64,000 bases of DNA. Source: Microbacterium sp. MYb62 (GTDB lineage Bacteria; Actinomycetota; Actinomycetes; Actinomycetales; Microbacteriaceae). The position numbers were made by a program, and so were the translations under genes. The DNA lies in the NCBI RefSeq assembly GCF_002979475.1, contig NZ_PCOY01000018.1:1-64000 (forward strand), in the 5' to 3' direction. Below are positions 1 to 64,000 of the stretch, one piece after another. A model generated the notes under the pieces. It saw only the letters and a program-made list of their open reading frames with translations, ran no database searches and was not told the origin of the DNA. Positions within the stretch are counted from its first letter, which is position 1. The number at the start of each line of letters is the position of its first letter.

Positions 1-620
1 CACGCATCACCGCCCCCGATCTGCCGCCCGCATTCGAGCCGGCGAGCCCTGCCCGCAGCATCGACCTCATCGCCGCCGAACTCGATCTCACCGGTACGGT
101 CGATCTCGCCTACGCGACGCTCGAGCAGTGCGTCGTGAGCGCCGACGCCGAATCCGTCGACCTCACCGGCGCGACGGTCGTCGACGTCGACATGTCCGGT
201 GCGCGCATCGCGTCCCTCCGCATGCGCGATGCCGGAGTGCGCCGGGTGCGGATCGTCGGGGGCCGCATCGGCACGCTCGACCTCAGCGAGGCCCGCATCT
301 CGGAGCTCGAGCTTCGGGACGTGCGGATCGACTACCTCAACCTCGGCGCGGCGAAGGTGACCGACCTCGACATCTCCGGATGCGCCATCCGCACGATCGA
401 CATGCCGCAGGCCGAGCTCACCCGTGTGCGGTTCACCGCCACGTCGAGCGACGAGGTCGACCCGCGGGGCATGCGCGCGAAAGACCTCGATCTACGCGGA
501 CTCGACGCCATGGCCTACCTCGACGCCCACAGCCTCCGTGGTGCCACGCTCACGTCGTTCCAGGTGCAGCAGCTCGCCGCGACGATCGCGGCCGGAATCG
601 GCATCCAGATCAAGGACTGA
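1..620 (+). CDS. Pentapeptide-repeat-like protein, 5' end outside window
   Basis: The reading frame is open from the first bases of the window to a TGA at 618-620, so the true start lies upstream. An internal GTG at 135 exists but nothing favours it over the open upstream frame. The visible part is a run of five-residue-periodic segments such as VDLTGA, VDMSGA, LDLSEA and LDISGC, where Leu/Ile/Val and small residues recur as in pentapeptide-repeat right-handed beta helices. The last 30 residues (LTSFQVQQLAATIAAGIGI) look like a capping segment. There is no catalytic motif. Pentapeptide proteins have varied roles, including topoisomerase protection, and none can be assigned here. It converges on the ABC transporter operon, with 25 bp between stops. 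Confidence 0.75.
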   Translation, partial: RITAPDLPPAFEPASPARSIDLIAAELDLTGTVDLAYATLEQCVVSADAESVDLTGATVVDVDMSGARIASLRMRDAGVRRVRIVGGRIGTLDLSEARISELELRDVRIDYLNLGAAKVTDLDISGCAIRTIDMPQAELTRVRFTATSSDEVDPRGMRAKDLDLRGLDAMAYLDAHSLRGATLTSFQVQQLAATIAAGIGIQIKD

Positions 621-645
621 CCGCGGCTCACGCGCTGGCGGGAGA

Positions 646-2154
646 TCACGGACGGGCAGAAGCGCTCGCGTCCAGCAGCTCCCGGGTGAACGGATGCTGC
701 GGCGCCGCGAACACATCGGCGGTGGCGCCCTGCTCGACGATGCGACCATCCTGCATCACGAGCACCTCGTCGGCGACGGCGCCGACCACATCCAGATCGT
801 GCGACACCAGGATCATGGTCAGCTGCCGCTCCTGCTGCAGACGGGCCAGGAGTCGCAGCACCCGCTCGCGCACCGAGGGGTCGAGTGCCGACACCGGTTC
901 GTCGAGCACCAGGACCTCGGGGTCGGCCGCCAGCGCCCTGGCGATCGCGGCCCGCTGCCGCTGCCCACCCGAGAGCGCGCTCGGACGCCGCTCGGCGAGT
1001 TCGGCGGCGAGTCCGACTTCCGCGAGGAGCTCGGCGACCTGCGCGGCCCGCTCCTGCCGGGGCACCCCGGCGGCCTCGAGCGCCTCCCGCAGCGAGCGGC
1101 CGATCGTCCACCGCGGGTCGAAGGCGCCGAGCGGGTTCTGATGCACCAGCTGCACGCGCCGCTGGCCGGACCAGCGCAGCGAGCCGGCGTCCGGTGCGTC
1201 GACTCCGACGATCATCCGCGCGAGCGTCGTCTTCCCCGACCCCGACTCCCCCACGATGCCGAGCGTCGTCCCCTCCGCCACCGTGAACGACGCCTCGACC
1301 ACGGCGGGCACAGCGTCGAAGCTCTTCGAGACCTCGGCGGCCACGAGCAAGGGAGACGAGTCCTTCGGCACGGTGGTCCGAGGTTCGTGGATCGTCGCCG
1401 CGATCAGCTGCCGCGTGTACTCGTGCTGCGGGCTCTCGAGCACGTCCCTCACGGAACCGGACTCGACGACCACCCCGTCCTTCATCACCAGCACGCGGTC
1501 GGCGAGCCGTCGGACCGCCGCGAAGTCATGACTGATGAAGACGAGTGCCGTCCCCGCATCCGCGATCTCACGCAGCAGTCGGAGGATCCGGGCCTGCACC
1601 GTCGCGTCCAGCGCGGTGGTCGGCTCGTCCGCCACCAGGACGGCGGGAGCCGCGGCGATCGCGGATGCGATCAGGGCGCGCTGTCGCAGGCCACCGGACA
1701 ACTCATGGGGATGCTGCCGGGCGCGGCGCGGCGCGTCCGGCATCCACACCCGTTGCAGGAGGTCTCTCACCTGCGCGTCCCGCGCCACACGCCCACGGAC
1801 GATTCCGTGCAGACGCAGCGGCTCCGCCACCTCCGCACCGATGCGGCGCAGCGGGTCGAGCGAGACCAGTGCGTCCTGCGAGACGAGGCCGATGCGCGCA
1901 CCACGGAGAGTCCGCCATCCGCGCTCGGACAGTGCAGCGCCATCGGTTCCGTCGATCACCAGGGCATCGACCGCGACCTCGGCGCCGGGAGGCGTGAGTC
2001 CGAGGAGGGCACGCGCCGTGAGCGACTTGCCCGCACCGGACTCGCCGACGATCGCGACGCATTCCCCGGCGTCGACCGTGAAGCCCACATCGTCGACGAC
2101 GCGCTCCGCCCCGAAGGCGATCCGCAGTCCCCGCACCTCGAGCGCCGCGCTCAT
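646..2154 (-). CDS. Peptide ABC transporter, fused double ATP-binding protein (DppD-DppF type)
   Basis: Energises uptake by the two permeases encoded just upstream. The 502-residue protein holds two complete ABC ATPase domains in tandem. The first has Walker A GESGAGKS at 37-44, signature LSGGLRQR near 150 and Walker B VLVADEPTTALD. The second has GESGSGKT near residue 300, signature LSGGQRQR and VLVLDEPVSALD, and each is followed by an SHD switch. The C-terminal region after domain 1 (HEYTRQL) is typical of oligopeptide/dipeptide ATPases. The start is set by the ATG at 2154, which overlaps the permease stop by 4 bp. Last gene of the 11-gene leftward operon. The substrate class (peptides) comes from the family; D-amino-acid or cell-wall peptides are inferred from context. 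Confidence 0.93.
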   Translation of the reverse strand: MSAALEVRGLRIAFGAERVVDDVGFTVDAGECVAIVGESGAGKSLTARALLGLTPPGAEVAVDALVIDGTDGAALSERGWRTLRGARIGLVSQDALVSLDPLRRIGAEVAEPLRLHGIVRGRVARDAQVRDLLQRVWMPDAPRRARQHPHELSGGLRQRALIASAIAAAPAVLVADEPTTALDATVQARILRLLREIADAGTALVFISHDFAAVRRLADRVLVMKDGVVVESGSVRDVLESPQHEYTRQLIAATIHEPRTTVPKDSSPLLVAAEVSKSFDAVPAVVEASFTVAEGTTLGIVGESGSGKTTLARMIVGVDAPDAGSLRWSGQRRVQLVHQNPLGAFDPRWTIGRSLREALEAAGVPRQERAAQVAELLAEVGLAAELAERRPSALSGGQRQRAAIARALAADPEVLVLDEPVSALDPSVRERVLRLLARLQQERQLTMILVSHDLDVVGAVADEVLVMQDGRIVEQGATADVFAAPQHPFTRELLDASASARP

Positions 2155-2963
2155 GACGTGCTCCCGTCCGCGCGCGCCCGCAGGATCCGCCCGACCACCG
2201 TCGCCGACACGACGGTGAGCGTGATCGCGACGCCGGGGAACACCGAGATCCACCACGCCTGCCCGAGCACGTTGCGCCCCCCGGCGAGCATCAGTCCCCA
2301 TTCCGGTGTCGGCTCCGACGGCCCCAGCCCGAGGAAGCTGAGCCCCGCGGCCGCCAGGATGCTCGACCCGATGCCGATCGTCGCCAGCACGCTCAGCGCG
2401 CCGAGCACGCCGGGAGCCACGTGGCGCAGGAATGCCTTCCCCCGCGGCACGCCGAGGATGCGCGCAGCCTCGACGTGTTCGGCGACGCGGAGGGTCTGCG
2501 TCTGCACCCTCGCGAGCCGGATGTACACGGGCACGGCCGCCAGCGTCACCGCGATCGCGATGTTCACCGGACCGGGGCCGAGCACTGCGACGACGACGAG
2601 CGCGACGAGGAACTCGGGGAACGCCATCAGCACGTCGTTCACCCGCATCACGGTGGTGTCGACGCCCCGTGGCGCGACTCCCGCGAGAGCGCCGATCACC
2701 AGCCCCAGCGCGAGTGCGACTCCGGTGGCGAGCAGACCGATGCCCAGGGACCGTCCTGCTCCGTACACGACGCGGGAGTACACGTCTCGGCCGCTCTGGT
2801 CGGTGCCGAACAGGTTCTCGGCGCTCGGGGGCAGCAGTGCCGAACGGACGTCGGTCTGGAGCGGGTCGTGCGTGGCGAGGACGGAGGGCCAGAGCGCTGC
2901 GAAGGCGATCACGGCGAGGGCGACGACGGCGCCCCACAGCAGGACCCGCTGCGCGCGCCTCAT
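2151..2963 (-). CDS. Peptide ABC transporter permease (DppC type)
   Basis: Inner-membrane channel subunit, 270 residues with about five or six hydrophobic helices. The N-terminal DppC-type segment (HDPLQTD ... NLFGTDQSGRDVYSRVVYGAG) precedes the core. The cytoplasmic coupling loop (EAA-type) is visible as EAARILGVPRGKAFLRHVAPG near 180-200, followed by LSFLGLGPSEPTPEWG, a conserved feature of this subfamily. ATG at 2963 overlaps the stop of the partner permease by 4 bp, and its own stop overlaps the ATPase start by 4 bp, so the three are translationally coupled. Confidence 0.93.
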   Translation of the reverse strand: MRRAQRVLLWGAVVALAVIAFAALWPSVLATHDPLQTDVRSALLPPSAENLFGTDQSGRDVYSRVVYGAGRSLGIGLLATGVALALGLVIGALAGVAPRGVDTTVMRVNDVLMAFPEFLVALVVVAVLGPGPVNIAIAVTLAAVPVYIRLARVQTQTLRVAEHVEAARILGVPRGKAFLRHVAPGVLGALSVLATIGIGSSILAAAGLSFLGLGPSEPTPEWGLMLAGGRNVLGQAWWISVFPGVAITLTVVSATVVGRILRARADGSTS

Positions 2964-3907
2964 CGGACGCCTCCGGACCGTGCGGCCCTGACGCGCGGAT
3001 CGATCAGCGGATGCACGAGCTCGACGAGGAGGTTCACCACGACGAAGACCAGGGCGCTCAGCAGGATGATGCCCGTGATCACCGGCAGGTCTCGGTCGCT
3101 GATCGCCGCGAGGGTGACCCGCCCGAGCCCGGGACGCGCGAACACGGTCTCCACGAGCACGGCGCCGCCGAGGACGGAACCCGTGAGGTATGCGGCCAGC
3201 GTTACGGCGGATGCCGCGCCATGCCGCAGGCCGTGCCGCAGCGTGAACCAGGAGGGGCTCGCACCGCGGGCGCGCACGGTCTCGGCGAACGGCATCCGCT
3301 CCGCCTGCGACAGTCCGTCGCGCAGCACCTGGCTGAGCAGCGCGGCGACCGGGAGCGCGAGCGTGATCGCGGGAAGGACGAGAGTCGCGGGGTTCCGCGC
3401 GCCGGACACCGGGAACCAGCCGAGCCCGAAGGCGAAGACGCTGAGCAGGACGAGACCGATCCAGAACACCGGAGACGACAGCACCACGAGTTCCACGCCG
3501 GCGGCGACTGCACGCCCCGCCTGCCCGCGGACGAGCACCGCCACGGCGAACGCGAGGACCACGGCGATCAGGAGGGCGAGGACCGAGAGCTGCAGCGTGG
3601 CACCGAGCTGTCTGCCGATCACCTCGGACACCGGCATGCGCAGCTGATACGACTCGCCCAGGTCTCCCCGGGCGAGTCGTCCGAGGAAGCCGAGGTACTG
3701 CTCGACGGGCGGTCTGTCCAGGCCGAGGTCGGCTCGGATCCCGTCTTTGACCGCTTCGCTCACCTGCGCCTGGGGGCCGAGCATCACCGACACCGGGTCT
3801 CCCGGGATCACACGGAACGCGAGGAAGGCGACGGTCGCCGCTCCCCAGAGCACGATGACGACGGATGCGGCGAGGCCGGCGATACGGACGAGAGCAGCCG
3901 TCACCAC
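2960..3907 (-). CDS. Peptide ABC transporter permease (DppB type)
   Basis: The 315-residue membrane subunit pairs with the DppC-type permease downstream. It shows the DppB layout: an N-terminal helix, a periplasmic-side segment FRVIPGDPVSVMLGP, the conserved LGLDRPPVEQY region near 62-72, several helices, and an EAA-like loop (FAETVRARGASPSWFTLRHG) near 205-225. The C-terminal end LVHPLIDPRVR is typical. The start is GTG at 3907 (a second GTG directly follows), 25 bp downstream of the binding-protein stop. It overlaps the next gene by 4 bp. Confidence 0.92.
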   Translation of the reverse strand: MVTAALVRIAGLAASVVIVLWGAATVAFLAFRVIPGDPVSVMLGPQAQVSEAVKDGIRADLGLDRPPVEQYLGFLGRLARGDLGESYQLRMPVSEVIGRQLGATLQLSVLALLIAVVLAFAVAVLVRGQAGRAVAAGVELVVLSSPVFWIGLVLLSVFAFGLGWFPVSGARNPATLVLPAITLALPVAALLSQVLRDGLSQAERMPFAETVRARGASPSWFTLRHGLRHGAASAVTLAAYLTGSVLGGAVLVETVFARPGLGRVTLAAISDRDLPVITGIILLSALVFVVVNLLVELVHPLIDPRVRAARSGGVR

Positions 3908-3932
3908 TCGTGCCCTCCGCTCAGCCGGCGGT

Positions 3933-5546
3933 TCAGCCGACGGTCACATCGTAGAACAGCGGCCGACCGTACAGGTCGTACTGCAGTCCCTCGATGCGCT
4001 CGCCGACCGCGGTGATCGCCGACGGGCTGTACAGCGGCACGATCGCCGTGTACTGGGCGTTCCACTGCTGCAACTGGGTGTAGAGCTCGTCGCGCTTGCC
4101 CTGGTCGCTGGTCGCGACGGCCTCCTCGAGCAGGCTGTCGATCTCGGGATCGCTCACCTGCGATGCGTTCTGGAAGCCGTCGGTGTGCAGGTGGCTGCGC
4201 AGCAGATCGGGGTCGACGCCCGAGAAGCCCCAGTCGGTCAGGTCGAACGTCTTCGGCTCGTACTGCTCGTTGTAGGCGCCGGGCTCGAGCACCTCGCGCT
4301 CGACCTCGAAGCCGATGGCCTTCAGGTCGGACTGGATCGCGTTGGCGAGGGCCGCGCGGTCGTCGGGAACGGGCGTCCAGGCGATCCATCGCACCGAGAG
4401 CCGCTTGCCGTCCTTCATCCGGATGCCGTCGGCGTCGCGGGCGGTCCATCCCGCCTCGTCGAGGAGTGCGTTCGCGGCGTCCTGGTCGAACGGCCAGCTG
4501 CCCTCGAGCGATGCGTCGTAGCCCGGCGTCGTCGACCCGAGGATGCTCCAGGCGCGGGGGAACTGACCGAAGTAGATCTCCTCCACCGCGGCGTCGATGT
4601 CGATGCCGCGGGCGAAAGCCTGACGCACCTTCTCATCGGCGAACAGCCCGTACTTCTCGTTCAGGTACAGCGAGTACGGCAGGCCGGGGTATTCGATCGA
4701 ATCGACCGTGATGCCGTCGCCGAGGTCCTTCGCGAGGTTCGGCGGGATGTTGCTGGCGAGATCGGCCTCCCCGCTCTTCACCACACCGGTGCGGACTGCC
4801 GCTTCCGGCTGGATCTCGACGCGCAGTGTCTCGAACTTCGGAGCCGTCTCGTCGTGCGGGCCCCAGGCGTAGTCGTCGTTGCGGGTGTAGACGATCTCTT
4901 GGTCCGGTGTGTACTCGGTCAGCTCGAAGGGCCCGGTGCCGACCGTGATGTCCGGCCCACCCGCCTTGAGCTTGTCCGCCGACTTCTCCAGGACCGCGGG
5001 CGAGTAGAAGCCGAGCTGCGGGGTGCTCGCCGCCTGCAGGAACGGGGCGTACGGCTGCGTGAAGGTCACCGTGACCGTGTGCTCGTCGACGACCTCGGTG
5101 CCCTTGTAGAAGTCGGCACCGAGCATGCTGGCTGCCTGGGCGGACGCCGTCTCGGGGTCGACGATGCGGTCGAAGTTCGCCTTGACCGCCGCCGCGTCGA
5201 ACTTCTCGCCGTCGGTGAAGGTCACGTCGTCGCGGAGCGTGAAGGTGTACTCGGTGCTGTCGGGCGACACGGTCCACTCCTTCGCGAGCCAGGGGACGAA
5301 GGTTCCGTCCGCTTCCTGGAACACCAGCGAGTCGAGCACCGCACGCTGCACGAGGCCGGAGACGTCGAGCTGGCTGACCTGCGGGTCCATGTGCCCGGCC
5401 GAGAGGTTCGCTCCTTCGATGGACCAGACCAGCTCACCGCCGCCCTCGCCTTCCGACCCTGGAGCGGCGCAGGCGCTGAGCAGGAGAGCGGCTGACGCGG
5501 CGAGCGCGGTGAAGGGCAGCAGACGACGCGCGGGATGTGCGGGCAT
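3933..5546 (-). CDS. Peptide ABC transporter substrate-binding lipoprotein (SBP_bac_5 family)
   Basis: Extracytoplasmic receptor of the leftward transporter, 537 residues. The N-terminus is a lipoprotein signal peptide: basic MPAHPARR, a hydrophobic core, and lipobox L-S-A-C with Cys26, so it should be lipid-anchored outside the membrane. The mature part follows SBP family 5 (EWTVSPDSTEYTFTLRDDVTFTDG, then KVRQAFARGID near 235). The start is ATG 5546, preceded by GAGGA with about 7 nt spacing on the reverse strand. A 98-bp gap separates it from the serine hydrolase upstream and carries a TAGACT -10-like element, so it may also have its own promoter. The specific ligand cannot be read from sequence. 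Confidence 0.93.
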   Translation of the reverse strand: MPAHPARRLLPFTALAASAALLLSACAAPGSEGEGGGELVWSIEGANLSAGHMDPQVSQLDVSGLVQRAVLDSLVFQEADGTFVPWLAKEWTVSPDSTEYTFTLRDDVTFTDGEKFDAAAVKANFDRIVDPETASAQAASMLGADFYKGTEVVDEHTVTVTFTQPYAPFLQAASTPQLGFYSPAVLEKSADKLKAGGPDITVGTGPFELTEYTPDQEIVYTRNDDYAWGPHDETAPKFETLRVEIQPEAAVRTGVVKSGEADLASNIPPNLAKDLGDGITVDSIEYPGLPYSLYLNEKYGLFADEKVRQAFARGIDIDAAVEEIYFGQFPRAWSILGSTTPGYDASLEGSWPFDQDAANALLDEAGWTARDADGIRMKDGKRLSVRWIAWTPVPDDRAALANAIQSDLKAIGFEVEREVLEPGAYNEQYEPKTFDLTDWGFSGVDPDLLRSHLHTDGFQNASQVSDPEIDSLLEEAVATSDQGKRDELYTQLQQWNAQYTAIVPLYSPSAITAVGERIEGLQYDLYGRPLFYDVTVG

Positions 5547-5586
5547 GATTATTCCTCGGGAAGAAAGGACGATTCGGGATGCGACC

Positions 5587-5617
5587 AGTCTAGGGTGATT
5601 TCTTGGACTCGGTCGAA
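5587..5617 (-). promoter_or_regulatory. Possible internal promoter ahead of the binding lipoprotein gene
   Basis: On the reverse strand a TAGACT hexamer (5587-5592) matches the actinobacterial -10 pattern TAnnnT. A weak TTCGAC lies upstream (5612-5617) with a 19-bp spacer. It sits in the only sizeable gap of the leftward operon, about 40 bp before the lipoprotein start, and could give the transporter genes extra expression. Prediction by eye only. Confidence 0.35.
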
Positions 5618-5644
5618 AAGAGGCGTCTCCCGTTCCGCTTGCTC

Positions 5645-7165
5645 TCACTCCCCCACGAGCTCGATGCGATGCCGGTCGGCGGCCGACGGGATCTCCTCCG
5701 TCGTCCGCGTCTCCCCGTGCGCGATGACGGAGACTGCCAGGCCCTGCACGCACGGACGCGGCACTCCCACCAGGCGCACCTCCACCCGCAGGTCCGCGCG
5801 CTCGCCGGAGATCCGCCAGCGCAGCTCGGCCTCGGTGGCGGCGGAGATCACCCGCTCTGCGAAGGGCTTCTGCCCGGGCCGCACGCCGCCGATCGTCGCG
5901 ACATGAGCGGCGAGTCGGGCGTCGCGGATACCCGGCGGCACGTCGTCGTGGACGTGAGCGGCCAGAGACGGGTACTCGGCGGAGGGGCGCCCCTGCAGGA
6001 TCGCGGTATCGATCGCCCGAGCCGCGGACACCGTCTCCGGCCACGGCTGCACCAGGGCCGAGGGCGCGTCGATGCGATCGAGCGCCTCGTGCAGCGCCGT
6101 GCCGGCCACGCGTCGTGCGCCGAACTCGTCGGAGTTCCCGAAGGCCACGACACCGACCCCTGTCGCCGTGTGCCAGCGCATGTGGGAGGAGAAGCCGGGC
6201 AGACCCCCGGAGTGCTGCACGATGCGCCCGAACCGCCGGTCCTCCTCCACGAAGAGTCCGTACCCGTAGCCGGCCCCTGCGAGGTCGCGGCCATCGAACA
6301 TCCCTGACGGCACGTCGATCGGCGTGCGGGGCTGCTGCATCTCGATCCGGGAGGAGGGGGCGAGCACGTGCGGGGCGAGCGGACGGTCGGTGAATGCCGA
6401 GCCGAGGAACCACATCCAGGTGGCGATGTCGTCCACGGTGCTGAACATGCTGCCGATGCATCCCAATGCCCCGGTTCTGACATAGGGCTCCGGGTGGAAG
6501 CTCGCACCGTCGTCGAACGTGCGGAACCCGCCGGCGAGACTCTCGTACGGGTAGCCGTCGGCCGAGTGAGCGGTCCTGGTCATTCCCAGCGGCTCGAGGA
6601 GCATCTCGCGCACCACGTCTTCGACAGCCCGGCCGGTGACGGCCTCGACCGCCGCGCCGAGCAGCGACTGTCCGAGGTTGGAGTACTGGTAGGTCGTTCC
6701 CGGCGCGGAGGAGAGCCGCACCCCGTCGGCGAACAGCGCGGCGATCTCCGCCCTGGACGCCCCCAGATTGCGGTCGGCCCAGGCGTTGTCCTCCCCGAGC
6801 CCCGAACGGTTGGAGAGCAGCAGGTCGCCGGTGAGCACGGCATCCGCCCCCCGGTGGCCGGCGCGTACGGCGGGGAGGTACGCGGTGATCGGGGCGTGGA
6901 GGTCGAAGTCGCCCCTGTCGCGCAGTGCCAGCACGGTGGCGGCGAGGAAGCTCTTCGACATCGATGCGATCCGGAAGACGGTGTCCCGGCCGGTCCTCGT
7001 GTCATCGCCTCGCGGGTGCCCGTCGGTGCGTACACCACGCACCTCGCCGCGCTCGCACACGGCGGCGATCGCGGCGGGCGCGCTGCGGCGGGCCCGGGCA
7101 TCCAGCCCGCGTGCGAGCACCTCCTCCGCCGTCGCCACGGTGATCCGGCGCGATCCTGCGCTCAT
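5645..7165 (-). CDS. Serine hydrolase, beta-lactamase/penicillin-binding-protein-like (class C fold)
   Basis: The 506-residue enzyme of the SxxK acyltransferase superfamily has nucleophile motif S68-M-S-K71 (FRIASMSKSF) and a YxN motif (YQYSNLGQS) near 160. The long C-terminal region has HSGGLPGFSS near 295, the usual position of the HxG-type third motif. Family members include D-aminopeptidases, DD-peptidases and esterases. With no signal peptide it is probably cytoplasmic, which fits hydrolysis of imported D-residue peptides better than a role in resistance. Start ATG 7165 overlaps the amidotransferase stop by 4 bp. Exact substrate unknown. The context favours a D-stereospecific peptidase. 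Confidence 0.88.
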   Translation of the reverse strand: MSAGSRRITVATAEEVLARGLDARARRSAPAAIAAVCERGEVRGVRTDGHPRGDDTRTGRDTVFRIASMSKSFLAATVLALRDRGDFDLHAPITAYLPAVRAGHRGADAVLTGDLLLSNRSGLGEDNAWADRNLGASRAEIAALFADGVRLSSAPGTTYQYSNLGQSLLGAAVEAVTGRAVEDVVREMLLEPLGMTRTAHSADGYPYESLAGGFRTFDDGASFHPEPYVRTGALGCIGSMFSTVDDIATWMWFLGSAFTDRPLAPHVLAPSSRIEMQQPRTPIDVPSGMFDGRDLAGAGYGYGLFVEEDRRFGRIVQHSGGLPGFSSHMRWHTATGVGVVAFGNSDEFGARRVAGTALHEALDRIDAPSALVQPWPETVSAARAIDTAILQGRPSAEYPSLAAHVHDDVPPGIRDARLAAHVATIGGVRPGQKPFAERVISAATEAELRWRISGERADLRVEVRLVGVPRPCVQGLAVSVIAHGETRTTEEIPSAADRHRIELVGE

Positions 7166-7875
7166 CCGCGATCCCCGACGAGGACCTCGTCCGCGAAGGC
7201 ATCGACGAGAGCGCGACTGACCTCCGTGTTGCGGACGTCCACGTCTTCCGCGGCACGGATGAGCTCCGCCAGTGATCGCCCCTCACCGCGCAGTGCCGCG
7301 TCATCCCAGCGCGCGAGATCGGCCGCCGACGCCTCGGGGTGGAACTGCACGCCACGCACGTGTCGGCCGAGCCGGAAGGCCTGATTCTCGATCGCGTCGC
7401 TGAAGGCCAGCAGTACGGCCTGCGGAGGCAGGCGCGTGATCATGTCCTGATGGTTCTCGATCATGGGGGCGCCATCGCCGAGCGTCGCGATCACCGCGTC
7501 CTCCCGCCCTGATGCGGTCGGATGGATGGGTGTCGCCCCGCGCTCGACGGGACCGGTCTTCGCCTTCACCTCTCCCCCCGCGACATGTGCGAGCACCTGG
7601 CCGCCCAGACAGATGCCGAGCGTCGGCAGATCGCGATCGATGGCCTCGGCGGCGAGCGCGCGCTCTGCCACTAGCCAGGGCGCGCGGTCGTCCTCATCCG
7701 GCATCAGACCGCCGCCGAGGAGCACCAGCCCGGCATAGCCTTCGAGAGTGGTCGGGATCTCCTGCTCCGCCCCGACGACCGCATCGACCGCGATGTCCCG
7801 CTCGACGAGCCAGGCCTCGAGGCGTCGCGGTCCCGAGCTCGCGGAGTTGACCACGACCAGCACGCGCGGGCTCAC
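7162..7875 (-). CDS. Class I glutamine amidotransferase-like protein
   Basis: A 237-residue single-domain protein of the GMP-synthase-glutaminase type. The nucleophile elbow GICLGGQ gives Cys89. The catalytic His and Glu are in VQFHPEAS (H179, E181), so the triad is complete. An oxyanion-type LLGGGLMPDED lies near 52-62. There is no synthetase partner domain, so it may hydrolyse gamma-glutamyl bonds rather than feed ammonia to an acceptor. In a peptide-salvage operon, gamma-linked glutamate of cell-wall peptides is an attractive but unproven substrate. Start is GTG 7875, chosen because GTGA overlaps the dipeptidase stop by 4 bp. Confidence 0.85.
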   Translation of the reverse strand: MSPRVLVVVNSASSGPRRLEAWLVERDIAVDAVVGAEQEIPTTLEGYAGLVLLGGGLMPDEDDRAPWLVAERALAAEAIDRDLPTLGICLGGQVLAHVAGGEVKAKTGPVERGATPIHPTASGREDAVIATLGDGAPMIENHQDMITRLPPQAVLLAFSDAIENQAFRLGRHVRGVQFHPEASAADLARWDDAALRGEGRSLAELIRAAEDVDVRNTEVSRALVDAFADEVLVGDRG

Positions 7876-8966
7876 AGTGCCCCCTCCCGTGTCGACGCAT
7901 CGACGGCGGGCACCAGCGCGGCGGCCGTGGGCGGCGCCGCGCGGCCGGCGAGGAAGGACTCGTGATCCCGATCCGAGGCCTCGAGGACCCGGAGCACGTT
8001 CTCGTGCGCGAGGGCGACGAGATCGGCCTCCGACCACTTCCGCGTCCGCAGCTCCGCGAAGAGCGCCGGGTAGCCGGCGACGTCGCCGAGGCCGTCCGGC
8101 ATCGGGTCGGCGCCGTCGAAATCCGCCCCGATGCCGACGGCGTGCGGTCCGGCCACTCGTCGAATGTGATCGAGGTGATCGGCGACGTCGCTCACGCCCA
8201 CCCGGGGCGCATCACCCTCACCGCCGGCGACCCACCAGTCGCGGCGCGCCTGCGAGACGAAGGTCGGCACGAAGGCGACCATCACGACACCCCCCTGAGC
8301 ACCGATCGCGGCGAGCACGTCGTCGGGGACGTTGCGCGGATGATCGCACAGGGCGAGCGCGCCGGAATGGCTGACCATCACGGGACGGGTCGTCTCCCGA
8401 AGGGCGTGACGCATGGTGTTCGGAGCCACATGGGCGAGATCGACGACGACCCCGATGCGGTTCATCTCCCGCACCACCTCGCGCCCGAACACGGAGAGGC
8501 CTCCATGACGCGCGTCGTCGGTGGCGGAGTCCGCCCAGCCGATCGTGCGCGACCAGGTGAGAGTCATGTATCGCGCACCCAGCCGGGCGTACTGCCGCAG
8601 CACGGCGAGCGAGCCTCCGATCTGATCACCGCCTTCGATGCCGATCAGCGAGGCGATCCGTCCCTCCCCCATCGCCGCGCGCACATCCGCTGCGGTCCGG
8701 GTGAAGGCGAAGCGTCCGGGATGCGCGTCGACCAGCCGGTGCACGAAGTCGATCTGCTCCAGGGTCCCCACGACCTGTTCGGCCCCCTGCAGCACGGGGT
8801 CGACCCACACCGACCAGAACTGTCCGCCCACCCCGCCGATCGCCAGCCGGGGAAGGTCGGTCTGCGTCGACGGCACGTCACCCGCGAGCCGGTCCACGTC
8901 GTAGCCGAGCAGCGACCTGCTCGCCCATGCCAGGTCGTTGTGTCCGTCGATCACCCTGTCGAGCAT
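7872..8966 (-). CDS. Membrane dipeptidase family enzyme (peptidase M19)
   Basis: A 364-residue zinc dipeptidase of the renal dipeptidase family (amidohydrolase TIM barrel). The metal-binding H9-N-D11 is in the opening DGHNDLAW, the bridging Glu is in LIGIEGGDQIGG near 120, and His residues are in VDLAHV and MVSHSGAL further on, so all expected metal ligands are present. M19 enzymes cleave dipeptides and commonly accept a D-residue at the C-terminal side, which matches neighbouring LD-carboxypeptidase and racemase genes. No signal peptide is seen, so a cytoplasmic site is likely. ATG 8966 follows AGGACGG. 18 bp after the aminotransferase stop. Confidence 0.93.
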   Translation of the reverse strand: MLDRVIDGHNDLAWASRSLLGYDVDRLAGDVPSTQTDLPRLAIGGVGGQFWSVWVDPVLQGAEQVVGTLEQIDFVHRLVDAHPGRFAFTRTAADVRAAMGEGRIASLIGIEGGDQIGGSLAVLRQYARLGARYMTLTWSRTIGWADSATDDARHGGLSVFGREVVREMNRIGVVVDLAHVAPNTMRHALRETTRPVMVSHSGALALCDHPRNVPDDVLAAIGAQGGVVMVAFVPTFVSQARRDWWVAGGEGDAPRVGVSDVADHLDHIRRVAGPHAVGIGADFDGADPMPDGLGDVAGYPALFAELRTRKWSEADLVALAHENVLRVLEASDRDHESFLAGRAAPPTAAALVPAVDASTREGAL

Positions 8967-8984
8967 CCGTCCTGCACCTTCCTC

Positions 8985-9875
8985 TCAGTCCTCGCGTGCG
9001 TCCAGCACCGCGTTCATCCGCGCGGTCAGGGCATGGTCGATGAGCCGCTCCGCGCCGTCGAGCTGCCGCACCGGCACCGCGCCGCGCGTGCTGGAGCACA
9101 GCCACAGCGCATCCGCTCGTTCCAGATCGTCGCGCAGGAGCACGCCGATCCGCGTCGGGACGTCGGTGATCCCGGCGAACGCATCGGCCTGGGTCGTGCC
9201 GGGAAGGACGCCGAGTTCCGCAGGCGGTGTGACGAGCTCGCCGCCGATACGGGCGATCAGCGTCGAGCGCGGCCCCTCCAGCACGAAGCCGTCGCCGGTC
9301 ACGAACACGACGTCGTCCGCGCCGCGCCGCGCCGCTTCCCGGAGCGCCGCCTGATTCACCGCATAGGCGAGAGACTTCGCCCCCTGCAGCAGCCAGGGCG
9401 AGGTCTGCATCACGTCGTGCCGGTACCCGCGATCCAGCACGACGACGCGGATGCCGCTCATACGGACGGCGGAGGGGTCGCTGCCGGCGAACCCGAGCAC
9501 CCATCCGGTCGGTCCTGCGGCGTCGTACTCGTCGCCGCGGGTCATGACGAACTTGATCGACGCGATCTCCCCTTCCTCCAGCAGCCCGGGGGTCGATGCC
9601 GCCGCCGCAGCCCGGAGCACCGCCGTGCGCCACAGCTCGCGCCGGGGAGCCGGCAGCTCCATCAGTGCGGCCGAGCGCTCGAAACGCGTCAGATGGGCCT
9701 CGAGCGCCTGGGGCCTCCCGCCGCGGACGACCGCGGTCTCGAAGACGCCGTCGCCGCGGTTGACGCCGAGGTCCGTCGCTCGGATGATCGGCTCGCGGGG
9801 GTCGACCGGGTGGATGCTCCCCTCGAGAGGGGATGCCCCCGACAGGTCGAGGCGGAAGAGCAGCAGCGCACGCAT
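8985..9875 (-). CDS. Aminotransferase class IV (D-amino-acid transaminase or aminodeoxychorismate lyase-like)
   Basis: A 296-residue fold-type IV PLP enzyme. GDGVFETAVV at 41-50 is the family's N-terminal signature, Lys167 in LLQGAKSLAYAVNQ is the expected Schiff-base lysine, and VLEGPRSTL near 205 binds the cofactor phosphate. The AKSLAYAVN and GADDVVFV segments resemble actinobacterial PabC-type lyases as much as D-alanine transaminases, so the family cannot be settled by eye. In this operon a D-amino-acid transaminase role would fit. There is no pabA/pabB neighbour to support folate synthesis. Start ATG 9875, 25 bp after the racemase stop. Confidence 0.85.
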   Translation of the reverse strand: MRALLLFRLDLSGASPLEGSIHPVDPREPIIRATDLGVNRGDGVFETAVVRGGRPQALEAHLTRFERSAALMELPAPRRELWRTAVLRAAAAASTPGLLEEGEIASIKFVMTRGDEYDAAGPTGWVLGFAGSDPSAVRMSGIRVVVLDRGYRHDVMQTSPWLLQGAKSLAYAVNQAALREAARRGADDVVFVTGDGFVLEGPRSTLIARIGGELVTPPAELGVLPGTTQADAFAGITDVPTRIGVLLRDDLERADALWLCSSTRGAVPVRQLDGAERLIDHALTARMNAVLDARED

Positions 9876-9900
9876 GACGGTCCTCTCCAGGGCGGGCAGG

Positions 9901-11049
9901 TCAGCCACGCGTGAACGCGGCGTCTCGGACGGCGACGTCGGCGGAATCATAGGTGCGGGAAGCTCCCCGTTCGATCCGCTCGACCAGGACGTCGTGGCCG
10001 ATACCCGGTCCGTGTGGAACCTGCACCCGCCCCTCCACCGCGGTGACGGCCGGGGCGACGATGTCGTCGACGTAGTACTTGTCGGAACCGGAGACATCCG
10101 ACGGGAGGAGGAACCCGGGCAGCGCCGAGATGGCGACGTTCGCCGCACGACCGACGCCGAACTCGTGCATGCCCCCGCACCAGACGGGGATACCCGCCTC
10201 GACGGCGAGGTCGTGAGCCGCCTTCGCTACCGTGAGCCCTCCCATGCGCGACACCTTGATGTTGAGGATGCGCCCGGCCCGGAGCCGGATCATCGTGCGC
10301 AGGTCGCCGAGCGCGACGACCGACTCATCCAGGCACACGGCGGTTCCGATCCGGGCCTGGAGCGCCGCGTGCGCGACCAGCTCCCGCGGCGCGAACGGCT
10401 GCTCGATCATCGTCAGGCCCTGGGTGTCGAGCTGCGCGAACACGGCCGCGGAATCGTCGTCATCGGGGTAGGCCCCGTTCGCATCCACGTGGAGGTCGAG
10501 GTCGGGATGCGCGTCCCGCACCGCCCGCACCGGCTCCACATCCCACCCCGGGGCGATCTTGAGCTTCACGCGGGGATAGCCCGCGGCACGCTGAAGCTCC
10601 ACCTGGCTGAGAAGCTCGTCGATCGACGGCTCGATTCCGAGCGAGACCCCGGCCACGACCTCGTCGCGGGTTCCGCCGAGCGCCGTAGCGAGGGCAATGC
10701 CCCGGCGCCGGGAGAAGAGGTCCCACACGGCACCGGAGAAACCTGCTCTGGCGAACTCGTGTCCGCGCACACGCGCCCAGGTCGCCTCCAGTTCAGCGGG
10801 CTCGTCACCCTCCGCACCGAGGAGGGCGGGAACGAGATACCGGGTGGCGATGTCCCACGCCGTCGCCGTGGTCTCTGCCCCGAAATACGGGTCGCTGGGT
10901 GTGGCGATCTCGCCCCAGCCGCACCGCCCGTCCTCGTCGGTGACCTCGACGAGGAGATGCTCGATCCCCGATTTGCGATGCGAGCTGGTCTCGAAGCTGT
11001 GCCGCAACTCCTGACGCAGCGCGAACAGCCGGACCCGGGTGACCCTCAC
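9901..11049 (-). CDS. Enolase-superfamily OSBS / N-succinylamino-acid racemase
   Basis: A 382-residue muconate-lactonising subgroup enzyme. Catalytic lysines are K162/K164 (VKLKI) and K265 (NIKVSRMGG). Metal ligands are D189 (HVDANGAY), E216 (MIEQP) and D241 (LDESV). The barrel end reads CGGMHEFGVGRAAN, the signature of o-succinylbenzoate synthase / N-succinylamino-acid racemase rather than of dipeptide epimerases. No menaquinone genes are near. Instead a GNAT acyltransferase and an M20 hydrolase flank it, the context described for N-succinylamino-acid racemase in the D- to L-amino acid pathway. The racemase role is therefore the better guess; a bifunctional OSBS/NSAR remains possible. GTG 11049 overlaps the preceding stop by 4 bp. 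Confidence 0.88.
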   Translation of the reverse strand: MRVTRVRLFALRQELRHSFETSSHRKSGIEHLLVEVTDEDGRCGWGEIATPSDPYFGAETTATAWDIATRYLVPALLGAEGDEPAELEATWARVRGHEFARAGFSGAVWDLFSRRRGIALATALGGTRDEVVAGVSLGIEPSIDELLSQVELQRAAGYPRVKLKIAPGWDVEPVRAVRDAHPDLDLHVDANGAYPDDDDSAAVFAQLDTQGLTMIEQPFAPRELVAHAALQARIGTAVCLDESVVALGDLRTMIRLRAGRILNIKVSRMGGLTVAKAAHDLAVEAGIPVWCGGMHEFGVGRAANVAISALPGFLLPSDVSGSDKYYVDDIVAPAVTAVEGRVQVPHGPGIGHDVLVERIERGASRTYDSADVAVRDAAFTRG

Positions 11050-11735
11050 GTCTCCGCCTGCCCCTCGACATCGGGCCGCGACGGATCCGAGCTGTAGAGA
11101 CCGAGCCGCGCGACGAGTCGGTCTCGCTCGGCCAGCCGACGGCGGGCGCCCTTCGCACTCGCGGTCGTCAGCGCACTCAGCAGGTGGCAGACGGCGGCGA
11201 CCGGCGTCGGCGAATCCGCATAGGACGCCGATCCCGTACGCACGCGGATCAGGGATGTCGCGAGCGGTGCGAGCGGAGCATCCTCACTGTCGGTGATCAC
11301 CACGAGCTGACCACCCGCCTCGCGGAACAGCCGACCGAGTCGCACCGTCTCCTCCCGATAGCGCCGGAGCGAGAAGGCGATGAGCACATCCGAGGCCCGG
11401 ACATCGGTGAGCACGGTCAGCGGCTGCAGCGCGTGCCCGTCGACGAGGAAGACGTTGGACAGCGTCGCGGACAGGTCGGCGTTCAGCAGCTGCGCATACG
11501 CTGCGGCCTTGCCCTCGCCCGCGACGTAGCGGCGCCGCGCGCCCAGCAGCAGCGCCGCGGCCTGCGGAACCTGAGCCGAGGCGCTCAGTTCCTCGAAGGT
11601 GAGGGCGAGCGTGCGCAGCTCCGTCTCGATGATGCGCGCCTGGATGCTCTCCGCCGAGAGATTCGTGCGGATGCGCTCGCCGAAGCGGTCGCGCGGCGAG
11701 ACGAGCTCGCGATCCTCGTGCTGCTGGTCGCTCAT
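11046..11735 (-). CDS. RpiR-like SIS-domain protein lacking the helix-turn-helix
   Basis: The 229-residue protein matches the linker and SIS (sugar isomerase) half of MurR/RpiR regulators: an opening helical segment (RIRTNLSAESIQARIIETELRTL is split here by position 20-45), then the SIS fold with ASDVLIAFSLRRYREETVRL near 115-135 and LVVITDSEDAPLAPLA near 148. RpiR proteins are usually about 280 residues with an N-terminal HTH of about 75. None is present, and the ATG at 11735 overlaps the GNAT stop by 4 bp, leaving no room. It may sense a ligand for another regulator or act on a substrate itself. Confident on the fold, unsure of function. Confidence 0.75.
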   Translation of the reverse strand: MSDQQHEDRELVSPRDRFGERIRTNLSAESIQARIIETELRTLALTFEELSASAQVPQAAALLLGARRRYVAGEGKAAAYAQLLNADLSATLSNVFLVDGHALQPLTVLTDVRASDVLIAFSLRRYREETVRLGRLFREAGGQLVVITDSEDAPLAPLATSLIRVRTGSASYADSPTPVAAVCHLLSALTTASAKGARRRLAERDRLVARLGLYSSDPSRPDVEGQAET

Positions 11736-12517
11736 GCGGTGACCTTCCCTGATGTCGCGCGGTAGACCGCGGTGTGCTCGTCGATGCGCGAGGCCGCCAC
11801 CAGCACGTCGCCCCTTCGGAAGACGTCTGTCATGGCGCCTTCCAGCCGGCGTCTCAGCGCCGAGCGCTCGCTCGCATCGAGCTCCTCCTGGCGGGCGGGG
11901 ATCGCGATCCAGTCGGCGTCGTGGGCGCGCACGACACGCCCCCAATCCCCCCTGCCGAGCGGCGGCGGCGAGGGACGGTCCGATCGTGGCGCACCGGATC
12001 CGGCCTCGACCAGATTCCACGAGACCACGAGTCGGTCGGTGTCCGGCCGGGCGTAGTAGTCGCGTTCGTACGCGATGCCGACCGCGCCGAGCGAGCTGAG
12101 ATTGAAGTGCGCGTTCCGTGACAGCAGCGGATCGAAAGTCCAGCGCATGGATTGCTGTCCCCACCGGAGGGCGACGTCGCGTTGGGCGAGCTTGAGCGCC
12201 TGCCCCACCCCGCGCCCCTGCTGTGCGGCATCCACCGCGGCCGCCTGCGAATAGTGGAAGTGGGCTCCGCTCGCATCACAGCCCGCGAAGCCGTATGCGA
12301 AGCCGATGAGCCCGCCGTCATCCGTGAACGCCCCGATGGCGGAGCCCCCGTTCCGCGCGAGGGCTGTGAGGAGATTCGCGTTGAGGGCATACTCCTGCTC
12401 GGTGTACGCGAAGACCCGTGCATAGAGCGCCGCAGCCTCGCGGAACTCGGTGTACTGGGTCAGTTCGCGGCAGTCGTAGCCGACGCCCGCGTCGGCGGCC
12501 ACCGAAGAATGAGGCAC
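11732..12517 (-). CDS. GNAT-family acyltransferase, candidate N-succinyltransferase for D-amino acids
   Basis: A 261-residue GNAT-like protein. The acyl-CoA pyrophosphate loop is QQGRGVGQALK near 98-108, preceded by a FHYSQAAAVDAA strand, and followed by RWTFDPLLSRNAHFNLSSLG, a block typical of the COG3375-type predicted acetyltransferases. Enzymes of this type adjacent to N-succinylamino-acid racemase have been described as succinyl-CoA:D-amino acid succinyltransferases (Geobacillus work). That role is transferred by context only. First gene of the leftward operon. GTG at 12517 has AGGAAA about 7 nt upstream on the reverse strand. Confidence 0.83.
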   Translation of the reverse strand: MPHSSVAADAGVGYDCRELTQYTEFREAAALYARVFAYTEQEYALNANLLTALARNGGSAIGAFTDDGGLIGFAYGFAGCDASGAHFHYSQAAAVDAAQQGRGVGQALKLAQRDVALRWGQQSMRWTFDPLLSRNAHFNLSSLGAVGIAYERDYYARPDTDRLVVSWNLVEAGSGAPRSDRPSPPPLGRGDWGRVVRAHDADWIAIPARQEELDASERSALRRRLEGAMTDVFRRGDVLVAASRIDEHTAVYRATSGKVTA

Positions 12518-12559
12518 GATACGTTTCCTAAGATCGAACGAGATATGCGGCTGGGAGCG

Positions 12560-12588
12560 ATGTTATCGGCGGGTTGCACGCCAATCAA
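12560..12588 (-). promoter_or_regulatory. Promoter of the leftward peptide/D-amino-acid operon
   Basis: On the reverse strand TTGATT (12583-12588) and TAACAT (12560-12565) are separated by 17 bp. Transcription would begin near 12553, giving a leader of about 35 nt with an AGGAAA ribosome site before the GTG at 12517. It overlaps the divergent promoter on the other strand, so the two should be mutually exclusive or jointly controlled. Confidence 0.5.
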
Positions 12589-12602
12589 GAGGCAGATACG
12601 GT
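12574..12602 (+). promoter_or_regulatory. Promoter of the rightward operon (leaderless M20 start)
   Basis: TTGCAC (12574-12579) and TACGGT (12597-12602) are spaced by 17 bp. The GTG of the M20 gene follows 8 nt after the -10, so the transcript is probably leaderless. The -35 falls inside the spacer of the opposite-strand promoter. Confidence 0.45.
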
Positions 12603-12610
12603 TCGTAACT

Positions 12611-13759
12611 GTGACCACTTTCGCGGCAGCTCCCGGAGCGGACCACTCTTCAGACGACATCATCGCACTCGTGCGCGAACTCGTGGCGTTGGAGACACCG
12701 ACCCACGACACCGTGGCGAGCCGCGCGATCGCCGTTCTCCTCACCGACTGGTTCGAGGGCGTCGGCGGCACGGTGACACAGGTGCCCACCGCGGCCGGGA
12801 CAGACCTCGTCATCGACGTCGCCGGCTCCGGGGATCCGTACCTCCTCATCGGTCACACCGACACCGTCTGGCCGACGGGAACCCTCGGAGGCGCCCTGCC
12901 CTGGTCCCACCACGGCGACGTCGTGCGCGGACCCGGCGCCTACGACATGAAAGCCGGGATCGTGGTGATGCTCGAGGCGCTGCGACGGCTCCAGGCCGTT
13001 CCTCCCGAACGCCGCAGGGCGGTGCGCGTCGTCCTGGTCGCCGATGAGGAGGTCGGCTCGCCCGAATCCGGGCCACTGCTCGCCGACCGGGCTCGCGGCG
13101 CCGCGGCCGCCATCGGTTTCGAGTCGCCGCACCCGGACGGCGCCCTCAAGGTCGGACGCCGTGGCAGCGCGCGGGTCGAGATCGCCGCGACCGGTCGCGC
13201 GGCCCATGCCGCACTCGACCCGGAGCACGGCGTGTCCGCTGTGGACGAGCTCGTCGATCAGCTGATGCGCGTCCGCGAGATCGTCGCAGACCCCGGCCTG
13301 CCGGGCCCCGTGCTGTGCAATGTCGGGACGGTCTCGGGCGGAGCGCGCGCGAACGTGATCCCCGCCCACGCACGGGCCGAGATCGGCCTCCGCTTCACGG
13401 ATGCGGGCACCGAAGAACGGGTGATGGGCGCGCTCGCCGCGCTGCAGCCGATCCGCCCCGGCGCAGAGATCGCCGTGGAAGTGCTCAGCGCCCGCCCGGC
13501 CTGGGAGGCGTCCACGCAGGACGCCGCCCTCGTCGAGCGCATCGCGCGGACGGCCGCAGCCATCGGGCAGCATGTCGACGCACGCCCGGCGGCCGGCGCG
13601 GGCGACACCAACCTGCTGGGTGCCCTCGGACTGCCGACGGTCGACGGCTTCGGACCCCGTGGCGGCGGCGCGCATGCGGTGGACGAGCATTTCCTGTTTT
13701 CCTCCCTCGCAGAGCGCATCGAGCTCCTGCGTGCCGTGCTGACCATCCCCGCGGAGTGA
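12611..13759 (+). CDS. M20 family amidohydrolase/peptidase (candidate N-succinyl-L-amino acid desuccinylase)
   Basis: A 382-residue zinc enzyme of the ArgE/DapE/CPG2 family. The first metal motif is GHTDTVW (H82, D84), the bridging Asp is D112 in GAYDMKAG, the catalytic Glu pair is in DEEVGS (E146/E147), and a late His in GGGAHAVDE binds zinc. The carboxypeptidase-G2 class removes acyl or glutamyl groups. Beside a GNAT enzyme and an OSBS/NSAR racemase it is well placed to deacylate N-succinyl-L-amino acids. The start is taken as GTG 12611. An in-frame ATG at 12560 would add a stretch with untypical codons that overlaps the promoters. Confidence 0.88.
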   Translation: MTTFAAAPGADHSSDDIIALVRELVALETPTHDTVASRAIAVLLTDWFEGVGGTVTQVPTAAGTDLVIDVAGSGDPYLLIGHTDTVWPTGTLGGALPWSHHGDVVRGPGAYDMKAGIVVMLEALRRLQAVPPERRRAVRVVLVADEEVGSPESGPLLADRARGAAAAIGFESPHPDGALKVGRRGSARVEIAATGRAAHAALDPEHGVSAVDELVDQLMRVREIVADPGLPGPVLCNVGTVSGGARANVIPAHARAEIGLRFTDAGTEERVMGALAALQPIRPGAEIAVEVLSARPAWEASTQDAALVERIARTAAAIGQHVDARPAAGAGDTNLLGALGLPTVDGFGPRGGGAHAVDEHFLFSSLAERIELLRAVLTIPAE

Positions 13760-14046
13760 GGATACGATTCCCGTTCGCACACTGAGGGGCGATGCGAGGG
13801 ATACGTTCCGGATCTCCGACCGAACGATCCCGGTCCGCCCTCGTCGCACACGGCGGGCGCATCCTTTCATCCGCATGTTTCCGGACTGTTACGCCCAGAA
13901 CTCAGCGAGTGTCGACACGCCGGCGTGCGAAATTTCTTCCACGATACGCAACGAATCCCTTGACCCCGAGGCAGACTTCCGCTTGCATGGTCTCCACCGA
14001 CCCGGCTTCATCGTGGATCCGGGCGGCGCCCGAAGGGACTTCTTCT
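13760..14046 (+). other. 287-bp intergenic leader before the second peptide transporter operon
   Basis: No gene fits here. It contains GATACG-type hexamers at 13762-13772 and 13800-13809 (TACGAT and TACGTT resemble -10 elements), a 10-bp perfect palindrome GTGTCGACAC at 13909-13918, and TTGACC at 13960-13965 with a weak TTGCAT 17 bp later. The binding-protein gene may therefore have its own regulated promoter as well as read-through from the M20 gene. Confidence 0.4.
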
Positions 14047-15879
14047 ATGCGTCTTGCCACCCGCTCCAGAACAGCACGAAGTCTGACCGCCGCTGCGATC
14101 GCCTCCGCGCTCCTCATCGCCGCTCCGGTCGGCGCCGCCCAGGCTCAGACCGTCAGCGCGACGACCGAATCGCCGGCCGCCGACACCACGCTGCGCATCG
14201 CGACCTCCGGCTTCGTCGACACCTTCAACCCGTTCATCTCGATCTATCTGACGCCGACGAACATCATCCGGTACGTCTACGAATCGCTCGTCCAGAACGA
14301 CGCCGAGGACGGCTCCCCCACCCAGGGCCTCGCCGACTCCTGGAAAGCCAGCGACGGCGGCCAGACCTGGACCTTCACCCTGCAGGATGACCTCACATGG
14401 TCGGACGGCGAGCCGATCACCTCGGCCGATGTGAAGTACACCTACGACCAGATGATGACGGTGCCGGCGCTCGGCACGGCGAACGGGAACCTCGTCTCCA
14501 ACTTCGACACGGTGGAGACCCCCGACGACAAGACCGTGGTGATCTCGCTCAAGACCCCGCAGGCGCCCAACCCCGGCTCCGAGATCCCCATCGTCCCCCA
14601 GCACATCTGGGAAGCGGTCGACGACCCCACGACCTTCGCGAACGACTCCGAGGTCGTCGGCTCCGGACCGTTCGTCCTCGACAGCTACTCGGCCAACCAG
14701 TCGATCGTGCTCAAGGCGAACGAGAACTTCTGGCGCGGAGCTCCGAAGATCGATGCGATCCAGTACGTGTACTACACGAACTCGGACGCGCAGGTGCAGG
14801 CGCTCAAGGCCGGTGACGTCGACCTGGTCTCCGGCCTCACCCCGACCCAGTTCGATGCGCTCGACGGCGTCGAAGGCATCACGACCCACTCCGGTGTCGG
14901 TCGCCGATACCACTCCATCAGCATCAACCTGGGCCAGCAGACCCGCGACAACGTGCCCTACGGCACCGGCAACGCGGCGCTGAAGGACATCGAGGTCCGC
15001 CAGGCGATCCGTCTCGGCACCGACACGAAGACCCTGCTCGACAAGGTCCTCGCCGGAGAGGGCGTGCAGGCCACGAGCTTCATCCCCGCCTCCTTCCCGA
15101 AGTGGCACCTCTCCGACGACGACGACGTGATCGTCGGATTCGACCCCGAGACCGCGAAGACGAAGCTCGACGACGCCGGATGGGTGCCTGCGGCCGACGG
15201 CATCAGAGAGAAGGACGGACAGCGTCTGAGTCTGCGACTGCTGACGGACGCCGACGACTCCAACGAGCAGTCCATCGCCGAGTTCTTCGTTCCGTGGATG
15301 AAGGACATCGGGATCGAGATCGCCGTCGAGTCGACCGACTCGGACACGATCAGCGCGAAGGCCACGTCCGGCGACTACGACCTGTACTTCAGCGGATGGT
15401 CGGTCAACCCCGACCCGGACTACCAGCTCGGGATCAACACCTGCATGAACCTGCCGACGGCGACCGACGGCACCGGCGGCACCACGCAGGACGGCTACTG
15501 CAGCCCCGAGTTCGACGAGATGTACGCGCAGCAGCGCTCGGAGATCGACGAGGAGAAGCGCCAGGCCATCGTCCACGACATGCTCGCGCTGAACTACACC
15601 GACACCGCACAGGTCGCCACCTGGTATGCCAACTCCCTCGAGGCCTACCGGTCGGACCGCTTCACCGGTTTCACCCTGCAGCCCAAGGATGGCGGCATCA
15701 TCGCGAACCAGGCCGGCTACTGGGGCTACCTCACGGTGGAACCCGTCGAGGGTGCGACCGCCGGTGGCACCGGCACGAACACCGGGCTCATCATCGGAGG
15801 CATCGTGGTGGGAGTCGTCCTCGTCGGAGGACTGGTCTTCTTCCTGATCCGTCGTCGGAACATCGCCGACGTCGAATGA
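14047..15879 (+). CDS. Peptide ABC transporter substrate-binding protein with C-terminal membrane anchor
   Basis: Receptor of the second transporter, 610 residues. An Sec-type signal peptide (basic MRLATRSRTAR, hydrophobic core, cleavage likely after AQA at 33) has no lipobox cysteine. The SBP family 5 body follows (WTFTLQDDLTWSDGEPITSADVKY is spread over residues 100-125; VRQAIRLGTDTKTLLDKV near 320). At the C-terminus a Gly-rich linker leads to one transmembrane helix at about 577-600 and a basic RRRN tail, so the protein is anchored by its C-terminus, unlike the lipoprotein of the other transporter. Start ATG 14047 follows an AAGGGA-type site; upstream in-frame starts would precede the signal peptide. 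Confidence 0.92.
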   Translation: MRLATRSRTARSLTAAAIASALLIAAPVGAAQAQTVSATTESPAADTTLRIATSGFVDTFNPFISIYLTPTNIIRYVYESLVQNDAEDGSPTQGLADSWKASDGGQTWTFTLQDDLTWSDGEPITSADVKYTYDQMMTVPALGTANGNLVSNFDTVETPDDKTVVISLKTPQAPNPGSEIPIVPQHIWEAVDDPTTFANDSEVVGSGPFVLDSYSANQSIVLKANENFWRGAPKIDAIQYVYYTNSDAQVQALKAGDVDLVSGLTPTQFDALDGVEGITTHSGVGRRYHSISINLGQQTRDNVPYGTGNAALKDIEVRQAIRLGTDTKTLLDKVLAGEGVQATSFIPASFPKWHLSDDDDVIVGFDPETAKTKLDDAGWVPAADGIREKDGQRLSLRLLTDADDSNEQSIAEFFVPWMKDIGIEIAVESTDSDTISAKATSGDYDLYFSGWSVNPDPDYQLGINTCMNLPTATDGTGGTTQDGYCSPEFDEMYAQQRSEIDEEKRQAIVHDMLALNYTDTAQVATWYANSLEAYRSDRFTGFTLQPKDGGIIANQAGYWGYLTVEPVEGATAGGTGTNTGLIIGGIVVGVVLVGGLVFFLIRRRNIADVE

Positions 15880-15950
15880 GTCCAGTGAGGCGCCGTGGGC
15901 GGCGGGCATCCGCCCCCACGGCGTCTCCCGGTCCGCTGTAAGGAGACTTC

Positions 15951-16994
15951 ATGTCGAACGCGGTTCCCCCGTCCACATCCGCCATCGCCACCAGCGCCGC
16001 AGCCGAGGAGCAGCCGAGGGGCCTCGGCGGCCTCCGCTACTTCCTGGTCAAGCTGGGCGGCGCGGCCATCAGCATGGCGATGGTGATCCTCCTGGGATTC
16101 TTCGCCTTCAAGATCCTGCCGGGAGACCCCGTCGCATCGATCGCGCGCGAGCGCGGCATGAGTGCCGAACAGGTGGCGCAGCTGCGCGAGCAGCTCGGCC
16201 TGGACAAGCCGCTCTGGCAGCAGTTCTTCGACTACCTCGGCAACGTCTTCACCTTGAACTTCGGCACGAGCTACGTGTACCGCACGTCGGTCTCCGAGCT
16301 CATCGGCCAGTACTTCTGGAACACGATCCTCCTCACCGGCACGGCGGCGATCATCGCGATCGCCCTCGGACTCTGGCTCGGACAGAAGGCCGCGTGGAAG
16401 CACGGCTCCACCTTCGACCGCATCGTCTCCGGCACCTCGCTCGTGTTCTGGTCGGTGCCGACGTTCTGGCTCGCCCTGCTGCTGCTGATGATCTTCGGCG
16501 GCACGCTGCACTGGTTCCCCACCGGCGGCATGGTCTCCCCCAACCCGCCCACCGACCCCGTCGGTGCCGTTCTCGACGTGATCTCGCACATGGTCCTGCC
16601 CGTGGTCACGATGGTCGCCGTCGTCTATGCGCAATACCTGATGGTGATGCGCAGCTCCCTCCTCGAGGAGATGGGCGCCGACTACCTCACGACCGCCCGC
16701 GCGAAGGGACTGCGGGAGGATCTCGTGCGCCGTCGCCATGCCGTCCCCAACGCGCTGCTCCCGACCGTCACGCTCGTCTTCATGCACATCGGCGGACTGA
16801 TCGCCGGGGCCGTGACCGTGGAGACCGTGTTCTCCTGGCCCGGGCTGGGCAAGCTCACCTTCGAGGCCATCTCCGGCCCCGACCTCCCCCTCCTGCAGGG
16901 CACCTTCGTCGTGTTCTCGACGATCATCATCGTGATGAATCTCATCGCGGACCTCATCTACCGTCAGCTCGACCCGAGGGTGAGGCGCGCATGA
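15951..16994 (+). CDS. Peptide ABC transporter permease (DppB type)
   Basis: A 347-residue membrane subunit. A poorly conserved, Ala/Ser-rich N-terminal extension of about 35 residues precedes the first helix. FKILPGDPVASIARERG and LREQLGLDKPLWQQF are DppB family blocks. The coupling loop YLTTARAKGLREDLVRRRH is near 245-265, and the end LIYRQLDPRVRRA is typical. The ATG at 15951 has an excellent AAGGAG site 5-6 nt upstream. The stop overlaps the next permease start by 4 bp. Confidence 0.94.
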   Translation: MSNAVPPSTSAIATSAAAEEQPRGLGGLRYFLVKLGGAAISMAMVILLGFFAFKILPGDPVASIARERGMSAEQVAQLREQLGLDKPLWQQFFDYLGNVFTLNFGTSYVYRTSVSELIGQYFWNTILLTGTAAIIAIALGLWLGQKAAWKHGSTFDRIVSGTSLVFWSVPTFWLALLLLMIFGGTLHWFPTGGMVSPNPPTDPVGAVLDVISHMVLPVVTMVAVVYAQYLMVMRSSLLEEMGADYLTTARAKGLREDLVRRRHAVPNALLPTVTLVFMHIGGLIAGAVTVETVFSWPGLGKLTFEAISGPDLPLLQGTFVVFSTIIIVMNLIADLIYRQLDPRVRRA

Positions 16995-17905
16995 GCACGG
17001 CATCCACAACCATCCGATCGCCCCGCGCACTGGCCTGGCACCGTCGTGGTGCAGCCTTCGCCGACTTCTGCCGCCAGTTCGCACATCACCGCGCGGGCAT
17101 GGTCGGCCTGGTCTTCCTGATCATCGTGGCGGCGGTGGCGATCCTCGCGCCGGTGATCGCCCCGTCGAGCATGCTCGACGTCACCAAGCTCGTGGATCCG
17201 GAGCCCTTCGCCCCACCCTCGTGGCAGCATCCGCTCGGCACCGACCAGCAGGGTCGCGAGATCTGGGTCCGCATGGTGTGGGGAGCACGCGTCTCCCTCC
17301 TCGTGGGCCTCGCGGCCACCGCGATGTCGATGATCATCGGCACCTTGGTCGGGCTCTCCGCCGGGCACTTCACCGGCTTGTTCGGCGGCCTGATGATGCG
17401 CATCATCGACTTCTTCCTGGTGCTGCCCTCGCTCATCCTCGCGATCGTGCTCTCCTCCGTGCTCAGCCGCGGTGTCTGGACGATCGTCATCGCGATCGGT
17501 CTCACCTCGTGGGCGGGAACGGCTCGCGTGGTCCGTGCACAGACGCTGTCGGTCGAGTCGCGCGACTACATCGAGCGCTCTCGGGCCCTCGGCGCCGGCC
17601 ATTGGCACATCATCATCAAGCATCTGCTGCCCGGCGTGCTGCCCCTGGTACTCGCCAACACGACCCTCACCGTGGGGTCGGCGATCATCTCCGAGTCCAC
17701 GCTGGCGTTCCTCGGACTCGGCGACACCACGATGCAGTCCTGGGGATCGATCCTGAAGAACGCGATGGACGTCTCCGCGGCGACCAGCGGCTACTGGTGG
17801 TACGTCCTCGTGCCCGGTGTCGCGATCGTCCTGGTCGTGCTGTCGTTCACCCTGATGGGGCGCGCCGTCGAGAACATCACCAACCCGACGCTGAGGAGCC
17901 GGTGA
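16991..17905 (+). CDS. Peptide ABC transporter permease (DppC type)
   Basis: A 304-residue partner permease. The N-terminal cytoplasmic arm and first helix are followed by HPLGTDQQGREIWVRMVWGA, the DppC block. The coupling loop YIERSRALGAGHWHIIIKHL sits near 190-210, and STLAFLGLGDTTMQSWG follows. ATG at 16991 overlaps the previous TGA (ATGA), and the ATPase ATG follows 1 bp after the stop, so the three genes are coupled. Confidence 0.94.
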   Translation: MSTASTTIRSPRALAWHRRGAAFADFCRQFAHHRAGMVGLVFLIIVAAVAILAPVIAPSSMLDVTKLVDPEPFAPPSWQHPLGTDQQGREIWVRMVWGARVSLLVGLAATAMSMIIGTLVGLSAGHFTGLFGGLMMRIIDFFLVLPSLILAIVLSSVLSRGVWTIVIAIGLTSWAGTARVVRAQTLSVESRDYIERSRALGAGHWHIIIKHLLPGVLPLVLANTTLTVGSAIISESTLAFLGLGDTTMQSWGSILKNAMDVSAATSGYWWYVLVPGVAIVLVVLSFTLMGRAVENITNPTLRSR

Positions 17906-17906
17906 C

Positions 17907-19556
17907 ATGCCCGATCTGATCTTCGACGACGTCTCGATCACGTACCGCACCGCCGGGCGCGCCGGCCGAGACGAGGTCGCCGCCGTCCGCAACGTCTCGC
18001 TGACACTGCCCGCCGGCGAGACGCTCGGCATCGCCGGCGAATCCGGTTCCGGCAAGTCGACCCTGGCCATGAGCGTGCTGAGACTGCTGCCGCACAACGC
18101 CCGTCTGAGCGGCCGCGTGCTGCTGGGCGACCAGGACGTCGCGAAGCTCTCCTTCGGCCAGCTCCGCGCGGTCCGCTGGGCACAGACCTCGATCGTCTTC
18201 CAGGGGGCGATGCACTCGCTGAACCCGGTGCGCACCGTGGGCTGGCAGCTGCTCGAGGCACTGGAACTGCATGCGACCGATCGCTGGAAGACCGAGAAAG
18301 CCCGCACGCAGCGCATGAGGGAGCTGCTGGAGGTCGTCGACCTCGCCGAGCAGAAAGCCGAGTCGTACCCGCACGAGCTCTCGGGCGGCCAGAAGCAGCG
18401 GGTCATGATCGCGATGGCGCTGGCGTGCGATCCCGAGGTCATCATCGCCGATGAGCCGACCACCGCTCTCGACGTCATCGTGCAGAAGCAGATCCTCGAC
18501 ATGATCTCTCGTCTCGTCTCGGAACGCGGCATCTCGATGCTGATGATCAGCCACGACCTGTCGGTCCTCGCGACGGCGTGCCGGCGCATCGCCATCATGC
18601 GCGACGGCGAGCTCGTCGAGGTCGGTGAGAGCTACGCCGTCTGCACCAGCCCGACGCAGGACTACACCCGTCAGTTGGCGGACGCCTTCCCCACGATCGG
18701 CGATCCGGCATCACGCCTGGCACCGGTCACCCGCCATGGGCGCGGTGCCGAGGAGGTGCCCGACTTCGCCCACGGGGACGAGGTGCTGTTGGAGGCCCGC
18801 GGCGTCAACGTGACCTACCGCTCGGGCAGTCGTCCCGTGCACGCCGTGCGCGATGTCGACCTCACCGTGCGACGGGGCGAGATCGTCGCACTGGTGGGCC
18901 AGTCCGGGTCAGGGAAGTCGACGCTCGCGCGGGCGCTCATGGGCCTGCAGCCCGCCGACCCCGGCTCCCGGATCCTGTTCGACGGGGCGCCGATGCCCAC
19001 CAAGGGCCGCGACCTCGCCCACTTCCGTTCGCAGGTGCAGCTCGTGCTCCAGGACCCCTGGGCAGCGCTCAACCCGAAGCACAGCGTGTACGAGTCGGTC
19101 GCCGAGGGACTGCGGGTGCAGCGCTACACCGGCGACGAACGCGCACGCGTCGCCCAGAGCCTCACCGACGCGGAGATGACGCCGCCGGAGACGTTCTTCA
19201 GCGCCATCCCGCAGGAGCTCAGCGGAGGCCAGCGGCAGCGCGTGGTGATCGCCGGTGCTCTCGCCGTGCAACCGCAGATGCTCATCGCCGACGAACCGGT
19301 CGCCTCACTCGACGCGTCGGTGCGGGGAGAGATCCTCGGTCTGATGCTCGACCTGCGTCGAAGGCTCGGGCTGTCCGCACTCGTGATCACGCACGACCTG
19401 GGACTCGCCTGGAACATCGCCCACAGCGTCGCCGTGATGTACCGCGGGGAGATCGTCGAACGCGGAACCACCGAGGAGGTCCTGTTGAACCCGCAGCACG
19501 ACTACACCAAGCATCTGCTCTCGGCCGCTCCGCGCATCGAGGAGCGGACGGCATGA
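17907..19556 (+). CDS. Peptide ABC transporter, fused double ATP-binding protein
   Basis: A 549-residue protein with two ABC ATPase domains. Domain 1 has GESGSGKS near 48-55, LSGGQKQR near 155 and VIIADEPTTALD. Domain 2 has GQSGSGKS near 332, LSGGQRQR and MLIADEPVASLD. Each domain ends in an SHD switch, and domain 1 carries the oligopeptide-type tail QDYTRQL. It is a paralogue of the fused ATPase at the left end of the cluster, but sequence details differ enough to suggest two separate transporters rather than a recent duplication. Its stop overlaps the LD-carboxypeptidase start by 4 bp. Confidence 0.94.
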   Translation: MPDLIFDDVSITYRTAGRAGRDEVAAVRNVSLTLPAGETLGIAGESGSGKSTLAMSVLRLLPHNARLSGRVLLGDQDVAKLSFGQLRAVRWAQTSIVFQGAMHSLNPVRTVGWQLLEALELHATDRWKTEKARTQRMRELLEVVDLAEQKAESYPHELSGGQKQRVMIAMALACDPEVIIADEPTTALDVIVQKQILDMISRLVSERGISMLMISHDLSVLATACRRIAIMRDGELVEVGESYAVCTSPTQDYTRQLADAFPTIGDPASRLAPVTRHGRGAEEVPDFAHGDEVLLEARGVNVTYRSGSRPVHAVRDVDLTVRRGEIVALVGQSGSGKSTLARALMGLQPADPGSRILFDGAPMPTKGRDLAHFRSQVQLVLQDPWAALNPKHSVYESVAEGLRVQRYTGDERARVAQSLTDAEMTPPETFFSAIPQELSGGQRQRVVIAGALAVQPQMLIADEPVASLDASVRGEILGLMLDLRRRLGLSALVITHDLGLAWNIAHSVAVMYRGEIVERGTTEEVLLNPQHDYTKHLLSAAPRIEERTA

Positions 19557-20506
19557 CCGGCACGTCCTCGCCCTACCTCGACTCCCCTCCGCTGCAACCG
19601 GGAGATACGGTCGCGATCGTCTCCCCGGCCGGACCGGGGAACGAGGAGAATACGCAGCGGGCGGTCGACTACTACGAGTCGTGGGGTCTGCAGGTGCGGG
19701 TGGGCGAGCACGTGCTCACTCCGCATCCACGCGCCTCCTACCTCGCGGGGCCCGACGATCTGCGCCGTTCCGACTTCGTGGAGGCGTGGATGGACCCGGA
19801 CGTGGACGCCGTCGTGGCCGCACGTGGCGGGTACGGGGCGCTGCGCCTGCTCGACGGCATCGATTGGGCGCAGATGCGCCGCGGAGCGCGGCGACGCGAC
19901 GGACGTCCGAAGCTCCTCACCGGATCCTCCGACGTCACCGCGCTGCACGAGACGGTGCGCGCGCATCTGGGCGTGGCCACGCTGTTCTGCCCCATGGCGG
20001 GCAACAACGTCTTCCGCGACTCCGAGCAGGTGCGCGATGACGTGCAGCGGTGGCTCTTCGAGCCCTGGCGAGGACGCGAGCTGATCGGCCCGAAGACCGA
20101 GGTGATGGCCAGGGGGCGCGCGGTCGGGCGCTTCACAGGAGGCAACCTGAGCCTGCTCGCCGCCGGGCTCGGCGCCCCGGAATCCGCGGTTCCGGCGCCC
20201 GGCATCCTGTTCCTCGAGGACATCACCGAGGAGCCCTACCGGCTCGACGGCTTCGTGACCCAGCTGCGCAGGGCGGGACGGCTGGCACAGGCGAGCGGGA
20301 TCGTGCTCGGTTCCTGGCACGAATGCGGCGACCTCGAGCTCGTCCACGCCCTGATGCGCGACGAGTTCCAGGACGCCGGGGTCCCCGTCCTGTGGGAACA
20401 GGGTTTCGGACACGACCCGCACGCCCTCACGATCCCCCTCGGCGTCGACGGCATCCTCGATGCGACATCCGACGAGCCGCGGCTCACGGTCGGAGCACCC
20501 GCATGA
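19553..20506 (+). CDS. LD-carboxypeptidase (peptidase S66, LdcA-like)
   Basis: A 317-residue serine peptidase that in its family removes the terminal D-Ala from muropeptide tetrapeptides or related L,D bonds. The Ser-Glu-His triad is visible: nucleophile S126 in LLTGSSDVTALH, E222 in LFLEDITEEPYRLD, and H287 in GFGHDPHALTIPLG. The N-terminal half ends with the conserved ARGGYGALRLLDGID. No signal peptide, so cytoplasmic action on imported peptides is likely. It is coupled to the ATPase by an ATGA overlap and to the following hydrolase by another. It is the strongest single clue that the cluster handles cell-wall-type peptides; S66 also includes microcin-immunity enzymes (MccF). Confidence 0.92.
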   Translation: MTGTSSPYLDSPPLQPGDTVAIVSPAGPGNEENTQRAVDYYESWGLQVRVGEHVLTPHPRASYLAGPDDLRRSDFVEAWMDPDVDAVVAARGGYGALRLLDGIDWAQMRRGARRRDGRPKLLTGSSDVTALHETVRAHLGVATLFCPMAGNNVFRDSEQVRDDVQRWLFEPWRGRELIGPKTEVMARGRAVGRFTGGNLSLLAAGLGAPESAVPAPGILFLEDITEEPYRLDGFVTQLRRAGRLAQASGIVLGSWHECGDLELVHALMRDEFQDAGVPVLWEQGFGHDPHALTIPLGVDGILDATSDEPRLTVGAPA

Positions 20507-21340
20507 TCGCCTTGCCGCCGCTCGACCCCCGTGTCACCTGGTCGGTGCGAATCGTCGACGCGGACACCGGCACGACGATCGCCGAGCACGAGCCGCACGT
20601 GCAGTGCGAGACCGCCAGCATCGGAAAGCTCTTCCTGCTCCTCGAGGTCGCCCGCCGCCTCGAAGACGGCACCCTCGAGCCGGATCAGCAGGTACCCATC
20701 CCGGACGAGCACCGTGTGGAGGACTCCGGACTTCTCTACCGGATGCGAGACCAGCGCATCGGCGTGCACGACGCCGCACTGCTCGTCGGCGCGGTGAGCG
20801 ACAACCTCGCCACCAACGCCCTCATCCACCTGTGCGGGCTGGAGTCCGTGCGCGCCGTCGCACCGGCACTCGGATACCGGCAGACCTCACTCCACGACTA
20901 CATCCGCAACGAGCGCACCCCCGATCTTCCCTGGACCCCGTCCTACGGCACTGCGGCGGAGCTGGCGGATCTGCTGCGCCGCCTCGGCACGGGCGAGGCG
21001 TTCTCCCCCCGCGGTGAGCGCACGCGTGCTCGACTGGCTGGCCGCCGACACCGACACCTCGCTGACCGCCGATGCCTTCCTGCTCGATCCGCTCGCCCAT
21101 GTCGACGCCGAATACCAGGGCATGACCCTGCGACACAAGACCGGCAGCGTCGGATTCGCCCGCATCGACACCGGCCTGCTCCGCGGCCCCGTGGCGGGCG
21201 TCGCGTACGCGGTCGCCGCGAACTGGAAGGAGAGCGCGGCCGACCTGCGGGCACCGGTGATCGACGGCATGAGAGAGATCGGAGAACGGATCCGGGCACA
21301 TGCCACCGGACTCGCGCGAGAGGAGACCGTGACCGCATGA
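20503..21340 (+). pseudogene. Class A beta-lactamase-fold serine hydrolase, interrupted by a frameshift
   Basis: The reading frame starts at ATG 20503 (overlapping the S66 stop) with S39-I-G-K42 and the S99-D-N101 loop motif of class A SxxK enzymes. After residue 169 the frame runs into non-family Arg-rich sequence, while the continuation (VLDWLAADTDTSLTAD, RHKTGSVGF with the KTG motif) is found one frame over, ending with TGA at 21340. The switch falls in a run of six C at 21005-21010. Removing one C restores a continuous protein of about 278 residues. Either a real inactivating indel or a homopolymer sequencing error. Function as for the paralogue directly downstream. Confidence 0.8.
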
Positions 21341-22149
21341 GCATCATCGGAGCGGAGCTGCCCCACGAGCACGGCGCGGTGTGGTCGGTCCTGGTGCAGG
21401 ACATCGACTCGGGCGAGGTGCTGCTCCACCATGACGCCGAGACCGCACTCGACACCGCGAGCATCGGGAAGATCTTCCTGCTGCATCGGCTGCTCAGCGA
21501 GGTCGACGCCGGCACCAGAAGACTGGAGGAGCGGGTGACCCGTCGCCCCGTGGAGTCCATCGACGACTCCGGGCTCTGGTATCTGCTGCAGGCCGCGGAG
21601 CTGTCCCTGTACGACGTTGCCGCGCTGATCGGCGCGGTCAGCGACAACGCCGCGACGAACACGCTGGGCCGGGTGATCGGGATCCCCGTCGTCCAGGAGC
21701 ACACGCGCGCGCTCGGCTACACGGCCTCCGCCCTCGACGACATCGTGCGTTGGCCGATACCTCCCGGCGCCCCGACGACGCTCTCGCATGCGAGCGCCGC
21801 CGAGCTGGTGCGCTTCATGACACGACTCGCCGAAGGGAAGGACCTGACACCCGCGTCGGCCGACACCCTCCGACGATGGCTCGGAGCCGGGATGGACCTG
21901 TCGATGGTCGCGTCCGCCTTCGATCTCGACCCCCTCGCGCATTGGGGATTCGACAGGGGCGTCTGGCTCCTCAACAAGACCGGCACCATCTCACGGGTGC
22001 GTGCCGACACGGGCATCGTCATGTCCCCGGAACGCCGGATCGCCTACGCCGTGCTGGCCAACTGGAACCGCGGTGCGGACGGGCGAGGACCGGTGCTCGC
22101 CGCGATGCGCACGATCGGCGAGGGCATCCGCGACGCGCTCGCCGGGTGA
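21337..22149 (+). CDS. Class A beta-lactamase-fold serine hydrolase
   Basis: A 270-residue SxxK enzyme. S42-I-G-K45 (TASIGKIF), S102-D-N104 (AVSDNAATNTLG) and NKTGTISRVRAD with the KTG motif near 213 are the three active-site elements of class A enzymes. The Glu166-type ExxLN omega-loop motif is not evident, so efficient beta-lactam hydrolysis is doubtful and a peptidase or amidase role is more likely. There is no signal peptide, so it is cytoplasmic. It is a tandem paralogue of the frameshifted gene upstream, coupled by an ATGA overlap, and the last gene of the rightward operon, converging on the P1 peptidase with 18 bp between stops. Confidence 0.87.
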   Translation: MSIIGAELPHEHGAVWSVLVQDIDSGEVLLHHDAETALDTASIGKIFLLHRLLSEVDAGTRRLEERVTRRPVESIDDSGLWYLLQAAELSLYDVAALIGAVSDNAATNTLGRVIGIPVVQEHTRALGYTASALDDIVRWPIPPGAPTTLSHASAAELVRFMTRLAEGKDLTPASADTLRRWLGAGMDLSMVASAFDLDPLAHWGFDRGVWLLNKTGTISRVRADTGIVMSPERRIAYAVLANWNRGADGRGPVLAAMRTIGEGIRDALAG

Positions 22150-22167
22150 GCCGGGAGCGATCCGCGC

Positions 22168-23217
22168 TCAGATGACGCCGGCGGCGGCGAGTCGGGTCCG
22201 GACGACATCGATGGGGATCGCGTGCGCGATGCGCCCCTCGGGCCCCTCCGTGGTCTGCGCGGTGAGGACGGAGTTCACGAGTGCCTCCTCGACCGCGTCC
22301 ATCGTGGCGGCGAAGAGCGGAGACAGGGCCTCCTCGGCCACCGGTCCGCCGTCGGCCGGATCGTGCACGGAGAACGCGATCGCGTAGTCCCCGCTCCCCT
22401 GCGCGTAGTCGGCGCCGACTCCTCGCATGGCGAACACGGCACGGTTGGCGACGCGGCCGAGCTGACGACCGTCCACCGCCGCGTCGGTCGCGACCACGAT
22501 CATGCAGGAGTTGCCGACCGGAGCGGCCGGGTCCTGCGCGAGCAGCTCCTCCGCGGGGAGCGGCACCCCCGCGATCCGCAGTGTCCCGCTGAAGTTCGTC
22601 TGCACGATCGCCCCGACCGTGCGTCTCGTGCCCCCGACGTGGAGCACCCGCGACGCCGTGCCGATTCCCCCCTTGTAGCCGAGGGCGACGGTGCCGGCAC
22701 CGGCGCCGACGCAGCCTTCGGCGACGGGCCCGGTCGCTGCAGAGCGCAGCGCATGGTCGACCTGCGCGGCCCCCACGGCGCGTCGGCGGATGTCGGACAG
22801 GAAGCCGTCGTTGGTCTCGCCGACGACCGGGTTCAGCGTGGTCGTCTCCGCGTGCGCAGGCGTCGCCAACAGGTGTCCGAGGAAGGCGTCGGCCACACGG
22901 AACACCGACAGCGTGCTGGTGAGCAGGATGGGAGTCTCGAGCGCCCCCAGCTCCTGCAGTTGTGTCGCCCCGACGAGCTTGCCGTAGCCGTTGCCGACGG
23001 AGAGCCCGGCAGGCAGGCTCCGACGCCGGCCGTCGAGGGCATCCGGAACGATGGCCGTCACGCCGGTGTTCAGCCCGTCGTCGTGCAACGAGGCGTGGCC
23101 GATCCTGATCCCCGGCACGTCGGTGATCGCGTTCAGGGTCCCGCGCGCGAACATCCCCGAGGGGACGCCGAGATCGCCGAGACGGACGCGGGGGTTTCCT
23201 GGCTGCGACGGCGTCAT
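22168..23217 (-). CDS. P1 family peptidase (DmpA-like aminopeptidase, family S58)
   Basis: A 349-residue Ntn-like hydrolase. DmpA enzymes self-cleave before a serine that becomes the N-terminal nucleophile and release N-terminal D- or L-residues, often D-Ala. The cleavage region is visible as APVGNSCMIVVATDAAVDG near 240-255, with Ser following GN. The N-terminal block ITDVPGIRIGHASL and the GAGAGTVALGYKGGIGTAS segment are typical. Start ATG 23217 has GGAGGATCGCAGC upstream. An upstream in-frame extension looks non-coding. It is convergent to the rightward operon and thus transcribed separately, but its activity suits the same D-residue peptide pathway. Confidence 0.9.
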   Translation of the reverse strand: MTPSQPGNPRVRLGDLGVPSGMFARGTLNAITDVPGIRIGHASLHDDGLNTGVTAIVPDALDGRRRSLPAGLSVGNGYGKLVGATQLQELGALETPILLTSTLSVFRVADAFLGHLLATPAHAETTTLNPVVGETNDGFLSDIRRRAVGAAQVDHALRSAATGPVAEGCVGAGAGTVALGYKGGIGTASRVLHVGGTRRTVGAIVQTNFSGTLRIAGVPLPAEELLAQDPAAPVGNSCMIVVATDAAVDGRQLGRVANRAVFAMRGVGADYAQGSGDYAIAFSVHDPADGGPVAEEALSPLFAATMDAVEEALVNSVLTAQTTEGPEGRIAHAIPIDVVRTRLAAAGVI

Positions 23218-23304
23218 GCTGCGATCCTCCCAGGAGGGAGTCCACGGCCTGCGACACCGCGCCGTACCTCCGGGGGCGCAGCGCGCCTCCGCTTCACGGC
23301 TCGG

Positions 23305-23310
23305 TAGACT
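23305..23310 (+). promoter_or_regulatory. -10-like element before valS
   Basis: TAGACT in the context TCGGTAGACTGG matches the TAnnnT -10 pattern. No convincing -35 is seen 17 bp upstream. It leaves a leader of about 60 nt before valS, in which I see no T-box or other riboswitch structure. Confidence 0.35.
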
Positions 23311-23374
23311 GGTCGGCACACCCACACTCAGGCACGCTCACACAGTGCCGCATACATCGCTCGAGGAGACGCCC

Positions 23375-25990
23375 ATGCCTGCTTCCGAATCCACGCAGAA
23401 CCAGATTCCCGACAAGCCCGCACTCGAAGGCCTCGAAGCGAAGTGGGATGCCGCCTGGGCCGAGCAGGGCACCTACCTGTTCGACCGCCTGCGTGCCGCA
23501 CAGTCCGGCCGCGAGGGCGTGTACTCGATCGACACCCCGCCGCCGACGGCATCGGGCAGCCTGCACATCGGGCACGTGTTCTCGTACACGCACACCGACG
23601 TGAAGGCCCGTTACGAGCGCATGCGCGGCAAGACCGTGTTCTACCCGATGGGCTGGGACGACAACGGCCTGCCCACCGAGCGCCGCGTGCAGAACTACTA
23701 CGGCGTGCGCTGCGACCCCTCTCTCCCCTATGCCGCCGACTTCACACCCCCGTTCGAGGGCGGCGACAACAAGTCGAGCCGCGCGGCGGACCAGCAGCCG
23801 ATCAGCCGCCGCAACTTCATCGAGCTGTGCGAGCGCCTCACGATCGAGGACGAGAAGCAGTTCGAGGCGCTGTTCCGTCAGCTCGGGCTGAGCGTGGACT
23901 GGACGCAGACCTACCGCACGATCTCGGACGACACCATCCGTCAGAGCCAGCTCGCGTTCCTGCGCAACATCGAGCGCGGCGAGGCCTACCAGGCGCTGGC
24001 CCCGACTCTGTGGGACATCGACTTCCGCTCCGCCATCGCACAGGCCGAGCTCGAGGACCGCGACCAGCAGGCGATCTATCACACGATCGAGTTCCCCTTC
24101 GCCGACGGATCCGGCTCTCTCGCGATCGACACCACCCGCCCGGAGCTGCTCCCCGCGTGCATCGCGCTCGTGACGCACCCGGAGGGCCCGCACAAGCACC
24201 TCATCGGCACCAAGGTGAAGACGCCCTTCTTCGGCGCCGAGATCGAGATCCACGGGCACCACCTCGCCCAGCCCGACAAGGGCACCGGAGCGGCGATGGT
24301 CTGCACCTTCGGAGACGTGACCGACATCGTGTGGTGGCGCGAACTTCGCACCACGCAGAACGAGCCGCTGCCGAACATGACCACGATCGGCCTGGACGGG
24401 CGCTTCCTGCCCGACGCTCCGGCATCCGTCGAGAACCCGGAGGCGGCGACCTGGTATGCCGAGGAGCTCGCGGGCAAGACCGTCTTCAGCGCCCGCAAGG
24501 CCATCGTCGAGAAGCTGCAGGCGACGGGCGACATGACCGCGGTCGGCAAGCCCTTCAACCACGCGGTGAAGTTCTTCGAGAAGGGCGACCGTCCGCTCGA
24601 GATCGTGTCGACCCGTCAGTGGTACATCCGCAACGGCGCGCGTGACGGCGCGCTGCGCGACAAGCTCGTCGCTCATGGCGAGGAGCTCGCCTGGCATCCG
24701 GAGTTCATGCGCGTGCGCTACGAGAACTGGGTCGGCGGCCTGACGGGCGACTGGCTCGTGTCGCGTCAGCGCTTCTTCGGCGTGCCGATCCCCCTCTGGT
24801 ACGGCCTCGACGAGAACGGCGAGCGGGACTACGAGCGCGTGCTCACCCCGGATGCGGCGACGCTCCCGATCGATCCGACCACCGACGTGCCCGCCGGATA
24901 CACCGCGGACCAGCGCGGCGTGGCGGGCGGCTTCGACGCCGAGGCCGACATCCTCGACACCTGGGCCACCTCATCCCTCACCCCGCAGCTGGCGGGTGGC
25001 TGGCAGCGCGACGAGGAGCTCTGGCAGCTCACCGCACCGTTCGACCTGCGCCCGCAGGGGCAGGACATCATCCGCACCTGGCTCTTCTCGACCATGCTGC
25101 GCTCCACGCTCGAAGACGACCGGACACCGTGGCGCAACGCCGCGATCTCCGGCTTCATCGTCGACCCCGACCGCAAGAAGATGTCGAAGTCGAAGGGGAA
25201 CGTGGTCACCCCGGCCGACGTGCTCGAGGCCCACGGGTCGGACGCGGTGCGCTATTGGGCGGCGTCCAGCCGCCTCGGCATGGATGCCGCTTTCGACCCG
25301 CAGAACCCGACGCAGGTGAAGATCGGCCGCCGTCTGGCGATCAAGGTGCTCAACGCCGCGAAGTTCGTGCTGTCGTTCCCGGTGCCCGAGGGCGCGCAGG
25401 TCACCCGCGCGCTGGACGCTTCGATGCTCACCGCTCTCGACGGCGTGGTCGTCGAGGCGACCAAGGCATTCGAACGGTACGACGCCGCTCGCGCCCTCGA
25501 GATCACCGAGGCCTTCTTCTGGACGTTCTGCGACGACTACCTCGAGCTCGTGAAGGAGCGCGCCTACGACCAGACCGACGTGGGGCAGGCCTCGGCCGCG
25601 CTCTCGCTCCGCCTGGCCCTGTCGACGTTGCTGCGCCTGCTGGCACCGGTGCTGTCGTTCGCCACGGAGGAATCCTGGTCCTGGTTCGAAGACGGCTCCG
25701 TTCACACCGCCGCGTGGCCGACGCCGCTCGGCATCGACGGCGACCCGGCCGTGCTCGCCGCGGCCAGTGAAGCGCTCATCGGCATCCGCCGGGCGAAGAC
25801 CGAGGCGAAGGCGTCGCAGAAGACCCCGGTCTCGCGCGCCGTGATCGCCGCCCCCGCCGCGAAGCTCGATGCCCTCCGTGCGGCCGCCGACGATCTCCGG
25901 GCCGTCGGACGCATCGCCGAGCTCGAGTTCACCGAGGCGGAGGCGTTCGCGGTCACCGCGATCGAGCTCGCCCCGGGCGAGGCCTCCTGA
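23375..25990 (+). CDS. valS: Valyl-tRNA synthetase
   Basis: Class I aminoacyl-tRNA synthetase charging tRNA-Val, 871 residues, the usual length. Signature H64-I-G-H67 (SLHIGHVFSY) and K602-M-S-K-S606 (DRKKMSKSKG) are both intact. The long CP1 editing insertion lies between them, and the anticodon-binding helices follow KMSKS (DASMLTALDGVVVEATKAFE region). The C-terminal coiled coil is short. ATG 23375 follows GAGGAG with 6 nt spacing. The upstream in-frame extension has no family similarity. It overlaps the small following gene by one base (TGATG). Confidence 0.97.
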   Translation: MPASESTQNQIPDKPALEGLEAKWDAAWAEQGTYLFDRLRAAQSGREGVYSIDTPPPTASGSLHIGHVFSYTHTDVKARYERMRGKTVFYPMGWDDNGLPTERRVQNYYGVRCDPSLPYAADFTPPFEGGDNKSSRAADQQPISRRNFIELCERLTIEDEKQFEALFRQLGLSVDWTQTYRTISDDTIRQSQLAFLRNIERGEAYQALAPTLWDIDFRSAIAQAELEDRDQQAIYHTIEFPFADGSGSLAIDTTRPELLPACIALVTHPEGPHKHLIGTKVKTPFFGAEIEIHGHHLAQPDKGTGAAMVCTFGDVTDIVWWRELRTTQNEPLPNMTTIGLDGRFLPDAPASVENPEAATWYAEELAGKTVFSARKAIVEKLQATGDMTAVGKPFNHAVKFFEKGDRPLEIVSTRQWYIRNGARDGALRDKLVAHGEELAWHPEFMRVRYENWVGGLTGDWLVSRQRFFGVPIPLWYGLDENGERDYERVLTPDAATLPIDPTTDVPAGYTADQRGVAGGFDAEADILDTWATSSLTPQLAGGWQRDEELWQLTAPFDLRPQGQDIIRTWLFSTMLRSTLEDDRTPWRNAAISGFIVDPDRKKMSKSKGNVVTPADVLEAHGSDAVRYWAASSRLGMDAAFDPQNPTQVKIGRRLAIKVLNAAKFVLSFPVPEGAQVTRALDASMLTALDGVVVEATKAFERYDAARALEITEAFFWTFCDDYLELVKERAYDQTDVGQASAALSLRLALSTLLRLLAPVLSFATEESWSWFEDGSVHTAAWPTPLGIDGDPAVLAAASEALIGIRRAKTEAKASQKTPVSRAVIAAPAAKLDALRAAADDLRAVGRIAELEFTEAEAFAVTAIELAPGEAS

Positions 25991-26223
25991 TGCAGCTGGG
26001 CACGCGCTGGGCTGCGGGTTCCGAGGCTCCGGCCTCGGTCCCGGCGTCCCTGCGCCCCGCCATCGCCGAGGTGGAGGCGAACCTTCCCGGCACGCCCGGC
26101 GCGTCGAAGGGCCACTGGACTCTCACCTGGCTCGAGGGCCGTGCGATCGCCGAGCTCGATGCGGGGTGGGAGGTCTTCCAGACCGCCTCCGGAGACGTCG
26201 TCGCCCGCCCGTTCGAAGACTGA
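25990..26223 (+). CDS. Small conserved-looking protein downstream of valS
   Basis: 77 residues, coupled to valS by a TGATG overlap. Sequence such as KGHWTLTWLEGRAIAEL suggests a small alpha/beta fold; no known motif, signal or membrane segment. It ends 20 bp before a strong bidirectional terminator, so it belongs to the valS transcript. Function unknown. Confidence 0.7.
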   Translation: MQLGTRWAAGSEAPASVPASLRPAIAEVEANLPGTPGASKGHWTLTWLEGRAIAELDAGWEVFQTASGDVVARPFED

Positions 26224-26241
26224 CACCGAGACCCGACGTAC

Positions 26242-26287
26242 CGACGAGACCCCCTGCTGTCCGCGTGGACGGCAGGGGGTCTCGTCG
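26242..26287. terminator. Bidirectional hairpin terminator
   Basis: A 21-bp stem (26242-26262 with 26267-26287, one G-U wobble) and a 4-nt loop GCGT. It lies between the convergent valS unit and the small gene at 26319. Confidence 0.8.
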
Positions 26288-26318
26288 TGGGCCAGGGGTC
26301 GGCGTCAGCCCGGCGCCG

Positions 26319-26537
26319 TCATCGCCGCGGGGCTCCCAGCTGCGCCAGCAGGTGATCCACGGCGCGCGGATCCTGTCGTCGCGCCTGCTGCTCGCGCAGG
26401 AGGTCGAGTGCGAGGACGCGCCTCTGCGCGCGCCGCGAGATGCGGTGCTCGACGTAGGCGGTGAGTCGGTCGGCCAGGTGCAGCAGACCGCGCTCGGTCT
26501 GCGTCGGGCCCACCAGGTGAAGCGTCGCGCTGGTCAT
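26319..26537 (-). CDS. Small hypothetical protein coupled to an ArsR-type regulator
   Basis: A 72-residue Arg/Leu-rich helical protein (LADRLTAYVEHRISRRAQRR). The ATG at 26537 overlaps the regulator stop by 4 bp, so it is translated with it. No known domain; it could be a regulatory partner of the repressor or a small DNA-interacting protein, which is guesswork. Confidence 0.6.
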   Translation of the reverse strand: MTSATLHLVGPTQTERGLLHLADRLTAYVEHRISRRAQRRVLALDLLREQQARRQDPRAVDHLLAQLGAPRR

Positions 26538-27157
26538 GATTCCTCCACGGTGTCATCGGCCGAACCCGGCATCGCGGTCGGCGGCGTCGGAAGATCGAAG
26601 AGCTCGGCGCGGAGCGAGACGCGCCGTACATCGGGACCTGTCTGCCCGCGGTAGCGCGCGATGGCGCTCTCGACGATGTCCTCCAGTTCCGCGCGCAGGG
26701 ACATCGCCTGCTCCGGCGTCATGTCGAGATGTGTGGTGATGGTGATGCCCAGTTCGCGCCAGGCCTCCGGAACATCGGACTGCGGACGGTTCAGGTACGA
26801 CATCAGCGTCTCGTGTCGCAGCCGGAAGAACTCCGAGGTCACGATCTGGGCGGCGGCGCGGTTCGCCGGCGAGGTCATCTCATCGGGGCCGGGCATATCG
26901 ATGCGCCCCTTGGGGCGCTCCCACCACCTCTCACGGGCGGTGCCACGCCCTTCGACCTCACGGATGAGGTCGTGCGCCGCGAGTGCGCGGAGGTGATAGC
27001 TGGTCGATCCCGAAGTCTCCCCCACGAGCGCCGCGAGCGAACTGGCGGTCTGCGGCCCGCGCGCCGCCAGCAGGTCGAAGATCTTGACGCGAAGAGGGTG
27101 CGCGAGAGCCTTCAGCGCGCCGGCGTCGAGTGTCCTGATCTGCGTCTCGTTCGTCAT
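26534..27157 (-). CDS. ArsR-type winged-helix transcriptional regulator
   Basis: A 207-residue regulator. The N-terminal winged helix (ALKALAHPLRVKIFDLLAA at 11-29; SSLAALVGETSGSTSYHLRAL near 35-55) is the ArsR/HTH_20 type. The helical C-terminal half carries ERWWERPKGRIDMPGPDEM and a dimerisation helix. No metal-binding cysteine cluster is seen, so it is not an obvious metal sensor. The start is taken as ATG 27157. An in-frame ATG at 27193 would place coding sequence in the palindromic operator. The operator directly upstream implies autorepression. Downstream of kbl in the same orientation. Confidence 0.88.
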   Translation of the reverse strand: MTNETQIRTLDAGALKALAHPLRVKIFDLLAARGPQTASSLAALVGETSGSTSYHLRALAAHDLIREVEGRGTARERWWERPKGRIDMPGPDEMTSPANRAAAQIVTSEFFRLRHETLMSYLNRPQSDVPEAWRELGITITTHLDMTPEQAMSLRAELEDIVESAIARYRGQTGPDVRRVSLRAELFDLPTPPTAMPGSADDTVEES

Positions 27158-27160
27158 GCA

Positions 27161-27207
27161 TGCAAAGATACCGTTGCAAAGAATTCTTTGCAAGCATTTC
27201 TTTGCAA
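27161..27207. promoter_or_regulatory. Palindromic operator with extra half-sites
   Basis: A perfect 20-bp palindrome TTGCAAAGAATTCTTTGCAA (27174-27193) is flanked by TGCAAAGA (27161-27168) and TTTCTTTGCAA (27197-27207). It lies between the kbl stop and the regulator ATG. The cluster of half-sites is strongly AT-rich against the surrounding DNA and is the likely autoregulatory site of the ArsR-type protein. Confidence 0.75.
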
Positions 27208-27214
27208 GTGTGGA

Positions 27215-28393
27215 TCAGTCGACCGCCGCCCGGGCCGCGACGAACGCGGCGACGCAGGCTTCCACCTGCGCCGGCGTATGCGCCGCGGACAGCTGCACCC
27301 GGATCCGCGCCAGCCCCCGGGGCACGACGGGGAAGCTGAACGCCGTCACGTAGACGCCCCGCTCCTGCATCTCCCGCGCGATCCGCGCCGTCTGGGCGGC
27401 GTCGCCGAACATCACCGGAACGATGGGGTGTTCGCCGGGAAGGAGGTCGAAGCCCTCCGCGGTCATGCGCTCGCGGAACAGGGCGGCGTTGTCGCGCAGA
27501 CGCGCGCGCAGATCCGCCGATCCCTCGACCAGGTCGAGGGCGGTCAGGGTTCCGGCCACGATCGCCGGAGCGAGGGTGTTCGAGAACAGGTACGGGCGCG
27601 ACCGCTGACGCAGAAGGGCGACGATCGCCGCATGCGAGGCGACGTAGCCTCCCGATGCTCCGCCCAGAGCCTTGCCGAAGGTGCCCGTGTAGATGTCGAC
27701 GCGGTCGGCGACACCGCAGAGCTCCGGCGTCCCCCGCCCGTTCTCGCCGACGAAGCCGACGGCGTGGGAGTCGTCCACGAACACCAGGGCGTCGTACCGC
27801 TCGGCCAGGTCGCAGATCTCGGCGAGCGGCGCGATGTAGCCGTCCATGGAGAACACGCCGTCCGTGACGATCACCCGGAACCGCGCATCCGAGGCCGCCT
27901 GCAGCTGCTCCTCCAGGTCGGCCATGTCACGGTTGCGGTAGCGCAGTCTCCGGGCCTTCGAGAGCCGGATGCCGTCGATGATCGACGCGTGGTTCAACTC
28001 GTCCGAGATGATGGCGTCCTCCGCGGAGAAGAGCGTCTCGAACACTCCCCCGTTCGCGTCGAAGCACGAGGAGTACAGGATCGCCTCATCCGTGCCGAGG
28101 AAGTCGGCGAGCCGGCGCTCGAGCTCGAGGTGCTGCTCCTGCGTGCCGCAGATGAAGCGGACGCTCGCGAGACCGTAACCCCATTCCTGCAACGCCGTGG
28201 TCGCCGCGTCCAGGATGCGCGGGTCATCGGCGAGGCCGAGGTAGTTGTTGGCGCAGAAGTTCAGCACCTCCGCACCGTCCGCGGTGATCTCGGCGCTCTG
28301 CGGTCCGCGGATGCCGCGTTCGTGCTTGGTGAGCCCGGCTTCCTCGATCGCCGTCAGCTCGCCGACCAGATGGTCTTCGAAGGTCCCGTACAT
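27215..28393 (-). CDS. kbl: 2-amino-3-ketobutyrate CoA ligase (glycine C-acetyltransferase)
   Basis: Fold-type I PLP enzyme converting 2-amino-3-ketobutyrate and CoA to glycine and acetyl-CoA, the second step of threonine breakdown. 392 residues, close to the E. coli length. [15 protein letters not shown] near 47, [11 protein letters not shown] near 108, [13 protein letters not shown] near 200 and the Schiff-base Lys in [15 protein letters not shown] near 240 are all present. ATG 28393 overlaps the tdh stop by one base (TGATG), so it is translated from the tdh-kbl message. Confidence 0.96.
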
Positions 28394-29436
28394 CACAGCT
28401 CCGTCCAGTCGAGGATGATCTTGCCCGTTCCCGCGGATTCCGCGGCAGCGAAACCCCGCTCCCACTCGCGTGCGGGGACGACCTCGGCGATCACACGGCC
28501 GATGGCGTCCCGCAGGGTCGCGCTGGTCTGCAGCATCGCCCCCATCGCGTTCCATGTCTCGAACATCTCGCGCCCGTAGATGCCCTTGATCGTGAGCATA
28601 TGGGTCACGAGCTTGCCCCAGTCGATGCCGAATCCGGCGCTCGGAAGCCCCAGCATCGCGATGCGGCCGCCATGGTTCATGTTGTCGATCATGGCGGGGA
28701 GCGCCGAGGGAGCGCCGCTCATCTCGAACCCGATGTCGAAGCCCTCCCGCATGCCGAGAGCCTGCTGGGCGTCGCGGATGTCGCGGACCGAGACGTCTAC
28801 GACCTCGTCGGCGCCCATCCGGCGGGCCATCTCCAGACGCGGTGCGCTGACATCGGTCGCCGTGATGAATCGTGCGCCCGCGTGCCGTGCGACGGCGATC
28901 GCCATCAGTCCGATGGGGCCGCAACCCGTGACGAGCACGTCCTCCCCGACGAGCGGGTATGTCAGCGCGGTGTGGACGGCGTTGCCGAGCGGATCGAAGA
29001 TCGCGCCGAGCTCGGGCGTCACCTCGGAATGGTGCACCCACACGTTCGCCGCGGGAAGAGCGAGGTACTCGGCGAAGGCGCCGTCACGCTGCAGGCCGAG
29101 ACCGATGGTGCGGATGCACATCTGGCGGCGACCGGCACGGCAGTTGCGGCACGTCCCGCACACGATGTGCCCCTCGCCGGAGACCCGGTCTCCGACGGCG
29201 ATGTCGTGCACGCCCGGCCCGACCTCGACGACCTCACCGTAGAACTCGTGGCCGGGGATCAGCGGCGCGGCGATCGCCGATGCCGCCCAGTCATCCCAAC
29301 GGAGGATGTGCAGATCCGTCCCGCAGATCCCGGTGCGCAGGACCCGGATGACGACGTCATCGGTACCGGCGGTGGGGTCGGGACGGTCGACGAGCTCGAG
29401 TCCGGACCCCGGTGCGCCCTTGAACAGTGCCTTCAT
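28393..29436 (-). CDS. tdh: L-threonine 3-dehydrogenase
   Basis: Zinc-dependent medium-chain dehydrogenase oxidising L-threonine to 2-amino-3-ketobutyrate with NAD+. 347 residues. Catalytic zinc ligands C38 (GICGTDLH), H63 and E64 (PGHEFYG) match the E. coli enzyme. Structural zinc cysteines are in [15 protein letters not shown] near 92-106. The Rossmann motif is GCGPIGLMA near 170. The start MKALFKG at 29436 fits the family N-terminus; a longer start at 29472 is less likely. It forms an operon with kbl and is divergent from a LysR gene. Confidence 0.96.
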
Positions 29437-29467
29437 GCTCTCGATCTCACCGCACGCCACCTTGTAG

Positions 29468-29507
29468 AGCAATCGCCACTGTCTGCACCATCGATGTAGC
29501 GGTTGCT
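29468..29507. promoter_or_regulatory. Dyad in the tdh/LysR intergenic region
   Basis: AGCAATCGC (29468-29476) and GCGGTTGCT (29499-29507) form an inverted repeat with one mismatch and centres about 31 bp (three helical turns) apart, in the 82-bp gap between tdh and the divergent LysR gene. Candidate LysR binding region; eye prediction. Confidence 0.4.
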
Positions 29508-29518
29508 AATGTATACAG

Positions 29519-30436
29519 ATGGAGATCCATCAGCTGCAGATCCTGCGCGAACTCGGCGCGCTCGGCAGCGTCACCGCGGTGGCCGCTGCTCTTCGGGTCA
29601 CTCCCTCCGCGGTGTCTCAGCAGCTCACCGCGTTGCAGCGAGGGTTTCCGACGCCGCTCACGCGGAAGCACGGGAGGACACTCGTCCTCACCCCGGCAGG
29701 AGAGGTCCTCGCCGCGGCGGCGACCGACGCGATCGATGCGATGGCCGCAGCACGGCATGCGGTCGAGGATTTCGAAGACGCCCCGACCGGAGTGGTGAGC
29801 GTGAGCGGCTTCCACAGCGTCGGCCAGGCGCTCTTCGGACCGCTGCTGCGAGAGTTCGCCTCCGCCGCCACCGCCCCGGCCGTCCAGGTCACCGACGAGG
29901 ACGTCGCCCAGAGCGAGTTCCCGGCGCTCACCGCGCGGTACGACCTCGTGCTCGCCCATCGCATGGAGCACTCGGATCCCTGGCCGACGCAGGGCGTGCG
30001 GAGCCTGACGCTCGTCCGGGAGCCTCTCGATGTGGCCGTCTCGACGTCGCATCCGCTCGCCACCCGCGCGAGCCTCACACCCGCCGACGTCGCCGGCGAA
30101 CGGTGGGTGACCAGCCGTATCGGCTACTCCCCCGACGACGTTCTCCGCGCCGTGTCCGCCGTCGCCAACCGGCCGGTCGAGATCCACCACCGCATCAACG
30201 ACTACGGTGCGGTGTCGGCGGTCGTCGCCGCCGGCGGAGTCCTCGGCATGCTCCCGCGGTTCACATCCCGCAGCGTCGACGATCGGGACATCGTCCGCAT
30301 CCCGCTGGAAGGAGTGAGCACGCACCGGATGATCGACCTGCTCGCGCGTCCGGAGAACCTCCGTCGCCGATCGGTCCGCGTCGTCGTCGAGGCGTTGCGG
30401 CGGGTGATGACGCGCCTGAGCGAAGACGGTTCCTGA
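29519..30436 (+). CDS. LysR-family transcriptional regulator
   Basis: 305 residues. The N-terminal HTH (LRELGALGSVTAVAAALRVTP ... SAVSQQLTAL at 8-40) and the helix with LTRKHGRTLVLTPAGEVL are classic LysR. The effector domain follows (VSVSGFHSVGQALFGPLL from about 92; LVREPLDVAVSTSHPLA near 160). Divergent from tdh-kbl across a dyad, so it is a good candidate to control threonine or glycine catabolism, though this is inferred from position only. ATG 29519 immediately follows a TATACA-like -10, so the transcript may have almost no leader. Confidence 0.9.
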   Translation: MEIHQLQILRELGALGSVTAVAAALRVTPSAVSQQLTALQRGFPTPLTRKHGRTLVLTPAGEVLAAAATDAIDAMAAARHAVEDFEDAPTGVVSVSGFHSVGQALFGPLLREFASAATAPAVQVTDEDVAQSEFPALTARYDLVLAHRMEHSDPWPTQGVRSLTLVREPLDVAVSTSHPLATRASLTPADVAGERWVTSRIGYSPDDVLRAVSAVANRPVEIHHRINDYGAVSAVVAAGGVLGMLPRFTSRSVDDRDIVRIPLEGVSTHRMIDLLARPENLRRRSVRVVVEALRRVMTRLSEDGS

Positions 30437-30456
30437 GCCCGGAGCACGTCCATGGC

Positions 30457-30462
30457 TAGGCT
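30457..30462 (+). promoter_or_regulatory. -10 element of a leaderless M3 peptidase transcript
   Basis: TAGGCT lies 6 nt before the ATG at 30469, the spacing expected between a -10 element and the first base. The transcript would begin at the start codon. Confidence 0.5.
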
Positions 30463-30468
30463 CGGAGG

Positions 30469-32520
30469 ATGACCGACGCCACGAATCCGCTGCTGCAGCC
30501 GTCGACGCTCCCGTACGGACTCCCCGACTACCGCGCGATCCGCGCGGAGCACTACCTCCCCGCCTTCCAGGCCGGCTTCGACGAGCAGCTCCGCGAGATC
30601 AGCAGGATCACGATGGTGCGATCGATGCCCACCTTCGAGAACACGATCGAGGCCCTGGAGCGCTCCGGCGAGCTGCTCGACCGCGTCGCCCACGCTTTCT
30701 ACACCGTGAGCTCCGCTGACGCGACGCCGGAGATCCAGGCGATCGATGAACAGCTCGCGCCCCTCATGGCAGCCCACCACGACGCGATCACGCTCGACGG
30801 GCCGCTGTACTGGCGGGTGCAGCGCGTGTACGAGCAGCGCGACGCGCTCGGACTCGACCCCGAACAGCACTACCTCGTGGAACGCCACCACCGGGAGATG
30901 ACCCATGCCGGTGCCGCGCTCGACGATGGAGCCAAAGCGCAGCTGACCGCTCTCAATCAGAAGCTGTCGACACTGACCAACACCTTCGAGCGCAACCTGC
31001 TGAACGACACGAACGACCTCGCCGTGGTGTTCGATGCGGCCGCCGAGCTCGACGGCCTGAGCGCGGGAGAGCTGTCCGCTGCCGCGCGCGCGGCAGCGGA
31101 CCGTGACCTCGACGGCAAGCTCCTCCTCACCCTCCCGCTCTTCACCGGACACCCCGCATTGGCGCAGTTGCGCGAACGGGAGTCGCGACGGCGCATCATG
31201 GCGGCGTCGCTCGCGCGCGGCTCGCGGGACAACGCGAACGACAACCGGCCGGTGCTGCTCGAGATCGTGCGGCTGCGGGCCGAACGGGCGAAGCTGCTCG
31301 GCTACGACTCGCACGCCGCGTATGTCACCGCCGACGAGACCGCCGGCTCCCCCGAAGCCGTCGAGCAGATGCTGCGGCGTCTCGCCGCACCCGCGGCGCG
31401 CAACGCCCGCGCCGAACGCGCATCCCTCCAGACGACCGTCGACGAGACCGAATCGGCTCCCTTCCCTGTCGAGGCACACGACTGGGCGTACTACACCGAA
31501 CGGGTCCGCACCGCCCGGTACGACATCGACTCCAGCGCTCTGCGTCCCTGGTTCGAGGCGGAGCGCGTGCTCCAGGACGGGGTCTTCTTCGCGGCGACGC
31601 GTCTGTACGGCGTCACCTTCACCGAACGAGAGGATCTCGTCGCGTACCACCCCGGCGCCCGGGTCTTCGAGGTGCGCGACGCCGACGGCTCACCCGTCGG
31701 CCTCTACGTCCTCGACCTGTACACCCGCGATTCGAAGCGCGGCGGGGCCTGGATGAACCCGATCGTGAGCCAGTCGCGCCTGCGCGGCACGGCCCCCGTC
31801 GTCGCCAACAATCTGAACGTGGCGCTGCCCGGCGACGGCGAGCCCACGCTGCTGACCCTCGACGAGGTCACCACGCTGTTCCACGAGTTCGGCCACGCGC
31901 TGCACGGGCTGTTCGCGACGGTGACCTATCCGCACTTCGCCGGGACGAACGTGTTCCGCGACTTCGTGGAGTTCCCGAGTCAGGTCAACGAGATGTGGAT
32001 CCTGTGGCCGGAGGTCCTCGACAACTACGCCCGCCACCACGAGACCGGAGAACTGCTCGACGCTGCGATCGTCGAGCGCCTGCGTGCGACCGAGACGTTC
32101 GACCAGGGCCACGCGACCAGCGAGTACCTGGCTGCCGCCTGGCTCGACCAGGCCTGGCACCGGCTGACCACGGAGACGACCGTCGACGACGTCGCCGCAT
32201 TCGAGGCCGCAGCGCTCACGGACATCGGCCTGGACGACCCCGCGGTCCCGACCCGCTACTCGTCGACCTACTTCGCTCACGTCTTCTCCGGCGGGTACAG
32301 CGCGGGCTACTACTCCTACATCTGGAGCGAGGTGCTCGACGCCGACACGGTGGACTGGTTCCGGGAGAACGGCGGCCTGACGCAGGCGAACGGCGACAGG
32401 TTCCGCCGGCGTCTGCTCGGAGTCGGCGGTTCGAAGGATCCCTTGGCGGCCTACCGCGACTTCCGCGGCCGCGACGCCGAGATCGCCCCTCTGTTGAAGC
32501 GTCGCGGATTGGGCGACTGA
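30469..32520 (+). CDS. M3 family metallopeptidase (peptidyl-dipeptidase / oligopeptidase)
   Basis: A 683-residue cytoplasmic zinc peptidase. The active site is H472-E-F-G-H476 (LFHEFGHALHGLF), with the third ligand Glu in the FVEFPSQVNEMW block about 25 residues later. A C-terminal YSAGYYSYIWSEVLDAD segment is typical of Dcp/OpdA-type enzymes. It degrades short peptides imported or produced by proteolysis. No signal peptide. It has a promoter of its own directly abutting the ATG and is followed by a methyltransferase gene 8 bp downstream. Confidence 0.95.
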   Translation: MTDATNPLLQPSTLPYGLPDYRAIRAEHYLPAFQAGFDEQLREISRITMVRSMPTFENTIEALERSGELLDRVAHAFYTVSSADATPEIQAIDEQLAPLMAAHHDAITLDGPLYWRVQRVYEQRDALGLDPEQHYLVERHHREMTHAGAALDDGAKAQLTALNQKLSTLTNTFERNLLNDTNDLAVVFDAAAELDGLSAGELSAAARAAADRDLDGKLLLTLPLFTGHPALAQLRERESRRRIMAASLARGSRDNANDNRPVLLEIVRLRAERAKLLGYDSHAAYVTADETAGSPEAVEQMLRRLAAPAARNARAERASLQTTVDETESAPFPVEAHDWAYYTERVRTARYDIDSSALRPWFEAERVLQDGVFFAATRLYGVTFTEREDLVAYHPGARVFEVRDADGSPVGLYVLDLYTRDSKRGGAWMNPIVSQSRLRGTAPVVANNLNVALPGDGEPTLLTLDEVTTLFHEFGHALHGLFATVTYPHFAGTNVFRDFVEFPSQVNEMWILWPEVLDNYARHHETGELLDAAIVERLRATETFDQGHATSEYLAAAWLDQAWHRLTTETTVDDVAAFEAAALTDIGLDDPAVPTRYSSTYFAHVFSGGYSAGYYSYIWSEVLDADTVDWFRENGGLTQANGDRFRRRLLGVGGSKDPLAAYRDFRGRDAEIAPLLKRRGLGD

Positions 32521-32528
32521 GACTCCGG

Positions 32529-33155
32529 ATGACGGACCCGCTTCGCGACATCGGTGCGGCCTTCGATGCGCGCGCACCGCAGTATGACGAGAGCGCCATG
32601 CATCGTTCCGTCGCCACGGCTGTGGCCGGATTCGTCGACCTCGACGGGGTGAGCCGCGTGCTCGACATCGCGACAGGCACCGGACTCGTCCTGCGCGCAT
32701 TGGCTCGACGAACGAAAGGCCTCACTCTGACGGGTGTCGACATCTCCCCGGGGATGCTCGACATCGCCAGGGCCGAGCTCCCCGACGCCGCCTGGATCGA
32801 CGCAGAGGCCGCGAGCATCCCGATCGACGATGCGACCATCGATCTGGCGACGTGCGTCACGGCGCTGCACATCATCCCCTCCGTCGCGCGGGCCGCCGGA
32901 GAATGGAGCCGCGTCCTGCGTCCGGGCGGGCGCCTCGTGACCGCGACTTTCGCCGGTGCGGTACCCGGTGGCGCCACTGCCCAGCGGGGCGGCACCCCCG
33001 TGTCCTATCCCCGCGATCACACTCCCTATGCCGATCCGGATGCCCTCGCGACCTCGTTCCAACCTGCCGGGTTCCAGCTGCGCAGACACACGTCGTGGAG
33101 CGATGGCGTCGACACGGTGCTGATCGCGGAGCTGGAGCGCACTCCTCGCCGATGA
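32529..33155 (+). CDS. SAM-dependent methyltransferase (class I)
   Basis: 208 residues with a Rossmann-type SAM site: motif I VLDIATGTGLVLRAL near 41-55, the acidic end of strand 2 in LTGVDISPGMLDIAR near 69-82, and motif IV near DLATCVTALHIIPS. RVLRPGGRLVTATF is motif V/VI. The substrate cannot be told; UbiE/Methyltransf_11-like small-molecule enzymes are the nearest type. ATG 32529 lies 8 bp after the M3 peptidase stop with CGGAT-type weak site, so likely co-transcribed. Confidence 0.88.
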   Translation: MTDPLRDIGAAFDARAPQYDESAMHRSVATAVAGFVDLDGVSRVLDIATGTGLVLRALARRTKGLTLTGVDISPGMLDIARAELPDAAWIDAEAASIPIDDATIDLATCVTALHIIPSVARAAGEWSRVLRPGGRLVTATFAGAVPGGATAQRGGTPVSYPRDHTPYADPDALATSFQPAGFQLRRHTSWSDGVDTVLIAELERTPRR

Positions 33156-33196
33156 TCGTCGTGGACGCAGCAGGCGACTCGTGAGAGCCTGAGCGC

Positions 33197-33694
33197 ATGA
33201 ACGCATTCCCCGACGCGCCGTTCGGCCCCGCCGACCGCCTCGACCTCGACGCCGTCCCTCTCGCGGTCATCCGCCACAACGGCATCCGCATCGCCGATCT
33301 GCAGCCGGCATTCGACGCGGGATACGAGGCGATCGCGCAGAACTTCGCAGGCGACGAGCTGACCCCGACCGGTCCTGCGCTGGCGATCTACCACGGGGAT
33401 CCGATGGGCGTGTTCGATCTCGAGCTCGGCTTCCCCGTGCAGTCACCGCCCGAGAACCCCCTCCCCACAGCGAGCGGGAGCGTGATCGTCGCCTCGACCC
33501 TGCCCGCAGGGCCTGCCGTCGCGACCAGCGTGTTCGGCTCCTACGACGGGCTCGGTGCAGGGTGGGCCGGTCTCGTCGAGAGAGCCGGCGCAGACGGTCT
33601 GCGGCCCGGGGGCGTCTGGATCGAGGTGTACGTCTCCGATCCGAGCACCACGCCGGCGGAGCTGCGCACCGACCTCGTCATGCCCACCGCCTGA
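33197..33694 (+). CDS. Stand-alone GyrI-like (effector-binding domain) protein
   Basis: 165 residues matching the GyrI-like / BmrR-type small-molecule binding fold: paired segments beginning AVIRHNGIRIADLQPAFDAGYEAIAQ and VIVASTLPAGPAVATSVFGSYDGLGAGWAGL, and an end WIEVYVSDPSTTPAELRTDL that is nearly diagnostic. No DNA-binding domain is fused. Members bind or hydrolyse xenobiotics or inhibit gyrase. Last gene of the M3 peptidase unit, convergent with a membrane protein gene with 21 bp between stops. Confidence 0.8.
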   Translation: MNAFPDAPFGPADRLDLDAVPLAVIRHNGIRIADLQPAFDAGYEAIAQNFAGDELTPTGPALAIYHGDPMGVFDLELGFPVQSPPENPLPTASGSVIVASTLPAGPAVATSVFGSYDGLGAGWAGLVERAGADGLRPGGVWIEVYVSDPSTTPAELRTDLVMPTA

Positions 33695-33715
33695 CTCGCG
33701 GCGAGGTTCCGCGAC

Positions 33716-34498
33716 CTACTGCGGCGGTGCCGTGTACAGACGCGTCGAGCAGCCCAGCTCGCCGGGCTCGAGCCAGATCCGGTCGTAGGGCGGGGAGACG
33801 ACCTCGCCGTCGGTTCTCCGAACCCGGAGGACGCAGTCGGTTCCCGGAGTCACCCCCACCGCCACGACCTGTTCTCCTGCCGGCGTCTCGATCGCCTCGA
33901 CCCTGAACCGGTCCCCGGGAAACTCCTGCCGAAGTGCCTCCGCGAGATCCGCCGGGTCCGTGGTCATGAGAATGCCGTCGATGCGCGCGGTCGCGTCGCC
34001 CGGGAGCGCGGGGCTGGTCGATGCCGGCGGCGCGGGGGGTTGCGGAAGCCCCTGACAGGGGATCTCGTCGTACGCGGCTTCCCGGAACACCACGACCGTG
34101 TACCGGTAGCAGCGCTCGGCCGAACCTGCGGAGGTGTACGGTGCGAACATCGCTCCGCTGCTGCTCGCCTCGACGGAAGCGCTGATGCGAGTTTGGATCG
34201 TGATCCCGTCGTCCGTGCCGAACGCACCGGTCCATGTGAGCGGCTCGACGATCGCACTGCGCGAGTGGAACATCTCCGCGGCGACCGTCTCGGCATCCGT
34301 GAGGTCGTGTGCACCGCGCAGGTCGTCGGCCAGGGCACGGGCGACGTGCTCGACCCTGTTCAATGCGACGTCATCGCCGTCTTTGTCCTGCACGGAGACG
34401 AAGAACATCACGACGAACACGATTCCCACGATCACGATCACGGCCGCAGGGATCGCTATCACCGTCGCGATCACCGGCCAGCGCCGCGAAGCCGTCAT
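33716..34498 (-). CDS. Membrane-anchored protein of unknown function
   Basis: A 260-residue protein with one N-terminal transmembrane helix (about 8-35, VIATVIAIPAAVIVIVGIVF) and an outside domain carrying four cysteines (in ERCYRY, EIPCQG, TDCVLR and LGCSTR) that could form disulfides, plus a Pro/Ala linker near 145. No known enzyme motif. The start is set at ATG 34498 because it overlaps the stop of the 33-codon ORF (TGATG). A GTG 3 bp further upstream is possible but less likely. It is read from the clpX transcript direction. Confidence 0.75.
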   Translation of the reverse strand: MTASRRWPVIATVIAIPAAVIVIVGIVFVVMFFVSVQDKDGDDVALNRVEHVARALADDLRGAHDLTDAETVAAEMFHSRSAIVEPLTWTGAFGTDDGITIQTRISASVEASSSGAMFAPYTSAGSAERCYRYTVVVFREAAYDEIPCQGLPQPPAPPASTSPALPGDATARIDGILMTTDPADLAEALRQEFPGDRFRVEAIETPAGEQVVAVGVTPGTDCVLRVRRTDGEVVSPPYDRIWLEPGELGCSTRLYTAPPQ

Positions 34499-34599
34499 CA
34501 CCGCACGTCTTCGCCATCGTCGGTGCGCAGCCGTATCCAGCGGTCATCCACGATCGTCCTCCGGACGACCGGCGACCAGGGAGCCGGTCGGGCGCTCAT
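34498..34599 (-). CDS. 33-residue small ORF stitched between clpX and the membrane protein gene
   Basis: ATG 34599 overlaps the clpX stop by 4 bp (ATGA), and its TGA overlaps the next gene's ATG by one base (TGATG). It therefore exactly fills the 97-bp gap between clpX and the membrane protein. The product is basic then acidic (starts MSARPAPW, contains [15 protein letters not shown]). Both junctions are the same translational-coupling types used throughout the window, which is the main support. Function unknown; it could also just be a coupling leader. Confidence 0.55.
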
Positions 34600-35864
34600 G
34601 CGCTCTTGCGCTTGCGCTCCATCACGATCGTGGGCGGTGCGCCGTCGTCGACGGCCGCGCGGGTCACGATCACCTTGGCGACGTCTTCTGCCGACGGGAT
34701 CTCGAACATGATCGGGCCGAGGACGTCTTCCAGGATCGCGCGGAGCCCGCGGGCACCGGTCTTGCGCTCGACGGCGAGGTCGGCGATGGATCGCAGGGCG
34801 TCTTCTTCGAACTCCAGCTGCACCCCGTCGATCTCGAACATGCGCTGGTACTGCTTCACCAGCGCATTGCGCGGGCCGGTGAGGATGTCGATGAGCGCAG
34901 ACTGGTCGAGCGGCGAGACCGAGGTGACCACGGGAAGACGCCCGATGAACTCGGGGATCAGACCGAATTTGTGCAGGTCCTCCGGGAGCACCTCGCTGAA
35001 CAGATCGAGGTCCTTGCCCTTGTCGTGCAGCGGCGCGCCGAAGCCGATGCCGTGCTTGCCGACGCGCGCCGACACGATGTCCTCCAGGCCGGCGAAGGCC
35101 CCGGCGACGATGAACAGCACGTTCGAGGTGTCGATCTGCAGGAACTCCTGATGCGGGTGCTTGCGACCGCCCTGCGGGGGAACCGAGGCGACCGTGCCCT
35201 CGATGATCTTGAGGAGAGCCTGCTGCACACCCTCACCCGAGACGTCGCGGGTGATCGACGGGTTCTCGGCCTTGCGGGCGATCTTGTCGACCTCGTCGAT
35301 GTAGATGATGCCCTGCTCGGCGCGCTTGACGTCGTAGTCGGCGGCCTGGATGAGCTTGAGGAGGATGTTCTCGACGTCTTCGCCGACGTAGCCGGCCTCG
35401 GTCAGCGCGGTGGCATCGGCGACGGCGAAGGGGACGTTGAGGCGCTTCGCGAGCGTCTGCGCGAGATAGGTCTTTCCGCAGCCGGTCGGGCCGATGAGCA
35501 GGATGTTGCTCTTGGCGATCTCGACCTCTTCGGCCTTCTGCTCCGCCGTCTGCAGTGTGCCGTGTGCGCGCACGCGCTTGTAATGGTTGTAGACGGCGAC
35601 GGCGAGAGCGCGCTTGGCGGGCTCCTGGCCGACGACGTACTCCTCGAGGAAGGCGAAGATCTCCCGCGGCTTGGGGAGCTCGAACTCGGCGACCCCGTCG
35701 GCGGAGGACTCCGCCATCCGCTCCTCGATGATCTCGTTGCACAGCTCGACGCACTCGTCGCAGATGTACACGCCGGGTCCCGCGATGAGCTGCTGGACCT
35801 GCTTCTGACTCTTTCCGCAGAAAGAGCATTTGAACAGGTCAGCGCTTTCACCGATGCGGGCCAT
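34596..35864 (-). CDS. clpX: ATP-dependent Clp protease ATP-binding subunit ClpX
   Basis: AAA+ unfoldase that feeds substrates to ClpP, 422 residues. The N-terminal zinc-binding domain has C13/C16 (CSFCGK) and C35/C38 (CDECVELC). Walker A GPTGCGKT is near 120, Walker [12 protein letters not shown] near 185, the pore loop is in the GYVGEDV region, and a sensor-2 arginine lies in [18 protein letters not shown] 35864 has an AGGAGG site 6 nt upstream, and a TAGGCT -10 lies at 35903-35908 on the reverse strand. It is separated from its usual clpP partners by about 5.7 kb containing a HEPN-like gene and the deo operon. Confidence 0.97.
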
Positions 35865-36036
35865 GCGCGTCCTCCTATGGGGGATCAGAGATCGTCCTTC
35901 GAGCCTAACCGCTGCATACGACACCAGGCCGCATTGGCGCGGACTCGTTTTCTGGTGGGCAGACGCGCCCGTCGAGTCCTAGATACGATCGGGCTGGGCT
36001 GGCGAATCGCGGCTCAGACGAAGGGAGCATCCGCCT

Positions 36037-37113
36037 ATGGCGACCATCGAAGGAAAGCTGCACCTGGATCACGGCGTTGTGGTCACACTCGACTGTCTCG
36101 GGCAGACTTTCACCTCGACGATCGACGACCTCGAGGTGCATCTCGATTTCCCTCGAGCGGAAGTCATTCCCCGTCTCCCGGAGGAGGATGGCCCTCCCGG
36201 GGACTTGCTCTTCATCGAACCAGCGTGGGCAACCGACCCCTGGGGATGGTCGTCGCCACACACCAACGCCCCCGCCGACTCGCGCGAATGGGCGATCCCG
36301 CTGTTGACGCACTGGACATCGGGCGATGATCAGCCCACGGGTGCGGCAAGTGTGCGAACCGTCCGGCTCTGGTTCAACGGAACGGGCGACTTCTCCGAAG
36401 ACTCCGCGCTCGGCACCCGGGTGATGCAGGCGAAAGACGCCTGGTTGTCGCGCCTGAGCAACTGGATCGAGTGCCTCGCACGTCAGCAGGTCAGCAGCCG
36501 TGACGACACGAAGCTGCGACAGAGGAGGACACTCGACAAAGTTCTGTGGATCGAAGCCGGGGGTTCCTCACAGCTCCTCGACATCGGCAGTGCCGGGTGG
36601 TTCCGATACGACGCGGTTGACGCGATGACCGCCGAGGGCATGGCGAATGTCCTCCGACTCGCGGCGGACGACACCACACCTGACCTCGCGTGGCAGCTGC
36701 TTCGAGATGCTCATCATGCGCATGGATACGGGGAGCATCGTCGAGCCGTCGTCGATGCCGCCTCCGCCGTGGAGATCGGCTGCACACGCTGGTTGGAGCG
36801 TCGTCTTGTTGGACTGGAAGAGGACGTAGCCGCCCTGATCCTGGGAGCCAGGGTGACCCTTGGCCCGAAACTTGGGCAAGCGAAGTCCCTTGGCTTGGAC
36901 GTACCCGACGATGTGCACGAGCTGCTGTCCCTGCGCAACCAGGCCATCCATCGCGGAGCAGCCCCGAATCGAGAGGCCACGGCACGAACCCTGGCGACGG
37001 CGAGAGAGGCCCTCAACCGGTTCGATCCGGAACACCACGATCTGATCATCAGATCGACGATGACGCTTCCGGCTCCCGAAGCGGATTCGCTGCCATTCCG
37101 CGCCTTCACCTGA
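36037..37113 (+). CDS. Protein with a C-terminal HEPN-like domain, probably acquired
   Basis: 358 residues with no close family I recognise. The N-terminal half (1-200) is beta-rich and unplaced. The C-terminal 130 residues are helical, with AVVDAASAVEIGCTRWLERRL near 250 and LLSLRNQAIHRGA near 315, where R-N-x3-H fits the Rx4-6H ribonuclease motif of HEPN domains. HEPN proteins often act in toxin-antitoxin or antiviral systems, but no partner gene is adjacent. Codon use (CTT, TTG, CAA, AAA in the 36.85-36.90 kb stretch) differs from neighbours, suggesting transfer. ATG 36037 follows AAGGGAG. Function uncertain. Confidence 0.75.
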   Translation: MATIEGKLHLDHGVVVTLDCLGQTFTSTIDDLEVHLDFPRAEVIPRLPEEDGPPGDLLFIEPAWATDPWGWSSPHTNAPADSREWAIPLLTHWTSGDDQPTGAASVRTVRLWFNGTGDFSEDSALGTRVMQAKDAWLSRLSNWIECLARQQVSSRDDTKLRQRRTLDKVLWIEAGGSSQLLDIGSAGWFRYDAVDAMTAEGMANVLRLAADDTTPDLAWQLLRDAHHAHGYGEHRRAVVDAASAVEIGCTRWLERRLVGLEEDVAALILGARVTLGPKLGQAKSLGLDVPDDVHELLSLRNQAIHRGAAPNREATARTLATAREALNRFDPEHHDLIIRSTMTLPAPEADSLPFRAFT

Positions 37114-37141
37114 CGATCGAAGCCTTCACCTGACGATCGAA
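37102..37141 (+). repeat. 20-bp tandem duplication at the end of the HEPN-like gene
   Basis: GCCTTCACCTGACGATCGAA occurs twice head to tail (37102-37121, 37122-37141). The unit includes the last codons and stop of the gene, so the second copy reproduces the gene end just outside it. It looks like a slippage or junction duplication. Confidence 0.9.
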
Positions 37142-37144
37142 CGA

Positions 37145-37187
37145 ATGACGAGCACCCGCGTCAGCGACTGGCGAGGGTGCTCGTCAT
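37145..37187. terminator. Hairpin between the HEPN-like gene and the deo operon
   Basis: ATGACGAGCACCC (37145-37157) pairs perfectly with GGGTGCTCGTCAT (37175-37187) around a 17-nt loop, between convergent genes. Likely serves both directions. Confidence 0.7.
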
Positions 37188-37217
37188 GAACTCACGGCGG
37201 GGGCGACAGAGAGTCGA

Positions 37218-38069
37218 TCACACCATGCTCTTGGTGTGCCAGACGGTCTTGACCTCGGTGAAGGCGCCGATCCGCTCCGGCGAGGCGACGACCTCACCGG
37301 GAGTGAGAACTCGCTTGAGCGTCTCGGCGGCGGCGATCTGCATGTCGACCCATTCGAGGCCCCCCGCGCCGGCGAGATCGAGGGCGTTCACATCCTGGTG
37401 CGAGGCCAGCCAGGGGGCGATCTCCGCGGGCGATCCCGTCAGCACGTTGACGACCCCACCCGGAACATCACTCGTGGCCAGGACTTCGGCGAGGCTGATG
37501 GCCGAGAGCGGATGCCGCTCGCTCGCCACGACCACGACCGTGTTCCCGGCGACCAGCGCCGGGGCCACCACCGACACCAGGCCCAGCAGCGCCGAATCCT
37601 GCGGGGCGACGATCGCCACGACACCGGTCGGCTCAGGAACCGAGATGTTGAAGTACGGGCCCGAGACCGGGTTCGCGTTGCCCGCCACCTGGGCGTACTT
37701 GTCGCACCAGCCGGCGTACCAGACCCAGAGGTCGATGGCCTCGTCGACCTGCGCGGCCGCGGCCGCGGACGACACGCCCTCCTGCGCCGAGATCTCGTCG
37801 ATGAACTGGGTGCGGCGACCTTCGAGCACTTCCGCGACGCGGTACAGGACCTGCCCACGGTTGTAAGCGGTCGCGCCGGACCAGCCCTTGACCGCCGCGC
37901 GTGCGGCGACGACGGCGTCGCGGGCATCCTTGCGGGAGCCCTTCGCGGCGTTCGCGAGGAAAGCACCCTTCGCGGTGAGCACCTCGTACGTGCGGCCGGA
38001 CTCGCTCCGCGGGAAGGCCCCGCCGATCGCCAGCTTGTACGTCTTCGGAACGGTCAGACGCTTGCTCAT
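37218..38069 (-). CDS. Short aldehyde-dehydrogenase-like protein without catalytic cysteine
   Basis: 283 residues corresponding to the N-terminal and NAD-binding part of aldehyde dehydrogenases (AAVKGWSGATAYNRGQVLYRVAEVLE near 58-83; VVAIVAPQDSALLGLVSVVAPALVAGNTV spread over 152-180). The family's ELGGK glutamate region reads LAGAGGLEW, and there is no catalytic Cys block, so it is probably inactive alone. It is coupled by a 4-bp overlap to the full-length enzyme upstream in the operon and shares WYAGW with it, suggesting a paired or regulatory subunit. End of the deo operon. Confidence 0.85.
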   Translation of the reverse strand: MSKRLTVPKTYKLAIGGAFPRSESGRTYEVLTAKGAFLANAAKGSRKDARDAVVAARAAVKGWSGATAYNRGQVLYRVAEVLEGRRTQFIDEISAQEGVSSAAAAAQVDEAIDLWVWYAGWCDKYAQVAGNANPVSGPYFNISVPEPTGVVAIVAPQDSALLGLVSVVAPALVAGNTVVVVASERHPLSAISLAEVLATSDVPGGVVNVLTGSPAEIAPWLASHQDVNALDLAGAGGLEWVDMQIAAAETLKRVLTPGEVVASPERIGAFTEVKTVWHTKSMV

Positions 38070-39508
38070 GCTGCGGCTCCCTTGAGGTAGGCGGTGAGAC
38101 CCTGGCGGCCGCCCTCGCGACCGAATCCGGATTCCTTGTAGCCGCCGAACGGGCTCGACGGGTCGAAGCGGTTGAAAGTGTTGGCCCAGATCACTCCGGC
38201 ACGGAGGCGGTCGGCCACCGCGAGGATGCGCGATCCCTTGTCGGACCAGATGCCTGCGGAGAGGCCGTAGGGCGTGTTGTTCGCCTTCGCGATCGCCTCT
38301 GCGGGCGTGCGGAAGGTGAGCACCGAGAGGACCGGGCCGAAGACCTCGTCACGGGCGATGCGATGGGAGGCCTCGACGCCGGTGAAGATCGTCGGCGCGA
38401 ACCAGAAGCCCTGCTCCGGAATCGCACAGTCGGCGGTCCAGCGCTCGGCGCCCTCGGCCTCGCCGATGTCACTGAGCTCTCGGATGCGGGCGAGCTGTGC
38501 TGCGGAGTTGATCGCACCGATGTCGGTGTTCTTGTCGAGCGGGTCGCCCAGACGCAGTGTCGAGAGGCGCGTCTTGAGCCGGTCGACGACCTCGGCGTGG
38601 ATCGACTCCTGCACGAGCAGGCGGCTTCCTGCACAGCACACGTGACCCTGGTTGAAGAAGATCCCGTTCACGATGCCTTCGACCGCCTGGTCGATGGGGG
38701 CGTCGTCGAACACGATGTTCGCGGCCTTGCCGCCGAGCTCGAGCGTCAGCTTCTTGTTCGTGCCCGCAACCGCCCGTGCGATGTCGCGGCCGACACCGGT
38801 CGAGCCGGTGAAGGCGATCTTGTCGACATCGGGGTGGCGCACGAGCGTGGAGCCTGTCGCGCCGGCGCCCGTCACGATGTTGACGACACCGGCGGGAAGA
38901 TCGGCCTGCTGCAGGATCTCCGCGAAGATCAGCGCCGTGAGCGGCGTGGTCTCGGCGGGCTTGAGTACGACCGTGTTGCCGGCGGCGAGGGCGGGCGCGA
39001 TCTTCCACGCCAGCATCAGCAGCGGGAAGTTCCAGGGGATGATCTGACCGGCGACGCCGAGAGCCCGGGGGTTCGCACCGAGGCCGGCGTGATCGAGCTT
39101 GTCCGCCCATCCGGCGTAGTAGAAGAACCACGAGGCGACGAGCGGCACGTCGACGTCGCGACTCTCCTTGATCGGCTTGCCGTTGTCGAGGCTCTCGGCG
39201 ACGGCGAGTTCGCGAGCGCGCTCCTGTACGAGGCGGGCGATGCGGAAGAGGTACTTCCCGCGGTCGCGGCCGCTCATCTTCGACCAGGTCTTCTCGTAGG
39301 CGCGACGAGCGGCGGCGACCGCACGGTCGACGTCCTCATCACTGGCCGAGGCGATCTCGGCGATGTGCTTCTCCGTCGCCGGCGAGATGGTGTGGAACGG
39401 GGTGCCGGAACCGTCGACGAACTCGCCGTCGATGAACAGGCCGTAGCTGTCCTTGAGGTTCAGGATCGCGGTGGACTCCGGTGCGGGAGCGTATTCCAGA
39501 AATGACAT
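38066..39508 (-). CDS. Aldehyde dehydrogenase (NAD(P)+)
   Basis: 480 residues, full length. NAD-binding IPWNFPLLMLAWKIAPALAAG near 150-170, KPAETTPLTAL, the glutamate block LTLELGGKAANIVFDDA near 245-260, and the catalytic cysteine in FFNQGHVCCAGSRL near 284-297 are intact. With deoC it is well placed to oxidise the acetaldehyde released from deoxyribose 5-phosphate to acetate. The short paralogue downstream overlaps by 4 bp. ATG 39508, 13 bp after deoC. Confidence 0.94.
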   Translation of the reverse strand: MSFLEYAPAPESTAILNLKDSYGLFIDGEFVDGSGTPFHTISPATEKHIAEIASASDEDVDRAVAAARRAYEKTWSKMSGRDRGKYLFRIARLVQERARELAVAESLDNGKPIKESRDVDVPLVASWFFYYAGWADKLDHAGLGANPRALGVAGQIIPWNFPLLMLAWKIAPALAAGNTVVLKPAETTPLTALIFAEILQQADLPAGVVNIVTGAGATGSTLVRHPDVDKIAFTGSTGVGRDIARAVAGTNKKLTLELGGKAANIVFDDAPIDQAVEGIVNGIFFNQGHVCCAGSRLLVQESIHAEVVDRLKTRLSTLRLGDPLDKNTDIGAINSAAQLARIRELSDIGEAEGAERWTADCAIPEQGFWFAPTIFTGVEASHRIARDEVFGPVLSVLTFRTPAEAIAKANNTPYGLSAGIWSDKGSRILAVADRLRAGVIWANTFNRFDPSSPFGGYKESGFGREGGRQGLTAYLKGAAA

Positions 39509-39521
39509 GTTCGTCTTCCCG

Positions 39522-40523
39522 TCAGTCGATCGTGACGTAGTCGGGGCCCGAGTAGTGGCCGGAGCTGAGCTTCTGACGCTGCAGGAGCACGTCGTTGAGG
39601 AGGCTGGATGCGCCGAAGCGGAAGAGGTGCGGCTGGAGCCACTCCTCCCCCACGGTCTCGGCCACGGTGACGAGGTACTTCACCGCGTCCTTCGACGAAC
39701 GGATGCCACCGGCCGGCTTCACGCCGATCTTCTCGCCGGTGCCGCGGTGCCAGTCGCGCACGGTCTCCAGCATGAGCAGGGTCGTCGGAAGCGTCGCGGC
39801 GGGCTGGACTTTGCCGGTCGAGGTCTTGATGAAGTCCCCTCCGGCCAGGATGCCGAGCCACGAGGCGCGCTTGATGTTGTCGTAGGTGTTCAGCTCACCC
39901 GTCTCCAGGATCACCTTGAGCGAGGCGGAGGAGCCGTCTTCGCGACGGCAGGCTTCCTTCACCTGGGCGATCTGGTCGTACACGAGACCGTAGCGGCCGG
40001 AGAGGAACGCCCCCCGGTCGATCACCATGTCGATCTCGTCGGCGCCGGCGGCCACCGCCTCAGCGGTGTCGGCGAGCTTGATCGCGAGCGACGCACGGCC
40101 GCTCGGGAACGCGGTGGCGACGGCTGCGACCGAGATCAGCCCGTCATCGGGGTCGCCGTGCAGGCTTCCGAGCGCCGTGACCGCGTCGCCGACCATGTCG
40201 CCGTACACGCAGACCGCCGCGACCCGAGGGGTCGAGGGGTCGGCGGCATCCGGGTTCTTCGCCTTCGCGACGAGCGAGCGCACCTTGCCTGGCGTGTCCG
40301 CCCCCTCGAGGGTCGTGAGGTCGATGAGCTTGATGATCGTGTCGAGCGCCCATGCCTTCGAGGTGGTCTTGATGGAGCGGGTGCCGAGCCCGGCAGCGCG
40401 CTGCTCCAGGCCGACGGCATCCACGCCGGGGAGTCCGTGCAGGAAGCGCCGGAGCGTGGCGTCGTCGGGCTCTCCGCCGAGAACATCCACCGCCGTCCTG
40501 CGGCTGAGTTCTTTGGTCGTCAT
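39522..40523 (-). CDS. deoC: Deoxyribose-phosphate aldolase
   Basis: Class I aldolase splitting 2-deoxyribose 5-phosphate into glyceraldehyde 3-phosphate and acetaldehyde. 333 residues, the longer DeoC type. IDLTTLEGADTPGKV near 68-82, VCVYGDMV near 105, EIDMVIDRG near 165, LKVILETGEL near 200, the Schiff-base Lys in GDFIKTSTGK near 233, and IGVKPAGGIRS near 265 are all present. Its start overlaps the regulator's stop by 4 bp, so regulator and enzyme are co-translated. Confidence 0.96.
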   Translation of the reverse strand: MTTKELSRRTAVDVLGGEPDDATLRRFLHGLPGVDAVGLEQRAAGLGTRSIKTTSKAWALDTIIKLIDLTTLEGADTPGKVRSLVAKAKNPDAADPSTPRVAAVCVYGDMVGDAVTALGSLHGDPDDGLISVAAVATAFPSGRASLAIKLADTAEAVAAGADEIDMVIDRGAFLSGRYGLVYDQIAQVKEACRREDGSSASLKVILETGELNTYDNIKRASWLGILAGGDFIKTSTGKVQPAATLPTTLLMLETVRDWHRGTGEKIGVKPAGGIRSSKDAVKYLVTVAETVGEEWLQPHLFRFGASSLLNDVLLQRQKLSSGHYSGPDYVTID

Positions 40524-41455
40524 TGTTCCTCCAACAATGCTCGTGCTGTGGTCTCATCGGTCACCAGAACGCCGCACAGGCCGCTGGTCACGACAGTACG
40601 CGCGATGTCGTGCTTGGCGGGTCCCGCCGTGACGAAGATCGCGCGGGTGGCGCCGCGCAGACGATCGAGCGAGACGCCGACCGTCCGCGCGTCGAGCTGC
40701 GAGTCGACGATGTTGCCTTCCGCGTCGACATAGCGCCCGAGGACGTCTCCGACCGCGCCACGTCGCGCGAGTTCTTCGACCTCCTCGGCGCTGAGGTAAC
40801 CGTTCTCGACGTGCGCGGACGAAGCGTCGCAGGGCCCGGCGGTGAACAGGAACGCCTGCGCCTCCGCAGCCTCCTCGAGAACCGCGGCGACCGTGCGGTC
40901 GGACTCGATGGCCTGCTTCGTCTCCACACGTTCGAGGATGGCCGGGCTGGGGAGCAGGGAGACCTGGCCCGATGCGCGCTGCGCGATCGTGACGGCGAGC
41001 CCGGCAGCGCCGCCGGAGCGGCGGTTCAGACTGACTCCGCCGTTCAACTGCACGACGGTGACGCCGTGGGCCCACCCCTCGGGCAACGCCTCGGCGACGG
41101 CGCGCAACGTGCGCCCCCAGCTCACGCCGAGCGTGCGGGGAACCGGTCGGAGTGCCGTGAGGAAGTCGGCGGCGGCCTGGGCGACGCGTTCGAGGGTGCC
41201 GTCGTCGCCGTCGGGAGCCGGGACGACCACGGCATCCGTCAGCCCGAATCTTTCGACGAGCAGCCGCTCGAGGCCGAGCCTGCGCGCACGCGGATGCACG
41301 ATCTCGATGCGCACGATGCCGCGTTCCCGCGCCTGGGTCAGCAGACGGCCGACCTTCCAGCGGGAGATCTTCAGGAGTCCGCCGATCTCGTCCTGAGTCT
41401 TGTCCTCGTCGTAGTACAGCTCGGCGACGCGAACCATCAGCAGATCTTCTTCCAC
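40520..41455 (-). CDS. SorC/DeoR-type sugar-binding transcriptional regulator
   Basis: 311 residues. The N-terminal HTH is LYYDEDKTQDEIGGLLKISR (14-33) followed by WKVGRLLTQARERGIV. The C-terminal sugar-phosphate-binding domain has LGVSWGRTLRAVAEALP near 108, VVQLNGGV near 133, and IFVTAGPAKHDIARTVV near 275. B. subtilis DeoR, of this SorC class, senses deoxyribose 5-phosphate. A similar role here is inferred because the gene heads the operon with deoC. An imperfect GCGCAT/ATGCGC dyad at 41499-41522 upstream may be an operator. Confidence 0.92.
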   Translation of the reverse strand: MEEDLLMVRVAELYYDEDKTQDEIGGLLKISRWKVGRLLTQARERGIVRIEIVHPRARRLGLERLLVERFGLTDAVVVPAPDGDDGTLERVAQAAADFLTALRPVPRTLGVSWGRTLRAVAEALPEGWAHGVTVVQLNGGVSLNRRSGGAAGLAVTIAQRASGQVSLLPSPAILERVETKQAIESDRTVAAVLEEAAEAQAFLFTAGPCDASSAHVENGYLSAEEVEELARRGAVGDVLGRYVDAEGNIVDSQLDARTVGVSLDRLRGATRAIFVTAGPAKHDIARTVVTSGLCGVLVTDETTARALLEEQ

Positions 41456-41498
41456 GGCATCCTCCTTCCTCCTTCAGAGTAGCCCCGGAACAGCGTTC

Positions 41499-41522
41499 GC
41501 GCATCACCTTGCTCATATGCGC
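41499..41522. promoter_or_regulatory. Possible operator upstream of the deo regulator
   Basis: GCGCAT (41499-41504) and ATGCGC (41517-41522) form a dyad around TTGCTCAT in the gap between the deo operon and the clpP2 terminator. SorC-type regulators often bind such upstream dyads. Short arms, so weak evidence. Confidence 0.3.
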
Positions 41523-41560
41523 ACACAGTCACGGAGGCGTTGCGCATCCGCCGGGAACGA

Positions 41561-41595
41561 CGAAAGGCGCCCGTCGTGATGACGAGCGCCTTTCG
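41561..41595. terminator. Terminator after clpP2
   Basis: CGAAAGGCGC (41561-41570) pairs with GCGCCTTTCG (41586-41595), extended by CGTC/GACG inside. It lies 13 bp past the clpP2 stop and separates the clp unit from the deo operon, so clpP2 does not read through into clpX. Confidence 0.75.
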
Positions 41596-41607
41596 AGATC
41601 GGTCGGG

Positions 41608-42249
41608 TCAGACGCGCTTGCGCGTCGTGAGCACCTGATCGACGATGCCGTACTCCAGAGCCTGCGCGGCGGAGAGGATGTTGTCGCGATCGATGTCGCG
41701 GTTCACCTGCTCCGGCGTGCGCTTCGTGTGCCCGGCGAGGGTCTCCTCGAGCCAGGTCCGCATACGGAGGATCTCCGCGGCCTGGATCTCGATGTCGGAG
41801 GCCTGGCCGTGGCCGGCCTCCCCCATCGCGGGCTGGTGGATGAGCACCCGGGCGTTCGGGAGCGCGAGACGCTTGCCCGGTGCACCAGCTGCCAGCAGCA
41901 CGGCTGCGGCCGAAGCGGCCTGGCCGAGAACGACGGTCTGGATCTGCGGCGCGACGTACTGCATCGTGTCGTAGATCGCCGTCATCGCGGTGAACGACCC
42001 GCCAGGCGAGTTGATGTACATCGTGATGTCGCGCTCGGAGTCCTGACTCTCCAGGACGAGGAGCTGGGCCATGACGTCGTCGGCCGAGGCGTCGTCGACC
42101 TGCACGCCGAGGAAGATCACGCGGTCTTCGAACAGCTTGTTGTACGGGTCCTGACGCTTGAAGCCGTAGGCCGTGCGCTCCTCGAACTGCGGGAGCACGT
42201 AGCGGCTGGAGGGCAGGTCACCGGCTGAGCGGAAGGTGGGTGTGTACAT
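41608..42249 (-). CDS. clpP: ATP-dependent Clp protease proteolytic subunit, ClpP2-type
   Basis: 213 residues, serine protease chamber subunit. Nucleophile Ser in VVLGQAASAAAVLLAAG near 108-124, His in NARVLIHQPAMGEAGHG near 133-149, Asp further on in the EQVNRDIDRDN block. The GQAASAAA form and longer N-terminus (YVLPQFEERTAYG) are those of the actinobacterial ClpP2 subunit that pairs with ClpP1 and docks ClpX. It follows clpP1 with a 20-bp gap in the tig-clpP1-clpP2 order. Confidence 0.95.
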   Translation of the reverse strand: MYTPTFRSAGDLPSSRYVLPQFEERTAYGFKRQDPYNKLFEDRVIFLGVQVDDASADDVMAQLLVLESQDSERDITMYINSPGGSFTAMTAIYDTMQYVAPQIQTVVLGQAASAAAVLLAAGAPGKRLALPNARVLIHQPAMGEAGHGQASDIEIQAAEILRMRTWLEETLAGHTKRTPEQVNRDIDRDNILSAAQALEYGIVDQVLTTRKRV

Positions 42250-42269
42250 GAGCGTCCTTTCGCTTTCCG

Positions 42270-42866
42270 TTACTCGGTGTCCTGGTCGGTTCCGCCGCCG
42301 CCGATGACGTCGGAGGCCGATTCGCGGATGTGGTCGACGAAGCCGTACTCGAGCGCCTCTTCGGCGGTGAACCAGCGGTCGCGGTCACCGTCGGCGTTGA
42401 TCTGCTCGACCGACTTGCCGGTCTGCGCCGCGGTGATCTCGGCGAGGCGGTTCTTCATCGACATGATGAGCTGCGCCTGGGTCTGGATGTCGCTGGACGT
42501 GCCACCGAATCCACCGTGCGGCTGGTGCAGCAGCACGCGGGCGTTGGGCGTGATGTACCGCTTACCCTTCGTGCCCGCGGTCAGCAGCAGCTGGCCCATC
42601 GACGCCGCCATGCCGATGCCGACGGTGACGATGTCGTTCGGCACGAACTGCATCGTGTCGTAGATCGCCATGCCCGCGGTGATCGAGCCTCCCGGCGAGT
42701 TCACGTAGAGGTAGATGTCTCGCTCGGAGTCCTCTGCGGCGAGAAGAAGGATCTTCGCGCAGATCTCGTTCGCGTTCTCGTCTCGCACCTCCGAGCCGAG
42801 CCAGATGATGCGGTCCTTCAGCAACCTGTCGAAGACGCTCGTTGCGAGGAGGGGTTCTGCAGCCAT
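42270..42866 (-). CDS. clpP: ATP-dependent Clp protease proteolytic subunit, ClpP1-type
   Basis: 198 residues. Nucleophile Ser in [13 protein letters not shown] near 93-105, His in [15 protein letters not shown] near 117-131, and Asp in [12 protein letters not shown] near 165. Ends in a Gly-rich, acidic tail. Forms a heteromeric protease with ClpP2 in actinobacteria. Precedes clpP2 in transcription. A small TPR gene lies between it and tig. Confidence 0.95.
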
Positions 42867-42947
42867 GTCAGCTCCTGATTCCGTGTTTCAGTGATTCGAA
42901 TCTACCGGCGTCAACGCAGCGCCCAGGCCGTGTTCGCCGTCGGCATA

Positions 42948-43442
42948 TCAGGTGTCGGCATCCGCGATCTCACGGGCGTACGCGGTCATCGACCGGTGGT
43001 AGCGCGGGAGGTGCGGCACCAGGGCCAGAAGCGCGACGGAGAGCCCCTGCGCCGGTCGCCCTGCGCTGGCGAGGATCAGCGCGTGCACCGCCGCGACCGC
43101 ATCCCGATACGGACCGTCGGCCGACAACTCCTCCTCGGCGCGGATCACGGCGAGTGCTTCCTCGTACTCCCCCAGGTTGCGCAGCGAGCTGGCCATCTGG
43201 ATCACGCATTGCGGTCGGTGCTCCTCGTCGAGGCCGAGGGCCAGCGCACGGCGGTACAGCTCCACGGCCTCCGCCGGCCTTCCGGCGGAATCCCGTGCGC
43301 CGGCGCGCTCGAACTCCGCACGCGCGTCGTCCGGGCCACGCTCGGCGGCGAGAACGTCGATGCGGGCGATCGTGTCGTCGCCGACCTCTTCGCCTGTCGC
43401 GTCATCCCACACCTCGTCGATGCGCTCATCCCACGTCTTCAT
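42948..43442 (-). CDS. Tetratricopeptide-repeat protein
   Basis: 164 residues with TPR-like helical pairs (RAEFERAGARDSAGRPAEAV, ELYRRALALGLDEE, ASSLRNLGEYEEALAVIRAE), a protein-interaction scaffold with no enzyme motif. ATG 43442 is used because the longer frame to 43517 reads across the tig terminator. It sits between tig and clpP1, 82 bp ahead of clpP1. A chaperone/protease-related role is only suggested by place. Confidence 0.8.
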   Translation of the reverse strand: MKTWDERIDEVWDDATGEEVGDDTIARIDVLAAERGPDDARAEFERAGARDSAGRPAEAVELYRRALALGLDEEHRPQCVIQMASSLRNLGEYEEALAVIRAEEELSADGPYRDAVAAVHALILASAGRPAQGLSVALLALVPHLPRYHRSMTAYAREIADADT

Positions 43443-43464
43443 CGCTGCCTCTCCCTGGATGGAA

Positions 43465-43496
43465 AAGAGGGCGGATGCCGCAGCATCCGCCCTCTT
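43465..43496 (-). terminator. Intrinsic terminator of tig
   Basis: A perfect 14-bp stem (43465-43478 with 43483-43496), loop CGCA, followed on the reverse strand by TTTTCC. It lies just after the tig stop and 23 bp before the TPR gene start, so downstream genes probably need read-through or another promoter. Confidence 0.85.
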
Positions 43497-43513
43497 CACT
43501 GGATCGTGTCCGA

Positions 43514-45004
43514 TCACTCGGCCTTGTCGGCCGCCTTCTTGGCCGGAGCCTTCTTGGCGGCCGGCTTCTTGGCCGGAGCCTTCTCGGCGGCCGGCTTCTC
43601 GGCGGCCTCGTCGGCGGCGCCGTCGGCCTTCTTCGCCGGAGCCTTCTTGGCGGCCGGCTTCTTGGCGGGAGCCTTCTTGGCCGGCTTCTCCTCGGCCTCG
43701 GTGGACTCTGCCTCCGCAGCCTCGTCGTCGGTCACGATGAAGTCGGACAGGTCGACGGCCTTGCCGTTGCTGTCGACGACCTTGACCTTGCCGAGAGCGA
43801 TCGCGAGGGCCTTGTTGCGGGCGACCTCACCGACGAGCGCGGGAAGCTGGTTCGAGGACTGCAGCGCCTCGACGAACTCCTGCGGAGCCATGCCGTACTG
43901 TGCGGCCGACTGGATGAGGTACTGGCTGAGCTCCTCCTGCGAGACCTGCACGTCGGCCTGCTCGGCGATCGTGTCGAGCAGGACCTGCGTGCGGAACTGC
44001 TTCTCGCTCGCCTCGGTGACTTCGGCGCGGTGCACGTCGTCCTCGAGACGGTTCTCGCCCTCGAGGTGGTTGTGCACCTCGTCCTCGATGAGCTGCGGCG
44101 GGACGGGGATCTCGATCTGCTCGAGCAGCGCCTCGACGAGCTTGTCGCGTGCGGCAGAGCCCTGCGTGAAGACACCCTGCTGTGCGACGCGCTCTGCCAG
44201 GCTGTCGCGGAGCTCGGCGATCGTGTCGAACTCGCTCGCGATCTGCGCGAAGTCGTCATCGGCCTCGGGGAGCTCGCGCTCCTTGACGGCCTTGACCGAG
44301 ACGGAGACCTCGGCCTCGGAGCCGGCGTGGTCTCCGCCGACGAGAGCGGAGCGGAAAGTGGTGTCCTCGCCGGCGGTGAGCGACTCGATCGCGTCGTCGA
44401 TGCCCTCGAGCAGCTCGCCGGAGCCGATCTCGTAGGAGACGCCTTCGGCACGGTCGATCTCGGCGCCGTCGATCGTGGCGACGAGGTCGAGCTCGACGAA
44501 GTCGCCCTTCGCGGCAGGGCGGTCGACGGGGACGAGCGTGCCGAAGCGCGCGCGCATGTTGTCGAGTTCCGCGTCGAGCGCGGCCTCATCGGCCTCGACA
44601 GCGTCGACCGTCACGGTGATGCCGTCGAACGACGGAAGCTCGATGTCGGGGCGGACGTCCACCTCGATGTCGACGAGCAGGTCGCCCGAGAAGTCCTTCT
44701 CGTTCGGCCACTGCGTGATGTCGGCATCCGGACGGCCGACGACGCGCAGCTTGTGCTCGACGGTCGCGTCACGGAAGAACTTGTCGAGGCCCTCGTTGAC
44801 GGCGTGCTCGATGACCGCGCCGCGACCGATGCGCTGGTCGATGATCGGAGCCGGGACCTTTCCCTTGCGGAAGCCGGGGATCTGGACGTCCTGAGCGATG
44901 TGCTCGTACGCGTGAGCGATGCTGGGCTTGAGGTCGTCCGGGGTGACCGTGATGCTGAGCTTGACCCGGGTCGGGGTCAGCTTCTCGACGGTGCTGTTCG
45001 CCAT
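43514..45004 (-). CDS. tig: Trigger factor (ribosome-associated chaperone, peptidyl-prolyl isomerase)
   Basis: 496 residues. The N-terminal ribosome-binding domain has the signature [15 protein letters not shown] at 43-57. The FKBP-type isomerase domain is near 155-245 ([29 protein letters not shown]). The C-terminal helical arm spans 250-430. The last 60 residues are an unusual Lys/Ala/Pro-rich tail of [10 protein letters not shown]-like repeats, absent from E. coli Tig and probably disordered. ATG 45004 has AAGGAG upstream. First gene of the tig-TPR-clpP1-clpP2 group. Confidence 0.96.
43517..43690 (-). repeat. Lys/Ala/Pro codon repeats in the tig tail
   Basis: The 3' end of tig is built from near-repeats coding for [10 protein letters not shown]-like units, about six copies with one interruption ([12 protein letters not shown]). 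Low-complexity coding DNA, prone to copy-number change; not a CRISPR. Confidence 0.8.
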
Positions 45005-45067
45005 GCTGGTGTGTTCTCCTTGTGATTTCCGCTTCGAATCGCGGCTGTAAGGTCCGTGGGGGCCGTG

Positions 45068-45141
45068 TCGGGGCGACAGGAGTTGAACCTGCGACCTCCC
45101 GCTCCCAAAGCGGGCGCTCTACCAAGCTGAGCTACGCCCCG
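45068..45141 (-). tRNA. tRNA-Pro (UGG)
   Basis: A 74-nt cloverleaf on the reverse strand. Acceptor stem CGGGGCG/CGCCCCG (45135-45141 with 45069-45075), discriminator A at 45068. Anticodon stem CCCGC/GCGGG with loop TTTGGGA gives anticodon UGG, reading CCA codons. T-arm GCAGGTTCAACTCCTGT is normal. No 3' CCA is encoded. Confidence 0.93.
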
Positions 45142-45249
45142 GGGAATCCGCACGCAGATTCAGCCCCACCGAGTCTAACGGACAGGAGCATGCGTCAGAG
45201 TCCGGTATAGTCGATGAGTCGGCATCGAGCCTTTCCAGGGCTCGGATCC

Positions 45250-45320
45250 GGGGCTGTAGCTTAGTGGTAAAGCCTTAGTCTTCCAAACTAATGATGCGGG
45301 TTCGATTCCCGTCAGCCCCT
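45250..45320 (+). tRNA. tRNA-Gly (UCC)
   Basis: A 71-nt cloverleaf. Acceptor GGGGCTG (45250-45256) pairs with CAGCCCC (45313-45319), discriminator T at 45320. Anticodon stem TTAGT/ACTAA with loop CTTCCAA gives UCC, reading GGA. T-arm GGGTTCGATTCCC is canonical. No encoded CCA. Confidence 0.94.
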
Positions 45321-45328
45321 CCGCTTCT

Positions 45329-45358
45329 GAAGGCCCTCACCTCACGGTGGGGGCCTTC
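45329..45358 (+). terminator. Terminator of the tRNA-Gly gene
   Basis: GAAGGCCC (45329-45336) pairs with GGGCCTTC (45351-45358), continued by CACC/GGTG inside around a TCAC loop, and followed by a pyrimidine-rich TCTCTCGT. Confidence 0.75.
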
Positions 45359-45456
45359 TCTCGTCCGCCACCGCATACTCCGCCTTCTCGTCGAATACGC
45401 TGACAGCATTGCTGCACGCCCCGTCCGACCGGAAGGCAACATCGAATGGGCACGAC

Positions 45457-46692
45457 GTGACCGCCCCGCCCCGGCCGGGCGCCGATCCACACCCCTCGAC
45501 GCTCCACAGCGGCGGGCACCACCTGCCCGCTGTGTTCTCGGCGTCGGAGCCCTCCCCCGCCCCGCCATCGAGGCGCCGGAAGCCGCACAAGGGCCTCGTC
45601 TTCGGTCTGCTCGGCGGTGCGGCCGTGGTCGCCGCCCTCTCCCTCACGCAGTTGGCGGCGAACCTCGGCTATGACAGCGCCGCCACGCAGTACGAGGAAG
45701 CAGCGAGATCCGCGTCCGCGGCGCAGGCTGCGGTCCGCACCGACACGGCGGGCCTGCGCACGGCCGCCGAGGCGGGGGAACTGATCCTCGCCGGCGGAAA
45801 CCAGCCGCTCACCGTCGCCGACGATGTGCAGGCCGCTTTCGCCACGGCCGTCGACGACGGCGCGGCGGCGGCGACCGGCGCGGACGGCGTCATCGCCTCC
45901 GACATCCCCGACACGGGCACGAAGCCGACTTGGTTCTGGGAGCTGTTCGGTGCCACGGCCGAACTGGAGCAGCACCACGACGAGGTGAGCGGACTGTCCG
46001 ACGATCTGACGGCGGCATCCGCCGAGGTCACCGGTGCGTTCGAGGCCCTCACGGAGAGCGGTCTGACCGTCATGACGGCCACGGCTGCGGCGGCTCCGGC
46101 GTTCGAGGCCGCGCACCTCTCCGCGCGCAATGATGCCGTGATCGCTCTGCGCGACGCGGCGGCGGATGCGACCGCCACCGCCACGGTGGATGAATCCACC
46201 GTGACGACGTATCTCACCCTGCAGGATGCCGCGGCGCAGGTCGTGGCGACCGAGAGCGAGGAGATGGCGCAGAAGTCTGGCCCCCTCATGAGCGCTCGGC
46301 TCGAGATCGAGGCCTTCGCCCGCTCGCTCGCACCCGGGGTGCTCCTGGACTTCGACTGGGCCCCGGTGGTCAGCGGTGCCGGCTACAACGGCAGCATGGG
46401 CGGGTACACGACGTGGTGGTGGGACGACCCTGGCCGCGCGACCATCGAGCTCTCGAACTCCGTCGCGGAGCAGTGGCCCGCCGAACGGAGCCGTGCCCTC
46501 ATCGCCCATGAGGTCGGCCACGCGATCAGCGTCAAGTGCCAGGGCATGTACGACGCGTCCACACCTGACAGCATCGAGAAGTGGGCGACCGCGTGGGCCA
46601 TCAGCATGGGCTTCACGGACGACGCCAACGGCGTCTGGGCCTATGGCTACCCTCCGCAGGAGTACATCGATGCCGCGTCAGGCTGCCGCTGA
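45457..46692 (+). CDS. Membrane-anchored protein with a HEVGH metallopeptidase-like motif
   Basis: About 411 residues from the GTG at 45457 (an earlier TTG at 45409 is also possible; neither has a good ribosome site). A Pro/His-rich cytoplasmic start precedes one transmembrane helix (GLVFGLLGGAAVVAALSL near 45-65). An Ala/Thr/Glu-rich helical stretch, possibly coiled coil, spans 75-285. The C-terminal region has AWWWDD-like WWWDDPGRATIEL and ALIAHEVGHAIS, an HExxH zinc-site pattern, then a Cys pair (KCQGM, SGCR). A third zinc ligand is not obvious. Could be a cell-surface protease or a degenerate one. No family recognised. Confidence 0.75.
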   Translation: MTAPPRPGADPHPSTLHSGGHHLPAVFSASEPSPAPPSRRRKPHKGLVFGLLGGAAVVAALSLTQLAANLGYDSAATQYEEAARSASAAQAAVRTDTAGLRTAAEAGELILAGGNQPLTVADDVQAAFATAVDDGAAAATGADGVIASDIPDTGTKPTWFWELFGATAELEQHHDEVSGLSDDLTAASAEVTGAFEALTESGLTVMTATAAAAPAFEAAHLSARNDAVIALRDAAADATATATVDESTVTTYLTLQDAAAQVVATESEEMAQKSGPLMSARLEIEAFARSLAPGVLLDFDWAPVVSGAGYNGSMGGYTTWWWDDPGRATIELSNSVAEQWPAERSRALIAHEVGHAISVKCQGMYDASTPDSIEKWATAWAISMGFTDDANGVWAYGYPPQEYIDAASGCR

Positions 46693-46713
46693 GCGGACCG
46701 TCTCCGGGAGAAG

Positions 46714-46749
46714 GAAGAAGCCGCCGCGATCACTCGCGGCGGCTTCTTC
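46714..46749. terminator. Bidirectional hairpin terminator
   Basis: A perfect 15-bp stem (46714-46728 with 46735-46749) and a 6-nt loop ATCACT lie between the convergent HEVGH gene and rbpA. Strong GC core with AAGAAG/CTTCTT ends. Confidence 0.85.
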
Positions 46750-46764
46750 GATGTCAGGTCGAGG

Positions 46765-47118
46765 TCACTGACCCCGGCGCTCGCGCAGCTGCGTGAGCGC
46801 GTCGTCCAGAAGCTGGACGGCCTCTTCGTCGGTGCGACGCTCCTTCACGTAAGCGAGGTGCGTCTTGTACGGTTCCGCCTTCGCGAGCGCAGGCGGGTTC
46901 TCCTTGTCGCGACCGGCGGGGAGGCCGGACTGCGGGTGATCGATCGTCTCCGGGATCTCCTCTTCGGGGAGACCGGCCGCGAAGTACCTCACGGTCTCGT
47001 TGCCGAGGCCGTCCCAGTACGAGACCGCGATGCGGTCGGCGTGATAGCCGTGGTCCTGCTCCCCCATCGGGCCGGAGCCGACACGGGTGCCACGGATCGC
47101 GTTTCCACCGGTAGCCAT
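46765..47118 (-). CDS. rbpA: RNA polymerase-binding protein RbpA
   Basis: 117 residues; actinobacterial factor that binds RNA polymerase and sigma A and stabilises open complexes. The start MATGGNAIRGTRVGSGPMGE carries the conserved N-terminal tail and basic linker, followed by the core domain (VSYWDGLGNETVRYFAAG) and sigma-interacting C-terminus. The usual zinc/core cysteines are not seen, as in some family members. ATG 47118 overlaps the secG stop by one base, so it is co-translated with secG. Confidence 0.93.
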   Translation of the reverse strand: MATGGNAIRGTRVGSGPMGEQDHGYHADRIAVSYWDGLGNETVRYFAAGLPEEEIPETIDHPQSGLPAGRDKENPPALAKAEPYKTHLAYVKERRTDEEAVQLLDDALTQLRERRGQ

Positions 47119-47366
47119 CAGATGACCTCGAATTTCGTGATGAGGCCCAGCGCGACGATGGCGACGAACCAGGTCAGAGCCAGGACGACGGTGAAGCGGT
47201 TCAAGTTCCGCTCCGCGAGACCGGAGGAGCCGACCGCAGAGGTCATGCCGCCACCGAACATGTCGGACAGGCCACCGCCGCGACCTTTGTGCAAGAGGAT
47301 GAGGAGGGTCAGCAGAACGCTGGTGATACCCAGCACGACCTGCAGGACGAACTCGAGAATTGCCAC
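47118..47366 (-). CDS. secG: Protein translocase subunit SecG
   Basis: 82 residues with two transmembrane helices (about 3-25 and 58-78) joined by the conserved cytoplasmic loop LLHKGRGGGLSDMFGGG with GSSGLAERNLNR. Part of the SecYEG channel. GTG 47366 has GAAAGG upstream. Located after the tpiA terminator and followed by rbpA. Confidence 0.95.
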   Translation of the reverse strand: MAILEFVLQVVLGITSVLLTLLILLHKGRGGGLSDMFGGGMTSAVGSSGLAERNLNRFTVVLALTWFVAIVALGLITKFEVI

Positions 47367-47419
47367 GAGAAAGAGCCTTTCGCTGGGGCCGGAACGCCCC
47401 CGTAACGGTCAAGTATACG

Positions 47420-47447
47420 GTGCAGCGGGGCCGCAGCCCCGCTGCAC
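47420..47447 (-). terminator. Terminator of the gap-pgk-tpiA operon
   Basis: A perfect 12-bp stem (47420-47431 with 47436-47447), loop CGCA, abutting the tpiA stop. It ends the glycolytic operon, so secG-rbpA needs its own promoter in the remaining 53 bp. Confidence 0.75.
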
Positions 47448-48239
47448 TCACACGCCGACGTGCTTCTCGAAGCGGATGATCGCGGCGAACTCGTCCACGA
47501 CGAGGCTCGCCCCGCCGACCAGAGCGCCGTCCACATCGGGCTCGCGCATGAAGCTGGCGATGTTCGCCGACTTCACCGAGCCGCCGTAGAGGATGCGCGT
47601 GCGGGCCGCTGCCTCGTCGCCGAGGACCTTCGCGATGACCGCGCGCAGAGCCGCGCAGACGTCCTGTGCCTGCTGCGGCGTCGCCGCCTGACCCGAGCCG
47701 ATGGCCCACACCGGCTCGTACGCCACGACGATGTCCGCCTGAGGCGAGACGCCCTGGAGCGCGGCCTCGAGCTGCGACACCGGAACAGCACTGGCACCGA
47801 ACTTCTCGAGGTCGCCCGCCGTCTCGCCGACGCAGATCACCGGCACGAGGCCGTGCTTGAGCGAGGCCTTCACCTTGGCCGCCACGACGTCGTCGCCCTC
47901 AGCGTGGTACTCACGACGCTCCGAGTGGCCGATGATGACGTACTTCGCGTCGAGCTTCGCCAGGAACGCCCCGGAGATCTCGCCGGTGAACGCACCGGAG
48001 TCGTGCGCCGACACGTCCTGCGCACCGAGCGCGAACGGGATCTTGTCCGCGTCGATGAGCGTCTGCACGCTGCGGATGTCGGTGAACGGCGGGAAGACCG
48101 CGACCTCGACGGATCCGTCCTCATGCTTCGCGTCCTTCAGCGTCCAGTGCAGCTTCTGCACGAACGCGACCGCCTGAAGGTGGTCGAGATTCATCTTCCA
48201 GTTTCCCGCGATCAGCGGGGTACGAGAGTTCACGCCCAT
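47448..48239 (-). CDS. tpiA: Triosephosphate isomerase
   Basis: 263 residues; interconverts dihydroxyacetone phosphate and glyceraldehyde 3-phosphate. Catalytic Lys15 in AGNWKMN, His in VIIGHSERREY near 100, Glu in VAYEPVWAIGSGQAA near 172, and the phosphate loop ILYGGSVK near 220 are all intact. Its start overlaps the pgk end by 10 bp. Confidence 0.97.
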   Translation of the reverse strand: MGVNSRTPLIAGNWKMNLDHLQAVAFVQKLHWTLKDAKHEDGSVEVAVFPPFTDIRSVQTLIDADKIPFALGAQDVSAHDSGAFTGEISGAFLAKLDAKYVIIGHSERREYHAEGDDVVAAKVKASLKHGLVPVICVGETAGDLEKFGASAVPVSQLEAALQGVSPQADIVVAYEPVWAIGSGQAATPQQAQDVCAALRAVIAKVLGDEAAARTRILYGGSVKSANIASFMREPDVDGALVGGASLVVDEFAAIIRFEKHVGV

Positions 48240-49444
48240 CCGAGGACCTCCAGCCCAGGTAGTTTCTTGCCCTCGAGGAATTCGAGGCTCGCGCCGCCGC
48301 CGGTCGAGATGTGACCGAACTGGTCATCGGAGAAGCCCAGCTGCCGCACGGCCGCAGCGGAATCGCCACCACCGACGACGCTGAGGCCCTCGACCTCGGT
48401 GAGCGCCTGCGCCACGGTCTTGGTGCCGGCAGCGAATGCCGGGAACTCGAACACGCCCATCGGGCCGTTCCAGAACACGGTCTTCGACGCGCGGATGACC
48501 TCGGCGAAGTTCGCCGCCGTCTCGGGGCCGATGTCGAGGCCGATTCCCGAGGCGCCGAACGGCGTGGACTCGATCGCATCGGCTGCGGCGATCTCATGCG
48601 CCGCATCCGCACCGAAGGAGGCCGCGACGACGACATCGGTGGGGAGCACGAGTTCCACGCCGCGCTCCGCCGCCTCCGCGATGTAGCCGCGGACGGTCTC
48701 CAACTGATCTTCTTCCAGCAGGCTCGATGCCACCGCGTGGCCCTGCGCCTTGAGGAAGGTGAACAGCATGCCGCCACCGACGAGAATCTTGTCCACCCGC
48801 GGAAGCAGGTGCGAGATGACGCCGAGCTTGTCGCTGACCTTCGAGCCGCCGAGCACGACCGCGTAGGGACGCTCGGGGTTCTCGGTCAGGCGGTCGAGCA
48901 CGTCGAGCTCGGCCGCGATAAGCAGACCGGCTGCGGACGGGAGCAGCTCCGCGAGCTCGTACACGCTCGCCTGCTTGCGGTGCACGACGCCGAATCCGTC
49001 GGAGACGAGCACATCGCCGAGTTCTGCGAGCTCCGCCGCGAAGGCGGCACGGGTGGCGTCGTCCTTCGCGGTCTCCCCCGGGTTGAACCGCAGGTTCTCG
49101 ATGACGACGACTCCGCCGTCCTCGAGGGAGGCCACAGCCTCCGTCGCCGACTCGCCGACCGTGTCGCGCGCGAACGCGACCGGAGCACCGAGCAGCTCGG
49201 ACAGCCGCTGAGCCACCGGCTCCAGGCTGTACTGCGGGTCGGGCGCGCCGTCCGGGCGTCCGAGGTGAGAGCACACCACGACGCGGGCGCCCGCGTTGAT
49301 GAGTGCGTTGAGGGTCGGCAGCGAGGCGCGGACACGGCCATCGTCCGTGATGATCCCGTCCCGGAGGGGGACATTGAGATCACAACGGACGATGACGCGC
49401 TTGCCCTCGAGCGGCCCCAGAGTGTCCAGGGTGCGCAGAGTCAT
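48230..49444 (-). CDS. pgk: Phosphoglycerate kinase
   Basis: 404 residues, standard length. VIVRCDLNVPLRDG near 17-30, VVCSHLGRPDG near 56-66, KVSDKLGVISHLL near 205, WNGPMGVFEFP near 325 and GGGDSAAAVRQLG near 362 mark substrate and nucleotide sites. Second gene of the gap-pgk-tpiA operon, 10 bp after gap. Confidence 0.97.
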   Translation of the reverse strand: MTLRTLDTLGPLEGKRVIVRCDLNVPLRDGIITDDGRVRASLPTLNALINAGARVVVCSHLGRPDGAPDPQYSLEPVAQRLSELLGAPVAFARDTVGESATEAVASLEDGGVVVIENLRFNPGETAKDDATRAAFAAELAELGDVLVSDGFGVVHRKQASVYELAELLPSAAGLLIAAELDVLDRLTENPERPYAVVLGGSKVSDKLGVISHLLPRVDKILVGGGMLFTFLKAQGHAVASSLLEEDQLETVRGYIAEAAERGVELVLPTDVVVAASFGADAAHEIAAADAIESTPFGASGIGLDIGPETAANFAEVIRASKTVFWNGPMGVFEFPAFAAGTKTVAQALTEVEGLSVVGGGDSAAAVRQLGFSDDQFGHISTGGGASLEFLEGKKLPGLEVLGWA

Positions 49445-49454
49445 GTTTCTGAGC

Positions 49455-50465
<1,011 letters not shown>

Positions 50466-50541
50466 TCAGGTCTCCCTGTTTCTCGTGCGCTGCACACAGC
50501 TTTCCAGCATGCGTGGAGCGCGGGGTTTTTTGGCTGAGAGG

Positions 50542-50573
50542 GCGTCCCGACGAGCCGTGGCCCGTCGGGACGC
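50542..50573 (-). terminator. Hairpin downstream of sodA
   Basis: GCGTCCCGACG (50542-50552) pairs perfectly with CGTCGGGACGC (50563-50573) around a 10-nt loop, 8 bp after the sodA stop. No strong T-run on the reverse strand. Confidence 0.65.
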
Positions 50574-50580
50574 GACCCGA

Positions 50581-51207
50581 TTACGACAGTACCAGCAGGC
50601 CGTTCGTCTGCTTGCGGGCGACGTCGAGACGCTGGGCGACGTTCTCCCAGTTCGCGATGTTCCACGCGGCCTTGACGTAGTCGGCCTTCACGTTGAGGTA
50701 GTCCAGGTAGAAGGCGTGCTCCCACATGTCGAGCTGGAAGAGCGGGATCGTGCCCTGCGCCGTGTTCGACTGCTGGTCGAACAGCTGCTGGATGATCAGG
50801 CGCGAGCCGATCGAGTCCCAGCTGAGGACGGCCCAGCCGGAGCCCTGGATACCGGTCGCCGCCGCCGTGAAGTGCGCCTGGAACTTCTCGAACGATCCGA
50901 AGTACTCGTCGATCGCCGCCTTCAGCTCGCCCTCGGGCTGGCCTCCGCCGTTCGGCGACAGGTTGGTCCAGAAGATCGAGTGATTGACGTGACCGCCGAG
51001 GTTGAAGGCGAGGTCCTTCTCGAGCTTGTTGACGTTCGCGAGGTTGCCGCTCTCGCGGGCCTCGGCGAGCTGGTCGAGAGCGGTGTTCGCGCCGGCGACA
51101 TAGGCCGCGTGGTGCTTGTCATGGTGCAGCTCCATGATCTTGCCGCTGATGTGCGGCTCGAGAGCTGCGAAGTCGTAGGGAAGGTCGGGGAGCGTGTAGG
51201 TCGCCAT
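50581..51207 (-). CDS. sodA: Superoxide dismutase (Mn/Fe type)
   Basis: 208 residues; converts superoxide to peroxide and oxygen. Metal ligands: His in [12 protein letters not shown] near 27, His in [10 protein letters not shown] near 75, and Asp/His in [11 protein letters not shown] near 160-170. Domain pattern and [11 protein letters not shown] are standard. Mn versus Fe cannot be fixed by eye. ATG 51207 fits the family start [20 protein letters not shown] -10-like element lies about 85 bp upstream at 51292-51297. Confidence 0.95.
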
Positions 51208-51364
51208 ATCGCTTTCATCCAATCCGCGCCGCGCCGCGGCGCTTGCCGATCCTCCGCGCCACCGATGTGCGGCGTAGAGCGGACGTGATTCATCCTACTG
51301 ACGACAACGCGACTGCGCCCCGGAACCTTCCGCCATATGACGGTTCTGATCCGTCCGCGCCCGA

Positions 51365-52135
51365 TCAGGCGTTCATGTCCGCGCGGGGGATACCCAGAGC
51401 GAACGGACTGAGTGCGAGCCTCCGGCGCTCGATGAACAGCAGCGAGTCCTGACGGAGGGCAGCCGGATTCGGAGCCCCCGTCGCCAGGATCTGCGCCATG
51501 AGGGCGACCGCCGCTTCGGAGGCGTTCTCGGGCGTCGCGGGGAACGAGATCCGCTCCGCGTGAGCCTTCGCTCCGATCGGGAGCACGTGGATCCTGCCGG
51601 TTCCGGCCTTGAAACCGATGCTCACGGAGGTCTTGCGGCGTGCGGACCACCGTTCGGCCCTGGCGAGGGCGTCATGCGCCGGGTCGGCGTACCAGACGTG
51701 CACTTGCGCCTCGGACCTGCCGTCCCCCAGCGCGGCCGTCGCCTCGCACAGCGTGACGAGCGTCTGCGTCACGGCGGGAGCGAGCGCTGCGAAGTCGTCG
51801 ACGAACCGCTCCCCCGGGAGATGGCTCCCGTTGGGGAGGAGCGCGATGTCATCCGCGCGCCAGTGGTACGGCAGTGCCGTGTCGGGGAGCGACTCGAAGT
51901 CGCGGTACTCCTCGTCCGCCGCGGCCCCCGCCGGCTCGACGAGGATGTCGGCGCCGCCGCTGCGCGAAGGACGCACGGTGACCTGTCGCGCACCGTCGTA
52001 CCAGCGGACGAAGGGCCCCTCGGCGATCGTGGGGGCGACGCCGAGAACCGAGATCGCGTCGCCGATCACCTCGGCGAACGGCGTATCCGCCGTCGTCGCA
52101 CCGAACCCTGCATCACGCCAGTCGAAGACACTCAT
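51365..52135 (-). CDS. Hypothetical protein between whiA and sodA
   Basis: 256 residues, no signal or membrane segment, no known motif. Opening MSVFDWRDAGFGATTAD and a middle HVWYADPAHDALARAERW. Codon use matches neighbours, so it is a resident gene. It lies 12 bp downstream of whiA in the same direction and probably shares its transcript. Function unknown. Confidence 0.75.
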   Translation of the reverse strand: MSVFDWRDAGFGATTADTPFAEVIGDAISVLGVAPTIAEGPFVRWYDGARQVTVRPSRSGGADILVEPAGAAADEEYRDFESLPDTALPYHWRADDIALLPNGSHLPGERFVDDFAALAPAVTQTLVTLCEATAALGDGRSEAQVHVWYADPAHDALARAERWSARRKTSVSIGFKAGTGRIHVLPIGAKAHAERISFPATPENASEAAVALMAQILATGAPNPAALRQDSLLFIERRRLALSPFALGIPRADMNA

Positions 52136-52147
52136 GCCGGGATTGTC

Positions 52148-53125
52148 TCAAACGTCGAGCCCGACGGGCACCGCCGCTTCCGTTCCGGGGATGCCCTCCT
52201 GCTGGGCGCGCTTGTCGGCCATCGCGAGGAGGCGGCGGATGCGACCGGCGACAGCATCCTTCGTCAGGGGCGGGTCGGCGTGGTGGCCGAGCTCGTCGAG
52301 GCTGGCATCGCGGTGCGCGAGACGAAGCTCCCCCGCGACCTTCAGGTGATCGGGCACCTCGTCGGCCAGGATCTCGAGAGCACGCTCGACACGTGCGCAC
52401 GCGGCGACAGCGGCCTGAGCGGAGCGGCGGAGGTTCGCGTCGTCGAAGTTCACCAGACGGTTCACACCGGCGCGCACCTCGCGGCGCTGACGGAGCTCCT
52501 CCCAGGCGATGGCGGTCTTGTGCGCGCCGATCTCGTTGAGGATCGTGCGGATCGCCTCGCCCTCGCGCACGACGACGCGCGGCATTCCGCGGACCTCGCG
52601 AGCTTTGGCGGCGACACCGAGTCGGTGAGCGGCGCCGACGAGGGCCATCGCGGCTTCCGAGGAGGGGCAGACGACTTCGAGCATCGCGGAGCGGCCGGGC
52701 TCGCTCAGGGTGCCCGCGGCGAGGAAAGCACCGCGCCACAGGCCGGCGACCTCAGCGCGCGAGCCGGTGGTCAGCCGGTTGGGCAGTCCGCGCACGGGCC
52801 GCCGCCGCTGGTCGAGCAATCCCGTCTGACGGGCGAGGGTCTCCCCCTGCGCGATGACGCGCACCGCCCAGCGCGCTCCGTCGTTCGCGGTGCTCGACTG
52901 CACCTGGGCGATCTCGGGACGCACCCCGTAGATCTCGGCGAGGTCCCGTGCGACGCGACGCGCGAGAGTCTCGGCATCCACCTCGGCCTCTACGGCCACG
53001 CGACCGGCGATCGAATGCAGTCCGCCGGCGAACCGGAGGATCGCGGTCACCTCCGCGACGCGCACCGTCGGGGGTGCGTTGCGGATGCTGACCAGCTCGG
53101 CCTTGACGTCGGTGGTTAGTGCCAC
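52148..53125 (-). CDS. whiA: DNA-binding protein WhiA
   Basis: 325 residues. The N-terminal LAGLIDADG-like (homing-endonuclease-derived) domain has [12 protein letters not shown] and [17 protein letters not shown]. The C-terminal helix-turn-helix domain has [38 protein letters not shown] broken over 195-235 and [20 protein letters not shown] near 285-305. Controls cell division and sporulation genes in actinobacteria. 67 bp after rapZ. Confidence 0.96.
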
Positions 53126-53192
53126 GACACTCCTTCACGTTCACGCGCCGGATCGCGACGCAAACGTCCAGCTTACTCGGCCGGACGGCTCG

Positions 53193-54065
53193 CTACTCGC
53201 GGCCGAGGTCGCGGTGACGGACGTTCACGGCGACTCCGGGGACAGCGGCGAGCCTGCGAGCCAGCTCTTCGGCCATCGCCACCGAGCGGTGCTTTCCCCC
53301 GGTGCAGCCGATCGCGATCGTGGAGTGGCTCTTGTTCTCGCGCTGATAGCCCTCCAGGACCGGCACCAGCGCCGTGGAGTAGGCGTCCAGGAACTCCATC
53401 GCGCCGTCGCGCGACAGCACGTACTCCCGCACCGTCTCGTCCTGCCCCGTCAGCCCCCGCAGCTCCTCGTTCCAGAACGGGTTCGGGAGGAAGCGCATGT
53501 CGGCGACGATGTCGACGTCGGTCGGGAGACCGTATTTGAAGCCGAAGCTGAGAAGTGTCACGCGGTGTCGCGCTGCGCCTTCTTCCGAGAAGATGTCGGA
53601 CACCTGCGTCGCCAGCTGATGGATGTTCAGCGTCGAGGTATCGATCACGAGGTCGGCAGCCTCGCGGATCGGCGCCAGCCTGGTGCGCTCGATGCGGATG
53701 CCGTCGAGCAGCGTGCCGTCACCCTGAAGCGGATGGGGGCGCCGCACGGACTCGAACCGACGCACCAGGACGTCATCGGACGCGTCGAGGAACAGCACCC
53801 GGACAGAGCCCCGCGAGCGCAGGGCACGTGCCACGCCGGGGAAATCATCGAAGAGGTTGCGACCGCGTACGTCCACGACGGCGGCGACCTTGGGCAGCGC
53901 GGTGCCGCCCATGTCGGTCAGATCCAGAAGGGGGCGCAGGATCTGCGGAGGCAGGTTGTCGACGACATACCAGCCGAGATCCTCCAATGCGTTCGCCACC
54001 GTCGTCCGGCCTGCGCCCGACATTCCCGTGACGATGAGGAACTCGCCCTTCTCGCCCTCGACCAT
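53193..54065 (-). CDS. rapZ: RNase adapter RapZ / YvcJ-like nucleotide-binding protein
   Basis: 290 residues. P-loop GMSGAGRTT at 14-22 has Arg in place of the usual Lys, as in other actinobacterial homologues. [10 protein letters not shown] follows, and the C-terminal domain carries [26 protein letters not shown] and [17 protein letters not shown]. coli RapZ senses UDP-GlcNAc precursors and guides RNase E; in Gram-positives the role is unclear. Lies between uvrC and whiA. The yvcK-type gene often found between rapZ and whiA is absent. Confidence 0.95.
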
Positions 54066-54099
54066 TGCTCAGTGCTCCCTCTCCCCCGCGGTCTCCAGC

Positions 54100-56003
54100 C
54101 TAGCGAGTGGATAGGTGCGTATGGATATTCTGCGCGAGCACGGGACCGATTCCCTGGACTTCTTCGATCTGCCCGGGCTCTGCCGATCGCAGCGCCGTCA
54201 CCGAGCCGAAGTGCTTCAGCAGCACCTTGATGCGCGCTGCTCCGAGCCCGGGGACCTCGGCGAGGACGGACGTGATGTCGTTGCGTCGTTTCTTCCGCTG
54301 GTGCGTGATCGCGAATCGATGGGCCTCGTCGCGCAGGCGCTGGAGCAGATAGAGCGCCTCGCTGGTCCGCGGCAGGATCACCGGGAAGTCATCTCCGGGC
54401 AACCACACCTCCTCGAGCCGCTTGGCGATGCCGCACACCGCGATCTCGGAGTGGCCGGCGTCGCGAAGGGCTCGCGCCGCCGCCTCGACCTGCGGCTTGC
54501 CGCCGTCGACGAGGAGGAGCTGCGGCGGGTAGGAGAAGCGGGGCTTGCGCCGCACCGTCGCCTCGCCGACGTCTTCCGCGACGACCTCCTCGGTCGTCGG
54601 ATCGATGAGGTCCACCTCCTCCGGACGATCGAGGTGGGCGAGCCGACGGCGAAGCACCTGATACATCGAGTCGGTGTCGTCCGTCGTCTCGGCGATGTTG
54701 AACGACCGGTACTGGTCCTTGCGGGGAAGGCCGTCTTCGAACACCACCATCGACGCGACGACGTTCGTGCCGCCGAGGTGCGAGATGTCGAAGCACTCGA
54801 TGCGCAGCGGCGCCTCATTCATCCCCAGCGCCTCCTGCAGGTCGGTGAGCGCCTGGGTACGTGCGACGTAGTCGGTGGTGCGCCTCGTCTTGTGCCTGAT
54901 CAGGGCCTGCTGCGCGTTGAGTGTCGCCGTGCGCATCAGATCGGCGCGCTGGCCGCGTTGCGCGACGGCGATCTCGACCTTCTTGCCCCGACGTTCGCGC
55001 AGCCACAGCTCGAGCTCCGCCGCATCGTCCGGGAGCGTGGGGACCAGGATGCGACGGGGGACGTCTTGTGCGTCGCCGTAGGCCTGCTGCAGCACCTGAT
55101 CCACGAGCTCGGCGCTCGTGATGTCGATCTCCTTCTCGATCGTCAGCGCCCGCACGCCACGGACACGACCGCCCCGGATGACGAAGTGCTGCACCGCTGC
55201 CGCGAGCTCGTCCTCGGCGATGCCGAAGAGGTCGGCGTCTTCATCGGCGGGCAGCACGAGCGCGCTCTTGCCGAGAACGGCCTCGATCGCGGAGAGCTTG
55301 TCACGGTACTTCGCCGCCGCTTCGTAATCCATCGCCGCCGACGCGGCCAGCATGCGGGTGGTGAGCTCGCGGGTGAACCGTTCGTCTCCCCCCGCCATGA
55401 AAGCGACGAAATCGTCGACCATGGCGCGGTGCTCCTCGATCGAGACCGTCATCGAGCAGGGACCGCCGCACTTCCCGATCTGGCCGGGGAAACACGGACG
55501 CCCGGTCTGCATCGCCCTCTTGTAGCTGGCGTCGCTGCAGGTGCGGATCGGGAACGCCTTGATCATCAGGTCGATCGTCTCGTGCACGGCCCAGACCTTC
55601 GGGTAGGGACCGAAGTAGCGCGCACCCGGAATCCTCCGGTTCCGGGTGACGAGCACGCGAGGCGCCTCGTCACCGAGCGTCACCGCCATGAAGGGGTAGG
55701 ACTTGTCGTCCTTGTAGCGCACGTTGAAGGGCGGATCGAACTCCTTGATCCACATGTACTCGAGCTGGAGCGAATCCACATCGGTGGAGACGACGGTCCA
55801 CTCGACGGAGGACGCCGTGGTGACCATGCGCCGGGTGCGCTCGTGCAGCGTCCGCAGCGGAGCGAAGTAGTTCGACAGGCGCTGGCGCAGATTCTTCGCC
55901 TTGCCCACGTAGAGCACCCGGCCGGCGGAGTCACGGAACCGGTACACGCCGGGGTCGGTGGGAATCTCCCCCGGCCGCGGCTTGTACGACAGCACGTCGG
56001 CCA

Positions 56004-56004
<1 letters not shown>
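54100..56004 (-). CDS. uvrC: Excinuclease ABC subunit C
   Basis: 634 residues; makes both incisions in nucleotide excision repair. The N-terminal GIY-YIG nuclease ([20 protein letters not shown] spanning 19-38) makes the 3' cut. A cysteine-rich region with [13 protein letters not shown] near 150, a UvrB-binding UVR motif near 205-235, an RNase H-like half ([22 protein letters not shown] spread near 400) and C-terminal helix-hairpin-helix ([19 protein letters not shown]) follow. Overlaps the uvrA stop by one base. Confidence 0.97.
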
Positions 56005-58892
<2,888 letters not shown>

Positions 58893-58901
58893 CGGTCAAG
58901 T

Positions 58902-59510
58902 CTACGAGGGGCCACGGACATCGGCTCCGCCGGGCGTCGCCGCAGCCGATCCCCCACCCGATTCCCAGCCCACGGCCGGCTCCGTTCCGGGAGGGCGATC
59001 GGACTTCCTCGCGGCACGCAGCGCGAGCAGCACGCCGAGCAGGAGCGCGGCCGCAGCGAGCGGCGCGAGCCAGGAGGCACCTCGATCGACAGACGACGGA
59101 GCCAGCAGCCATACCGCGAACACGACGGGCTGCGCCAGCAGTTGGATGACGAGGAACCGCATCAGACTCGGTCCCAGCGCCGCGAGTGCGAGCCGCGAGG
59201 AGATCGGGATCACCAGGCTCAGCGACGCCAGCACGTGGATGGCGGGGACGAGCAGCACCGCGAGCGCCGTCCGCTCCGGAGCCGGGTCGGTGAGGATGAC
59301 CCCGAACACCAGACACCCCGCTCCCGCCCACGCCGCGAGAGAGCGGGGGAGGAAGACCGCGACGAGAGCGGCGATCACCGCGACGACCCGCCACAGCGGG
59401 AAGGGGTTCAGCACGACGACGCCCGCCCAGACGACCACGACGACCAGGAGTCGGACCGTGATCCCCGGGACCGCACCCCCCACTCGGAACGAGCGGATGC
59501 GGCGGTTCAT
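58902..59510 (-). CDS. Multi-spanning membrane protein of the MoxR/DUF58 operon
   Basis: 202 residues with about six hydrophobic helices between residues 15 and 165, then a Gly/Pro-rich tail. No known motif. ATG 59510 overlaps the DUF58 stop by 4 bp. In many bacteria a transglutaminase-like membrane protein follows MoxR-DUF58; here only this short membrane protein is present, without a transglutaminase domain. Confidence 0.8.
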
Positions 59511-60820
59511 CGTCGTACCGCCCGCATCCGCTGCTGGCGCCGCGCCGCGATGCGCAGCGCGACGTCCACGTCCTGGCCCGCCCAGGCGACCACCTCGACG
59601 CCCGCATGGCGGAGCTCCGTGAGGATGTTCGAGCGCTCGGCGAGTAGCGTCCGCAGTGCGATGCGCTGCTCCCGCGTGAGCCTGGCACCGTCCGGAACAG
59701 GCAGCACGTCCACGGCGACCACGGCATGACCCGCCGCCCGCCAGCTCGTCGCCATCCGCGCCGCCACGCCGTCGACGAACGTCGAGAGCACGAACACGAT
59801 CGACCCCGGAGGCACGACGGGCGAGCGTCGATACCGGGAGTCATCGTCCACCTGCCCCGTGGCGGCGATGACGTCCCGCACGCGGGCGACGTGTCGCGCA
59901 CCACCGCCGGCGGGGATGCTGCGCCCACCGGGCGAGAGCGCGTGATACGCGACGCGGTCACCGGTCCCGATCGCCGTGGTCGCGATCGAGAGGGCCGCTT
60001 CCCTGGCGAGATCGAGTGAGGTGATTCCTGACCTGTCGGGGTCGTTCGTCCCCCACGCGGCCACGACGGTCCCGAGGTCCTCGGCGGTATCGATCGCGAT
60101 CACCACCGACGAATCACTGAGCGCGTTCGCACGACGTACCAGCAGCTCACCGGGACGGCGAGCGGCACGGGCCGTCGCCCGCCAATCGACACGGCGCAGC
60201 TCGTCACCGGGAGCGAAAGGATGGATATCGCGGAAGTCCCCGCCCTGACCGGGGCGCGCTCCCTCATGCGCACCGTGCAGCCCCGTCAGCCGCGGAGCGC
60301 CCGGAAGCCCGCCGATCCGGAGTGAACGGGGCGGCGTGTTCCATTCGATGGCGACGCGGGAACTCGGCTCCGAGACCCAGGCACCGTCGAGAGCAGCACC
60401 TCGGACCGTGACCCCCAGCAGCTCCACGGGGCCGGAGTGCTGAAGACGGCTGCGCGTGGTGAGGACGGAAGCCCCCGGACGGGCTTCGGCGAGCCCGGTC
60501 CGCCGTTCCTCCTGGTCGATCGCGACCTGGAGCCAGTCGGCATCGAGGGCGACGTCGGTCGCCGTCCGCACCTCGGACGGGGCATCGGCACCCCCCGGAT
60601 GCGCGCGCAGCTCGATGTCCATCGCGGTGCCCTCGGGCCTGCGCAGCAGCATCCATGCCGTGCCCAGCGCGAGCGGCAGGGCGATGCCGATGACATCGGG
60701 CCGAGAGAACGCGAGTCCGACCGCCGCGAGAATCGCCGACGCGGTGAGTCCGATCGCGATCACGGGCGTGCGGTGCCAGCGCACCGAGGTGCGCGCGACG
60801 ACCCGGATCGGCTCGGTCAC
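59507..60820 (-). CDS. DUF58 domain protein
   Basis: 437 residues. Two N-terminal transmembrane helices (about 18-55). The DUF58 signature [29 protein letters not shown] near 215-245, written here in family form, is followed by a VWA-like fold with the metal-site-like VIAIDTAED near 270. It works with the MoxR ATPase in a chaperone-like pair for envelope or metal-cofactor assembly. GTG 60820 overlaps the MoxR stop by 4 bp. Confidence 0.9.
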
Positions 60821-61788
60821 CGCACTGCGGCCACGGTCGGCGGCACGGGCGTGGCCGCGACCACGGATGCGACGACGGATCGCGGGTCCACTCCCTGCGC
60901 CCACGCCTGCGGCGTCAGTGTGACCCGATGCGCGAGCACCGCTTCCGCGATGCGCTTGATGTCGTCCGGCCGCACGTAGTCCCGTCCGTCGAGCGCGGCG
61001 AGTGCACGTCCGAGCAGGACGAGCGCCTGCGAGCCGCGCGGCGACGCCCCCACGGCGACGTTCGTCGCGTCGCGCGTCGCCCTCGCCAGGGCGACGCAGT
61101 ATCGCGCGACATCGGCGTCGACGTGGATCCGTTCGACGGCCGCCTGGATCGCCAGCAGCCCCTCGCCGTCGACGACCGGCTCGACGGAGACGTCGGGGCT
61201 CTGCCGACGCACACGGTCCAGGATGATGCGCGCCTCGTCCTCAGGTGCGGGATAGCCCACCGCGAGACGCACCATGAACCGATCCAGCTGGGCTTCTGGC
61301 AGCGCATACGTCCCCTCGTACTCGATCGGGTTCGAGGTCGCGACGACGTGGAACGGTCGCGGCAGTGGGAACCTGTTGCCCTCGACCGTCACCTGACCCT
61401 CCGCCATCGCCTCCAGCATCGCGGACTGCGTCTTGGGCGTCGTCCGGTTCAGCTCATCGGCGAGGAGCAGTCCCGTGAAGATCGGACCCGGCCGGAACAC
61501 GAAGTCGCCGTCCGCCGGCGCGTACACGTAGGAGCCCGTGACGTCGCCGGGCAGCATGTCCGGTGTGCACTGCAGCCGGCGGAAGTCGAGGCCGAGTGCC
61601 GACGCCAGACTCCGGGCCGCGAGCGTCTTCCCGAGGCCAGGGACGTCTTCGAACAGCACATGTCCGCCCGCCAGTATCGCGGCGAGGGCGATCGTCAGAG
61701 CTTCATCCATCCCCACGACGGCACCCCGGACGCTCTCGAGCACCCGGCGCCCGACGTCGGCGATCTGCGTGGTCTCCTGGGTTGTCAT
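60817..61788 (-). CDS. MoxR-family AAA+ ATPase
   Basis: 323 residues. Walker A FEDVPGLGKTLAARSL near 47-62, Walker B LLLADELNRTTPKTQSAML near 107-125, sensor 1 VVATSNPIEYEGTYALPEAQLDRF near 150-175, and C-terminal lid with SPRGSQALVLLGRALAALDGRDYVRPDDI spread over 245-275 mark a MoxR ATPase. ATG 61788 overlaps the preceding stop by 4 bp and follows GGAG. Part of a five-gene operon from 63010 to 58902. Confidence 0.93.
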   Translation of the reverse strand: MTTQETTQIADVGRRVLESVRGAVVGMDEALTIALAAILAGGHVLFEDVPGLGKTLAARSLASALGLDFRRLQCTPDMLPGDVTGSYVYAPADGDFVFRPGPIFTGLLLADELNRTTPKTQSAMLEAMAEGQVTVEGNRFPLPRPFHVVATSNPIEYEGTYALPEAQLDRFMVRLAVGYPAPEDEARIILDRVRRQSPDVSVEPVVDGEGLLAIQAAVERIHVDADVARYCVALARATRDATNVAVGASPRGSQALVLLGRALAALDGRDYVRPDDIKRIAEAVLAHRVTLTPQAWAQGVDPRSVVASVVAATPVPPTVAAVR

Positions 61789-62258
61789 CCGGTCTCCTCC
61801 GTGTCGTTCGGAATGCGGTCCATCGCGTCGAGCACGCGCTCGATGTCGGTGCGCGTCACTTCCCGCCGGCGGAGGGAGTCTCGCACCCCCTCCCCGAGGA
61901 GCGCGTCGATGCTCTCGTGCTGCGCGGGGTCGTCGAGGTCGAGGCCGCGGTGCACGAGGCGCCTTCTCAGCACGCTCTGCACGCGGCGCACGACCATGTG
62001 CCCGGCGACCCCGGTGCGACTGTTGATCGCCCAGGCGAGCCGGGACACCTCGGAGCCCCTGCGTACACGCTTCTGCTCCTCCGGCGGCCATGCATCCCCC
62101 TCGTCGAAGAACACCTGGCGGCTGGCGAGGGCGACGACCAGCGCGACCACGATCCAGGCGATGACGAACGGCACGGGGAACCCCAGCGGTGCAAGCAGAA
62201 CAACGAGGGCGGCGGCGAGCACGATTCCGGCGCCGACGAGCACGAGCCGAGCTTTCAT
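61785..62258 (-). CDS. Membrane protein of the MoxR operon
   Basis: 157 residues; two hydrophobic helices near 4-22 and 27-45, then a basic cytoplasmic region (EEQKRVRRGSEVSRLAWAI, RRVQSVLRRRLVHRGL). No enzyme motif. ATG 62258 overlaps the DUF4129 gene stop by 4 bp, and its stop overlaps the MoxR start by 4 bp. Envelope role by context only. Confidence 0.8.
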   Translation of the reverse strand: MKARLVLVGAGIVLAAALVVLLAPLGFPVPFVIAWIVVALVVALASRQVFFDEGDAWPPEEQKRVRRGSEVSRLAWAINSRTGVAGHMVVRRVQSVLRRRLVHRGLDLDDPAQHESIDALLGEGVRDSLRRREVTRTDIERVLDAMDRIPNDTEETG

Positions 62259-63010
62259 CGCCACCCCGCTTGGATGCCGCGCAGACACGCGGAGGCGACG
62301 GCCCGATCGTCCTCGTCGGCATCGTGCCCGCCGAACCGGACCTTCTCGTAGAGCGCGAGCAGCGTCAGCACGTCGGCGGCGATCCCCTCGCGCGCCCCGA
62401 CGATCCGCACGGTGAACTCGGAAGGCGTCTCGTGGGGGCCGCGTCCGCTCCCGGCGTCGGCGGCGGACTCCTCCAACCCCACCCACGCTGCGACGATGCT
62501 GTCGCCGGGAACGGGGCGCTCGTCGATCGTCCGCAGCGCTTCCGCGATACCGTGGCGGATCGTCGCCGCGTCCGGCTCGGCGGCCACCGCGGTGCCGGCG
62601 ATCGCGGCGGCGTCGAGGGCGGCCGTCTCCTGCCGAGCGAGCGGGCGGTCCCGCCACAGCCTGAGGAGGAGCCGGATCAGCGACCGCACACCGAAGTACA
62701 CCGCCACGAGAACCGCGGCGAGGACGAGGGCGGCAAGGACGAAGCCGAGGATGGCGAGCAGCGGCGAATCCTCACGCGGTTCGATCGGCGGTGGCGAGGA
62801 CTCGGTCGGAGCCGGAGGAAGAACGTCATCGGGAGCCGTCGACTCGCCTGCCCCCGGCCATTCGCCGAACTGCGGGAGACCCTGCGCCGCGGCGGCGAAC
62901 ATGACCGTCGCGAAGAGTCCGGCGATGGCGATCAGAGGAGGGAGCACGCGTCGCGGTCGACGCCGCTCGACACGCTCCTGCTCCGGGGCCGAGGGCTCGG
63001 AGCGCGACAT
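62255..63010 (-). CDS. DUF4129 domain membrane protein
   Basis: 251 residues. An N-terminal helix (22-42), a Pro/Ser-rich extracellular linker, a second helix (85-112), and the C-terminal DUF4129 helix-rich domain: IVAAWVGLEESAADAGSGR near 175 and HETPSEFTVRIV near 195-206, close to the family consensus. In many bacteria DUF4129 is fused to transglutaminase proteins next to MoxR/DUF58; here it stands alone and heads the operon. Confidence 0.88.
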   Translation of the reverse strand: MSRSEPSAPEQERVERRRPRRVLPPLIAIAGLFATVMFAAAAQGLPQFGEWPGAGESTAPDDVLPPAPTESSPPPIEPREDSPLLAILGFVLAALVLAAVLVAVYFGVRSLIRLLLRLWRDRPLARQETAALDAAAIAGTAVAAEPDAATIRHGIAEALRTIDERPVPGDSIVAAWVGLEESAADAGSGRGPHETPSEFTVRIVGAREGIAADVLTLLALYEKVRFGGHDADEDDRAVASACLRGIQAGWR

Positions 63011-63078
63011 GCCTCCACCCTAGGGGCATCCGTCCCGGCGATACCGCCCCCCACTCTGGGCGCGAGGCAGCAGATCCG

Positions 63079-63522
63079 TCAGCTCAGATCGGGGCGTCGT
63101 CCGGCGAAAGGGCCGAGGCCGTCGCGGAGTGTGGCGATCTCGTCGATGTCCATGCCCACGGCGGCCATGACCTGGTGCGGGACGTCCACCGCGCGATCGC
63201 GCAGCGCCGCTCCCGCGGCGGTCAGCGTGATCTCGAGTCGGCGTTCATCCTCGCTGCTCCGCTGTCGGGCGACCAGCCCCTCCGCCTCCAGCCGCTTCAC
63301 GAGCGGGGACGCGGTCGCCGGCTCGAGTGCGAGATCGATCGCCAGGTCGTTCAGCGTCCGCGGTGCGCGCTCCCAGAGCGCCAACATGACGAGGTACTGG
63401 GGATGCGTGAGTCCCAGCGGCTCGAGGATCGGGCGATAGAGCGCGACGACGTTGCGCGCCGCCGTCACCAGGGCGAAGCAGAGCTGGTTCTCCAGTTTGA
63501 GCAGATCATCGGTTGCCGTCAC
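63079..63522 (-). CDS. MarR-family regulator, OhrR-like
   Basis: 147 residues. LENQLCFALVTAARNVVALYRP has Cys15 in the exact place of the peroxide-sensing cysteine of OhrR, followed by LGLTHPQYLVMLALWE and the winged helix (LNDLAIDLALEPATASPLVKRLEAEGLV over 65-92). OhrR represses ohr peroxidase genes, but no ohr gene is in view. GTG 63522 lies 7 nt after TATAGT (63530-63535, reverse strand), so the transcript is likely leaderless. The TTAGT/ACTAA half-sites in the divergent gap are its probable operator. Confidence 0.9.
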   Translation of the reverse strand: MTATDDLLKLENQLCFALVTAARNVVALYRPILEPLGLTHPQYLVMLALWERAPRTLNDLAIDLALEPATASPLVKRLEAEGLVARQRSSEDERRLEITLTAAGAALRDRAVDVPHQVMAAVGMDIDEIATLRDGLGPFAGRRPDLS

Positions 63523-63542
63523 AAGGGAGACTATACATCTGC

Positions 63543-63562
63543 ACTAATAGTTAGTACACTAA
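63543..63562. promoter_or_regulatory. MarR/OhrR operator
   Basis: ACTAA (63543-63547), TTAGT (63551-63555) and ACTAA (63558-63562) form two overlapping inverted pairs, spaced by 3 and 2 bp, in the 45-bp gap between the regulator and the divergent zinc-ribbon gene. Binding would block both promoters. Confidence 0.65.
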
Positions 63563-63567
63563 TGAAC

Positions 63568-63810
63568 ATGGCACAGGACTCCGACCGCCCACCCCTCCGC
63601 ACGCGCATCCGTGAAGCCGGAGGACTGTACTCCTGGGTCAACACGAACCTCATCCGGTTCGCCGGCCCCGCCTCGGTGGGCCCGTATGAGAAGACGCCTC
63701 CGCCCAGCGCCGCGGAGCGCGCCGAGCGCGCCTGTCCGCTGTGCGGCGCCCCGATGTCTCAGCACGAGATCGACCGCTCCGGTCCGAAGACCCTGGTGCA
63801 CTGCCCGTAG
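63568..63810 (+). CDS. Small protein with a C-terminal Cys pair (zinc-ribbon-like)
   Basis: 80 residues from ATG 63568 (an ATG 6 bp earlier is equally possible). GLYSWVNTNLIRFAGPASVGPYE is a compact N-terminal segment, and CPLCGAPMSQHEIDR plus a terminal HCP resemble half a zinc ribbon with C-x2-C and H-C ligands. Divergent from the OhrR-like regulator across its operator, so probably repressed by it. Function unknown. Confidence 0.75.
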   Translation: MAQDSDRPPLRTRIREAGGLYSWVNTNLIRFAGPASVGPYEKTPPPSAAERAERACPLCGAPMSQHEIDRSGPKTLVHCP

Positions 63811-63831
63811 CGGTCCGTCTCGCCGTCGCCG

Positions 63832-64000
63832 TCAGTCCTGTCCAGGACTCTCGACCGCTGAGCCCGTCGATTCTCGCGCGACGTCGAGCCAGAACATCAG
63901 GGCTGTGTCGTCTTCGATCGCGCCAGGCACCACATCCAGCCACCCGGAGCTCATGGTGCGAGCGCCCATCACGGCACGCGCTGCTCCTGGATGGGTGAGC
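63832..64000 (-). CDS. C-terminal end of a reverse-strand gene running off the window
   Basis: On the reverse strand one frame is open from the window edge to TGA at 63832-63834, about 55 residues, with normal GC-rich third positions and a sensible protein segment (TMSSGWLDVVPGAIEDD, then LMFWLDVARESTG). It converges on the zinc-ribbon gene with 21 bp between stops. Too short to identify. A forward-strand frame here is Arg-rich and less likely. Confidence 0.5.
   Translation of the reverse strand, partial: LTHPGAARAVMGARTMSSGWLDVVPGAIEDDTALMFWLDVARESTGSAVESPGQD

Follow-up and report, generated by a model that had tools for sequence, protein, structure and literature searches.

What does an enolase-superfamily enzyme of the o-succinylbenzoate synthase/N-succinylamino-acid racemase (OSBS/NSAR) family do in the soil bacterium Microbacterium sp. 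MYb62, where it lies among acyltransferase, hydrolase and peptide transporter genes? We examined this question in a 64,000-nucleotide stretch of DNA, referred to here as the window. The sequence-only reading had grouped the racemase with a GNAT acyltransferase and an M20 hydrolase as the trio of the N-succinylamino-acid racemase pathway of Geobacillus kaustophilus, reportedly described by Sakai et al. in 2006. The GNAT step of that pathway is also described in PMC8762209. All three genes were found in the window, the racemase at 9901..11049 (minus strand), the GNAT gene, with a GTG start, at 11732..12517 (minus) and the M20 gene at 12611..13759 (plus). The claim that GNAT and M20 flank the racemase was correct as to the presence of both, but it overlooked a gene for a SIS-domain protein (11046..11735, minus) between racemase and GNAT. 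The two divergent promoters which had been proposed are actually a single intergenic region of 93 bp, bounded by the start codons at 12517 and 12611. The M20 gene has a GTG start and its N-terminus is uncertain.

The GGMHEFGVGRA barrel end noted earlier is present in the racemase, whose closest sequence relatives in the PDB are N-acylamino-acid racemase/OSBS chains (best chain 1sja, 263 bits, E 3.5e-77). It scored 275 bits against the curated model TIGR01928, above the cut-off of 200.65. We aligned 119 rows, representing 114 distinct sequences with five genes reached twice, and found K163, D189, E214, D239, K263 and R266 (Amycolatopsis numbering) kept in all 92 rows (87 distinct) of the clade to which the racemase belongs. 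The NSAR catalytic residues were also kept in 27/27 rows outside this clade, together with the equivalent of R266, which we take to be a feature, along with the Lys163/Lys263 pair and the metal ligands, of the Geobacillus-type NSAR racemase. Placement in an OSBS/NSAR phylogeny, a check which the sequence-only reading had suggested, assigned the racemase to a distinct clade (support 100/100), and no characterised enzyme was found within that clade among the sampled sequences. The clade signature GGMHE[F/Y]G places a histidine at Amycolatopsis position 293, and the clade pocket contains H293, F/Y295 and S315 where all 27 other rows contain L/I/V, T/A/S and G. Since the pocket differs, the racemase may act on something other than the known kind of N-succinyl amino acid.

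The GNAT sequence alone fell under the Pfam cut-offs, and 31 of 34 aligned relatives matched PF00583 at E values up to 0.1. The predicted model (pLDDT 91.7) has a GNAT fold and superimposed on NatA with a Z score of 16.6 and an rmsd of 2.1 over 152 residues. Its top fold matches are N-terminal-amine acetyltransferases, which say nothing firm on substrate, and a profile search of the PDB returned weak matches only (best E 0.0013), none indicating a substrate. It is a candidate D-amino-acid N-acyl(succinyl)transferase. The same GNAT family was found near NSAR in Lysinibacillus, Priestia, Deinococcus, Arthrobacter and Streptomyces plasmids, and in Bacillota and Deinococcus the relative adjoins NSAR or sits one to two genes away. 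The M20 protein (PF01546/PF07687), a candidate N-acyl-L-amino-acid hydrolase, matched the carboxypeptidase-G2 structure 1cg2 with an E value of 2.6e-29 and carries the motifs HTD, YDMKAG, DEE, FESP and GGGAH, presumably metal ligands. The M20 proteins of the Lysinibacillus and Priestia trios are of the TIGR01891 amidohydrolase type. The proposal of a Geobacillus-type trio held for composition, catalytic residues and the proximity of GNAT to NSAR. The separate clade and changed pocket of the racemase speak against a plain copy of that pathway, as may the type of M20, judged by the Lysinibacillus and Priestia trios.

The arrangement of a divergent M20 gene opposite GNAT, SIS and racemase is conserved across Actinomycetota. 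Among the best 80 of 288 loci encoding a racemase relative, a sample which by design represents the clade of the window and includes several short contigs, 78 contained GNAT, 65 carried SIS immediately upstream and 65 had a divergent M20. None of the genes of the four-gene unit was found in 20 control menC loci, and the presence of divergent M20 past GNAT in 65/80 loci and 0/20 controls indicates an arrangement beyond chance. The genome of MYb62 holds two further complete trios, accompanied by regulators of the PucR type and by different peptidases. That a single genome has three such divergent trios suggests a division of substrates.

Downstream of the racemase on the minus strand are genes for a class-IV aminotransferase (ATIV; 8985..9875, PF01063) of the PabC or D-amino-acid transaminase type, an M19 (renal-type) dipeptidase (7872..8966, PF01244, 1.9e-103), a class-I glutamine-amidotransferase-like protein (7162..7875, PF00117) and an S12 serine hydrolase of the beta-lactamase family (5645..7165, PF00144). 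NCBIfam matches of the S12 protein, including AmpH and D-aminopeptidase, were under cut-off. Attempts to tell the class-IV aminotransferase from PabC failed, both this protein (250 bits) and a second copy in the genome, at C51 (255 bits), being below the NF005888 cut-off. A second oligopeptide ABC transporter, assigned by eye from sequence, occupies 646..5546 (minus) with ATPases, two permeases and a binding protein (3933-5546). On the plus strand beyond M20, an operon also named in part by eye begins with SBP2 (14047..15879), an oligopeptide-type ABC transporter substrate-binding protein with a signal-peptide-like N-terminus (MRLATRSRTARSLTAAAIAS), and continues with two permeases (15951..17905; 15951-16994 and 16991-17905) and a double ABC ATPase (17907..19556). 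These are followed by an S66 LD-carboxypeptidase (19553..20506, PF02016/PF17676) and two class-A beta-lactamase-like serine hydrolases (20503..22149, PF13354), the first with an apparent frame change near 21000. Among the best 80 of 288 loci SBP2 was present in 28, M19 and the glutamine-amidotransferase-like gene in 32 each, S12 in 30, S66 in 24 and an N-acyl-D-amino-acid-deacylase-like gene in 11, and 38 lacked both M19 and the D-aminoacylase-like gene. The partner hydrolases differ by lineage, yet all belong to peptidase or D-aminoacylase-like families. As M19, the amidotransferase-like gene and S12 are absent from more than half of these loci, some of them on short contigs, the core probably works without them.

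Other identities for the racemase were weighed against this background. NSARs are often promiscuous OSBS enzymes, and the TIGR01928 score would name this protein an o-succinylbenzoate synthase, which would make it a second menC with unrelated neighbours. We consider this most improbable and set it aside. No men gene was detected among the neighbouring genes scanned, as the sequence-only reading had noted, and the lack of any other menC, which that reading had listed as evidence against itself, was not what we found: a dedicated menC, the C17 gene, scored 476 bits against the actinobacterial model NF002782 (cut-off 288), on which the racemase scored 50. This menC and menD lie on contigs other than that of the racemase, which is thus not needed for menaquinone; a dedicated menC was over cut-off in 58/60 family genomes, and the near-constant GNAT neighbour in the locus sample likewise argues against OSBS. 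A dipeptide (L-Ala-D/L-Glu) epimerase working directly on murein peptides in the manner of ykf/YcjG would fit the context of peptide transporter, LD-carboxypeptidase and dipeptidase. This reading was also rejected as very unlikely, since the dipeptide-epimerase models NF041118 and NF011708 gave 58.9 bits (cut-off 500) and 54.4 bits (cut-off 343), the best PDB chain named dipeptide epimerase gave 81 bits compared with 263 for NSAR/OSBS, and such an enzyme would leave GNAT and M20 unexplained. A more serious alternative keeps the module and changes the acyl group or substrate, for example an N-acetyl route for one D-amino acid (D-Glu or cell-wall D-ornithine) resembling DgcN-DgcA in place of a broad N-succinyl route. 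The clade-specific pocket, the separate clade and the three trios all point in this direction, as does D-ornithine in the cell wall of cluster V Microbacterium (including M. oxydans and M. algeriense), reported in PMC10757982. Against it, the model of the N-acetyl-D-Glu racemase DgcA (NF042940) gave just 90.4 bits where 400 is the cut-off, and the closest characterised relatives are NSARs; we regard this alternative as possible but rather unlikely.

A 15-bp palindrome, GATAYGNNNCRTATC, occurs once in the M20-GNAT divergent promoter (GATACGGTTCGTAAC, 11/12, 12595..12609) and twice upstream of the SBP2 transporter/LD-carboxypeptidase operon (GATACGTTCCGGATC, 11/12, 13800..13814; GATACGCAACGAATC, 11/12, 13943..13957, 89 bp before the SBP2 start), these motif matches being given without strand. 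Sites of at least 11/12 were found between -250 and +20 of GNAT in 48/78 loci with 0.30 expected, an enrichment that is partly circular because the motif was derived from GNAT promoters; two loci were excluded from these counts as no GNAT was found (L034, L086, the latter with less than 1 kb upstream). No site of this strength was found in 400 kb of control DNA. The 80 loci contained 73 such sites, of which 51 were within 400 bp upstream of GNAT (one, in L099, at -305). Of the remaining 22, 21 preceded SBP2 (18), ATIV (2; the homologues in L074 and L079 have their own site) or SIS (1) by no more than 400 bp, and the motif had been defined without these 21 sites. Background matches at 10/12 are frequent, 122 being counted in 1.48 Mb outside GNAT promoters. 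Perfect palindromes of at least 10/12 are rarer, with nine in 1.56 Mb outside GNAT promoters, seven of them before SBP2, and one in the 400 kb control. The whole 4.15-Mb genome contained five near-matches (one for the reversed control pattern), three of which are at the present locus. The other two (C12, C14) may be chance and, by eye, one is inside a phosphatase/phospholipase-like frame and the other where a deaminase-like gene begins. A scan of 12480-14100 for sigma-70 promoters and terminators found nothing. The site common to the trio and transporter promoters suggests that inversion and peptide uptake belong to a single regulon, and the earlier suggestion that the trio is joined to peptide salvage was borne out in this form.

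The SIS protein matched PF01380 only (49.9 bits, cut-off 25). Its structure matched the transcription factor MurR and a Sphaerobacter RpiR (Z 20-22), residues 27-211 of the model corresponding to about 94-280 of RpiR/MurR (Z 22.4 and 20.5). Unlike these factors, it has no N-terminal helix-turn-helix (HTH; PF01418) by Pfam or in the predicted model, and shows instead a conserved basic C-terminal helix (SAKGARRRLAERD) and an N-terminal SPxxRFGxR motif. A 280-residue reading of the L089 homologue gave no Pfam match to an HTH, while the Priestia RpiR used as a positive control matched HTH_6. In several relatives the SIS frame is closed 0-49 codons upstream, the HTH_6 model being 77 long. The GNAT and SIS genes overlap in L020-L022. 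The SIS gene lies within the transporter/S66 operon in Leifsonia and immediately after S66 in L199-L201.

To judge which protein would bind the palindrome we compared loci with and without SIS. An 11/12 site was present in the GNAT promoter of 48/63 loci with adjacent SIS and 0/15 without (Fisher test, 3.6e-8), leaving 15 of the 63 with no such site. After correction for kinship only four independent gain/loss contrasts were available, about three concordant and about none opposite (sign test p 0.125-1), so that the link is not significant once relatedness is considered. At 10/12 a weak site appeared in three loci without adjacent SIS (L036, L037, L096), whose genomes contain SIS elsewhere, and none appeared in L031, L039 and L046, where SIS is present. 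Among five SIS loci without nearby NSAR, L200 had an 11/12 site, L186 and L198 one 10/12 site each, and L199 and L201 none at 10/12. L197 and L202, which were fetched for their SIS homologues and contain both SIS and NSAR, had no 11/12 site. On balance we lean towards binding by an unlinked classical regulator, with SIS a sugar-phosphate isomerase or a co-sensor that makes no DNA contact. The lack of an HTH in the SIS protein, the loss of significance after the relatedness correction and the siteless L199 and L201 all favour such a regulator. The distribution of GNAT-promoter sites speaks against it, as does a site that tracks the moved SIS gene (L096, 12/12; L186, a perfect palindrome of 10/12), and so does the Pfam scan of 12 proteins of the window cluster, which found no HTH in any of them. 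More tentatively, and with clearly less confidence, SIS may itself be a regulator lacking the ancestral RpiR HTH, which would bind the palindrome by another surface, sense a ligand derived from the cell wall or D-amino acids, and govern both the import of peptides with D-residues and a new clade of N-acyl-amino-acid racemases (GGMHE[F/Y]G) acting on a substrate unlike those of known NSARs.

With either regulator, the locus is probably a regulon for peptide salvage, under common control, that includes a module for D-to-L inversion, and we infer the following scheme for it. The oligopeptide ABC transporters would import short peptides with D-residues, most likely derived from the cell wall, and the S66 LD-carboxypeptidase, M19 dipeptidase and S12/Bla-type serine hydrolases would release amino acids. 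GNAT would use an acyl-CoA, by analogy succinyl-CoA, to acylate D-amino acids at the alpha-amine, the racemase would interconvert the N-acyl-D and N-acyl-L forms via its Lys/Lys pair, and M20 would deacylate the L form, pulling the reaction toward L. The palindrome would switch the trio and the transporter operon together, with the SIS protein sensing a ligand and controlling the gene set directly or through a partner.

Three known systems resemble parts of this scheme. In the dpp-ykf murein-peptide operon of Bacillus subtilis and in YcjG of E. coli the dipeptide itself is epimerised; the present locus similarly unites a peptide ABC transporter, an S66 LD-carboxypeptidase and an enolase-superfamily enzyme, but free D-amino acids would first be acylated. 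It shares with the Geobacillus pathway the association of GNAT, OSBS/NSAR racemase and M20 and the NSAR catalytic residues, and departs from it in the separate racemase clade with His293, the carboxypeptidase-G2-type M20 (as compared with the Lysinibacillus and Priestia trios), the additional HTH-less SIS gene, three trios in one genome, and a divergent layout with an operator-like site in common with the peptide transporter/LD-carboxypeptidase operon. In the DgcN-DgcA D-glutamate pathway, named in PMC10845958 and with its N-acetyl chemistry taken from the NCBIfam model name, a D-amino acid is likewise acylated before an enolase-superfamily racemase acts; the racemase family is different, with the DgcA model far under cut-off here. 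Among the open-access papers listed, judged by title and the opening of the abstract, none described a SIS regulator without an HTH or the actinobacterial cluster seen here, and the palindromic site common to the trio and the peptide transporter operon is new here.

With an operator common to trio and transporter, simple reporters could test the function, and the SIS protein, if it does bind the site, would be unusual among transcription factors. The presence of three trios in a single genome provides a natural comparison for learning what determines NSAR substrate choice. If the proposed regulon is correct, the name o-succinylbenzoate synthase which a curated model gives to the whole gene clade would be corrected, and Actinobacteria would have a second route to reuse cell-wall D-amino acids, in which peptides are cut first and the amino acids then inverted in N-acyl form, with no epimerisation of the dipeptide.

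The OSBS/NSAR-family racemase gene (9901-11049, minus strand) lies downstream of genes for an RpiR/MurR-type SIS-domain protein (11046-11735) and a GNAT enzyme (11732-12517) on the same strand, and the M20 hydrolase gene (12611-13759, plus strand) is divergent from GNAT; the racemase, GNAT and M20 genes named in the sequence-only reading were thus all found. The window racemase shares 90% identity with its M. oxydans counterpart, and the source is a Microbacterium. One flank carries genes for a class-IV aminotransferase, an M19 dipeptidase, a GATase-like protein, an S12 hydrolase and an oligopeptide ABC transporter, and the other a second oligopeptide ABC transporter, an S66 LD-carboxypeptidase and two class-A beta-lactamase-like hydrolases, the transporter genes being named by eye. 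The first beta-lactamase-like gene after S66 (20503-21340) appeared to use two reading frames with a switch near 21000, caused by a genuine frameshift or by a sequencing error. The last gene of the cluster, on the strand opposite to these preceding genes, encodes an S58 (DmpA-type) peptidase (22168-23325).

We compared the best 80 of 288 loci encoding a racemase relative with 20 similar-sized control loci around menC. GNAT was found no more than 2.5 kb upstream of the racemase gene on the same strand in 78/80 loci (one of the two lacking it, L086, has less than 1 kb of upstream sequence), and the SIS gene immediately upstream of the racemase gene and the divergent M20 gene beyond GNAT were each found in 65/80. 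GNAT, SIS, M20, M19, GATase, S12, S66 and D-aminoacylase-like genes were found in none of the 20 controls, and the ABC ATPase query, which represents a common family, matched in two. The trio, proposed as a unit from one sequence, is therefore a genuine, conserved one. GNAT relatives also adjoin NSAR, or stand one to two genes off, in Lysinibacillus, Priestia, Deinococcus, Arthrobacter and Streptomyces plasmids. The same genome has two additional complete trios, on contig 45 (17000-30000: M20, GNAT and racemase followed by a regulator classed by Pfam as PucR-type) and contig 34 (105500-120000: ABC ATPase, S9/S12 fusion, M20, GNAT, racemase, then a PucR-like regulator by eye), whose racemases are 43-45% identical to that of the window. 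The contig 34 fusion is a prolyl-oligopeptidase/S12 protein of 1110 residues. A record labelled as a Stenotrophomonas rhizophila plasmid (CP031730.1) had the gene order of a Lysinibacillus plasmid (putP, hflX, M20, GNAT, menC, siderophore ABC) and is possibly mislabelled or contaminated.

The window racemase scored 275 bits with TIGR01928 (cut-off 200.65), a model named o-succinylbenzoate synthase, and 50 bits with the actinobacterial menC model. The sequence-only reading had counted the lack of another menC in the genome, if joined with OSBS-only activity, against its proposal; an actinobacterial-type dedicated menC was found on contig 17 (476 bits, cut-off 288), with menD on contig 20. Dedicated menC exceeded the cut-off in 58/60 family genomes, including this one, and NSAR relatives (E 1e-50 or better) were found in only 50/199 genomes of the family. 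The OSBS role in this genome is not filled by the window racemase.

Residues K163, D189, E214, D239, K263 and R266 were identical across all 119 rows (114 distinct) of the racemase alignment. Histidine occupied Amycolatopsis position 293 in 92/119 rows, together with F (91) or Y (1) at 295 and S (92/92) at 315. The remaining 27 rows had L/I/V, T/A/S and G at these positions; they include Amycolatopsis NSAR, the D. radiodurans MP1 protein, the Bacillota proteins and both paralogues from this genome. A 64-row tree (midpoint-rooted, its bootstrap not yet fully settled) set 38 His rows apart from the other 26 by a branch supported at 100/100, so the window racemase is a member of a distinct clade, within which no solved structure was found by sequence (best PDB match 263 bits). 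Since position 293 is reportedly mutated in published Amycolatopsis variants, His at this position may alter substrate choice.

Hydrolase partners, which would supply the D-amino acids, varied with lineage: M19 was found in 32/80 loci, S66 in 24/80, S12 in 30/80, a C39-like peptidase in 13/80 and an S58 relative in 5/80. An N-acyl-D-amino-acid-deacylase-like amidohydrolase (PF07969; NF006560 below cut-off), also called D-aminoacylase-like, was present in 11/80 (L046, L067, L068, L072, L073, L077, L083, L090, L093, L096, L099). With an adjacent D-acylating GNAT it could form a futile pair unless acting on L,D-dipeptides or imported N-acyl-D-amino acids. Some renal-type M19 enzymes are known to cleave L,D-dipeptides. 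M19 and the deacylase-like gene are both missing from 38/80 loci, and so look accessory to the module. On an Arthrobacter plasmid (L137, 4924-6078) the M19 gene adjoining the trio was split by a stop into two ORFs and may be a decaying partner. PMC10757982 reports D-ornithine as a cell-wall constituent of Microbacterium cluster V, to which M. oxydans and M. algeriense belong.

The M20/GNAT intergenic region is strongly conserved among close relatives and contains a 15-bp palindrome, consensus GATAYGNNNCRTATC, a candidate operator; sites agreeing with it at 11 or all of its 12 defined bases were taken as strong. Strong sites were found at -250 to +20 of GNAT in 48/78 loci compared with 0.30 expected from the remainder of the same loci, and none was found in the 20 control loci (400 kb). 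The 80 loci held 73 strong sites, 51 of which (49 loci) were no more than 400 bp upstream of GNAT. Among the 22 remaining sites, 18 stood at most 400 bp upstream of SBP2, the substrate-binding protein gene opening the transporter/S66 operon, two preceded a class-IV aminotransferase gene in detached position (L074, L079), one a relocated SIS gene (L096) and one was without explanation (L041). Window sites were located at 12595, 13800 and 13943, the latter two preceding the SBP2 start at 14047. The narrower pattern GWTAYGNAMCRTATC, with at most one mismatch, matched only five places genome-wide, three of them the window sites, and its reversed control matched once. As operator-like sites are shared, inversion module, transporter and LD-carboxypeptidase look like one regulon, and the joining of the trio to a peptide salvage operon, a guess when made, gains operator-like sites before both GNAT and SBP2. 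Perfect palindromes GATCCGNNNCGGATC (10/12) also preceded SBP2 in six loci (L031 7130, L035 6084, L037 6731, L038 6124, L042 6090, L050 6072), five of them also preceding a divergent C39-like peptidase gene, and may represent a variant form of this operator.

The predicted SIS protein model (pLDDT 86.5) matched the RpiR protein 3sho (Z 22.4, rmsd 6.6, 181 residues) and MurR 7en7 (Z 20.5, rmsd 3.8, 177 residues), aligning to their SIS domains from about residue 94 on with the HTH part missing, and a Pfam scan of the window protein found SIS only. The upstream frame closes within 0-49 codons in several relatives, leaving no room for the HTH of an RpiR protein; in the window it stays open for 180 codons across GNAT, so the start there is a predicted one. 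One possible reading of L089 adds 63 N-terminal residues which had no Pfam match and look like a worn HTH. In Priestia a full HTH+SIS RpiR adjoins the trio. SIS homologues (E 1e-20 or better) were found in 23/394 genomes of the class, and the gene changes place within the system: in two Leifsonia genomes it ends the SBP2-Opp-ATPase-S66 operon, and in L199, L200 and L201 it is directly 3' of S66, with no NSAR found in the 19 kb fetched.

An 11/12 site was present in 48/63 GNAT promoters with an adjacent SIS gene and in 0/15 without. In Nesterenkonia both SIS-bearing loci had the site, and none of eight loci without SIS exceeded 9/12; one of these eight genomes (L186; G204, contig 1, 266000-285000) has an unlinked SIS-only gene and, some 9 kb from it, TATACGTTTCGTATA, a perfect palindrome (10/12) that precedes the gene for a transporter binding protein. 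Neighbours of that SIS gene, by eye, are an amidohydrolase, an Asp/Glu/hydantoin-racemase-like gene and an amino-acid ABC transporter. The association comprises four independent contrasts, with which a relatedness-corrected test cannot reach significance, and L199, L201 and L202 have the SIS gene with no site even at 10/12; we regard direct binding of this candidate regulator to the putative site as no more than possible.

The Geobacillus pathway, reportedly described by Sakai in 2006, serves as homology model for the trio. By this homology GNAT would attach an acyl group to D-amino acids, the racemase would convert the N-acyl-D and N-acyl-L forms into each other and M20 would free the L-amino acid; succinyl-CoA as donor, D-amino acids as substrates and the direction of reaction are likewise taken by analogy. 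According to PMC8762209, an enzyme related to GNATs that forms N-acetyl- and N-succinyl-D-Phe, -Tyr and -Trp was described for this pathway. The closest match of the window M20 was carboxypeptidase G2, and its best NCBIfam models (below cut-off) were common to both in-genome paralogous trios and to the Arthrobacter and Streptomyces trios, whereas the M20-step enzymes of the Bacillota trios compared (Lysinibacillus and Priestia) are TIGR01891-type amidohydrolases. The Geobacillus-type pathway proposed earlier is supported by the conserved trio and by the fully kept racemase catalytic residues; the M20 type differs from that of those two Bacillota trios. The trio very probably serves D-to-L inversion in the manner of Geobacillus and represents a new variant, distinguished by a racemase clade of its own, another type of M20, an SIS partner that lacks the HTH and a regulon apparently including peptide uptake.
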